Below the pieces are notes generated by a model, which saw only the letters and a program-made list of their open reading frames with translations, searched no databases and was not told the origin of the DNA. This document shows positions 1-37,710 of a stretch of DNA of 37,710 bases, in pieces. The DNA comes from a virus: IMG/VR virus record IMGVR_UViG_3300028392_000145, positions 1 through 37,710 of that record; one strand, given 5' to 3'. The translations under genes were made by a program, and so were the position numbers. Within the stretch, counting starts at the first letter, position 1. Each line of letters opens with the position of its first letter.

Positions 1-732
1 GGTTGTGGAAAGCAATTATGGTATAGGCATTTTGAAAAAATTACCACCCCACAAAGTGATGTACAAAAACTAGGTGTTTACTTTGAATATCTAGCCACTG
101 GCTACCTTCGTGAAGGTGAGCCAATACCAGAGCCACAAATGGTTTATAAAGGAACGGCAAAGGAAAAATTAGCTGCCGATTACGAAAAAGTGCATGAATC
201 GGTTTTACTCTACAATAAAATGATTGAAGAGCATGGTATCGAAATTATTACTAAAGGTGAATATATGTTTCACAATGGTTGTAGTGGTATCTCCGATTTA
301 AGAGCAAAATTTGATGGTGAAGAATGTATCATTGATTTGAAGTACACATCCCTATTTGACGATAAATTCAGCGAATATGGATGGCACACTGAATCATTAA
401 TCTACAAGCCTAAACTTTTATTGCAACCAACACACTACAAATACTTGGCAAAGAATATTTTAGGTATTGATGATATACCTTTTTACTACTTTATTTTCCA
501 TTCAAAAGACCCAGAGAAGGCTAAAATAATCAAGGTAAACATTGATGAAGCACATATACAACTACACGAGCAATCTTACGTTAATAAGATGAAAAAGTAT
601 ATTGACTTTCACTACGAAAACCCCGATAAACTAGAAGCTAGACCTTCTTATTTAAGATGCAAAGAATGTGCTTTTAAAGATATTTGCCCTAATAAGACTA
701 GTGTACCATTAATCGAAGAAATCTATTATTAA
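1..732 (+). CDS. PD-(D/E)XK exonuclease, Cas4/AddB-like, 5' truncated
   Basis: The reading frame is open from base 1, so the gene begins before the window; the first internal ATG (139) is not the real start. The visible part starts with a Cys followed by a QLWYRHFEK stretch. The nuclease core follows: a DLRAKFD segment and then IIDLKYTS, giving the D...D-x-K signature of PD-(D/E)XK nucleases. The C-terminus has C-x2-C-x5-C (LRCKECAFKDIC). Together with the N-terminal Cys this matches the four-Cys iron-sulfur staple of Cas4 and AddB. The protein probably resects DNA ends to give the RecT encoded downstream a single-stranded substrate. The stop overlaps the next start (TAATG). Family assignment is fairly secure; the exact role is inferred. 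Confidence 0.82.
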   Translation, partial: GCGKQLWYRHFEKITTPQSDVQKLGVYFEYLATGYLREGEPIPEPQMVYKGTAKEKLAADYEKVHESVLLYNKMIEEHGIEIITKGEYMFHNGCSGISDLRAKFDGEECIIDLKYTSLFDDKFSEYGWHTESLIYKPKLLLQPTHYKYLAKNILGIDDIPFYYFIFHSKDPEKAKIIKVNIDEAHIQLHEQSYVNKMKKYIDFHYENPDKLEARPSYLRCKECAFKDICPNKTSVPLIEEIYY

Positions 733-851
733 TGTTTAAATACAAGTGCTATCTCTGCAATCAAATAGTTTATCTGAAACAAAATTTCAAATGGGTAAAG
801 TATTATTGCGAAGTGAAACAAAGACACACTAAATTATATAGAACAAAATGA
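732..851 (+). CDS. 39-residue Cys-containing microprotein
   Basis: This short frame starts at an ATG overlapping the exonuclease stop (TAATG) and ends in a TGA overlapping the next ATG (ATGA). It is therefore coupled to both neighbours, which is the main reason to call it real. The peptide is basic (many Lys) and has C-x2-C near the N-terminus (KCYLCN). A third Cys and a His follow, so a small zinc-binding fold is possible. Function unknown. Confidence 0.65.
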   Translation: MFKYKCYLCNQIVYLKQNFKWVKYYCEVKQRHTKLYRTK

Positions 852-1111
852 AAAATCAAAGAACAAAGTTCGATTTTAGCGAAGAAAATTTTGAAATAGA
901 AGATGGTATTTTTGTTGACTACTCCTATGATGTAGAAGGTGGTAGTAGAATCGAAGAATGTCATGGTACACACTTTTTTGACGAAAGTGAAGTAACCGAT
1001 TTTAGAATTGATAAAATAAAAGTAATGATAGGCAATGATTTTGCACTTATTAATCTTACGTCTTTATCGGATGAAATGGTATCTTATATTCAATCAAAAC
1101 TAATTTTTTAA
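848..1111 (+). CDS. Hypothetical acidic protein, 87 aa
   Basis: I do not recognise the family. The protein is short, acidic and soluble (EENFEIEDGIFVDYSYD near the start), with no membrane segment or cysteine cluster. It lies between the exonuclease and RecT on the same strand and its start overlaps the upstream stop by ATGA. It belongs to the same early or recombination operon. Function cannot be read from the sequence. Confidence 0.7.
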   Translation: MKNQRTKFDFSEENFEIEDGIFVDYSYDVEGGSRIEECHGTHFFDESEVTDFRIDKIKVMIGNDFALINLTSLSDEMVSYIQSKLIF

Positions 1112-1113
1112 AA

Positions 1114-1338
1114 ATGAACAAATTAAAATCAATCCTTAACAATTTATTTCTTATTCCATTCTTTTTTTTCAATCTTTTATTGGGAATTTATTATGCTATT
1201 AGCACTAGAAAAGAAAAATTGGATATTAATGAAAAAATGAACGGCTATTTTGAATATGCTACTAATTTTTTCCCTTATGGTGAGCATATTTCTGCTATCA
1301 CTTGGATAATTATACTAATAAAACTTACTTTTTTTTAA
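1114..1338 (+). CDS. Small membrane protein, 74 aa
   Basis: Two hydrophobic segments flank a short charged stretch: roughly residues 9-29 (FLIPFFFFNLLLGIYYAI) and 60-74 (ISAITWIIILIKLTFF). The start is two bases after the preceding stop. It is a predicted two-pass inner-membrane protein of unknown role, co-transcribed with the recombination genes. A holin is conceivable from size and topology, but nothing specific supports it. Confidence 0.62.
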   Translation: MNKLKSILNNLFLIPFFFFNLLLGIYYAISTRKEKLDINEKMNGYFEYATNFFPYGEHISAITWIIILIKLTFF

Positions 1339-1360
1339 ACCATAAATTAAACCATTAACA

Positions 1361-2242
1361 ATGTCAAAAGAACCATCAGCACAACTAGAGTTAACTAGTG
1401 AAACACCAATGGCGGTTGAGCCAAAAAAGAATCTTACTCCTATTCAGCTATTTGAGAGCCATTTACAACGATATGAGAGTTCGGTGCTTATAGACTTACT
1501 ATCGGAGCATCACATCAAGCCTGCGGCTTTTAAACAGATAGTTTTAAAAGAAATTAAAAAGAATCCTAAACTACTAGAAGCTTTCGTTGCCAATCCTTCA
1601 AGTATGTTTGCTAGTATCTTCGCTGGTGCTGAAATTGGGCTTATCCCTTCCGATATGCTTGGCGAATTTTACCTTATCCCTAGAACTATCAATAACAAAC
1701 CAACAGTTACGGCTTTAATCGGATATAAAGGACTAGTTAATATCCTTCTTCGTAGTGGTGATGTTACTAGAATACACACCGAAATAGTTTATGAAGGTGA
1801 TGAATTTCAACCTATCTATGGTCTAGTTCCTAATATCATTCACGTTCCAAATTTTAATGTACCTAGAACAAATGATAAAATCACGTTTGTTTATTCGGTG
1901 GCTAAATTAAAAAATGGTGAGTTTCAATTTGTGGTGCTATCAAAATCTGATATTAAGGCTATTCAATTAATGAGCAAATACACCAATGATTTGTATTTCA
2001 ATGATAAGAAAGACCCAATGAACTGGATGATAAAGAAAGTTGCAATTATGCAATTATCTAAAATGCTACCAAAAGACTATCATGGCAAACAAGCGGTTGA
2101 AATGAATAACCAACTAGAAGGTGGTGCTATGCTTACCCTTGATGAAGATAATAAGGTTGTAATTGTAGACGGCAAACGAATCGCTGCCACTAGGCAATCT
2201 ACAATGGCTGGCATTAACGAACTACCAGATATTCCCGAATAA
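1361..2242 (+). CDS. recT: RecT-family single-strand annealing protein
   Basis: The protein has 293 residues, the usual RecT size. The family signature is clear: an AGAEIGLIPSDMLGEFYLIP segment around residues 89-108, then a V-T-A-L-I-G-Y-K-G-L stretch, an RSGDVTRIHTEIVY segment, GDEF and an H-V-P motif. RecT proteins coat single-stranded DNA and anneal complementary strands during phage recombination or replication. The partner exonuclease would be the Cas4/AddB-like nuclease at the start of the window. The leader contains two AAACCAT elements just before ATG and no Shine-Dalgarno sequence, which is typical of Bacteroidota. Assignment is strong. Confidence 0.92.
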   Translation: MSKEPSAQLELTSETPMAVEPKKNLTPIQLFESHLQRYESSVLIDLLSEHHIKPAAFKQIVLKEIKKNPKLLEAFVANPSSMFASIFAGAEIGLIPSDMLGEFYLIPRTINNKPTVTALIGYKGLVNILLRSGDVTRIHTEIVYEGDEFQPIYGLVPNIIHVPNFNVPRTNDKITFVYSVAKLKNGEFQFVVLSKSDIKAIQLMSKYTNDLYFNDKKDPMNWMIKKVAIMQLSKMLPKDYHGKQAVEMNNQLEGGAMLTLDEDNKVVIVDGKRIAATRQSTMAGINELPDIPE

Positions 2243-2249
2243 TAAACTT

Positions 2250-2441
2250 ATGGAAAATACACACATTTCAGATTGCAAAAAACATAAATGGGTAATAAAC
2301 GTAGTTACGGCAACAAATAATGACCGAACTACAACCTTATGTGTTTATTGCGGAAAAGAAAAGACTTTGATAGATATTTTAGACTTGGATAACGAGCCAA
2401 ATATCATACCTAATATAATAGATAACCTACCTAAAAATTAG
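2250..2441 (+). CDS. Small putative zinc-binding protein, 63 aa
   Basis: The short soluble protein has Cys and His placed as in small zinc ribbons: a D-C-K-K-H pair near residue 9 and LCVYCGKEK around residue 31 (C-x2-C). It starts eight bases after recT and ends the rightward operon. Its last 11 bases overlap the end of the convergent glycosyltransferase gene. Small proteins of this kind are common beside phage recombination genes. Function unknown. Confidence 0.62.
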   Translation: MENTHISDCKKHKWVINVVTATNNDRTTTLCVYCGKEKTLIDILDLDNEPNIIPNIIDNLPKN

Positions 2442-3246
2442 GCATTAAATATTTGTCTATTAAATCCATACTAAATTTTGGTTCATAATTGAGTATGTAA
2501 TTATAATAAATATCAAATAGTTCGCCTAACCTTTGTTCACTCCATAATTGAAGCTCTCCATTGCAAATGTCAGTGGATGCTTCTTTATGGTTGGCAAAAT
2601 TGTTCGGATTATCTATATCACCAGATTGTTTATGTTGTGCGTTCATAGCAGCACCATCATTCCAATTGAAACAATAAGACGGCAAATAAATAGAATCGTT
2701 TTCATTTAGTTCCTTGTTATCACGCATCTTGGTGTACCATCCTAGACCTTCCTTTCCTGTTTCTAAAAGATAACCATACTCCCTAACTTTTTTCATATCA
2801 CAAATTACGGATGCTTCCAAAGTATTTTTTACTAGACGAAGACTATCACCCGAATAAAAGAATGATTGCTCTGGCTTGAATGATGGTAATCCCGTTTCCA
2901 TTATCCTATCAATGCCTTGTCTAATAAAATACTGCAAGAAAATGTCATCATCATCCCACGTTATTGTATAATCACCCGTTGCATGAGTTAAAGCATCCCT
3001 ACGAATTGCACCTACATTTGTATATGGCTCATTTGTTATATAGTCAATGTTACAATTATATATTATTACATTTAAACTTTTCATCCTTTCATCTTCCATG
3101 TATGGATTTTCAAAGTCCGTATTAAATATAATTAGTTCTTTTTCCCCTTTATAGTCTTGTGCTAGAAAACAATTCAAAGCCCTTTCTACACACTTAAATC
3201 GTTTGTAGGTACACATAACTGCTGAAACTTTTGGTAATTTAGACAT
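2431..3246 (-). CDS. Glycosyltransferase, GT-A fold (family 2-like)
   Basis: The protein has 271 residues. The N-terminus VSAVMCTYKRFKCVERAL is the nucleotide-sugar binding start of GT2 enzymes. TITWDDDDIF near residue 98 is the DxD motif that binds metal and the donor phosphates. A GT2 enzyme transfers a sugar from a nucleotide donor to a glycan or protein acceptor in the cytoplasm. It is the last gene of a leftward cluster of three glycosyltransferase-like genes and a methyltransferase, and overlaps its upstream neighbour by a few bases. The acceptor is not evident; phage lipopolysaccharide modification and virion protein glycosylation are both possible. Confidence 0.85.
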   Translation of the reverse strand: MSKLPKVSAVMCTYKRFKCVERALNCFLAQDYKGEKELIIFNTDFENPYMEDERMKSLNVIIYNCNIDYITNEPYTNVGAIRRDALTHATGDYTITWDDDDIFLQYFIRQGIDRIMETGLPSFKPEQSFFYSGDSLRLVKNTLEASVICDMKKVREYGYLLETGKEGLGWYTKMRDNKELNENDSIYLPSYCFNWNDGAAMNAQHKQSGDIDNPNNFANHKEASTDICNGELQLWSEQRLGELFDIYYNYILNYEPKFSMDLIDKYLMPNF

Positions 3247-3934
3247 CGTTGAAATTTTCTTTTAATTTATGTTGAATCGTATATTGTGTAATAAAATGAG
3301 TATCATGGTTATCTAGGTAGTATTGTTCTTCTTCATCAAGGTTTTCTAAATCAAGATACCATCCATGATGTCTGCAAATCATATCTTCTCTTCCTAATCT
3401 CAAAGATTTGTAACAATTATCTCCAAAATTCCTCATCATCGCAAATGTAGTATCTGTATCTGCTTTGTACAAATAATCAAACATTTCACTATCGTGTTTT
3501 TCAAGCCACCATCTTGATTCATTACGAATAACTTGATTTTTATACCTATAATGGTCAGGCAAATCATCTATGTGAATTGCGAGGGCTATTTTATCGAATG
3601 AACTTTGCCAATTAATTTGATTGTACATTATCATTTTCCAAAACTTAGGGAAGTCATTAGGTAAAACAATATCTGAATCGGTATAAATAAAGTATTCACC
3701 CAATTCTTTATCCAATTGTGTAGCCCATAAAGCAAGGTGTCCTTCGTTTTTATTAAACCTTATATCTACTAACTTTTTGATAGAATCATACCATTTTAGC
3801 AATGGTGGATAGGTAGAACCATTATCTATAATAATAATTTGCTCATTAGGATTTAAAAATAATAAATGCTCTACCATTGTTTTTGTGGTAGTTAATCTAT
3901 TACGATTGTTTATTACTACTTTAATAGTTGACAT
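3239..3934 (-). CDS. Glycosyltransferase, GT-A fold
   Basis: The enzyme core begins at MSTIKVVINNRNR, so I place the start at the ATG at 3934. A longer frame upstream opens with TTG, and ATGs at 3943 and 3952 are alternatives. EQIIIIDNGST near residue 40 and YFIYTDSDIVL near residue 90 give the GT-A nucleotide-binding strand and the D-x-D metal site. The C-terminal half has His and Trp-rich patches (CRHHGWYLD). The start lies inside the end of the methyltransferase gene, and the end overlaps the next glycosyltransferase, so the three genes are co-translated. Donor and acceptor are unknown. Confidence 0.82.
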   Translation of the reverse strand: MSTIKVVINNRNRLTTTKTMVEHLLFLNPNEQIIIIDNGSTYPPLLKWYDSIKKLVDIRFNKNEGHLALWATQLDKELGEYFIYTDSDIVLPNDFPKFWKMIMYNQINWQSSFDKIALAIHIDDLPDHYRYKNQVIRNESRWWLEKHDSEMFDYLYKADTDTTFAMMRNFGDNCYKSLRLGREDMICRHHGWYLDLENLDEEEQYYLDNHDTHFITQYTIQHKLKENFNDV

Positions 3935-4421
3935 AGTATCCATATTTTTCATCCCCAAATAACAAACGCATCATTGGGTATCGTTCTAAAAATATTTCTG
4001 GTGTTAAATCAGGTTGGTGGTGCGTTTCATAAATGTTGCCAAACTCTTCACCTTGCTCATATAAATAAGGCACTGCTACCAAAGTTTTAATACCTAACTC
4101 TTGAATATTGTCTAGTAATTTAGTAGACTCTTCAATTGTTAAGTGTTCTAGTATGTCACCCATTATAATATAATCATAGTTCGAATAATCAAAATCTAAA
4201 ATTGATATTCTAAATAGGTTATTATATAAATCATAAAGATTGAACATTGAAAAATAGTTCTCAAATATCTCTACCCCATCCATATTATTGAAATGGTCTT
4301 TTAGTAGTCTACTATAAGTACCAGCACCACATCCTACGTCTAGGATTGCAATATCTTTTTTGAATGTTTCAATTAAATGTTGTCTTACTTCATTTTTAAA
4401 TTCTCCGTAACTATATGGCAT
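3921..4421 (-). CDS. SAM-dependent class I methyltransferase
   Basis: The 166-residue protein has motif I as AILDVGCGAGTYSRLL near residue 26, the glycine-rich loop that binds S-adenosylmethionine. An acidic residue after a second strand (MDGVEIFEN) and a YDYIIMGDILEHL segment (motif IV) follow. This is the compact Rossmann fold of class I methyltransferases. Its place inside a glycosyltransferase operon suggests it methylates a sugar or a nucleotide-sugar-derived product, but the substrate is inferred from context only. A TAnnTTTG match lies about 19 bases before the start. Confidence 0.82.
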   Translation of the reverse strand: MPYSYGEFKNEVRQHLIETFKKDIAILDVGCGAGTYSRLLKDHFNNMDGVEIFENYFSMFNLYDLYNNLFRISILDFDYSNYDYIIMGDILEHLTIEESTKLLDNIQELGIKTLVAVPYLYEQGEEFGNIYETHHQPDLTPEIFLERYPMMRLLFGDEKYGYYVNY

Positions 4422-4439
4422 ATTGTTATTTTTTTAATC

Positions 4440-4447
4440 CAAATTTA
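4440..4447 (-). promoter_or_regulatory. Possible -7 element (TAAATTTG)
   Basis: On the minus strand this reads TAAATTTG, a perfect match to the Bacteroidota -7 consensus TAnnTTTG, 19 bases before the methyltransferase start. No TTG is visible at the expected -33 distance and the region is very A/T-rich, so chance is a real alternative. Confidence 0.3.
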
Positions 4448-4467
4448 ATTTAATGATTATTTTTAAT

Positions 4468-5670
4468 TTAAACTTCCCATTTTAATTTAGGACAAGCATT
4501 TAGGTTTTTAGGAGAAAAAACTTTCCCTTTAGTGCTACACCCACATTCGCTACAATAACTTACTACCGCATCCACCCAAAATTCACAACCCATGCAAGTC
4601 TTTAATCTTATTTCTGCTATTTCCTTTTGCTCATCGCTAGGATTCATTGCCGTAGCAAATGATAAGATTATTTCTTTCACTTTATTCATAGTAGCCAAAC
4701 AAGTCCTTTTACCAGTTTGCTTTACCATCTCAAAGTATTTATAACTAGCCGTATCTTTTTTATAGTCCTCTTCAATACCATAAGGTAACTTATCTCTATA
4801 ATTAGCTTTATAAAATAAGTCTTTTGCTAGTGCATCGGTAACACCAGCATTGTGAAATATATAAACTTCATTCCACTTTTTTTCTGAATCGGTAGCCCAA
4901 CAAAAGTCCATTTCGTCAATGATATGTGTTTCAAAACCTTTAAGCCAAGAATTCCAAAGTACCGACCACATATCTGCACACCAAATTTGAAGTTCATGAT
5001 GTGTTGGGTCTGCTTGTTGTTTTTTAACATTGAGCATAGTAATATCGTGAAATAGCTTTTCTGCATCTTTTTCTACTTTATCCCAAAATTCATAATCCAC
5101 CCCTTTAATGATATATTGACAACCACCACTTTGATTTTGCTTTTGTTTGACTAACTCTTCGCTTATGCCAACAATCTCACACATAGCATCAATAACGTCT
5201 TGACCTTTTGAAATGATATAATCGTACCCTATATAACTTTTAGTGTCGCTAACGTACCAATTAGTGTCATTTTGAGCATATTTATGTATGAAATTTGGGT
5301 ATTTAGTAAATACTATATCGCAATCATGGTAGAATATAGTCGTATTGGCAATGTATGGTAGTTCTTTGTAGTGTTGTTTGATTAAATTAGGTCTAATAGA
5401 AGATATGTAACTAATTGGATATTGCCTACCATCTTCATAATAGTAGAATTGCACCGCATTAGGGTACTTTGTTTCAAAGTAATTATCCAATAAAAATATT
5501 TCGTCTAGTTTTTTCTTGTGGTCTTTTTCGTTGGTATTATAAGCGAAAAGCACATGAATTTCAAATTCGTTTTGAAGATTAAGGGAAATGAAATTATTTA
5601 GCATGACTTCAACTTGCCAAGCATAATAACGAATTGATGGTTGCACACACATCAAAATAGGTTTATTCAT
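4468..5670 (-). CDS. Glycosyltransferase-like protein with C-terminal zinc ribbon
   Basis: The protein has 400 residues in two parts. Residues 1 to about 290 resemble a GT-A enzyme: a hydrophobic N-terminal strand, IFYHDCDIVFTKYPNF near residue 113 as the acidic D-x-D motif, and a Trp-rich acceptor side (LQIWCADMWSVLW). The last 60 residues form a Cys-rich ribbon, C-x2-C, then C-x2-C-x-C and a final CPKLKW. Similar ribbons occur at the ends of phage and plasmid glycan enzymes. It is separated by 46 bases from the methyltransferase. Substrate unknown. The start is preceded by a leader containing AAAACCATAAAAA. Confidence 0.75.
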   Translation of the reverse strand: MNKPILMCVQPSIRYYAWQVEVMLNNFISLNLQNEFEIHVLFAYNTNEKDHKKKLDEIFLLDNYFETKYPNAVQFYYYEDGRQYPISYISSIRPNLIKQHYKELPYIANTTIFYHDCDIVFTKYPNFIHKYAQNDTNWYVSDTKSYIGYDYIISKGQDVIDAMCEIVGISEELVKQKQNQSGGCQYIIKGVDYEFWDKVEKDAEKLFHDITMLNVKKQQADPTHHELQIWCADMWSVLWNSWLKGFETHIIDEMDFCWATDSEKKWNEVYIFHNAGVTDALAKDLFYKANYRDKLPYGIEEDYKKDTASYKYFEMVKQTGKRTCLATMNKVKEIILSFATAMNPSDEQKEIAEIRLKTCMGCEFWVDAVVSYCSECGCSTKGKVFSPKNLNACPKLKWEV

Positions 5671-5692
5671 TTTTTATGGTTTTTTTTATTAT

Positions 5693-5717
5693 AAGGGAGT
5701 ACCAAAAGTACCCCCTT
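5693..5717. other. Hairpin between the spike gene and the glycosyltransferase gene
   Basis: A 10-base stem (AAGGGAGTAC with GTACCCCCTT) closes a 5-base loop. The stem is fully paired with one G-U in the minus-strand RNA, but the T-run that would make a terminator follows it on the plus strand. It could terminate the mucin-like gene on the minus strand or block antisense transcription. Orientation is unresolved. It also contains a TACTTTTG match to the -7 promoter consensus. Confidence 0.5.
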
Positions 5718-5739
5718 TTTTTATTTTATAGCATTAGGA

Positions 5740-6762
5740 TTAACAAATAGTTCCCGTTGCAGTGCCTAATGTGTTTCCACTTAAATTGTATTCGGGGAAT
5801 CCACCACCACTTGCATCACTTCTACAATAAGTATATCCACTTGGATTAGTATAAGGTATAGTTAATGCGTTATCGGTAAATAATTGCGTTCCAACTGTGA
5901 ATGGTTGTGTAACTCCACCCCAATATAAAAATTGTTGTGGTGAAGCATTATCACAAGCATTATTAAACCCTGTTGAAGGAGCAGTACCAAACCAAACATC
6001 ACCACTAAATACAATAATTGCAGCAGTTGTTGTGCTTGTAGTCGTACTCGTTGTAGTTGTAGATGGAGTAGTCGTAGTGCTAGTTGTTGTACTTGTTGTT
6101 GGTGGCGGTGTTGTTGTGCTAGTTGTTGTACTAGTTGTTATACCTCCTGTTGTCGTGCTTGTTGTCGTACTTGTAGACGGGGAAGTAGTCGTTGTACTAG
6201 TTGTACTAGTTGTTATACCTCCTGTTGTCGTACTTGTAGTTGTACTTGTAGATGGTGAAGTCGTAGTGCTAGTTGTTGTACTAGTGGTAGACGGAGCAGT
6301 TGTCGTGCTTGTCGTTGTACTAGTAGAAGGTGCAGTGGTTGTACTTGTCGTTGAACTAGTTGTAGATGGAGCAGTAGTCGTACTCGTAGTCGTACTCGTA
6401 GTTGTTGAAGACAATGTACCACAAAGACTTAAAGTTGAATAAACACATTTATCATCTACCACATAAACAAAAGTATTACCAGCAACAACTTCGAAACAAA
6501 AAAAGCCACATCCTATGGATGAACTAGTTGCGTTCAAAACCAAAAGCAGTCCACTTAAAGTTCCATTAAAAGTAAAGTTGTTGATATTTCCATTTATAAC
6601 AATGCTTCCAAATCCACAAGAAAGGCTTTGAGAAGTTATATTCCAAGAATATTTAGTCGTAGCATTGATACTAGGAACATTATTTTGAAACATTGGTATT
6701 GTAAAATCACAATTCGTTGCATTTGTTAGCACAAATTGGATAAGTTCTTTTTTCGTTGGCAT
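5740..6762 (-). CDS. Mucin-like Ser/Thr-rich spike or adhesin protein
   Basis: The start is set at the ATG at 6762 (MPTKKELIQF), because the longer frame would run into the preceding gene. The 340-residue protein has three parts. Residues 1-118 are a Cys-rich beta domain with Cys at 18, 49, 85, 89, 106 and 114. Residues 119-246 are almost only Ser and Thr in STTT units, broken by APST, GGIT and SPST. Residues 247-340 are a globular domain (FSGDVWFGT...) with Cys residues, of a type seen in Bacteroidota phage fibre proteins. The central part should be an extended, possibly glycosylated stalk that carries the terminal domain away from the particle. Function is inferred from architecture and position at the end of a virion operon. 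Confidence 0.75.
   Translation of the reverse strand: MPTKKELIQFVLTNATNCDFTIPMFQNNVPSINATTKYSWNITSQSLSCGFGSIVINGNINNFTFNGTLSGLLLVLNATSSSIGCGFFCFEVVAGNTFVYVVDDKCVYSTLSLCGTLSSTTTSTTTSTTTAPSTTSSTTSTTTAPSTSTTTSTTTAPSTTSTTTSTTTSPSTSTTTSTTTGGITTSTTSTTTTSPSTSTTTSTTTGGITTSTTTSTTTPPPTTSTTTSTTTTPSTTTTSTTTSTTTAAIIVFSGDVWFGTAPSTGFNNACDNASPQQFLYWGGVTQPFTVGTQLFTDNALTIPYTNPSGYTYCRSDASGGGFPEYNLSGNTLGTATGTIC
6025..6408 (-). repeat. Low-complexity STTT-coding repeat tract
   Basis: About 380 bases code for repeated S-T-T-T units with interruptions such as APS, SPS and GGI. Longer blocks (the GGITTSTT segment) are duplicated. Two alternative frames stay open here purely because of the three-base periodicity. 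Such tracts can expand or contract by recombination. Confidence 0.85.
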
Positions 6763-6767
6763 AAATA

Positions 6768-7262
6768 TTAGTCTTTGTCTATTATATAATTGCAATAATC
6801 TTCAAAAAAGTTAATGCCTTCCAATTCTTCTATATCTTGAAAAGCATTAGTCATAGTTGCATCTAAAGCCGAAGCCATATATTCAATATCTGCAAAGAAT
6901 TTAAAATAAACAACACTATTTTTTAGTAAATCAAACGTCAATGAAGAAAAACCATTAAAAAAAATTTCAGCCGAATCGGTGTCATAATATATCGATGGTT
7001 GATATTGATATGAGTCTACTACAAATGGTAAATAGGTTTGTACTTCATTACCAGCGGCATCAAAGTTATTATAAGCAATTGCTTGACTAATTTGGGGATA
7101 GTTGTTGGCGGACATATAAAAAAATTCAGCACCATATACTTGTGTACCCAAACTTTGTAAAAATTGACTATAAGTAATACCTACTCCACTAACACTTAAG
7201 GGCATAGATACACTTATAACTGGTGTAATTGTATTCGTAACAACTGGTAAATAACTAGCCAT
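6768..7262 (-). CDS. Putative virion protein, 164 aa
   Basis: I do not recognise the family. The N-terminal half is beta-prone (VTNTITPVISVSMPLSVSG). The middle is rich in Tyr, Phe and Asn, and the C-terminus is acidic (QDIEELEGINFFEDYCN). There is no membrane segment. It sits between the mucin-like spike and a row of membrane proteins, five bases before the spike start, which suggests a spike-base, vertex or minor capsid protein. This is inference from position only. Confidence 0.68.
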   Translation of the reverse strand: MASYLPVVTNTITPVISVSMPLSVSGVGITYSQFLQSLGTQVYGAEFFYMSANNYPQISQAIAYNNFDAAGNEVQTYLPFVVDSYQYQPSIYYDTDSAEIFFNGFSSLTFDLLKNSVVYFKFFADIEYMASALDATMTNAFQDIEELEGINFFEDYCNYIIDKD

Positions 7263-7264
7263 AA

Positions 7265-7582
7265 TTACATGATTTTATTGCCATCTAAATCGGCAGCGAA
7301 CAACTTGCCCGTACCCTTATCGGTGTAAACTCTCATTGAATATTGTTTTGCAAACTCACCATTCATTTCGTCTAAAAATGCTTTTGGCTCACCAGCATTG
7401 CTAGCATCACTATAAGCCTTGATTACAATAGCCGCATTTCTTTTATCGGTCATTGTTGATTCTTTAGGCTTTGACTTGCTTACTTTGTTCTTTCCTCCAA
7501 ATGGTCTAATTTTCTTAAATGCTATAAATAGCAAAAAACCACCACCAAATATTAATATTGCCTTCTTTAATTCGGTATTCAT
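7265..7582 (-). CDS. Small virion-type membrane protein, N-terminal TM
   Basis: The protein has 105 residues. One transmembrane segment lies at about residues 8-23 (AILIFGGGFLLFIAF), followed by a strongly basic stretch (KKIRPFGGKNKVSKSKPK). The rest is a soluble domain of about 70 residues (NAAIVIKAYSDASNAG...). Positive charges after the segment put the C-terminal part on the cytoplasmic or particle-interior side by the positive-inside rule. Start overlaps the previous stop. No specific homology recognised. Confidence 0.72.
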   Translation of the reverse strand: MNTELKKAILIFGGGFLLFIAFKKIRPFGGKNKVSKSKPKESTMTDKRNAAIVIKAYSDASNAGEPKAFLDEMNGEFAKQYSMRVYTDKGTGKLFAADLDGNKIM

Positions 7583-7941
7583 TATTTATACTTTTTATAA
7601 ATGTAAAATCCAACCCCAGCTAACAAAACAAAACTAATCAAATAAAAAGTTCCAGCTTTTACTCCCATTACATAATCTTCTTGTAACCTCGCCTTTTTGC
7701 TAGTATTAAGTATATCTAGTGCATTATTTGTTTCTTTTGGTGTTATTACACCCTTTTTTTGCATTAAACTATCTAATAAACCTTGTAATGTTTGTTGGTT
7801 TTTAGTCAAAACATCGGTAACAACTTTACCATATTGCCCCTTACTTAAACTATCACTTACATTAGAAAGTTCAGATTTTACTTCATCAAGAAGCAATCCT
7901 TTTTTCTCTGGAGTTAATATTGTTCCTTTTTCGATTGCCAT
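7582..7941 (-). CDS. C-tail-anchored membrane protein, 119 aa
   Basis: The soluble, helix-prone N-terminal 90 residues contain KSELSNVSDSLSKGQYGK and QQTLQGLLDSLMQKKG. A single C-terminal membrane segment (FYLISFVLLAGVGFYIY) and a short basic end (KKYK) follow. This tail-anchor layout recurs in at least seven proteins of the two membrane operons. Both ends overlap neighbours (TAATG or a shared base), so translation is coupled. Likely a particle-membrane protein; role unknown. Confidence 0.7.
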   Translation of the reverse strand: MAIEKGTILTPEKKGLLLDEVKSELSNVSDSLSKGQYGKVVTDVLTKNQQTLQGLLDSLMQKKGVITPKETNNALDILNTSKKARLQEDYVMGVKAGTFYLISFVLLAGVGFYIYKKYK

Positions 7942-8300
7942 TATTTATTGCTTTTTCCTATTAATAATACACCTAATATCGTTACTGTTCCTGCAACTAT
8001 ACCAACTGTCAATAGTGTTTTTTTAGTCTTTTCTTTTTCGGTTGCCACATTACTAATACCCGTTACCCTAGCCGCATTTAATGTGCCTAAAGTATTGGCA
8101 ATGATAGTATTTCGAGCTTCCTCCGAACTAGCTTCCGTTAATTGCTTACTTAATAATGCTTGTTGGTCAAAACTTAAAGAAGCTAGATTTTGTTCGTAAT
8201 TTCTTTTTTTGGTAGCGGCAGCATTGCTACTAATTGCACTACCTACACCTGTGGCAGCAGCAACGGCGGCAGTTCCAACACTTATCGCAATCATTGTCAT
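7941..8300 (-). CDS. Membrane protein, paralogue of the 8733-9152 product
   Basis: The protein has an Ala/Gly-rich N-terminal segment (GTAAVAAATGVGSAIS), a central helical region and a C-terminal membrane segment (LLTVGIVAGTVTILGVLLIG) ending GKSNK. It aligns without gaps over about 80 residues with the protein encoded at 8733-9152. Shared positions include QNL, LS-x-DQ, A-x2-L, SSE, I/V-A-N-x-L and the TM tail. The two are a duplicated pair separated by a cupin-like gene. The start overlaps the upstream stop by ATGA. A role in the virion membrane is likely but unproven. Confidence 0.72.
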   Translation of the reverse strand: MTMIAISVGTAAVAAATGVGSAISSNAAATKKRNYEQNLASLSFDQQALLSKQLTEASSEEARNTIIANTLGTLNAARVTGISNVATEKEKTKKTLLTVGIVAGTVTILGVLLIGKSNK

Positions 8301-8731
8301 ACTTCAATATTTTTAATGTTTTCTAATAAAGGGTTATCATGTTTTTCAACTAATCTATCTACCAACGTATCTATATCTTCACAATTATCACTATTCAAAT
8401 GGTATGTTGACCAAACACAATCTTCCTCAATAAATAAAATACGTCTAGTTCCAGCTTTTGTGATACCAGTATAAGGTGCTTCATATTCAACCCACTCTCC
8501 ACCATCAATCGAAACCTTAACCCTTCCCTTTGATATGGTAAAAGGATGATTAGTTAAATGTATTCTACTAGTTATTAATGTGCCTTGTGGCATAAAAATC
8601 TCACGAATATACATCCCTTCCGTAAACCTATGAACCAAAGGACACTCCACTTGCGGTAAGTTTTCTAACATAGCCGCTTCTAGCTCGTTAATTATACCAT
8701 CATTTTGTCTTACTAAAACTTCGGTACTCAT
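8297..8731 (-). CDS. Cupin-like jelly-roll protein
   Basis: The 144-residue protein has the beta pattern of the cupin fold: HRFTEGMYIREIFMPQGTLI at about residues 34-53, SRIHLTNHPFTISKGRVKV at 55-73, then ITKAGTRRILFIEEDCVWST around 95-114. H, H and the Gly-rich turns correspond to conserved cupin positions. Similar cupin proteins occur in structural regions of many phages, with no settled function. Here it is inserted between two paralogous membrane proteins. In a tailless virus a single jelly roll could be a minor capsid or vertex protein, but a small-molecule binding role is equally possible. Confidence 0.72.
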   Translation of the reverse strand: MSTEVLVRQNDGIINELEAAMLENLPQVECPLVHRFTEGMYIREIFMPQGTLITSRIHLTNHPFTISKGRVKVSIDGGEWVEYEAPYTGITKAGTRRILFIEEDCVWSTYHLNSDNCEDIDTLVDRLVEKHDNPLLENIKNIEV

Positions 8732-8732
8732 T

Positions 8733-9152
8733 TTATTTCTTTTTTAAAACTATAATCGCTATAATTCCTATTGCTATTACACCAAATATTGATGCCGCAA
8801 CGATTATATTAGTCCTTGCTGCTTTACCCTTATTATTATAATCACTTGTAATTACGTCTATTCTCTTTAAAGATAAATCTGTTAATACGTTTGCTACTAA
8901 TTTTTGTCTTTCGGCTTCGCTACTAACATCCAATAAAGCGGCATCTAAAGCTTTCTTTTGGTCAACACTTAACAAATCTAAATTTTGACTAAACTGCCTA
9001 CGCAAATTAGCATTGGTAATTCCTCCAATAACTGTGGCAACAGTTCCACCAACTTGGGCAACAACATCACCTACGGCACTTATTATGTTCGCCGTATTTG
9101 CTGCCTTTGATGCGGCTGATGCTCCCTTTGCGGCTGATGCTGGTGCTGGCAT
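8733..9152 (-). CDS. Membrane protein, paralogue of the 7941-8300 product
   Basis: The protein has 139 residues. It opens with an Ala-rich stretch (PAPASAAKGASAASKAA) and an amphipathic or hydrophobic helix (VVAQVGGTVATVIGGI). A central helical region like that of its paralogue follows (SQNLDLLSVDQKKALDAAL), and it ends with a membrane segment (IIVAASIFGVIAIGIIAIIVL) and KKK. Gene duplication is evident from collinear similarity across the last 85 residues. It probably sits in the virion membrane. Function unknown. Confidence 0.72.
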   Translation of the reverse strand: MPAPASAAKGASAASKAANTANIISAVGDVVAQVGGTVATVIGGITNANLRRQFSQNLDLLSVDQKKALDAALLDVSSEAERQKLVANVLTDLSLKRIDVITSDYNNKGKAARTNIIVAASIFGVIAIGIIAIIVLKKK

Positions 9153-9601
9153 TAGAATGGTAATTTATTAATGTCCGTTAATGTTAACCCTGTGCTTGTC
9201 GGTGCTGCAATATTCTTTGGAACTACTTGACCATTAGATATAACTAAACCATTTAACATGGCTATTTTGTTAATGTCTTCGGTGCTATCAATAGTTTTTT
9301 TACCTAATATTTTCATAATAGCCGCTTCGGTTTCTGCACCAAATTGACCATCTGCACCAAATTTAGGTAGGTTTATCTTAGTAATTGCTTGTTGAACAAG
9401 TTTAACCAATGCACCAGCACTACCTTTTCTTAAAGGGAACACATTTGTATTACTTGGAGTTGTGCTAGTTGTGGTAGTACCATTTCCACTAGTATCAGCA
9501 TTGCCTTTAGCATCTAAAACACTATTAGTTTTTTTAAATGGATTAATGATTACAAGTAATCCGATAACCCCGATTGAAATTGGTAGCCAATATTTTTTCA
9601 T
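9152..9601 (-). CDS. Membrane-anchored peptidoglycan-binding protein
   Basis: An N-terminal membrane segment (WLPISIGVIGLLVIINPF) is followed by a Ser/Thr/Asn-rich linker (GNGTTTTSTTPSNT). A PG_binding_1 domain then covers about residues 55-105: LRKGSAGALVKLVQQAI, FGADGQFGAETEAAIMKIL. This domain type binds cell-wall peptidoglycan. Anchored in a membrane, it could hold the particle membrane at the cell wall during entry or assist lysis with a separate enzyme. No catalytic domain is present. The stop of the upstream gene and this start share bases (TAATG). Confidence 0.8.
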   Translation of the reverse strand: MKKYWLPISIGVIGLLVIINPFKKTNSVLDAKGNADTSGNGTTTTSTTPSNTNVFPLRKGSAGALVKLVQQAITKINLPKFGADGQFGAETEAAIMKILGKKTIDSTEDINKIAMLNGLVISNGQVVPKNIAAPTSTGLTLTDINKLPF

Positions 9602-9873
9602 TATTTTGTTATTAAAAGTTTTACTAATTCAAATATTACCGCAAATGCACCGCCACCAACGAAGGAAGCTCCTATTAACTTATTTTTAAAGTTTTTATAC
9701 TTTTCGTTTTCGTTTTCTAAATATTTAACTCTATTTATTATTCCCTTTTGGTCGAAATCTTCATTTCCTATAATAACATCAAATATCTTATCAATTTTCT
9801 TATGTAATTCTTGTAGGGTATCTTCCACAATGTTTAGTCTTTCAGTTACAAGGCTATCTGATATGGTACTCAT
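9601..9873 (-). CDS. Coiled-coil plus membrane-tail protein, holin-like
   Basis: The protein has 90 residues. The first 60 predict a coiled coil (ERLNIVEDTLQELHKKIDKI, VKYLENENEKYKNF). A hydrophobic C-terminus follows (LIGASFVGGGAFAVIFELVKLLI). This layout resembles XhlA-type holin-associated proteins, but the similarity is by architecture only. It is the first gene of the leftward operon that runs to 5740. A -7-like sequence (AAATTTTG) lies only about five bases before the ATG. Confidence 0.68.
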   Translation of the reverse strand: MSTISDSLVTERLNIVEDTLQELHKKIDKIFDVIIGNEDFDQKGIINRVKYLENENEKYKNFKNKLIGASFVGGGAFAVIFELVKLLITK

Positions 9874-9878
9874 TATAA

Positions 9879-9886
9879 CAAAATTT
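9879..9886 (-). promoter_or_regulatory. Near-consensus -7 element next to an ATG
   Basis: The minus strand reads AAATTTTG followed by TTATA and the ATG of the 9601-9873 gene. It resembles the perfect TAAATTTG-TTATT-ATG before the 31743-32144 gene, but lacks the leading TA. If functional, the mRNA would have almost no leader. Weak evidence alone. Confidence 0.3.
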
Positions 9887-9930
9887 TACTATAAAAATAA
9901 TATTTTTTTGGATAGTAATACATTTTAATT

Positions 9931-9968
9931 GAAAAACCGCCTAGAATTTAATCTAAAGCGGCTTTTTC
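9931..9968 (-). terminator. Rho-independent terminator
   Basis: On the minus strand AAAAAGCCGC, TTTAGA, a short loop, TCTAG and GCGGTTTTT form a stem with a 3' T-run. It begins at the stop of the small gene ending at 9968 and ends transcription of the APS-kinase operon. The stem also has A-runs on the other side, so it may work in both directions. It marks the left edge of the glycan cassette. Confidence 0.75.
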
Positions 9969-10156
9969 TATATAATCGGGGGGTATTTTCTTCCTAAAGA
10001 TATGTTTTTTTGGAATCTTATATCCTTGTTTGATAAAGTCCATATTTCACCATTATCTAAAGCACAAGTAAAGAGTAAATGATGCTCTTGGGTATAATCT
10101 ATCACCAAAAAAGCATATCCTTCCATGCCATCGCTTAACCTAAGTATTGGTATCAT
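9968..10156 (-). CDS. Small protein, 62 aa
   Basis: I start it at the ATG at 10156 (MIPILRLSDG). The longer frame would overlap the kinase-like gene by 77 bases. The protein is soluble with a beta-prone pattern (GYAFLVIDYTQEHHLLFTCALDNGEIWTL) reminiscent of small barrel folds. It ends a three-gene operon with the APS-kinase-like gene and the DUF6165 gene, just before a terminator. Function unknown. Confidence 0.6.
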   Translation of the reverse strand: MIPILRLSDGMEGYAFLVIDYTQEHHLLFTCALDNGEIWTLSNKDIRFQKNISLGRKYPPII

Positions 10157-10631
10157 TGGATTTAACTGGAGTATCATAATAAAATTTTGAGTAAAATTCA
10201 TATACCATTGATACACAATCTTCTATACTAATTGAAGAAGTATTCAACATCATTAAGTTTTTGATTTCAACACTAGGAGTTTCAAATTCTACATGGAAAT
10301 TTTCTCTACCCCTAACTCCAGTGTATTTAAGATATACCCAAAGTATTTTTTGAGTAGATATTGATTCTAAATACTCTCTAGCTTCTACAAAAGGATAGAT
10401 AGCACTAACAATAACATCATGGTATTTACTAGCTAAAAAGGTACTTATATCGCTAATTCTATTCAAATTCTTAATCCTACCTTCTTTTGAATAGTCGGTA
10501 TTCTTGAAAATTACTCTTATTTCATCACCATCAATAATAGGGGCAGTGCTAGTATGAAATATCTTTTTTTGAAACTCTTTTGCTAGTGTAGTTTTCCCAC
10601 TACAAGGTTGACCGATAAATACAACTATCAT
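10140..10631 (-). CDS. P-loop kinase resembling adenylylsulfate kinase
   Basis: The 163-residue protein has a Walker A motif FIGQPCSGKTTLAKEF at residues 5-20. It also has PIIDGDEIRVIF (the DGDxxR typical of APS kinases), DYSKEGRIKNLNRI and DVIVSAIYPFVEAREY. These match the APS-kinase order of motifs, including the Arg and Asn that contact the nucleotide. APS kinase phosphorylates adenylylsulfate to the sulfate donor PAPS. In a glycan cassette this might supply sulfation, but no sulfotransferase is visible. Related phage proteins may phosphorylate a different small molecule. Overlaps the next gene by ATGA. Confidence 0.78.
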   Translation of the reverse strand: MIVVFIGQPCSGKTTLAKEFQKKIFHTSTAPIIDGDEIRVIFKNTDYSKEGRIKNLNRISDISTFLASKYHDVIVSAIYPFVEAREYLESISTQKILWVYLKYTGVRGRENFHVEFETPSVEIKNLMMLNTSSISIEDCVSMVYEFYSKFYYDTPVKSNDTNT

Positions 10632-11008
10632 AATAAATTTTTATATGACTTTTCTTCGGTCAATTCCGAGTTGTAATAAATGTTTATTTCTTTTTTTATT
10701 GCAGCCCTTTCGTCATTAAGCTTATATACACTTTGTGCTAGTTTGATAAATTCAAGTCCAAAATCACCCACTCTATCCAAGAATCGTATTTCATCTTCAA
10801 CACCCCATAATTCTACATTGATTTCTAATAAAGCTTGGTAGTATTCGTTAGTTTCATCAATACCATAATTTTCTAAAAGACTTTTTCTTACTAGCCTAAA
10901 TTCTTTATTAATATTGACTAATTTTTCTACATCTTGAATCATTTTAAGCTTAATGTCAAGGATGGTTGCTTTATCTAGGGCTTCGCCTACACTTACTTTA
11001 ATGGTCAT
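10628..11008 (-). CDS. DUF6165 family protein
   Basis: I start it at ATG 11008; a TTG two codons upstream is less likely. The family pattern is plain: VSVGEALDKATILDIKLKMI, then LLEINVELWGVEDEIRFLD, EFIKLAQSVYKLNDERAAIKKEIN and a final LTEEKSY. DUF6165 proteins are all-helical and usually lie next to glycosyltransferase genes, with no known reaction. It leads the small leftward operon that diverges from the glycosyltransferase operon. Confidence 0.8.
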   Translation of the reverse strand: MTIKVSVGEALDKATILDIKLKMIQDVEKLVNINKEFRLVRKSLLENYGIDETNEYYQALLEINVELWGVEDEIRFLDRVGDFGLEFIKLAQSVYKLNDERAAIKKEINIYYNSELTEEKSYKNLL

Positions 11009-11014
11009 TTTCAA

Positions 11015-11022
11015 TAATTTTG
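11015..11022 (+). promoter_or_regulatory. Possible -7 element for the glycosyltransferase operon
   Basis: TAATTTTG is a perfect TAnnTTTG match. It lies in the divergent gap between the DUF6165 gene and the GT9-like gene, about 57 bases before the ATG at 11080. No clear TTG sits at -33. The gap must hold promoters for both directions. Confidence 0.4.
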
Positions 11023-11079
11023 AATGTAAATATAATCGTTTTACTTTATTTCATTAATTTTATCGAAATAAAAAAAACC

Positions 11080-12048
11080 ATGAAAAAAGTTTGCCTTGAT
11101 TTAAGCGAGTGCAATGGATTGGGAGATTTGATTTGTGCCACCCCAACCATTAAAAAACTATCTCAATCATACGAGCAAAAGATTATTGTATTATCTAAAA
11201 TGCCAGAACTATTTAAGTGCAACCCAAATGTGGAAGCTAGTTATAAGGCATCATCAATAGATTGGGATTATTTTAATTCGAACTACATCATGCACAATTC
11301 ATTCTATAATGTAGGTAAGAAAAATGAACGTGGGATAGAATACAAGCATAATGTTATGGATATAAGACAATTCCATGCCATCAATCTTGGTTTCATGCTA
11401 GGTCAAGATGAGTTGCAATGCGAGTATCATCCAATTACGGAATTGGCTATACAATTACCCGAAAAGTATGTATTGATACACCCAGTTACTAGTTGGGGAA
11501 GTAGAACTTGGTCTTTAGAAAATTGGATTGGTCTAACTCAAAAAATAAACGAAATGGGTTATGAAGTTATTGCAATAGGTAAAGATTCAAGTGAAACGGG
11601 TTTCTTTAATGTACAAAAACCTGTTTTTGATTTGCAAATTGCAAACCGATTAAACCTAATGAATAATACTAGTATATCCGATTGTTGGCATTTAATGAAA
11701 AAAGCACAAGCCTTCGTTACTATGGATAGTGGGTTATTACACCTTGCTGGTACTACGGATGTGACTATCATTCATTTAGGTTCTTCCATAAAACCCGAAT
11801 TTAGAATACCATATAGAAGAAAGAGTGGACAAGAGAGTAGGTGTACTTATTCTGATAATAAATTAACTTATCAATATGTTCGTGGTGGTTGTGGATTAGA
11901 ATGTGCATCTAATATGAAATATGCACTTGAATATTGGGATGACATAAATAGTGTACCACCATTAATAGGTTGTTTAGAAAAAAAGCCAACGTACGAGTGC
12001 CACCCTACTTTTGAACAAGTATATGAAGTCTTAAAAAATAATATATGA
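11080..12048 (+). CDS. GT9-type heptosyltransferase-like glycosyltransferase
   Basis: The start is the ATG at 11080 (MKKVCLDLSE); the longer frame would open with TTG. The protein has 322 residues. The N-terminus has the LGDLICATPTIKKL segment typical of ADP-heptose heptosyltransferases. The C-terminal half has VLIHPVTSWGSRTWSLENW and AFVTMDSGLLHLAGTTDV, the donor-binding GT-B signatures of GT9. The last 70 residues are Cys-rich (GGCGLECASN, GCLEKK, YECHP) and may bind metal, as in the BAHT enzymes. It is the first gene of a five-gene operon. Likely transfers heptose or a related sugar; acceptor not shown. Confidence 0.85.
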   Translation: MKKVCLDLSECNGLGDLICATPTIKKLSQSYEQKIIVLSKMPELFKCNPNVEASYKASSIDWDYFNSNYIMHNSFYNVGKKNERGIEYKHNVMDIRQFHAINLGFMLGQDELQCEYHPITELAIQLPEKYVLIHPVTSWGSRTWSLENWIGLTQKINEMGYEVIAIGKDSSETGFFNVQKPVFDLQIANRLNLMNNTSISDCWHLMKKAQAFVTMDSGLLHLAGTTDVTIIHLGSSIKPEFRIPYRRKSGQESRCTYSDNKLTYQYVRGGCGLECASNMKYALEYWDDINSVPPLIGCLEKKPTYECHPTFEQVYEVLKNNI

Positions 12049-14735
12049 AAAAAATTCTAGTTATAAGTCCACATTTTTCTACTGGTGGTGCTCCTAGTTG
12101 TACTTTAAATAAGATAAAATTACTACAAAGTGAATTTGAAATTAGAGTAGTTGAATATGCTTTTTTAGCTTGGCAATTTGTGGTGCAACGTAATAGAATC
12201 ATAGAACTAGTAGGTAAAGATAATTTCTACTCTTTAGGTGAAAATAAATTCAATGAATTAATTACTATCATTGAAATTTTTCAACCCGATTGTATATTGA
12301 TGGAAGAGTTCCCCGAAATGTTTTGTGAATATGGAATATGCCAATATTTGTATAGAAATGATAAACCATACACCATCATTGAAACTACACATGATAGTAG
12401 CTTCAACCCTAAAAATAAAGTATGGATGCCTAATAAGTTTGTTTTTGTTAGTCCTTATAGTGCATTAAAATACAACCATTTAGATATACCATACGAAATT
12501 ATAGAGTACCCAGTGGATTTAAAGGAATGTGTAGAATCATCGAAGGCAAAACATATTTTAGGATTAGAATTAGATTATAAACACGTTGTTATTATAGGTC
12601 TATTTACCCAACGTAAAAATCAAGGATATGCTTTTGAAATCGCTAGAAATCTACTAGACCATAAAATAAAATTTCATTTTTTGGGTAACCAAGCAGGAAA
12701 TTTTCAAGACTATTGGCAACCATTAATGAATAATAAGCCAGATAATTGTATTATTTGGGGTGAAAGAAGTGATACCAACACTTTTATTGAAGCATCAGAC
12801 TTATTTCTATTCCCATCCAAAGGAGATAGGGGAAACAAAGAATTAAACCCAATTGTAATTAAGGAATCATTGGAATGCCAGCATCTACCTAAATTAATAT
12901 TTAACCTTGATGTTTATCTAAATAGGTATGATAACTACCATAACGTATTTTATTTAACGGGAGATATTAATCAAGACACAAACAAGGTTTTAGAATTAAC
13001 AAATGCAAAACAAAAAATTAACCAAGACGAGTTAATTATAATAGGTACTTATCCTAATCTTAAAAGTAGGGTGCAACTTACAAAGGATACTATCAATAGT
13101 TTGAAGCCTTTGGGAAAGAAAATAATGCTAGTTAGCCATTACCCAGTGGATTTGGAAACTCAAAATATGGTGGATTATTATATCTACGATGCAGAAAACC
13201 CACTAACCTATCATTCATACTATACAAAGTTTTATAATTACCAGAATGATTATGAAGCCGAAATAAACATCAATGGTTTAAAAAATAGTAATCAATCATT
13301 GACTGTTTTAACCAATATTTTTAATGGTGCAAAAGCAGCTAAGGATTTAGGATATAAAAGATTTTTTTATTCTACATACGATGTGGTGGTACATGAAAAA
13401 GACTTACAAGTAATTGAAGAATCTTTTGACCTTGTAAATGAATACGAAACCGCATATTTGGCATCATTAAATACCCCTTTTGGGAAAGGTATTCAAACAA
13501 ACGGGATGACTTTCAATACAGATTTCTTTTTAAAAGAATTTCATGATGTAAGGCATCAAGATGAATATAATAAAATTTGTAACGAAATTGGTTGCCAAAA
13601 TTTTTTAGAAGATTACTTTATTAAAGTAATAAATAGATATAGAACGGATATAAATAAGAGTGATGTTACAATTATAAACAATCAAGAAGAAACTTTTTTA
13701 ACCCATAGTGGACTTGGGGTAGCATCAAATAGTGAATACTATTCTATTTTACCAATAGCAGGAAAGAAGAATAAGTATATGTTCTATTTCTTTACTTACA
13801 ATATAGATAGTAGGGTTATTTGGGTTAATATTGACAATTATTCGCTTAAAATTGATATTGAAAAAACAAAAGAGTTTAAATATGAATTTGAATACACTGG
13901 CAACAATGTAATTGAAATGCTTTTCCATGACGGGAATACTATATACAAAACGGAAAGGTTTGAAATGAATCCATCTACCATTGAAAAATATCAAAACACT
14001 GGTAAGTTCACATGGAAAAACCAAAAAACAAAAATTAAATTAGTACACATACAAACTACCATTCAAGATGAAAGGGAACAAAAAAGTAAAGAATCAATCA
14101 AACAAGTCGAAAAGTATGGTATCGAATATATCCAGCACATTAACGAACCTTACAATGATATTCCACCAAAACATAACTGTCAAAGACCCACTTGCGTTTC
14201 AATGGACTTGTTCGATGAAGCAACCATTCAAATACATGGTACTGCGTTGACACCTGCCCATTATGGTTGTTATGAAGCTTTTAAAAATGCAATTTTATCA
14301 GAGTTTTATGATTGCGATTTTTTAATCGTTTGTGAAGGTGATTGTTTATTGGAAGTAAATCCAATAGATTTTACCAATAAAGTATATCAAGTTAGTAGAC
14401 TATGCAATGAAAACAATATTGGTTATTTTAGTTTTGGTGATACAAAAACACTAGAGCATGGATGGTTACAATCGCCAGTAATTGAAACAATACCTAATCA
14501 AGATTTGCTATTCATTACGAACCATATTATTGGATTGCAATGTATTATGTTTCCAAAATTTACATCCGATTGGCTAAAACATCAATTAAGAACCCAAAAG
14601 TGGGATGCTAGTGATATGCTATTCAATATTATTTTCCAAAATTCTAACTATAAAATGGGAATACTACATAATAGAATTACCACACAAATTGAAGGTTATA
14701 GTCTAATAGATAAACAAGAAAAACAATTCTTATGA
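12045..14735 (+). CDS. Large multidomain glycosyltransferase, 896 aa
   Basis: Three regions are visible. Residues 1 to about 320 are GT-B, GT4-like: VISPHFSTGGAPSCTLNKI at the start, IIGLFTQRKNQGYAFEIAR, and an acceptor-loop ELNPIVIKESLEC near residue 265. Residues about 330-650 start with LIIIGTYPNLKSRVQLTKDT and resemble the N-terminal strand of GT-A enzymes, followed by a beta-rich part. Residues about 660-896 hold LIVCEGDCLLEV, an acidic D-x-D-like motif. The fusion may make or extend a short glycan in sequence. The start overlaps the previous stop by ATGA. Domain boundaries are estimates and the activities of the middle and last parts are inferred. Confidence 0.78.
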   Translation: MKKILVISPHFSTGGAPSCTLNKIKLLQSEFEIRVVEYAFLAWQFVVQRNRIIELVGKDNFYSLGENKFNELITIIEIFQPDCILMEEFPEMFCEYGICQYLYRNDKPYTIIETTHDSSFNPKNKVWMPNKFVFVSPYSALKYNHLDIPYEIIEYPVDLKECVESSKAKHILGLELDYKHVVIIGLFTQRKNQGYAFEIARNLLDHKIKFHFLGNQAGNFQDYWQPLMNNKPDNCIIWGERSDTNTFIEASDLFLFPSKGDRGNKELNPIVIKESLECQHLPKLIFNLDVYLNRYDNYHNVFYLTGDINQDTNKVLELTNAKQKINQDELIIIGTYPNLKSRVQLTKDTINSLKPLGKKIMLVSHYPVDLETQNMVDYYIYDAENPLTYHSYYTKFYNYQNDYEAEININGLKNSNQSLTVLTNIFNGAKAAKDLGYKRFFYSTYDVVVHEKDLQVIEESFDLVNEYETAYLASLNTPFGKGIQTNGMTFNTDFFLKEFHDVRHQDEYNKICNEIGCQNFLEDYFIKVINRYRTDINKSDVTIINNQEETFLTHSGLGVASNSEYYSILPIAGKKNKYMFYFFTYNIDSRVIWVNIDNYSLKIDIEKTKEFKYEFEYTGNNVIEMLFHDGNTIYKTERFEMNPSTIEKYQNTGKFTWKNQKTKIKLVHIQTTIQDEREQKSKESIKQVEKYGIEYIQHINEPYNDIPPKHNCQRPTCVSMDLFDEATIQIHGTALTPAHYGCYEAFKNAILSEFYDCDFLIVCEGDCLLEVNPIDFTNKVYQVSRLCNENNIGYFSFGDTKTLEHGWLQSPVIETIPNQDLLFITNHIIGLQCIMFPKFTSDWLKHQLRTQKWDASDMLFNIIFQNSNYKMGILHNRITTQIEGYSLIDKQEKQFL

Positions 14736-15757
14736 AAATTTGTCAAGTAATAAGTAGTAACATACCTATCAAGCCAACTGGTGAAAGGGGCTGGGGAGCT
14801 TTAGAATTGATAATAGATGAATATTCTAAAGGATTTAGAAATTTAGGACACGAAGTAGATATAAAATACTTAAATGAAGTAAGTATTGGTGAATATGATA
14901 TAGTACATATCCACGTTGCTAATTTAGCCGTAGAAGCAAGTAAAAGGGGATTGCCATATATTTATAGCACACATGACCATCACTCATTTTATTACGGGAA
15001 AGATAGTTTTAATTATAATGAGCAACTTGAAGCAATAAAAGGTTCAATATTTTCTATTTGTCATGCCGAATATGTGGTAGACTACTTTGATGGAACGGAT
15101 AAGTTGTTTTTTGTTCCACATGGGGTAGATACTAAATACTATTTGCCAATAATTAATCCCATAAAACATAAATTATTAGTTTGTGCTAATAATGGTCTTG
15201 CAGGTGATTATGGATTTGATAGAAAAGGTTTTAGGGTTGCAATTGAAGCCGCTAAAGAATTGGACTTGCCTATTACAATAGTTGGTGCTAATGCTAATAC
15301 AAAATTTTTTGAAATACACAAAGATTTGCTTGAATATGATGAATTAATAGTAATAGATACCAACCCAACGGAATCGGAGAAATTAAAAATATTTCAAGAC
15401 CATACAATATTCTTACACCCCTCTATGTTAGAGTATGGGCATCCTAATCTTACCCTTTTGGAAGCGGCTAGTTGTTGTTTGCCTATCGTTGGTACATACA
15501 ATGGTACAAATCATTTTTGGGGTATGTGGGTGATACCAGAGATAACTACCAATGCAGTGGTGCATGGTATCAAAGAAACTATTAAAACTTACAACCAAAG
15601 GTTAAGTGAATTATTAGAATTTAGAAAAAAACTTGATTGGAGTTTTATTTGTGAAAATGTTGCTAGAAAATACGATGATTCATTATGTACACAACATTAT
15701 AATAGCGATACAATTAGACTTAAACATAGTGCTTGTATAAATAAAACATTAAAATAA
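14732..15757 (+). CDS. Glycosyltransferase, GT4 family
   Basis: The 341-residue protein has the GT-B layout. The N-terminal half contains a G-E-R-G-W-G-A-L-E stretch, YDIVHIHVANLAVEA and YIYSTHDHHSF, and then the switch FVPHGVDTKYY. The donor domain has RKGFRVAIEAAKEL and the EX7E-like region PNLTLLEAASCCLPIV near residue 235. GT4 enzymes transfer sugars with retention from nucleotide donors. It overlaps the upstream gene by ATGA and is directly followed by the BAHT-like gene, so all are one operon. Confidence 0.86.
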   Translation: MKICQVISSNIPIKPTGERGWGALELIIDEYSKGFRNLGHEVDIKYLNEVSIGEYDIVHIHVANLAVEASKRGLPYIYSTHDHHSFYYGKDSFNYNEQLEAIKGSIFSICHAEYVVDYFDGTDKLFFVPHGVDTKYYLPIINPIKHKLLVCANNGLAGDYGFDRKGFRVAIEAAKELDLPITIVGANANTKFFEIHKDLLEYDELIVIDTNPTESEKLKIFQDHTIFLHPSMLEYGHPNLTLLEAASCCLPIVGTYNGTNHFWGMWVIPEITTNAVVHGIKETIKTYNQRLSELLEFRKKLDWSFICENVARKYDDSLCTQHYNSDTIRLKHSACINKTLK

Positions 15758-16864
15758 ATGATAACATATAACCTTAACCATGTAAATGGACTATTTTTTG
15801 AATTACTTACCGATGAAGGAAAAAATAGGGAGTATGACGTATCTTTTATAGACAATAGCAATTTTGAAAAAAATACTATTTACGAAAGTAAAATGAAGGT
15901 TAATACATGGGTAAGATTAGATAGAAAATACCTATCCGATATATCCATAGTTGTATCATTTCAAGGTAGAACTATCACTCAAATAAATCTTTTGATAGAA
16001 ATTATCAATAAAAAAGTGTTTATAAACTTTGAAAGCTCGTCTTTGGGTGATACGATAGCTTGGATGCCTTATTGTTTGGCAGTTAAAAAAATGTACCTAT
16101 GTGATGTGGTTGTTTCTACTTTTCACAATTATTTATTTGAAAAAGAATATCCAGAGCTAACATTTGTTGGTAGGGGTGTGGTGGTGAATGATATTTTTGC
16201 CATGTTTGAGCTAGGATGGTTTTGGGATAAAGCAAAAGAGCCAGTCAACCCAATAATGATACCATTACAACAGACGGCTTGTAATATTTTAAACTTACCA
16301 TACCATGAAATTAAACCTAAAATAGATTTTACCCCTACACAAAGACCTATTGAAGATAAATATGTAGCCATAGGCATACATTCTACATCAAGATTAAAGT
16401 TGTGGGATTATTGGCAGGATGTGGTGGACTATCTAATTGATAAAGGTTACAAAGTGATAGAAATTTCAAAAATAGATAAAGACCATAAATCATTCTATAC
16501 CCAACCACAACTAACAAATATTATACAACTTGAAAATACTTCAATGGTTAATACAATGAATGTGATACATCATTGTGAATACTATATAGGTCTTTCTAGT
16601 GGCTTATCTTGGCTTTCTTGGGCTTTAAATAAACAAGTGGTAATGATTGCCAACTTTACCAATAAGAGTCATGAATTTCAATCTAATTGCATTAGAGTAA
16701 CTAGTGATAGTGTTTGTAATAGTTGTTGGAATAATCCTATGTTTAAATTTGATAAATCAAACTGGGAATTTTGCCCCGAACATGAAGATACTCCTAGACA
16801 ATTTGAGTGTCATAAAAGTATTGGTAGTAATTATGTTATTGAAAAATTAAATAATATATTATGA
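15758..16864 (+). CDS. O-glycosyltransferase of the TibC/BAHT autotransporter heptosyltransferase family
   Basis: The 368-residue protein matches this family along its length. It has an N-terminal beta domain (residues 1-80), FESSSLGDTIAWMPYCLAV near residue 90, YPELTFVGRG, IMIPLQQTACNIL, YVAIGIHSTSRLKLWDYW and YYIGLSSGLSWLSWAL. The metal finger CNSCWNNP, then FCPEHE and ECHKSIG completes it. In enteric bacteria such enzymes attach heptose to Ser or Thr of autotransporter repeats, in the cytoplasm, as dodecamers with a Cys-held metal. Here the nearest candidate acceptors are the Ser/Thr tripeptide repeats of the fibre genes. Family call is strong; the sugar and target are inferred. Confidence 0.88.
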   Translation: MITYNLNHVNGLFFELLTDEGKNREYDVSFIDNSNFEKNTIYESKMKVNTWVRLDRKYLSDISIVVSFQGRTITQINLLIEIINKKVFINFESSSLGDTIAWMPYCLAVKKMYLCDVVVSTFHNYLFEKEYPELTFVGRGVVVNDIFAMFELGWFWDKAKEPVNPIMIPLQQTACNILNLPYHEIKPKIDFTPTQRPIEDKYVAIGIHSTSRLKLWDYWQDVVDYLIDKGYKVIEISKIDKDHKSFYTQPQLTNIIQLENTSMVNTMNVIHHCEYYIGLSSGLSWLSWALNKQVVMIANFTNKSHEFQSNCIRVTSDSVCNSCWNNPMFKFDKSNWEFCPEHEDTPRQFECHKSIGSNYVIEKLNNIL

Positions 16865-17415
16865 ATAATTCCACAATAATTAATAAAAAAAAGAGATGTA
16901 AAAGTTGTGGTAAAATTGACTACATTTTTTCAAAAGGTGAATGTAAGCAATGTGCTATTGTGTCTACCACTCAAAAAAGAGTTGAAAAATACGAACTAGA
17001 ACAAGGAATTGAACTGGATGAATCACTACAAAATCTAATAAATGATTTAGATATAGTATTTAGTAGGTACATAAGGATTAAATATAGCGATAACGATGGT
17101 AATTCAGAGTGCTTTACTTGTAGTAAAAAGGGACATTATACGACCTTACAATGTGGACATTTTATACCTAGAGCAAATTTGGGAACAAGATTTTTGGAAC
17201 AAAATACTAGACCTCAATGTAAAACTTGCAATGAGTATAAAGACGGAAATATTGAAGAATACACAATACGATTAGAAAACGAAAACAATGGTATCACAGA
17301 TTGGTTAGCAGAACAATCAAGGCAAGTATATAAGCCTACTAGGGATGAAATCAAACAAATGCTTTTTGAATATAGACATAAGCTAAATATCATTAGTGCC
17401 AAACTAAAAAATTAA
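16861..17415 (+). CDS. ninG: NinG-like HNH recombination protein
   Basis: The 184-residue protein has an N-terminal zinc ribbon (RCKSCGKID, GECKQCA). A second Cys-rich core follows: ECFTCSKKGHYTTLQCGHFIPRANLG, TRFLEQNTRPQCKTCNEYKDG. The C-G-H-F-I-P-R and Q-C-x2-C-N parts are diagnostic of lambda NinG/Rap, which cleaves branched DNA in phage recombination. Its start overlaps the BAHT-like gene by ATGA, so it closes the glycosyltransferase operon just before a bidirectional terminator. Its presence in a glycan operon is odd. Confidence 0.85.
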   Translation: MNNSTIINKKKRCKSCGKIDYIFSKGECKQCAIVSTTQKRVEKYELEQGIELDESLQNLINDLDIVFSRYIRIKYSDNDGNSECFTCSKKGHYTTLQCGHFIPRANLGTRFLEQNTRPQCKTCNEYKDGNIEEYTIRLENENNGITDWLAEQSRQVYKPTRDEIKQMLFEYRHKLNIISAKLKN

Positions 17416-17450
17416 AAAAGTATAGAACAATTAAGTCCTATACTTTTTTT
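17414..17450. terminator. Bidirectional rho-independent terminator
   Basis: A 12-base perfect stem (AAAAAAGTATAG and CTATACTTTTTT) closes a 13-base loop. T-runs follow on both strands. It lies between the convergent NinG gene and the gene ending at 17457, so it stops transcription from both sides. Confidence 0.85.
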
Positions 17451-17456
17451 AAAATA

Positions 17457-17795
17457 TTATTTTAGTTGTCCAGCTAAATCTACTATTGTTTGTGAAACTA
17501 CACCCCATTTGCAATTTTTGAATAGTTCTTTAAGTTTGTCAAAATCGGCATCTTCAAGTTCAAAAGTTTCATTAACTAATAAGTAACCTTCTTCACTAGG
17601 CAAATATTCTTTTGTAAATATTTCCTTATGAGCATCTAATTTCTCTAAAAGTCGTAGTCTTTTAATCATTTCATCTACATCAAACCCACCTTGCACTGGG
17701 TTATTAATAGCCGTTTTTAAAAGTTCATAGGTGTTAAAAAAAACATCTTGACCATTTAATTTCTCTTTTCTAATGTTTAATTGAATTGTTTTCAT
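17457..17795 (-). CDS. Hypothetical protein, 112 aa
   Basis: I do not recognise a named family. The protein is soluble and helix-rich: MKTIQLNIRKEKLNG at the start, GFDVDEMIKRLRLLEKLD in the middle, LEDADFDKLKELFKNCKW near the end. It is a single-gene unit with its own promoter and a shared terminator. Helical proteins of this shape lie near structural genes in other phages, but no function is established. Confidence 0.68.
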   Translation of the reverse strand: MKTIQLNIRKEKLNGQDVFFNTYELLKTAINNPVQGGFDVDEMIKRLRLLEKLDAHKEIFTKEYLPSEEGYLLVNETFELEDADFDKLKELFKNCKWGVVSQTIVDLAGQLK

Positions 17796-17815
17796 TGGTT
17801 ATTTTTTAGTTTATG

Positions 17816-17847
17816 CAAATGTAAAATTTAATTTATCTATATCACAA
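17816..17847 (-). promoter_or_regulatory. Bacteroidota-type promoter
   Basis: The minus strand has TTG (17845-17847), a 21-base spacer and TACATTTG (17816-17823), matching TTG / TAnnTTTG. It is 21 bases before the ATG of the gene at 17457-17795. The intervening leader has the A-rich AAAAAATAACC element. Confidence 0.62.
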
Positions 17848-17867
17848 TTATAAAAATTATATATAAT

Positions 17868-18191
17868 TTATTTTATAGTTGTGGTAGACGTTGTTGTAGA
17901 AGTAGTTGTACTTGGTACTGGTGGTACATAATCTCCTATGATTGTAAGGTTAAGAACTTGTGGTGATGCAGCCCAACTATAAGCATATTCATCATTATTA
18001 CCCCATGATTGATATGCTGCTCCTGTCATATCAATATTACCACTAGCACATACTCCCATATTTTCATCTAATAAAGCATAGTAGAATCTAGAATACTTAA
18101 ATAACTCTCCACCAATAGGGTAAAGATTAAAGATAGTTGCCGTTACTGATTTTCCGTTTACCCAACTTTGGATAGGAGAAATTAATTTCAT
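17868..18191 (-). CDS. Small virion-type protein with STTT tail
   Basis: The start is the ATG at 18191 (MKLISPIQSW), 14 bases after the fibre gene; the longer frame would overlap it. The 107-residue protein has a beta-prone domain of about 90 residues (GKSVTATIFNLYPIGG, FYYALLDENMGVCASGNI). A Thr-rich tail follows (PSTTTSTTTSTTT). The tail copies the repeat type of the mucin-like protein at 5740-6762. It may be a fibre-associated protein or capping factor. Function unknown. Confidence 0.7.
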   Translation of the reverse strand: MKLISPIQSWVNGKSVTATIFNLYPIGGELFKYSRFYYALLDENMGVCASGNIDMTGAAYQSWGNNDEYAYSWAASPQVLNLTIIGDYVPPVPSTTTSTTTSTTTIK

Positions 18192-18204
18192 AATTTTTAT
18201 TTTT

Positions 18205-21200
18205 TTATGGTGAAGTTGAAGATAAGTTAATATAATAATCTGTTCCGTCAATATTTACTGTCCAATATCCTGCTGCTCCTACTGCTAAACCTGTTTGTAC
18301 TGCTCCAAATTTCATTGTTCCTGCTGATGCGGTTATTGGTGCTTCTGTTTTTAATGTAAGTGTTTGGAATTTACCATCTTTTACCATTCTGAATTTCTCT
18401 ACATCATTTGATGGAAGTGTTCCAAAGGAGTAAATTATATCTCCATTATTTTGGTTACTAACAATCATTTTATTGGCTGTGTAACCTGCTGTTTGTTGAA
18501 CACTTACTATTAAATCTCCTGCTGCTGATAGATTTGAATAATCTGTTGATGCTCCTGCTGCTGCAAACCATCCTATTCCGTATGTTGCATTTTTTACGTT
18601 TAATCCATTAGAAGTACCATTTATAACTACGTTACCACCTGTTGTTACACTACTAGAGAATGTAGCTGCTCCTGTGGATGCTATGCGTAACGCTTCAGTT
18701 AAAACATTTGAACTGTTAGTTACATACAATCTAAATTCAGTTTCTGCACTTGCTGCATAATTACTATATGCTCTTAAATCAACTCCTGCTCCATTAAGAT
18801 TATCAAGAGGTGCGCCAATTTTAAATCCTGTATAAATTTGTGTGCCACTTGCCCAATTAGTAGCAACTGAAGTAAAAGCATAACCGCTTGATGCAACATT
18901 AGTAACTAAAACATTACCACCACTAAACCTTCCTGTACCATTAACATCTAGTAAATATCCTGCATCAGTTCCACCTGTATTTATACCAACATTGCCACTA
19001 GCATTTATATATAATTGTGAGCCAATTCTAAAATCAACCCTTGCACTTAAAGCATCATTAACACAATCAAATTGAGCACCACTATTATCTAATAATCTCC
19101 AATTTTGATTTGTAGCAGTTTTAACTCCTAATGGTGTACTTGTTGCAGCTCCATTTACTTGAACACTACTAGAGAATGTAGCTGCTCCTGTTACTAATAA
19201 TCCGCTACCATTTGCAACTAATTGTAATCTATCTCCTGTTCTATCATATCTAAATGCTGCTCTTTCAGTTCCTGCATCGGTTTGCAAACTCATTATATTA
19301 TTTACTCCTGTCGTAGCACTATTTAATGCTACCAAAGGAATATTAGCAGCTGAACCTGTTGATTGTATAATAGCGCCATATCCACTACCTGTAATATTTA
19401 AAGAATACCCTAAATCACTACCTACTATTAATTTTGTTGCCGTTACACTACTAGAGAATGTAGCTGCTCCTGACGAGTTTAAAACAAAATTTGATGCTCC
19501 ATTTTTACCAATAATAAATGTATCATTAGGGTTATCATTTATTATTCTCCAATAATTACCTGTATTAACACCTATGTCTATATAAGTATAACCTGCACTA
19601 AACAATCTAAATTTACCATATACATCTAACTTTTCAGCAGGACTTGTTGTTCCTATACCTACATTACCGCCATTGGGAACTAAAGCAAGATTGTTGTAGC
19701 CAGTTAAAGCAGTATAAGGTTGAATAAAACCATAGTTGCTTGTAGTGTTAAAACCTATTGATAATCTTTTTAAACTACTTGTTGCGCCTGAAATTACAAA
19801 CTGTCCTGAGTTAGCATCGTTGTTATCTGCTTGTACGTTAAGTAAAGCTAAAGGCGATGTAGTACCTATACCTACATTACCACCTCCACTTTGAAAAACT
19901 AAACTACCATACCCCCCCCCACTTCCTATTAAAGCATCTAATTCAGTATATGTATTTCCTGTAGTTGCACCATGTGTAATATATAACATAGATACACCAT
20001 CACTATTGGTTATTCTTGATGTACCACTAACAACCAATTTATTTGATACATCAGTAGTTGTTCCTATTAATACATTTCCCCCACTTGTTATGCGCATACG
20101 TTCGGAAGAACTTGTAAAAAATTGTAATTGGCTACCATCCATAAAGTTTGGTATATAACCTGTACCTCTTGCAAAAGCTAAAGTTCCTGCACCTGTTCCA
20201 TCATAAAATAATTCTAAACCTGTTCCTGTTGTCGGTGCTGTATTACCTGTTACTTGTATTCTTTGTGAGAATGTAGCTGCTCCTGTGGAGGCTATTGTAA
20301 GTCTTTTTGTATATGAAGCACCCGTGTAAACTTCAAAATCGTTGTTAGTTTGAACTACCCCATTATTACCAACTAATCCTATATAAGTATTATTACTTGC
20401 ATTTGAATATGTAGTAAAAATATTATTTGTTGAAGTATTTACTAAATTAATTGCTGAAGCAGCGGTTGTTAAATTAACTGTTATTGCTCCACTAAACCTT
20501 CCTGTACCATTAACATCTAGTTTGTAGCCTGCATCGGTAGAATTTCCACCTATGCTTACATTCTTGGTAGAACCAAAAACACGCATTGCCTCTACCCCAT
20601 TAATACCAAATAAGATATTACTTGTTCCTTGTGAAGAAATAGCAAAATCACCTGCAACTGAATTGGTTACAAAATTATTTGCTGAGGTAGCTAATCCAAA
20701 CTTTGCTTGGTAAGTAGCACCTGTTAATGCATCAGCCAAAGAAACCGAAGGAGCAGGACCAGCTATTAATAATTGGTTATCAGCAGTGGCAGAATAAATA
20801 TTAAATGCCCTAACCACTGTTGCACTTCCAACTGTTACACCACTACCATTATCAAATAATAAACTATTACCTATTGTTGTTCCACTACCTGTAAACTTAG
20901 CTACATAATTAAGTGTGCCACTAATTGTACCTTCACCACTAGAACCGCTAGAACCACTACTTCCGCTTGTTCCGCTAGAACCGCTTGAACCACTACTTGC
21001 ACTCGTTCCGCTACTTCCACTCGAACCACTTGAACCACTACTTGCAGATGTGCCACTTGAACCACTACTACCACTCGTTGCACTTGTTCCACTAGAACCA
21101 CTACTTGCCGATGTGCCACTTGAACCATTTGTTCCACTAGAACCCGAACTTCCACTTGTTGCACTTGTTCCGCTAGAACCCGAACTACCACTAGAACCAC

Positions 21201-24200
21201 TACTGCCACTCGTTCCACTAGTTCCATTAGCCCCACTTGTTCCACTACTTCCGCTAGAGCCGCTTGAGCCACTACTTCCACTTGTTGCACTTGTTCCGCT
21301 TGAACCCGAACTACCACTAGAACCACTACTTCCGCTTGTGCCACTTGTTCCATTAACCCCACTTGTTGCACTTGAGCCACTAGAGCCACTTGTAGCAGAT
21401 GTACCACTACTTGCAGAAGTTCCGCTAGAACCCGAACTACCACTAGAACCACTAGAGCCACTACTACCACTTGACGCACTTGTGCCACTAGAACCCGAAC
21501 TTGCGGATGTTCCACTAGAACCCGAACTACCACTAGAACCGCTCGAACCGCTTGTTGCACTTGTTCCAGAGCTTCCATTAGTTCCACTAGTTCCACTAGT
21601 TCCACTAGAACCCGAACTTGCCGATGTACCACTTGAACCGCTAGAGCCACTTGAACCCGAACTACCACTTGAACCCGAACTTGCACTTGTTCCACTCGAA
21701 CCACTTGAACCGCTTGAACCGCTCGAACCCGAAGTTGCGGATGTACCACTAGAACCAGAAGTTCCATTTGTTCCCGAAGTTCCACTTGTACCTGAAGTTC
21801 CGCTACTTCCATTAGTTCCACTCGTACCGCTTGTGCCACTAGTTCCACTTGTTCCGCTAGGAGCATTGAAAGTAGTTTGTGCGTAAGAATAGTAACTACT
21901 TCCTTCTGTATAAAAGTTTAAAGTTTGGCTTTGATTGTCGTTATTAGTAACATTTATAACTGCATATAATCTATCACTTGCATTAAGGCTTTGTGATGGA
22001 ATAAAAACATCGCAATATATTTGTTGTATAATTGTTGAATCAATTGTTACTAATACATTATTTGTAGCACCTAATAATGTACTTACCGCACCCGTTGTAT
22101 ATTTATACAATTGAACGTACACGTTCCATATAGAACGTGTACTTCCTAAAAAGTGCATGGTAAATGACCAGTTACCAGAAGGTATTGAAGTAGCATTAGG
22201 TACACCCGTATCGGTAGCAAAAGTTGCTATAATTCCACTTGCACCACTTCCTAAAGTTATATTTGTTGTCGTTTGAGCCGAACCACTAGGGATAGGACTT
22301 AATTGTTTATATGTTGGACTACCAAAAGCACTACTTGTATTGGTAGAATAGTTCATGTAATAAATCTGACCACCACTTACCCCACTTATCCCACTTGTGC
22401 CTGTTAATCCACTTGTGCCACTACTTCCACTACTTGCCGAAGTTCCACTACTTGCACTCGTACCACTCGTTCCCGAACTTGCACTTGTGCCACTAGAACC
22501 GCTTGTTCCACTAGAACCCGAACTTGCACTCGTACCGCTAGAACCACTTGAACCACTTGTTGCACTCGTTCCACTAGAACCCGAACTAGCACTTGTTCCA
22601 CTAGAGCCACTAGAGCCACTTGATGCACTCGTACCACTAGAACCATTAGTTCCACTCGTGCCATTAGTTCCACTTGTGCCATTAGTTCCACTCGTGCCAT
22701 TAGTTCCACTTGTACCATTTATTCCGCTTGTGCCACTAGAACCAGATGTTCCGCTAGAACCCGATGTTCCACTAGAGCCACTTGAAGCACTTGTTCCACT
22801 CGAACCATCAGTTCCCGTTGTGCCACTAGAACCCGAAGTTGCACTTGTTCCACTAGAGCCACTAGAGCCACTTGTTCCACTCGTTCCCGTAGTTCCACTA
22901 GAGCCACTAGATGCACTCGTACCGCTAGAACCATTAGTTCCCGTTGTGCCACTAGAACCCGAACTTGCACTCGTTCCACTACTTCCACTTGTTGCAGATG
23001 TACCACTAGAAGCACTAGAACCACTACTTCCACTTGTGCCACTTGAAGCACTAGTTCCGCTAGAACCATCAGTACCACTAGAACCCGAACTGCCACTTGT
23101 CGCACTCGTACCACTTGAACCACTCGTTGCACTACTACCACTTGTGCCACTTGAACCACTACTTGCCGAAGTTCCGCTAGAACCATTAGTTCCACTAGAA
23201 CCACTACTTGCCGATGTGCCACTTGAACCGCTAGAGCCACTAGATGCACTAGAACCACTCGAACCCGAACTACCGCTTGTTCCACTAGAGCCATTAGTTC
23301 CACTTGACCCAGAACTAGCCGATGTTCCACTTGACCCCGAAGTTCCACTACTACCAGCCGTTCCACTTGAACCTGCCGCTGAAGTCTTTTGAACTAATAT
23401 AGCCGTAGTAGTATTAATCTTTATATAAACGGGAAAACTACCACTTGTATAAGTAGTAGATAAATTTCCTACAACATTTGGGTTAAAATATAAGACATCC
23501 CCAACATTACCTACCAATGGTGGTAAATTGGAAACAATACGACCTAATGGTCGCACATTCATATTCCCCGTTTCGGGTGTAGACACGGCACTTACTATAC
23601 CAGCAATGCTATTTACTTCATTGATTGTTAAACTTGTAACTTTTACAAATTGCCCCGAACTATTTATTTTAACGAAATCACCTTCGACAAAACTAGCATA
23701 GATACTAGCACTAGGGTTTATCTGAAAGAAATCGGTTAAATAATTTCTAAAACGAAATCTATCGTGTAAATCATTCAACCAAAATGTTAAATCACCTAAT
23801 TGACTTCTTATTTGTTCGGTGGGAGTAATACTAGGAAGACCATCATTAGTTAAAGAAAAAACAACTCCTACAAATCCTTCGGGTGGAAAATTATTTCCTT
23901 GACCAGTATTATCTACAACTAAATTATATAAATCTACGTCTTCAAGAATAACATCACATGAAGTTCCATTGTAGTTAATGTTAGATATAGCATTAATGCG
24001 GTAGCAATTACCATTAGGCAATCCCAACCACATACCCACCATAAAATTAGTTGCATTATATTGCAATGGTGGTGTCGTATCGTAAGAACTAGTTTCTTGA
24101 ATTAAAACGGATAATGTACTAGAAAACGTATAACCAGAACCATTCCAATTGCTTAAAGGATTAACATAAGTAGAAGCTATCGTTGTACTCCCAAAGTTTA

Positions 24201-24243
24201 TACTTGCAGGTACACAAATTGGTGGTGTTATAATTTTTGCCAT
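18205..24243 (-). CDS. Giant fibre protein with two Gly-Ser/Thr-Ser tripeptide tracts
   Basis: The 2012-residue protein has five parts. Residues 1-290 form a beta-rich N-terminal domain (MAKIITPPICVPAS...). Residues 291-625 and 796-1103 are tripeptide tracts built of G-T-S, G-S-S and A-S-S units with rare G-T-N and G-T-D. Residues 626-795 form a globular beta domain. Residues 1104-2012 hold repeated phage-fibre modules of the NVGIGTTSP and GAATFSSSV types, ending in a small beta domain. I see no S74 chaperone. The Gly-x-y spacing suggests an extended or collagen-like shaft; the roughly 640 tract residues are mostly Ser and Thr and are plausible glycan sites. Likely a receptor-binding fibre. 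A run of nine G (minus strand) lies in codons 1442-1444. Confidence 0.85.
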   Translation of the reverse strand: MAKIITPPICVPASINFGSTTIASTYVNPLSNWNGSGYTFSSTLSVLIQETSSYDTTPPLQYNATNFMVGMWLGLPNGNCYRINAISNINYNGTSCDVILEDVDLYNLVVDNTGQGNNFPPEGFVGVVFSLTNDGLPSITPTEQIRSQLGDLTFWLNDLHDRFRFRNYLTDFFQINPSASIYASFVEGDFVKINSSGQFVKVTSLTINEVNSIAGIVSAVSTPETGNMNVRPLGRIVSNLPPLVGNVGDVLYFNPNVVGNLSTTYTSGSFPVYIKINTTTAILVQKTSAAGSSGTAGSSGTSGSSGTSASSGSSGTNGSSGTSGSSGSSGSSASSGSSGSSGTSASSGSSGTNGSSGTSASSGSSGTSGSSATSGSSGTSATSGSSGSSGTDGSSGTSASSGTSGSSGSSASSGTSATSGSSGTSASSGSSGTTGTNGSSGTSASSGSSGTTGTSGTSGSSGSSGTSATSGSSGTTGTDGSSGTSASSGSSGTSGSSGTSGSSGTSGINGTSGTNGTSGTNGTSGTNGTSGTNGSSGTSASSGSSGSSGTSASSGSSGTSATSGSSGSSGTSASSGSSGTSGSSGTSASSGTSGTSASSGTSASSGSSGTSGLTGTSGISGVSGGQIYYMNYSTNTSSAFGSPTYKQLSPIPSGSAQTTTNITLGSGASGIIATFATDTGVPNATSIPSGNWSFTMHFLGSTRSIWNVYVQLYKYTTGAVSTLLGATNNVLVTIDSTIIQQIYCDVFIPSQSLNASDRLYAVINVTNNDNQSQTLNFYTEGSSYYSYAQTTFNAPSGTSGTSGTSGTSGTNGSSGTSGTSGTSGTNGTSGSSGTSATSGSSGSSGSSGSSGTSASSGSSGSSGSSGSSGSSGTSASSGSSGTSGTSGTNGSSGTSATSGSSGSSGSSGSSGTSASSGSSGTSASSGSSGSSGSSGSSGSSGTSASSGTSATSGSSGSSATSGVNGTSGTSGSSGSSGSSGSSGTSATSGSSGSSGSSGSSGTSGANGTSGTSGSSGSSGSSGSSGTSATSGSSGSSGTNGSSGTSASSGSSGTSATSGSSGSSGTSASSGSSGSSGSSGTSASSGSSGSSGTSGSSGSSGSSGEGTISGTLNYVAKFTGSGTTIGNSLLFDNGSGVTVGSATVVRAFNIYSATADNQLLIAGPAPSVSLADALTGATYQAKFGLATSANNFVTNSVAGDFAISSQGTSNILFGINGVEAMRVFGSTKNVSIGGNSTDAGYKLDVNGTGRFSGAITVNLTTAASAINLVNTSTNNIFTTYSNASNNTYIGLVGNNGVVQTNNDFEVYTGASYTKRLTIASTGAATFSQRIQVTGNTAPTTGTGLELFYDGTGAGTLAFARGTGYIPNFMDGSQLQFFTSSSERMRITSGGNVLIGTTTDVSNKLVVSGTSRITNSDGVSMLYITHGATTGNTYTELDALIGSGGGYGSLVFQSGGGNVGIGTTSPLALLNVQADNNDANSGQFVISGATSSLKRLSIGFNTTSNYGFIQPYTALTGYNNLALVPNGGNVGIGTTSPAEKLDVYGKFRLFSAGYTYIDIGVNTGNYWRIINDNPNDTFIIGKNGASNFVLNSSGAATFSSSVTATKLIVGSDLGYSLNITGSGYGAIIQSTGSAANIPLVALNSATTGVNNIMSLQTDAGTERAAFRYDRTGDRLQLVANGSGLLVTGAATFSSSVQVNGAATSTPLGVKTATNQNWRLLDNSGAQFDCVNDALSARVDFRIGSQLYINASGNVGINTGGTDAGYLLDVNGTGRFSGGNVLVTNVASSGYAFTSVATNWASGTQIYTGFKIGAPLDNLNGAGVDLRAYSNYAASAETEFRLYVTNSSNVLTEALRIASTGAATFSSSVTTGGNVVINGTSNGLNVKNATYGIGWFAAAGASTDYSNLSAAGDLIVSVQQTAGYTANKMIVSNQNNGDIIYSFGTLPSNDVEKFRMVKDGKFQTLTLKTEAPITASAGTMKFGAVQTGLAVGAAGYWTVNIDGTDYYINLSSTSP
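19912..19920 (-). repeat. Homopolymer of nine G in the fibre gene
   Basis: Nine C on the plus strand (nine G in the coding strand) encode Gly1442-Gly1444 of the fibre. In an AT-rich genome this is a striking run. Gain or loss of one base would drop the last 568 residues. Confidence 0.9.
20935..21858 (-). repeat. Tripeptide-coding repeat tract 2 of the fibre
   Basis: About 920 bases encode residues 796-1103 in nine-base and longer modules (GSSGTS, ASSGSS and GTNGSS types). The three-base periodicity leaves two other frames open; these are not genes. Many modules are near-identical to tract 1. Confidence 0.9.
22369..23373 (-). repeat. Tripeptide-coding repeat tract 1 of the fibre
   Basis: About 1 kb encodes residues 291-625 in G-x-S units. 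A cluster of GTNGTS repeats at about 22630-22720 is almost perfectly tandem. It shares modules with tract 2 and with the smaller spike gene, giving substrates for recombination. Confidence 0.9.
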
Positions 24244-24249
24244 ACATAA

Positions 24250-24999
24250 TTAGACTTTTGCTTGAAAGTTAATTGTCAAAGTAGATACTCCAACAGTTGC
24301 ATATCCAGCCAAAGTTCCCGATAAACTATAATAAGTTATTGTAGTATAAGAAGAATTTTGAAACATAGAATAGTTACCCGTTGTGTTCCCTGTAAATGTT
24401 CTTGTAAGTACATTAGCACCATTAAGACCATTCGTAAATGAACCTATAACTACATTACCTAATGGATGACCTATTGTAAATTGTGAACCACTATCTACTG
24501 TGAATGTCCATCCTGCCGCACCAATTAAATTTGCCCCAACGGGGTCGGTAGCACTTGCAACACTATCTAAATTACCATTCATTGTATTTAATACAACTTG
24601 ATAGTTCTTTATAGTACCAGCCGCACTTACTCCACTAGTGCCAGTCAATCCACTTGTTCCACTTGAACCACTTGTTCCATTGCCACTTGAACCACTAGAG
24701 CCGCTTGTGCCACTAGTTCCCGAACTTGCACTAGTTCCACTTGTACCACTAGTTCCTTTTATCCCACTAGAACCACTTGTGCCACTTGTAGCGGTTAATC
24801 CACTCGTTCCTGCCGTACCCGTAAAACCACTAGTTCCACTTGTGCCATTTCCACTTGTTCCTGCCGTACCCGTAAAACCACTAGTACCGCTTGTGCCATA
24901 AGTTAAACCACTAGTTCCACTAGAACCAGCACCACTAGTACCCGAACCACCGCCACCTGCGATAAATCCAAATCCGTCAGCACCTAAAAATGAACTCAT
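24250..24999 (-). CDS. Small spike-like protein with capsid-type N-terminal motif and GTSG shaft
   Basis: The 249-residue protein begins SSFLGADGFGFIAGG; the FLGADGF part (residues 4-10) is nearly identical to FVGADGF in the capsid candidate. Residues 18-126 are a G-T-S-G shaft with two copies of a GFTGTAGTSG unit. Residues 129-249 form a beta-rich terminal domain (VVLNTMNGNLDSVASATDPV...). The layout suggests a spike with an N-terminal anchor, a shaft and a head domain. It is seven bases upstream of the giant fibre gene and probably works with it. Function inferred from architecture. Confidence 0.75.
   Translation of the reverse strand: MSSFLGADGFGFIAGGGGSGTSGAGSSGTSGLTYGTSGTSGFTGTAGTSGNGTSGTSGFTGTAGTSGLTATSGTSGSSGIKGTSGTSGTSASSGTSGTSGSSGSSGNGTSGSSGTSGLTGTSGVSAAGTIKNYQVVLNTMNGNLDSVASATDPVGANLIGAAGWTFTVDSGSQFTIGHPLGNVVIGSFTNGLNGANVLTRTFTGNTTGNYSMFQNSSYTTITYYSLSGTLAGYATVGVSTLTINFQAKV
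24622..24948 (-). repeat. GTSG-coding repeat tract
   Basis: The tract encodes residues 18-126 of the spike-like protein. A block coding GFTGTAGTSG occurs twice with the same bases, about 51 bases apart. It shares the module type of the giant fibre tracts. Confidence 0.85.
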
Positions 25000-25002
25000 G
25001 TC

Positions 25003-25413
25003 TTATGTTTTAATTAGTTCTTCTAAAAATATTTCCTTTATTACCTTCTCTTCTTTATATAGAAAAAAACGTATTTTATCTTCATCACCATTTATATCAA
25101 AATGTACACTTACATCAATTATATTAGACTTATGTTCATCTTCTAATTTCTTTAAAATATTAACGATTTGTGGTGGTAAAATAACTGAATATCCTTTCAT
25201 ATCCATAATCTTAACATTCAATATATCTTTAATAGTCACCTCTTTTATGGGATTGTTATCTATACAAAGTGTATAAGTATCATCCCCATTTATTAAGTAC
25301 AATAAGATAGATATTCTATCTTCCGTTACTTTATTTTCACTCGCAAACCTCTTAATAGCCTTTTCAAAAACATTCCTTGTTTCAGAAATAATTACGTCTT
25401 CTAATCCTTCCAT
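25003..25413 (-). CDS. Hypothetical soluble protein, 136 aa
   Basis: No family recognised. The protein is charged and soluble, with an alpha-helical start (EDVIISETRNVFEKAIKRFA) and alternating strands and helices (DDTYTLCIDNNPIKEVTIKD). It ends three bases before the spike gene and shares its direction. The leader has AAAAAAAACCATAAAAG before the ATG, the same element seen before other first genes. It may be a chaperone or accessory for the fibre genes, but that is inferred from position only. Confidence 0.65.
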   Translation of the reverse strand: MEGLEDVIISETRNVFEKAIKRFASENKVTEDRISILLYLINGDDTYTLCIDNNPIKEVTIKDILNVKIMDMKGYSVILPPQIVNILKKLEDEHKSNIIDVSVHFDINGDEDKIRFFLYKEEKVIKEIFLEELIKT

Positions 25414-25445
25414 CTTTTATGGTTTTTTTTATTTTAAAATCTATT

Positions 25446-25724
25446 CTATTGATAACTAATAATCACATCGACTATATCGCCACCCGTTGCCGCCGTAATG
25501 GTAATACCATCAAGACCTTGCCCCGTTCCTGCGTTAGTTAATGTAATTCCTTGACCAACGGCAAACGTCACCACCGAACTAGATAAGCCATTAAAGGTAG
25601 CACTACCTAAAAATGTAACAGTTCCTTGCCTTGTCAAAATAGATAACCTAGTGACATTTTGCGATGCACTAATTGTTAAACTACCAGCAGTTAATGTTTT
25701 CGAAAATACGTTTGTAGCTCCCAT
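25446..25724 (-). CDS. Small beta-rich virion protein, 92 aa
   Basis: The protein is short and composed mainly of Ser, Thr, Val, Gly and Ala in alternating strands (FSKTLTAGSLTISASQNVTRLSIL, VVTFAVGQGITLTN), with no membrane segment and no Cys. Proteins of this make-up are typical decoration or minor capsid proteins in phages. It is the last gene of the long membrane-protein operon. Function inferred from composition and place. Confidence 0.68.
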   Translation of the reverse strand: MGATNVFSKTLTAGSLTISASQNVTRLSILTRQGTVTFLGSATFNGLSSSVVTFAVGQGITLTNAGTGQGLDGITITAATGGDIVDVIISYQ

Positions 25725-25730
25725 TTTATA

Positions 25731-26219
25731 TTATTTTAATAAACTTTTTAAATTGTTGTGATATTCAAAAGGTATAGTTGTAGCTAAAAAACTACTCTTA
25801 ATCTTAACATATCCAACTGCATCAAAAGTTATATCCTTCGCCTTAACTGCTAGGGTAACCAAATTTACAATATTTCCCAATACTAGTTGTGGGTTAAAAT
25901 TAAATCTATACGTCAAATCTGAACTTTGTTGTGGTAAGATGGTATTTTCCTTTGAATCGGTAATATTTCCAATCAAAACACCATTCATTTTAAAGTCCAA
26001 ATACATTTCCGTAATTGTTGCTTCTACGTTGCTTGTATTGAATAGTCTATTAGTTATATCGACTGATATATTGGTTGAAGTAATTTGCACTATCTTGATT
26101 CCTACAACACTATATTGTATATTACTCAAATATTGTATTTGACTTTTATAGTAACGAACTAGTGCGTACCCAATAGCACCCAATCCACCTAAAAATAATA
26201 ATACTTTTAAATTTTTCAT
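25731..26219 (-). CDS. Membrane-anchored LEA2/WHy-like domain protein
   Basis: An N-terminal membrane segment (VLLFLGGLGAIGYALVRYY) is followed by a beta domain of about 125 residues. That domain matches the LEA type 2 (WHy) pattern: SVDITNRLFNTSNVEATITEMYLDF, then MNGVLIGNI and an ILPQQSSDL strand. WHy domains are small immunoglobulin-like folds, often at membranes. The start overlaps the upstream gene (ATGA). It probably lies on one face of the virion membrane. The fold call is moderate; the function is unknown. Confidence 0.68.
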   Translation of the reverse strand: MKNLKVLLFLGGLGAIGYALVRYYKSQIQYLSNIQYSVVGIKIVQITSTNISVDITNRLFNTSNVEATITEMYLDFKMNGVLIGNITDSKENTILPQQSSDLTYRFNFNPQLVLGNIVNLVTLAVKAKDITFDAVGYVKIKSSFLATTIPFEYHNNLKSLLK

Positions 26220-26830
26220 TTTCTAAATAATAAAGCTACTACAACTAAAACCCCAAGACCTATTCCACCATAAATAACAACATTTTTTGGCATACCTAAT
26301 ATGGTAGGTGCGGCGGTATCATCGCTACCAAGACCTAAAACATCTTTTTTGGCTTTATCCACACTAGCATCACTAATTTTAGTCAAAGTAGCCAAACTCT
26401 CTAATCTTGCCGCTTCTTTTTTTGCAGCGGCTTCTACCGCTACACAATCATATTGATTTTGAAGAGTCTTAGCCTTTGCTTGTGCATTTCTAGCTGCTTC
26501 TAATTGAAATGGCAATTCAAATCCTTTACTAGAAGCCATCAATTTTGTTACCCTTTCGATTTCTACTTGGGTATCGTCAATTAATGATGACACTCCTTTA
26601 CAATCGCTAGTATCGTATTTAGCCCATTTTGCCGTTTCGTCTTCTTTTACATTTTCTATTGAACTTTTACGTTTTTTGCTACCAAATAGATTATAAAATT
26701 CGTCATCGGCTACAAAGCCTACAAATTGTTTTGGTTGACTAGTAACAAAATCGTCAATGAATTGATTACTCCCTAATCTACTATGAGATAGAGCAGCTAA
26801 TTCGCTATTTTCCAACATATTTCTTGACAT
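26216..26830 (-). CDS. C-tail-anchored virion-type protein, 204 aa
   Basis: The protein has an N-terminal segment with QFVGFVADDEFYNLFG at residues 35-50, similar to the capsid candidate's motif. A long, charged helical middle (QLEAARNAQAKAKTLQ, KKEAARLESLA) and a C-terminal membrane segment (VVIYGGIGLGVLVVVALLF) ending in RK follow. There is one Cys pair (DCKG, YDCVAV). It could link the membrane to the capsid shell, with the N-terminal motif meeting the shell. This is inference. Confidence 0.7.
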   Translation of the reverse strand: MSRNMLENSELAALSHSRLGSNQFIDDFVTSQPKQFVGFVADDEFYNLFGSKKRKSSIENVKEDETAKWAKYDTSDCKGVSSLIDDTQVEIERVTKLMASSKGFELPFQLEAARNAQAKAKTLQNQYDCVAVEAAAKKEAARLESLATLTKISDASVDKAKKDVLGLGSDDTAAPTILGMPKNVVIYGGIGLGVLVVVALLFRK

Positions 26831-26845
26831 AATCTTATTTTTTAA

Positions 26846-27232
26846 TTAATTTTCTATTTGGTACTTTGAAGTTATTTCATTCATTTGGTTAATAACGTCT
26901 TGTCTTGGTTTTGTACCAACGTAGTTATTATTAGAAACATCTATACCATCTGCTATTTTTTGTAACTCTTCAATAGACAATAAATCTGCTTCTATTGTTT
27001 TTATCAACTTATCAGCCATATCTTGTTTATTGCTAATGGATGAAACACCACCATTAGTAGGCACTATTGGTTTTTTCTTTCTAGCTACAAGAAAAGGGAT
27101 AATTTTGTTTTTTAATGCAGTCTTTTGTTGTAGTTCTAAAGCACTAGATTTTTTCTTATTATTTAAGGTATATAAATAATACAACCCACCAGCAATTCCC
27201 AATCCAATCAATATTTGTGTATTCCTTTCCAT
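26846..27232 (-). CDS. N-anchored membrane protein, 128 aa
   Basis: The start is set at the ATG at 27232 (MERNTQILIG), five bases after the upstream gene; the longer frame overlaps it. A membrane segment (ILIGLGIAGGLYYLYTL) comes first, then a very basic stretch (NNKKKSS, ARKKKP). A helical acidic C-terminal region (MADKLIKTIEADLLSIEELQKIA) completes it. No family recognised. The basic patch next to the membrane puts the bulk on the cytoplasmic or interior side, where it might meet DNA. Confidence 0.7.
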   Translation of the reverse strand: MERNTQILIGLGIAGGLYYLYTLNNKKKSSALELQQKTALKNKIIPFLVARKKKPIVPTNGGVSSISNKQDMADKLIKTIEADLLSIEELQKIADGIDVSNNNYVGTKPRQDVINQMNEITSKYQIEN

Positions 27233-27236
27233 ACTA

Positions 27237-27773
27237 TTATAATTTATAAGTGATTCCTTTTTTAGCCCAATCACTATTTATTTCTTTTAATCTCCAATTA
27301 GAACCATGTGTAATAGCTGATGTGTTTAACATATCGTTACCTATTTTACTTTTAACCATAGAAAACAAATCTTGGTCTTCGCCAAAAGGGAATAAAGCAT
27401 CATGTGTTTTTCTTACACCATAAGCATTTATCAATAAGGCAACTTCTAAATCGTTTTTTAGATTTTTAAGTATTGTTTCTGCTTGACCATATTGGTTACC
27501 AATAATATTATACCCAGCTAAATTGTATAATTGATTTGCTAAAATAGAGTATTGAGTTTCTGGTATGGAAGAAACCATACCTTTACTTTTTAAATCCTTA
27601 ATAGATTTTGTAGAATCTTTTAAAACATTTGTATTAGCCTTTTCTTCGGGAGAAGGAAATAATTTTTTGTAAATAGGTCTACCTACAACAAAAACTAATC
27701 CCACACCACCAACAATGACAACCCCTTTAGCCCAAGCTGGTAATTCTTTATAATATTGATAGAAATTTGCCAT
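27237..27773 (-). CDS. N-anchored membrane protein, 178 aa
   Basis: One membrane segment (GVVIVGGVGLVFVVGRPIY) lies at about residues 17-35, followed by a helical domain of about 130 residues (YSILANQLYNLAGYNIIGNQY). It includes VALLINAYGVRKTHDALFPFGEDQDLFSMV, a pattern also found in other Bacteroidota phage proteins that I cannot name, and ends in NSDWAKKGITYKL. It begins 15 bases after the SH3-type gene. Probable virion membrane protein. Confidence 0.7.
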   Translation of the reverse strand: MANFYQYYKELPAWAKGVVIVGGVGLVFVVGRPIYKKLFPSPEEKANTNVLKDSTKSIKDLKSKGMVSSIPETQYSILANQLYNLAGYNIIGNQYGQAETILKNLKNDLEVALLINAYGVRKTHDALFPFGEDQDLFSMVKSKIGNDMLNTSAITHGSNWRLKEINSDWAKKGITYKL

Positions 27774-27788
27774 TTTTTTGTTTTAATC

Positions 27789-28229
27789 TTATTTAATATA
27801 TGCTACATCGGAACGAATCCATCCATTTTTATGTGGTAAAGTTGCTCCACAAGTGCCGAAACTACAATTATAATTAGAACTCCTTTCTACCTTGTACCAA
27901 TCAAAACCATCTTGACCAACTACCGAAGTAGTTATAACACCAGCTTCTTCGTCTTTTTGTAGTAACCCCCACAAATTATTAATAGCACCATTGTTTACTA
28001 CTGCACTAGCCCTAATTGCCGCATTTTCAAATTTAGCAAAAGCCTTTTTACCTATAACACTAATAGGTGCTACATTTTTAGTGCCACCACCTTGTCCACC
28101 ACCCGTTTGTGTATTAGACGTATCAATACTATCGGCTATTGGTGCTGATGGTTTCTTTAAAAATTTATAGGCTAAATAGCCAACCCCAACAAATCCTAAA
28201 ACCCAATATATAGTGCTAACCTTTTTCAT
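27789..28229 (-). CDS. Membrane-anchored SH3-like domain protein
   Basis: The N-terminal membrane segment (IYWVLGFVGVGYLAYKFL) is followed by a Gly/Ser/Thr-rich linker (SNTQTGGGQGGGTKN). A domain of about 80 residues has an SH3b-like end (FDWYKVERSSN, then GWIRSDVAYI) and a Cys pair (NCSFGTC). Bacterial SH3 domains often bind peptidoglycan or peptide stems. It may touch the cell wall during entry. A second SH3b membrane protein is encoded at 29706-30161. The fold call is moderate. Confidence 0.7.
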   Translation of the reverse strand: MKKVSTIYWVLGFVGVGYLAYKFLKKPSAPIADSIDTSNTQTGGGQGGGTKNVAPISVIGKKAFAKFENAAIRASAVVNNGAINNLWGLLQKDEEAGVITTSVVGQDGFDWYKVERSSNYNCSFGTCGATLPHKNGWIRSDVAYIK

Positions 28230-28237
28230 AGTATTTT

Positions 28238-29047
28238 TTATTTAACACTGCCAGTTGCGTAAACGTCTTTAATGTTATACTCGGCTATGTAATCTTTTAT
28301 AAATTTATTTAAAATATCGTATCGTTCTTTGTTTTGTTGAGATGGGTAGCCAATAAATGTTTCCACAAAGGCAGCATAAGCTTCTCTTACGGGATAACCT
28401 AATCCCAAATATATTGTCAAGCCATTCAAATCGGCTTCCGTTTCATTGCTTATATCCGTATTAATGTAGAAATGACTAAACTCATGTAAGAGAATAGCCA
28501 TACGCATCGGTATAGTAAATGGAATAAAAGATTCTTGACTTACTTGTATTCTACCATTTTTGGTGCTTATACGAGCTGGTGTTGCCATTCTTTCACCTTT
28601 ATTACTTCTAATAAAAGGTAGATATTCAATCTTGAAATTACCAACAGTGCTTGTATAATCCCTATCTGCTGGCATATAACCACACTTATAACAAAACTTT
28701 TGAGCAAATGAAACAAAGTTTCTAACCATCAAAGTATCCATTTTGGTCTTTGGCAATGTTATATCTAACTCTAATTTCTTTACTTCTAATACTTCAAAGC
28801 TATCATCTTCACCTTTCTTTCTATTACCATTAGCTTTATTGTAGATAGAAACAGTTACCATATTGGGTGCTAAAGGCATCCGAATATATAACTCTTCCTT
28901 TCCATTAACTTCCTTTGTTCTATTAGTAAAAAAAGTATTTGCTTGTGTGGCATCAAAGGCTTTTAATACAATAGTTTCTAGCTTTTTAGTGCGTACTACT
29001 ATTTTTAACATACAAGGGTCGTAACGAAGCCAGCACCTATAATCCAT
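28238..29047 (-). CDS. HExxH zinc metallopeptidase in a virion operon
   Basis: The 269-residue protein has HEFSHFYINTDISNETEADLNG near residues 190-211. HExxH binds zinc, and the downstream Glu and Asp of NETEAD could complete the site as in gluzincin-type peptidases. The N-terminal part (KIVVRTKKLETIVLKAF...) is beta-rich, and a C-x2-C (KFCYKCGY) sits near residue 118. No membrane segment or signal is seen, unlike its neighbours. It could process capsid or spike proteins during assembly, or act on peptidoglycan cross-links. Start is the ATG at 29047. Confidence 0.75.
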   Translation of the reverse strand: MDYRCWLRYDPCMLKIVVRTKKLETIVLKAFDATQANTFFTNRTKEVNGKEELYIRMPLAPNMVTVSIYNKANGNRKKGEDDSFEVLEVKKLELDITLPKTKMDTLMVRNFVSFAQKFCYKCGYMPADRDYTSTVGNFKIEYLPFIRSNKGERMATPARISTKNGRIQVSQESFIPFTIPMRMAILLHEFSHFYINTDISNETEADLNGLTIYLGLGYPVREAYAAFVETFIGYPSQQNKERYDILNKFIKDYIAEYNIKDVYATGSVK

Positions 29048-29068
29048 TCAACTATTTTTACTTAATTA

Positions 29069-29389
29069 CTAAATATCTTCTAATTTCAAAGGTTTCACTA
29101 TATTATCTGGCATCAAAGCATATCTACCTTTGGTAAGTTGTTTTCCTTTTTGCCTTACTGCTTTACTAACTTGTGCCGTTGATAAGACAATTTCATAATC
29201 TCTTAACAAAGCATCAGTAAAAGGTGCAGTTGCTTTTTTAGTTTCTTCAACTACCACTTCTTTAAGTTGTGCATCGGTCAAAAGTTTGTCAGAAGCAATT
29301 TTATCCTTCTTCATTTTTTGCAAATGCAAATAAACTCCTAACGAAGCCGCACCTATTAAAGCACCAATTAATAATTTATTACTACTCAT
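29069..29389 (-). CDS. N-anchored membrane protein, 106 aa
   Basis: The start is the ATG at 29389 (MSSNKLLIG), two bases after the upstream gene; the longer frame overlaps it. A membrane segment (LLIGALIGAASLGVYLHL) is followed by a basic stretch (QKMKKDK). A helical region (DAQLKEVVVEETKKATAP) and a C-terminal GRYALMPDNIVKPLKL complete it. Function unknown; probable particle membrane protein. Confidence 0.7.
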   Translation of the reverse strand: MSSNKLLIGALIGAASLGVYLHLQKMKKDKIASDKLLTDAQLKEVVVEETKKATAPFTDALLRDYEIVLSTAQVSKAVRQKGKQLTKGRYALMPDNIVKPLKLEDI

Positions 29390-29390
29390 A

Positions 29391-29690
29391 CTATTTCTTT
29401 TTAACAATTTGACCAATAATGATAGCTAGAACTATTACTCCACCAGCTATGTAGATAGTTTTTAAAGGAAATCCTAATACTGTTGTGCCTTTCATAACTT
29501 TTTCTTTTTCAAGTTTACTTAAAGATATATTTATTTCTTCGTTCAAATTACTATTCAAAGGGAACACTCCCTTCGTTTTTTCTCTAGTGAGCCAATCACT
29601 AAAATTGAGAGTTCCACCATCATCTTTATAAATTTTAAAGAGTTGGTTAGCAGTCAATTTTTTGTTTACATCAAAAGAATCGCTAGACAT
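29391..29690 (-). CDS. C-tail-anchored membrane protein, 99 aa
   Basis: The soluble N-terminal part (LTANQLFKIYKDDGGTLNFSDW) is followed by a helical stretch, a membrane segment (TIYIAGGVIVLAIIIGQIV) and KKK. The N-terminal segment resembles a small helical domain found in many Flavobacteriaceae phage proteins. The leader contains AAAACCATAAAAT immediately before ATG. Function unknown. Confidence 0.7.
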   Translation of the reverse strand: MSSDSFDVNKKLTANQLFKIYKDDGGTLNFSDWLTREKTKGVFPLNSNLNEEINISLSKLEKEKVMKGTTVLGFPLKTIYIAGGVIVLAIIIGQIVKKK

Positions 29691-29705
29691 ATTTTATGGT
29701 TTTGT

Positions 29706-30161
29706 TTATAATTTTCTCAAATACTGTGTTGACACATATCCCAATATGCTATTCTTGTCATTTGACACTTCACTCCATCCTTTCACATTACTAGGTCTTG
29801 CAAAAATACTTACAAAACTTTCTAGTTGGGTTACAATTGCACCTTTTGAACTTGGTTTTGACCTTACATTAAGATTATCACCAGTTGTATTTATTGCATA
29901 CAATTCATATTGATTTGCACCCTTTTTTAAATCCCCAACATTTAAAACATTTGTGATAGTACCCGAAATAATATCACCAACCGATTTGCCAGCATTTATA
30001 ATTTTGTTTGAAACATCATTAGATGGTGGTGGTGGTGTAGTATCTTTTCCCGTTGGCGGAGCTACCATCGGTGGCTTCTTTAACAATAAAAACCCTAAAA
30101 CACCTATTACGGCTATTGTGCTAACAACTAGTATTATTGTTCCGCTACTTGCTTTTTTCAT
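29706..30161 (-). CDS. Membrane-anchored SH3b domain protein
   Basis: An N-terminal membrane segment (GTIILVVSTIAVIGVLGFLLL) is followed by a Pro-rich linker (PPTGKDTTPPPPSND). A C-terminal bacterial SH3 domain contains NLNVRSKPSSKGAIVTQL and GWSEV, and ends in GYVSTQYL; LNVRSxPS is the SH3b hallmark. SH3b domains commonly bind cell-wall peptides. The protein probably projects from the particle membrane or helps cell-wall contact. Start overlaps the next stop by ATGA. Confidence 0.8.
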   Translation of the reverse strand: MKKASSGTIILVVSTIAVIGVLGFLLLKKPPMVAPPTGKDTTPPPPSNDVSNKIINAGKSVGDIISGTITNVLNVGDLKKGANQYELYAINTTGDNLNVRSKPSSKGAIVTQLESFVSIFARPSNVKGWSEVSNDKNSILGYVSTQYLRKL

Positions 30162-30388
30162 TCTTCATCTATTTTAGGTAGTAAAATTTGTGAAACGATA
30201 CCACCTAGTAAAGCACCTAAAAAAGCAGAAGTAATTAAATTGTATTGCCTTGTATAGCCAATTAACAATCCACCACCCATGCCAATTAATGCACCACTAA
30301 TAGTACCTTTTGTTTTTTTCAAAGCCATGCTATCCGATTTGGATTTCAAGTCTTTTACTTTATCAAGAATTTCTTTTGCTTCTCCCAT
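30158..30388 (-). CDS. Two-pass membrane protein with glycine zipper, 76 aa
   Basis: A charged N-terminal helix (GEAKEILDKVKDLKSKSD) is followed by two membrane segments: GTISGALIGMGGGLLIGYT and SAFLGALLGGIVSQIL. Repeated Gly-x3-Gly spacing forms a glycine zipper, which favours membrane-helix packing or oligomers. The protein might shape the virion membrane or form a pore. Function unknown. Confidence 0.7.
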   Translation of the reverse strand: MGEAKEILDKVKDLKSKSDSMALKKTKGTISGALIGMGGGLLIGYTRQYNLITSAFLGALLGGIVSQILLPKIDEE

Positions 30389-30399
30389 CGTTATTAATA

Positions 30400-30540
30400 T
30401 TAAGCATGATTTTTATTCCAATCAGCTATCGCCTTATCATTTTTTAATTGCGTATCGCTTACTTTAAATTGCTTGTATAAAACAATACCAACACCAACTA
30501 TAAGACCATAAACTAAAATTGTCTTTAAATTAATTTTCAT
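30400..30540 (-). CDS. 46-residue single-pass membrane protein
   Basis: This short frame fills the gap between two operon genes. It starts at ATG 30540 and ends in TAA at 30400-30402. The peptide has MKINLKTILVYGLIVGVGIV as a start plus membrane segment, then a charged tail (YKQFKVSDTQLKNDK). Its N-terminal anchor and basic tail match the neighbouring membrane proteins. Without it the gap would be the only unexplained stretch inside the operon. Confidence 0.68.
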   Translation of the reverse strand: MKINLKTILVYGLIVGVGIVLYKQFKVSDTQLKNDKAIADWNKNHA

Positions 30541-30556
30541 TTTTTAAAATTTAATA

Positions 30557-30955
30557 TTATAAACTAGATTGAACTAAACCAGATTTTCCTTTCGGTCTTT
30601 TATCATTGCATTTGCAAGCCGCTTGAATACTAGTGGATGATTTGCCACCAAAAGTACCCGTTGCGTTCATACTTGTTGAAAGCTCTTGTATAGCAACACG
30701 ATTAGGATTAATAGGGGTTCTTGATTTAACAATAGGAGTTCCACCAACAACACCACCCGTATTCGTTATATCGTCAATAGTTAAAGGAGTTTTAGCATTA
30801 GTAGCACCATTACCTACTTGTGTTGTCATAGGTGTGGTAGATGCTGCTGGACTTTTTAAGTCTGCCGTCTTTAAGGCTTTCTTTTTACCATAATATCTTA
30901 ACAATAGAATAGTAGCCGCAACACCCCCAACAAACCAAAATATTTTCTTTTCCAT
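30557..30955 (-). CDS. N-anchored membrane protein, 132 aa
   Basis: The start is the ATG at 30955 (MEKKIFWFVGG), five bases after the upstream gene; the longer frame overlaps it. A membrane segment (IFWFVGGVAATILLLRYYG) comes first, then KKKAL and a Ser/Thr/Pro-rich, probably disordered middle (SPAASTTPMTTQ). A short Cys pair (AACKCNDKRPKGK) lies near the C-terminus. No family recognised. It is likely a virion membrane protein with an extended tail. Confidence 0.7.
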   Translation of the reverse strand: MEKKIFWFVGGVAATILLLRYYGKKKALKTADLKSPAASTTPMTTQVGNGATNAKTPLTIDDITNTGGVVGGTPIVKSRTPINPNRVAIQELSTSMNATGTFGGKSSTSIQAACKCNDKRPKGKSGLVQSSL

Positions 30956-30959
30956 ATAA

Positions 30960-31727
30960 TTATTTTTTTTTTGCAATTAAGTAAACAACACCAATAAGAG
31001 CCAAAGCACCTACACCGATTAAAACGTATGTAGTAGTATTACTCTTTTTAGGTGGTGGATTTAAAGCTAGTTGTTTTTGCATTTCTTGTTGTTGAACCGC
31101 TAATTGTTGAGCCGTTTGAGTAGTGCTATTAGCATCTTTTTGTTGCTTATTAGCCAATGATTGCAAACCAATACCAATACCAGCATTGATGTTTTCTTGT
31201 GTAAGTACATTTGTTTTTAAGAAATCCCAAACACTAGATAATGCTTTACCAGCACCCGTTTTTCCACTAGTTGCTTTTCCACTAGGAGCATTAGATACTA
31301 TATTACCCGATGCTTGACCTGCTGCAAATATTTTATCCGCTGTACTACCACCAGCATTGAAAAACCCATCACCACCCGTAAAGTTTTTGCTTTTTTTGTT
31401 TCTACCACCAGTAAACTCACCCCAATCTAAACCAGCGGTGGATTTAAAATCGTCAAGACCCGTAAAGCCCCAATCACGATTATCGGCTGCGAAGCTTGCA
31501 AAATGCTCACCAGCAACAGGCAATTTCTTACCTAGTAATTTAGTTAAGTCATCACGAAAGGTTACACTTTTACCATTAGCAATTAAAACTGCGTGTGTTA
31601 CTTCTTTATCGCTTGCATTGCTTGGTAGTACAATACCATTTCTTTTTAGTAGACTAACTAGTGAACTTTTATCGGTAACAATAGTATAAGATATTAGTTC
31701 TTGTACTGTCTGTGTTGCTGATGCCAT
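30960..31727 (-). CDS. C-tail-anchored protein with repeated FTGG motifs, 255 aa
   Basis: Residues 14-50 form a small helical domain (TIVTDKSSLVSLLKRNGIVL) that resembles the start of the next upstream protein. Residues 70-127 are aromatic and Gly/Asp-rich: HFASFAADNRDWGFTG, WGEFTGG, and FTGGDGFFNAGG at 116-127, like the capsid candidate's N-terminal arm. A Gln-rich helix follows (TTQTAQQLAVQQQEMQ), then a membrane segment (TYVLIGVGALALIGVVYLI) and AKKK. It may connect shell and membrane. No known family recognised. Confidence 0.72.
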   Translation of the reverse strand: MASATQTVQELISYTIVTDKSSLVSLLKRNGIVLPSNASDKEVTHAVLIANGKSVTFRDDLTKLLGKKLPVAGEHFASFAADNRDWGFTGLDDFKSTAGLDWGEFTGGRNKKSKNFTGGDGFFNAGGSTADKIFAAGQASGNIVSNAPSGKATSGKTGAGKALSSVWDFLKTNVLTQENINAGIGIGLQSLANKQQKDANSTTQTAQQLAVQQQEMQKQLALNPPPKKSNTTTYVLIGVGALALIGVVYLIAKKK

Positions 31728-31742
31728 GTTATAATTTTTTTA

Positions 31743-32144
31743 TTATTTTTTCAATATTATTGCAAAAGCAATCAATACCGCACTAGCAAGTACAATTAAA
31801 CTAGTTTCGGTAGTAATTTTCTTGTTATCGGCTACTTGTGCCGCTTGCATTTGACCCGAAAAATTCATGTAGTCTATTAGTTTTACACTCTCTTTTTCGC
31901 ATCCACAATCTTCTTTTTTTCTAGGGAATTTTTTATCGAAATATTCCATAAACAACTCTTTGTCGGGGTTGTTTTCTACAATTTCCATTAAGGCTGGCTC
32001 ACCTTCATAGGCTACCAATTGTTGCAAAGCCATACCTAGCGGTTGCTCTTTATCTACAACATAGCCGTATTTATGTAGCAATGATTTGGCAAAGTAAGGA
32101 TTACTTGCTGCTACATAACCATACATATTGACATTATTCGCCAT
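31743..32144 (-). CDS. C-tail-anchored virion-type protein, 133 aa
   Basis: Residues 10-60 form a helical domain (VAASNPYFAKSLLHKYGYVV...) similar in layout to the one in the 30960-31727 product. A Cys pair (EDCGCEKES) and a C-terminal membrane segment (SLIVLASAVLIAFAIIL) ending in KK follow. It is the first gene of the long membrane-protein operon, right after the capsid terminator. A perfect -7 element is only five bases before the ATG. It is probably abundant in the virion. Confidence 0.72.
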   Translation of the reverse strand: MANNVNMYGYVAASNPYFAKSLLHKYGYVVDKEQPLGMALQQLVAYEGEPALMEIVENNPDKELFMEYFDKKFPRKKEDCGCEKESVKLIDYMNFSGQMQAAQVADNKKITTETSLIVLASAVLIAFAIILKK

Positions 32145-32149
32145 AATAA

Positions 32150-32157
32150 CAAATTTA
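32150..32157 (-). promoter_or_regulatory. -7 element TAAATTTG just before an ATG
   Basis: The minus strand reads TAAATTTG, a perfect TAnnTTTG, then TTATT and the ATG of the gene at 31743-32144. Transcription would start at or near the start codon. No TTG is seen upstream at -33. It follows the capsid terminator, so a new promoter is expected here. Confidence 0.5.
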
Positions 32158-32169
32158 ATACTTTTTAAT

Positions 32170-32212
32170 GAAAAAAGGGTGAAGAAGATATACTATCCGC
32201 TTCACCCCTTTC
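32170..32212 (-). terminator. Rho-independent terminator after the capsid candidate
   Basis: On the minus strand GGGTGAAG pairs with CTTCACCC, closing a loop of about 15 bases, and a run of T follows. It lies 27 bases after the stop of the 32239-32949 gene and isolates its transcript. Confidence 0.85.
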
Positions 32213-32238
32213 CTTTATATTAAACCTTCAGTTTTGTA

Positions 32239-32949
32239 TTAACGAGCTGCTGGTCTGATGATTCTTGGAGAACCATATTGTTTAGATACTGGGTTTCCAC
32301 CTAATCCACGAGCGATATTGATAGTATCAGAAGGATAGAATTGGAATTGTACACTTGAAGCTGCAAATACTTGCAAAGTCAATCTAGTAAAACCATCAAT
32401 TCTAAACGGCTGCTTTAATTCAATAACACCAGATTGTTGTTGGTATGGGTCGATAACTGGAGTTAAGATTTTTACTGCACTATTACCATTCGCATCTTGT
32501 GTGCTTAAAGTAATTGATTGTAAAACTTGACTAACTACACCATTTATAGACGAAATCAAAGTAGAACCGATTGAGAAAGGGCTTACACTTGATTGGTTAA
32601 GTAAGTTGTAATAAGTTGTGTTAGACAATCCACTAGTGATAGTAACATTATTAACTGTTAATGAACCATTACTGAAACCAGCATTGTTCAAATAGATATA
32701 TGCACCAAAAATGTCAACCGATACGGCTGCATTTGAAGCATTAGATACAGTGATGATGTAAGGTTGAGAACGCATACTTGCGGCAGGAGCAGCGGCAGCG
32801 GCAGCAGGAGCTGGAGTACCATCAGCATAAGTGAAGAAATCTTCTCCACCAGCAAAATACATATCGTCATCCAAGAAACCATCTGCACCAACGAACTGCT
32901 CATTAAGAGAGCGGTTTGCGTTTTGTAGGTAACGTGAGATATTACTCAT
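32239..32949 (-). CDS. Candidate major capsid protein, 236 aa
   Basis: The first 58 residues form a flexible acidic arm: FVGADGF at 19-25, MYFAGGEDFF at 30-39, then a Pro/Ala linker. Residues 60-215 are beta-rich without membrane segments, with alternating strands (PYIITVSNASNAAVSVDIFGAY; GVIELKQPFRIDGFTRLTLQVF). The C-terminus is basic (PRIIRPAAR). The folded part, about 160-175 residues, fits a single jelly roll rather than the double barrel of PRD1-type capsids. The gene has a strong consensus promoter, its own terminator and only a 34-residue companion, which fits a highly expressed shell protein next to the packaging operon. No direct homologue recognised. Confidence 0.66.
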   Translation of the reverse strand: MSNISRYLQNANRSLNEQFVGADGFLDDDMYFAGGEDFFTYADGTPAPAAAAAAPAASMRSQPYIITVSNASNAAVSVDIFGAYIYLNNAGFSNGSLTVNNVTITSGLSNTTYYNLLNQSSVSPFSIGSTLISSINGVVSQVLQSITLSTQDANGNSAVKILTPVIDPYQQQSGVIELKQPFRIDGFTRLTLQVFAASSVQFQFYPSDTINIARGLGGNPVSKQYGSPRIIRPAAR

Positions 32950-32989
32950 TTGATTAAATTTTAAAAATTTGAAATTTGATTAAATTGAA

Positions 32990-33094
32990 TTATTTGGTAG
33001 TTGCTTTGTCAAGCATCGGCTTAACTGCTAACATATACAATGCTACACCAGCGGTAACAACCAAAATGTCTTTAATAAGTCCTTTGTAGTCCAT
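32990..33094 (-). CDS. 34-residue single-pass membrane peptide
   Basis: The frame runs from ATG 33094 to TAA at 32990-32992. The peptide (MDYKGLIKDILVVTAGVALY, then MLAVKPMLDKATTK) is one membrane helix with charged ends. It is the first gene after the capsid promoter and 40 bases before the capsid start, so it must be transcribed at the same level. Very small membrane peptides are common in membrane-containing phage virions. Confidence 0.72.
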   Translation of the reverse strand: MDYKGLIKDILVVTAGVALYMLAVKPMLDKATTK

Positions 33095-33155
33095 TTCTTT
33101 TTATTTAAAGAATTAAAATAATGTTTGATTAAGAATACAGATTCTTTAGTCGTAA

Positions 33156-33185
33156 CAAACTTAAATTACCTACTATGTTTTGCAA
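33156..33185 (-). promoter_or_regulatory. Strong Bacteroidota promoter of the capsid unit
   Basis: The minus strand has TTG (33183-33185), a 19-base spacer and TAAGTTTG (33156-33163), an exact TTG / TAnnTTTG promoter. Transcription should start near 33149, about 55 bases before the ATG of the 34-residue gene. It is the clearest promoter in the window. Confidence 0.75.
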
Positions 33186-33247
33186 TCAATTTGTATTGAT
33201 TTGTTTTCAATACATAGTATATTGAATTTTTATAGATTTATTCAATA
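33185..33247. promoter_or_regulatory. Array of inverted repeats upstream of the capsid promoter
   Basis: Three linked palindromes occupy the bases just upstream of the -33 element: ATCAAT/ATTGAT (33185-33200), TTCAATA/TATTGAA (33206-33226) and the same TATTGAA with a further TTCAATA (33220-33247). Such half-site arrays usually bind a dimeric regulator. The sequence is AT-rich, so some matches could be chance. Confidence 0.5.
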
Positions 33248-33267
33248 CAATGCCTTATTATATGTTG

Positions 33268-33296
33268 CAAAAAAAAACCACCCTTTTTGGGTGGCT
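33268..33296 (-). terminator. Rho-independent terminator after the packaging ATPase
   Basis: The minus strand reads GCCACCC, AAAAA, GGGTGG and then a run of nine T, a textbook terminator. It begins about 30 bases after the ATPase stop at 33328 and ends the packaging operon. Confidence 0.9.
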
Positions 33297-33327
33297 TGAT
33301 AAAATATCGTGAAATAGTAATCTTTTT

Positions 33328-34149
33328 TTATTGGAAGTACACTTTTTGCATCCTTGCCTTTACATCGGCTATGGCAGTTTGGTCAGTCCATTTCTTCTTA
33401 CTATCGGCATCCTTTTGTACTAAATAAGGTTTAATTAAAGAATTGTAGTTTTCGTTTATGAATTGGTCAATACTATTTTCAATCATTTCTTGGCTAAAAC
33501 CACCACGAACTTTCTCTTCATCCATATCTACATAAACAAAGAATCTTTTATTGCCAGCATTGTATTCATTATTGACCATTATTTCGGCAATACGCATAAA
33601 TTCAAATTTGTCTGGGAACTTCTTTATGTGTCTTTGTACACTCTCTGTATTCTTATGGAAACGCAACACATTTAGATTACCCCATACTTTTGTATTGATA
33701 CGACCTAGTGATTGATAAGATAGTATAATATCCAAACCAACGTGTCTATTGGTACAAATAGCACCAATCAAGTCATCGGGCAAATGGTCACCAATAAACT
33801 TATTAATATCTTCAATAAGCAATAACCCATTTTGAAAACGATTTAAAACAAAGAATAAAGCCTGAGCCCATTCGTCTAGTGTCATCCTTCTACCATCGGG
33901 GTGGAAAGGTCTAACCCTTCTAATTTCAATGCTTGGGTGTACACTAAATAAAGCAACGTGCTCCAACGATATTGCTGGCACATTAAATACACCATATTCA
34001 TCATTAACATCCATTATCAAGCACCTTCTACCCTTAATACCCCTATATACATCGCCCGTTACGATGGAGTTCATCATAATTAAGTGCTGGTAACTTTTAC
34101 CAACACCCTTCTTACCGCAAGCCGCCATTAAACAAACTTCACGAGCCAT
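33328..34149 (-). CDS. HerA/FtsK-type genome packaging ATPase
   Basis: The 273-residue protein has Walker A GKKGVGKS (residues 12-19), a short strand LIMDVNDEYGVF, and Walker B GLLLIEDINKF near residue 108. A TNRHVGLDIILSYQSLGRI segment carries the Arg-finger-like and Gln-sensor positions of HerA/FtsK motors. No membrane segment is present, unlike FtsK itself or the Zot proteins of filamentous phages. Size and layout match the A32/P9-type packaging ATPases of tailless viruses with internal membranes. It would pump DNA into a preformed capsid. It is the last gene of its operon and ends at a strong terminator. Confidence 0.86.
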   Translation of the reverse strand: MAREVCLMAACGKKGVGKSYQHLIMMNSIVTGDVYRGIKGRRCLIMDVNDEYGVFNVPAISLEHVALFSVHPSIEIRRVRPFHPDGRRMTLDEWAQALFFVLNRFQNGLLLIEDINKFIGDHLPDDLIGAICTNRHVGLDIILSYQSLGRINTKVWGNLNVLRFHKNTESVQRHIKKFPDKFEFMRIAEIMVNNEYNAGNKRFFVYVDMDEEKVRGGFSQEMIENSIDQFINENYNSLIKPYLVQKDADSKKKWTDQTAIADVKARMQKVYFQ

Positions 34150-34157
34150 TTTTATTA

Positions 34158-34436
34158 TTATTTTTTAAGTGTTAACTCTACCCTTAATGCACCTAAATAA
34201 ACACTAAATGATAGAGTTCTAATTTTTGTTTCACATAAACTAAAATCATATTCTAACTTTTGTAGTTCATTCTTTTTTATAAATATAGGTAGTACAACAC
34301 AACCATCCACTTTGATAGAAAAATCTTGTTCGTCTTCTAAAGGAAAATCAAATTTACCCGATTCACCTTCTACTGTTGCAAGAATTTCTATCAATCCACG
34401 TTTAAAACCTATCCATTCTGGGCTTTTTACTTTCAT
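34158..34436 (-). CDS. Hypothetical protein next to packaging ATPase, 92 aa
   Basis: No family recognised. The protein is soluble and beta-prone, with SPEWIGFKRGLIEILATVEGES, FSIKVDGCVVLPIFI and a final TLSFSVYLGALRVELTLKK. The last part has strands but no clear membrane segment. It sits eight bases before the ATPase gene in the same operon. It may assist packaging or assembly, by position only. Confidence 0.62.
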   Translation of the reverse strand: MKVKSPEWIGFKRGLIEILATVEGESGKFDFPLEDEQDFSIKVDGCVVLPIFIKKNELQKLEYDFSLCETKIRTLSFSVYLGALRVELTLKK

Positions 34437-34447
34437 TTTATTTAGTA

Positions 34448-35602
34448 TTAATCCAAGCCCTCTATTATATCGTCATTTTTCTTGCTTGGCTGATTAATTG
34501 TTTCATTCAATACAATCGCTTCTGCTATCTCTGCTTCATCAATAGGAATATAGTCTTTAGGTGTTTTTTTAACCTTTTTATTTTTCAAAGCTTGTTTATA
34601 ATCACTCTCTTGTCTTTGTGCATCACTAGCCCATTTGCGTTCTTTTGCCTTTTGTTGCATTAATCTTTCTTTGCCAGTTTTTGGAACTTCCATTTGCTGC
34701 CTTGTACCCATCACCACTTCATTGGTAGCAAAATTGTAATCTTCAACAAACTCTTCTTGTTTTGGATATACAAATTCTTGTGCTTGTGCTTGTGCTTGTG
34801 TATAATTTGGTTGTGATGATTGTGGCTCTTCCTGTGGCTCTTGTGGTCTACTTGCTTGTGGTCTAGGTTGTGGAGCTTGACCACTTTCTCGCATAGCTAT
34901 TGTGTAATCTTTGATAACATTAATCATGTCATTCATTGTAGTCCTTAATTGAGAAGCTATCACTATTTTAACCGCAACGTCTTTGAATATTAAATAACCA
35001 AGATATTGTTCATCAGTTAGTCCTGCACCATGCTTTTCCATTACCCTTGTTAAAACGGGAGTAACTTCTTTTTTAAATTCTCTACTAACTGTTAAAGCAT
35101 CCTTATTTTGCTCATTAAATTCTTTTACAAATTCACCAGCGGTGATAGTCTTACCATAATCATAAGGTATTTCAACATTTAAGTCTACCAACCCTTCTGC
35201 TTCTAATTTTCTCAACTTACTCTCTGGAAATTGCAATGCCTTATTAGCAAATACATGAAGTTGCTCATATCCATCCACGACAAGTTTTGCTAGGTGTTCC
35301 GCACCCATCTTTTTTTCTTTGTCGTTAATATCATTCATTGCAGGATTAATAGGTGATGAATCCGATTTACGACCACCGCCGCCACCATTTCCACCACTAT
35401 TTCCACCGCCACCACCAAGCATATCGTACGGGTTTTCCCTTGAAGATATAGTTCTCTTAGCTGCCATTGGCTCTGGGATAGCAGTGCTTAATTGTGCTGC
35501 ATTTGCATCACTTTCAACTTGTGTATATGCCCTTTCAATGACGTTATCCATCATTGGATTATAATTAGCTATTGGTGGTGTTTGTGGTTTTTGCTCTTCC
35601 AT
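34448..35602 (-). CDS. Large, partly disordered protein of the packaging operon
   Basis: The 384-residue protein has a low-complexity N-terminus (Pro, Asn and Gly-rich, with GGGGGNSGGNGGGGG around residue 62). A helical domain at about 90-245 follows: KKMGAEHLAKLVVDGYEQLHVFANKAL, then EFNEQNKDALTVSREFKKEV and TRVMEKHGAGLTDEQYLGYLIF. The C-terminus is rich in Gln, Lys and Glu (TQAQAQAQEF). The helical domain is also seen in other Bacteroidota phage or plasmid proteins, but I know no function. It could bridge ATPase, DNA and portal vertex. Uncertain. Confidence 0.66.
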   Translation of the reverse strand: MEEQKPQTPPIANYNPMMDNVIERAYTQVESDANAAQLSTAIPEPMAAKRTISSRENPYDMLGGGGGNSGGNGGGGGRKSDSSPINPAMNDINDKEKKMGAEHLAKLVVDGYEQLHVFANKALQFPESKLRKLEAEGLVDLNVEIPYDYGKTITAGEFVKEFNEQNKDALTVSREFKKEVTPVLTRVMEKHGAGLTDEQYLGYLIFKDVAVKIVIASQLRTTMNDMINVIKDYTIAMRESGQAPQPRPQASRPQEPQEEPQSSQPNYTQAQAQAQEFVYPKQEEFVEDYNFATNEVVMGTRQQMEVPKTGKERLMQQKAKERKWASDAQRQESDYKQALKNKKVKKTPKDYIPIDEAEIAEAIVLNETINQPSKKNDDIIEGLD

Positions 35603-35608
35603 TATTGT

Positions 35609-36025
35609 TTATTTTAATTTTTTATCAAGTATTGATTTTATTTTTAAATATTTAACGTCAGTAGTATATTTTGGATTTAGATTTTCAATCAAAGTTTTAT
35701 ACTTACTTAAAAGACTTTTATCCTTTGACTTAAAAATACAACGATTTATTTCACCTAAAGTCATTTTTTCATATAGGTAGTAAATGCAAAAGCCTACCGC
35801 TATTTTATTTTCTCCCCTTAAATAACGGCTATTTACAAATTCATCGACACTAATAGAAAGGGCTTCCGAAACGGAATTTAAAACAAGATTGGTGTATTCA
35901 TCTTCTAACCAATTTTTCGTACTACCAACGTAGTTTAATACTTTAATGGTCTTTTCTACACCATTAGTTTTTATATGTAAAGACAAAGCTTCAATAAGCC
36001 TAGTGCTATCGTCTAAATTTTTCAT
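35609..36025 (-). CDS. Hypothetical helical protein, 138 aa
   Basis: The protein is soluble and mostly helical (TRLIEALSLHIKTNGVEKTIKVL, YTNLVLNSVSEALSISVDEF). LSISVDEFVNSRYLRGENKIAVGFCIYYLYEK in the middle resembles the helix-turn-helix layout of small DNA-binding proteins, which makes a regulatory role possible. It is the first gene of the packaging operon and follows a good promoter. Family not recognised. Confidence 0.62.
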   Translation of the reverse strand: MKNLDDSTRLIEALSLHIKTNGVEKTIKVLNYVGSTKNWLEDEYTNLVLNSVSEALSISVDEFVNSRYLRGENKIAVGFCIYYLYEKMTLGEINRCIFKSKDKSLLSKYKTLIENLNPKYTTDVKYLKIKSILDKKLK

Positions 36026-36051
36026 GGTTGTTTTTATTTCATTAATAGTTG

Positions 36052-36080
36052 CAAATATATTGAAAATATAAATTTACCAA
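36052..36080 (-). promoter_or_regulatory. Bacteroidota promoter of the packaging operon
   Basis: The minus strand has TTG (36078-36080), an 18-base spacer and TATATTTG (36052-36059), a perfect TTG / TAnnTTTG promoter. It is 27 bases before the ATG at 36025. The -33 element lies beside the stop of the upstream nuclease gene. Confidence 0.68.
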
Positions 36081-36484
36081 CCTTTAATTACATTCTTTAG
36101 AATTTTACCATTAGCCTTGAACCATGCCCCATCAATCACTCTCAATTTAACTTCTGGATGGTATTTAGCCATTCTTTTATATTTAGTCCTATCCTTTGAT
36201 GTTTCATATCCCTTCACCTCTATGTACTCTATATTTCCACTAGGGAACTCTACCTTCCAATCAATCTTATAACTAGTAACACCTCTTTTAATACCCTCAA
36301 ACCAAAACGTATCTGGCTCATACCAATAGTCAATAATATGACCATGTTTTTTCATGAATGAAAGATATAAACAATATCTTTTTTCCCACAAAGACTTCAA
36401 ATACATTCTTTTACCATCAATTTCAACCCATCCCTTCCAAACTGACCTTTGAACAATTGGCTTGCCGCCTGTTGTAAATTTCAT
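36074..36484 (-). CDS. PD-(D/E)XK nuclease, DUF1064-like
   Basis: The 136-residue protein has SLWEKRYCLYLSFMKKHG (Glu-containing first helix), YWYEPDTFWFEG, SYKIDWKVEF and YIEVKGYETSKDR, giving the order E...D...E-x-K of PD-(D/E)XK nucleases. It is close in size to phage Holliday-junction resolvases of the T7 endonuclease I / DUF1064 group. Likely roles are resolving branched DNA before packaging or host DNA degradation. Its first 62 bases overlap the homing endonuclease gene in another frame, an unusual arrangement. Confidence 0.75.
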   Translation of the reverse strand: MKFTTGGKPIVQRSVWKGWVEIDGKRMYLKSLWEKRYCLYLSFMKKHGHIIDYWYEPDTFWFEGIKRGVTSYKIDWKVEFPSGNIEYIEVKGYETSKDRTKYKRMAKYHPEVKLRVIDGAWFKANGKILKNVIKGW

Positions 36485-37133
36485 TTTTCTTTTTTATTAT
36501 GACTTTACTTATTGTTGAAATAGAAACCCCATATTTTTTTGATAGTGTAGATAAGGAAACTTTCTTGGGTATATACTCCAAAACCAATTTTTCTGCTATA
36601 AAGTCATCTATTTTTGCTCTTTTTTTATTTGAAATAGCTATTATTTTTTTTTGTTCTTCACTAATTTTTCTACCAAATCTTGGGTGTAAATTACCTAATT
36701 TACCTAGAAGAATAGAATTAGAGCCTTTATTAGAATTTCTATTTTTTTCTATACTTTCTTTTGTATGTTTTTTACCATACATTCCATGTTTTTCCTTATT
36801 TGATAACCTTAATTTTTGAGTATCACTTAATTTTTTCCTACTATTTTCAGAAAGAGAGAAACCTAATGTACCTTCTCCACCATCTGTAAAATTGCATATT
36901 TCACTAGCACTATTATCTCTCCAAAAATTTATCAAATATTTTTCTATACAACAAGCTTCTTCCCAAATTAAACTATTGTGAGTTATTTCAACAAAATAAC
37001 CATATTTTGATGTTATTTTTTGCCAATATTCAGTTCTTTTATGTTTTGTATATGCTCTTTTTTCATTTTTACCTATCCCAATATAGAATACTTCATTATT
37101 ATCTTTTCTCTTATGTAAATAAACTATTGCCAT
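36423..37133 (-). CDS. GIY-YIG homing endonuclease with NUMOD3 motif
   Basis: The 236-residue protein begins with a GIY-YIG nuclease domain: IVYLHKRKDNNEVFYIGIG (VYLH and YIG), then KRAYTKHKR, EEACCIEKYLINFW with the conserved Glu, and NFTDGGEG. DNA-binding NUMOD3-like parts follow (HGMYGKKHTKESIEKN, HPRFGRKISEEQKKI). A C-terminal helix-turn-helix is present (KVSLSTLSKKYGVSISTISKVI). Such enzymes are mobile genes that cut phage DNA lacking them. The start shares bases with the PAP2 stop (TAATG), and the end overlaps the nuclease gene. It is a free-standing homing gene. Confidence 0.88.
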   Translation of the reverse strand: MAIVYLHKRKDNNEVFYIGIGKNEKRAYTKHKRTEYWQKITSKYGYFVEITHNSLIWEEACCIEKYLINFWRDNSASEICNFTDGGEGTLGFSLSENSRKKLSDTQKLRLSNKEKHGMYGKKHTKESIEKNRNSNKGSNSILLGKLGNLHPRFGRKISEEQKKIIAISNKKRAKIDDFIAEKLVLEYIPKKVSLSTLSKKYGVSISTISKVIIKKKNEIYNRRQANCSKVSLEGMG

Positions 37134-37681
37134 TATAAACCATATTTAGCCTTAAATGCTTTGTCCTTAAATATAGTTTCAGAAATAAAGATTGCATAGT
37201 CATTATCACTTTGGTAGTGTAATCCCATATATAGTCTTGAATATTCAATATCCTTTGCTAGTGCATCGAAATAACTAAAATTCTCTGGGTAATAGTTCCC
37301 TAATACTTGACAAATTAAATGAGATTGCAATGTATGACCACTAGGATAAGAAGGGCTACTAGCCGAAACACTATCAAAAGGAAATAGTTTCAACTTATAT
37401 TCTTTAGCTAATTGGTATGGTCTAGGTCTTTGAAAATGAAATTTTAATTTGGCAATTATTGGCAAAGTATCGTCAATGATTTGGTCTATTGCGGTAACTG
37501 CTCTTTCATCAAGACCATGTTTAATAATTATATCCGCTAGTACCCTTTCAAGTGAATGGTCGTAAGACTTATATCGTTTTAAAATAACTTCATCCCCTTG
37601 CAATGCCGCAACGTAATCCACCAATTCATTTAATTCTTCTCTAGTAGCTTTTGAGCTATTTAAAGGAAAACCAAACTTCAT
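37133..37681 (-). CDS. PAP2-type phosphatase, soluble
   Basis: The 182-residue protein has the three PAP2 motifs in order: KLKFHFQRPRP (K-x6-RP) at about 98-108, SYPSGHTLQ (PSGH) near 131, and SRLYMGLHYQSDND (SR-x5-H-x3-D) near 149. The catalytic His residues are all present. It has no membrane helices, unlike PgpB-type lipid phosphatases, so it belongs with the soluble class A acid phosphatases or related phage proteins. It would remove phosphate from a phosphomonoester or lipid-linked phosphate. Its place beside phage nuclease genes is unusual. Confidence 0.8.
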   Translation of the reverse strand: MKFGFPLNSSKATREELNELVDYVAALQGDEVILKRYKSYDHSLERVLADIIIKHGLDERAVTAIDQIIDDTLPIIAKLKFHFQRPRPYQLAKEYKLKLFPFDSVSASSPSYPSGHTLQSHLICQVLGNYYPENFSYFDALAKDIEYSRLYMGLHYQSDNDYAIFISETIFKDKAFKAKYGL

Positions 37682-37710
37682 TAATTGCGATAAATGTTTA
37701 TCGTATGGGG
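37681..37710 (-). CDS. Possible C-terminus of an upstream gene
   Basis: The minus strand has a frame of nine codons ending in TAA at 37681-37683, overlapping the PAP2 ATG (TAATG). This is the same coupled layout as elsewhere in the window, so an upstream gene likely ends here. The length is far too short to judge its product. Confidence 0.3.
   Translation of the reverse strand, partial: PHTINIYRN

Follow-up and report, generated by a model that had tools for sequence, protein, structure and literature searches.

A short aromatic-led motif common to the putative coat protein and many membrane proteins of an uncultured, apparently tailless group of bacterial viruses

In tailless, probably membrane-containing viruses, the choice of a dozen or more minor proteins and their tethering to the shell are known case by case only. 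The locus described here lies in a 37.7-kb virus record, analysed as a single stretch of 37,710 nucleotides (referred to as the window in the rest of the paper), and raises the question of why a putative coat protein, a spike-like protein and several membrane proteins carry one and the same short peptide of six to seven residues. A preliminary description of this DNA had written the peptide as F-x-G-A/G-D-G-F and proposed that it could be either a docking tag to the shell or a processing site. The genes on which the question turns are the following:

33328..34149, minus strand, P-loop ATPase, candidate packaging ATPase (Walker A and B kept across clades)
32239..32949, minus strand, putative major coat protein, 236 aa (relatives at 44-82% identity, structural model, weak jelly-roll matches)
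32770..32904, minus strand, disordered coat tail, residues 16-60, holding both motif copies (pLDDT <50)
31743..32144, minus strand, C-terminally anchored membrane protein of family fam4 (motif in other clades)
30960..31727, minus strand, tail-anchored membrane protein of family fam0, 255 aa, C-terminal membrane segment (relatives in all clade A loci, alignment)
29391..29690, minus strand, C-terminally anchored membrane protein of family fam8 (motif in other clades)
28238..29047, minus strand, HExxH...ExEAD metalloprotease-like protein, candidate processing enzyme (catalytic-type residues)
26216..26830, minus strand, tail-anchored coiled-coil-like protein of family fam22, 204 aa (alignment)
24250..24999, minus strand, collagen-like spike or fibre candidate, 249 aa (collagen-like repeats, relatives at ~80% over 120 aa)

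The window belongs to a large, uncultured group of apparently tailless bacterial viruses whose records reach about 100 kb. No cultured or annotated relative was found in the collections searched, and the group is apparently undescribed. Searches for the terminase gave no phrog_2 match in 9 records, and searches for terminase and portal gave no PF03237 or PF04860 match in 15 records; controls were positive in both cases, and the records may be incomplete. The terminase large subunit and portal expected of Caudoviricetes were not found in the records tested. The candidate packaging ATPase had no relative in the phage collections, and its best family members were weak ones (Pfam DUF87 (HerA), 1.8×10−4; Zot, 1.6×10−3). 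PAP2 and the numerous membrane proteins point, short of proof, to a particle that contains a membrane, and from synteny and weak folds we infer a virion role for the genes that carry the motif.

Several observations concern the records themselves. The contigs behind L005, L012, L031 and L033 are four related records of 84.2-84.7 kb, nearly equal lengths that suggest near-complete genomes of ~84 kb, a very large size for a phage without a tail. In the L012 contig, a 114-bp inverted match links the start with a position ~0.8 kb short of the end. L051 and L052, from a Chlamydiales and a Bacteroidetes MAG, are the only two matches in cellular genome contigs; these contigs are short and the host assignment is uncertain. 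In the window, positions 5740-6795 (minus strand) code for a 351-aa protein with long STTTSTTT repeats, adjoining glycosyltransferase-like genes (2431-5670 and 11020-16864).

All five sites of the preliminary description translate as it claimed, and scanning of the window's proteins together with the family alignment added a copy in fam0 that it had overlooked:

32875..32895, minus strand, coat protein, motif copy 1, FVGADGF (context NEQFVGADGF)
32833..32856, minus strand, coat protein, motif copy 2, FAGGEDFF, running into EDFFTYADG
31446..31466, minus strand, fam0 tail-anchored protein, FTGLDDF (the additional copy)
31359..31382, minus strand, fam0 tail-anchored protein, FTGGDGFF (translation)
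26696..26725, minus strand, fam22 protein, FVGFVADDEF, with the loose motif FVADDEF(YNLFG) at 26696..26716
24970..24990, minus strand, residues 4-10 of the collagen-like spike-like protein, FLGADGF (translation, relatives' equivalents)

In the fam0 alignment, F, T, G, D and D of FTGLDDF are invariant. The fam22 site, which is the loosest of the five, is homologous to FTGEEDFYNLFG in relatives according to the family alignment. Across the window's 53 predicted proteins, the strict pattern F.G[AG]DGF, picked post hoc after inspecting the window, occurred 3 times against 0.001 expected from 2000 per-protein shuffles, and the looser F.G.[DE].F occurred 5 times against 0.16. The coat copy (TTC GTT GGT GCA GAT GGT TTC) and the spike copy (TTT TTA GGT GCT GAC GGA TTT) differ in codon at five of their six shared residues, which argues against a recent copy at the DNA level and for selection acting on the peptide. 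The resemblance is that of a shared short linear motif maintained by protein-level selection. Two look-alikes in the window were set aside: FGADGQFG in 9152-9601, which we take to be a peptidoglycan-binding-type repeat, and FNNMDG in the methyltransferase-like protein of 3921-4421, to which a comparable FPNMDG corresponds in two other genomes. We also rejected an EF-hand-like interpretation of NADGFID, since it lacks the first ligand and the other copies have no acidic run.

Relatives of the coat protein were collected from IMG/VR viral contigs and MAG loci in overlapping sets of 16, 34 and 66 viral loci, plus two genome contigs. The 34-locus set is biased, since one of the two patterns used for scanning overlapped the motif; the patterns behind the 66-locus set and the two genome contigs fall within the coat fold and do not share that bias. 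In these loci, every coat protein that is intact and full-length has a disordered N-terminal tail bearing the motif, either as such or in diverged form. Clades, named here from sequence pattern and not from a tree, have their own versions: FIGVDGF in clade A, that of the window; FLNADGF and FVNADGF in clade B; FSNADGF and FANADGF in clade D. Divergent forms include NMSGG, NAGG and, in L036, WSNAGG. Residues F19, G21, D23, G24, F25, F32 and F38 of the tail are invariant among clade A and L014/L015.

Assignment of the 32239-32949 product as a coat protein is itself putative. A model built on a 36-sequence alignment (one from 11 close sequences reached a pLDDT of 36 only) has a pLDDT of 69 overall, ~85 over the core and <50 at residues 16-60, and predicts a disordered N-terminal tail with the two motif copies followed by a beta-sandwich that resembles, weakly, a single jelly roll. 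The best Foldseek match, itself weak, is the grapevine fanleaf virus coat (2.5×10−4, TM 0.37/0.52), and the model gives VIA Z scores up to 5.7, a level shared with nucleoplasmin-type jelly rolls. The coat protein has no relative in the phage or plasmid collections, and PDB sequence searches returned generic P-loop matches or none.

Paralogues of the coat domain also occur. At 6768-7262 (minus strand) the window codes for a 164-aa protein that is ~30-34% identical over 67-80 aa to the folded domain of the coat protein; this paralogue has no motif tail and adjoins a second set of small membrane proteins (7265-9873). Others lie at 9824-11017 and 7247-7711 of L016 and at 6754-7407 of L054, two of them apparently membrane-anchored. 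In L016 a tandem duplication of the coat domain inside one 397-aa protein forms a natural fusion of two coat folds; the contig's ordinary coat gene is found in L112. L105 has two tandem full-length coat genes (9845-10546 and 10570-11271), both with the motif tail.

Across the related loci, the motif takes the general form E-x-[F/Y/W]-x-[N/G]-[A/V/M]-[D/S/N]-G. The F-x-G-A/G-D-G-F of the preliminary description is thus real in the window, yet it is merely a local dialect of the general E-x-aromatic-x-[N/G]-A-[D/S/N]-G. The core [FYW]x[NG][AVM][DSN]G occurs 115 times in the non-coat genes that lie downstream of the coat gene, compared to 5.7 in shuffles, 8 times upstream of the coat gene in a similar amount of sequence, and 3 times when the core is reversed. 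Replacing the aromatic residue by an aliphatic one gave 10 occurrences against 15.2 in shuffles. Since both controls fall at or below chance, residue order and the aromatic both matter. Glutamate is enriched at position −2 (P = 6×10−10), and conservation ends at the final G, beyond which residues are free. The core is found in about 17 blast families, with 70 distinct family/6-mer pairs; because the sequences are related, counts are not independent events and the family counts are the safer measure. The carriers fall into separate blast families.

A profile trained on coat-protein tails only, applied at a threshold of at least 11 bits, replicated the motif in non-coat ORFs: 74 matches, compared to 12.3 in shuffles and 7 in reversed proteins. 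The downstream side of the coat gene holds 71 of these matches and the upstream side 3, in 157k and 154k residues, respectively. A broader pattern, more prone to chance matches, was applied to 45 coat-distinct entries that have at least 8 kb of sequence downstream (one locus counted twice for its two coat genes): 44 contain one or more further carriers, and 37 at least two. In three genomes of 80-84 kb that were scanned, most occurrences fall in the genes for the coat, tail-anchored and spike proteins, and a few chance look-alikes lie elsewhere. In L036 and in L072/L100, the D of the core is changed to G or S in coat tail and membrane proteins alike; such concerted change is seen case by case, and G or N at position 3 does not strictly track clade. 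The finding is robust and has been replicated. The motif of the coat protein and many membrane proteins is general, specific in residue order and far wider than first seen; contrary to both conditions under which the preliminary description would have been refuted, it is present in orthologues and is concentrated in the inferred virion-gene region instead of occurring at chance frequency in other proteins.

Most carriers cross the membrane once, 75 with a C-terminal anchor and 29 with an N-terminal one, and hydropathy places each of the 119 motif sites in them (119/119) on the soluble side of that membrane segment. Together with the low pLDDT of the coat tail, these soluble-side linkers bear out the proposal that the motif lies in flexible, non-membrane segments. 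Some families carry it outside the window's clade: fam4 has ESFLGADG and FLNASG and fam8 has EEFVNADGG in other clades, while the window's copies show no recognisable motif (fam4) or lack it (fam8). The motif occupies residues 4-10 of the spike in clade A and of fam62; relatives of the spike have FLGGDTF and FLGTDYF at the same N-terminal place. Small fam13 proteins of clade D keep the anchor, linker and motif and vary beyond them; among tandem paralogues, identity is 51-95% in the leader and 4-45% in the head, the conserved leader ending exactly at the motif.

Other repetitive proteins were noted. Directly downstream of the spike-like gene, positions 18205-24243 of the window (minus strand) code for a 2012-aa collagen-like (SGTSG) protein. 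Collagen-like proteins of clade B have different N-termini without the motif. A tail-anchored protein of L014 (11171-12154) repeats FDGSVGQDGAF in tandem about six times, and this repeat may be a related, sticky one.

We consider, with a probability of about one half, that the motif is a short linear tag for docking: membrane and spike proteins would copy the arm of the coat protein and attach to one shared site, either on the shell or underneath it. The coat protein would present the tag twice in its disordered N-terminal arm, and single-pass membrane proteins would have it in the linker that joins the soluble part to the membrane segment; the collagen-like spike of the window's clade would display it at its N-terminus. 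The receptor would most simply be a groove in adjacent coat subunits or a lattice protein lying below the shell, and the outcome would be tethering of membrane and spike to the shell and recruitment of minor proteins. Docking is preferred, moderately, because the extreme N-terminal sites of the spike and fam62 fit a terminal tag better than a cut site, because several copies in one arm (2 in the coat protein, 2-3 in fam100) suit avidity, and because the aromatic residue and strict order are required in a motif common to the coat's own conserved arm. The parallel change of the core D in coat tail and membrane proteins of L036 and L072/L100 speaks for docking as well. The evidence is also compatible with processing, the other half of the original proposal. 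The motif would then be the putative recognition site of a virus-encoded maturation protease, probably the HExxH metalloprotease (28238-29047), which would cut coat arms and membrane proteins during assembly by a logic comparable to that of poxvirus AG/A sites; vaccinia A12L, p4b and p25K, which share one cleavage motif, provide a precedent (PMC1947960). This explanation, the main rival, is credible if rather unlikely, and it owes its standing to a metalloprotease-like gene that sits in the same cluster and keeps its catalytic-type residues in every clade, L036 included, to conserved positions that all lie before or at the last G, and to the anchor-plus-motif leader of fam13 with its variable heads. 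However, cleavage of the spike and fam62 at residues 4-10 would take off just a few residues, cutting needs no multiple copies within 20-30 residues, the coat arm is conserved as a whole around the motifs, and many soluble domains would lose their membrane anchors.

The composition of the motif, F/Y, N/G, A, S/D/N and G in disordered segments with several copies per arm, could also be that of a self-adhesive aromatic/Gly/Asn/Ser segment pairing with its own copies without a separate receptor, much as low-complexity, aromatic-rich kinked segments do, so that coat arms and membrane-protein linkers would stick together. Such pairing would explain the presence of the motif in coat and membrane proteins alike, as every partner bears it, but we regard it as improbable, since the strict order (the reversed core being no commoner than chance) and the E at −2 are better explained by specific recognition than by composition. 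Chance or descent of a common domain might be invoked because the strict pattern was chosen after viewing the window and one scan pattern of the 34-locus set overlapped the motif. We give this almost no credence: counts far exceed shuffles and reversed controls, carriers belong to separate blast families and differ in codons, and loci found by motif-free patterns show the same signal.

A bolder reading can be tentatively proposed, that a coat-arm peptide plus a membrane anchor is one modular address code for the whole particle, able to load any head domain; the clade D paralogues would then constitute a cargo-loading cassette system in a tailless phage. Because one motif is common to the coat and many unrelated components, the rule can be read from sequence and new virion proteins can be predicted in uncultured genomes; as a small peptide, of which NEQFVGADGFLDDD is an example, the motif is directly testable for binding or cleavage.

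Encapsulin cargo-loading peptides are a known case in which one short terminal peptide directs unrelated proteins to a protein shell. The likeness lies in the single short peptide, the unrelated carriers and the protein shell; in contrast, there is no sequence relation, the present carriers are anchored in a membrane and the motif also occurs in the shell protein. Among tailless viruses, Sphaerolipoviridae/Helvetiavirae have an internal membrane and single-beta-barrel coat proteins (PMC5332951). The present group would resemble them in a predicted single beta-barrel coat (a weak fold match here), a candidate packaging ATPase of HerA/FtsK type (weak family matches here) and membrane proteins in the presumed virion cluster, but no sequence similarity was found, the records reach ~100 kb and a single main coat protein takes the place of two. 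Adenovirus fibre tails and poxvirus AG/A maturation sites would be the closest known counterparts of docking and processing, respectively. The poxvirus sites likewise place one short motif in several virion proteins, with a predicted metalloprotease gene in both systems, whereas the motif here is longer, aromatic-led, multi-copy and sometimes extreme N-terminal, and its cleavage is putative. The adenovirus fibre tail FNPVYPY docks into a cleft of the penton base (PMC8156859) and so attaches the fibre to the shell, as the motif of the window's spike candidate would; both are short conserved aromatic peptides at a spike N-terminus. Adenovirus uses one protein and one site, whereas here many unrelated proteins and the coat itself carry the peptide and would share a presumed binding site.
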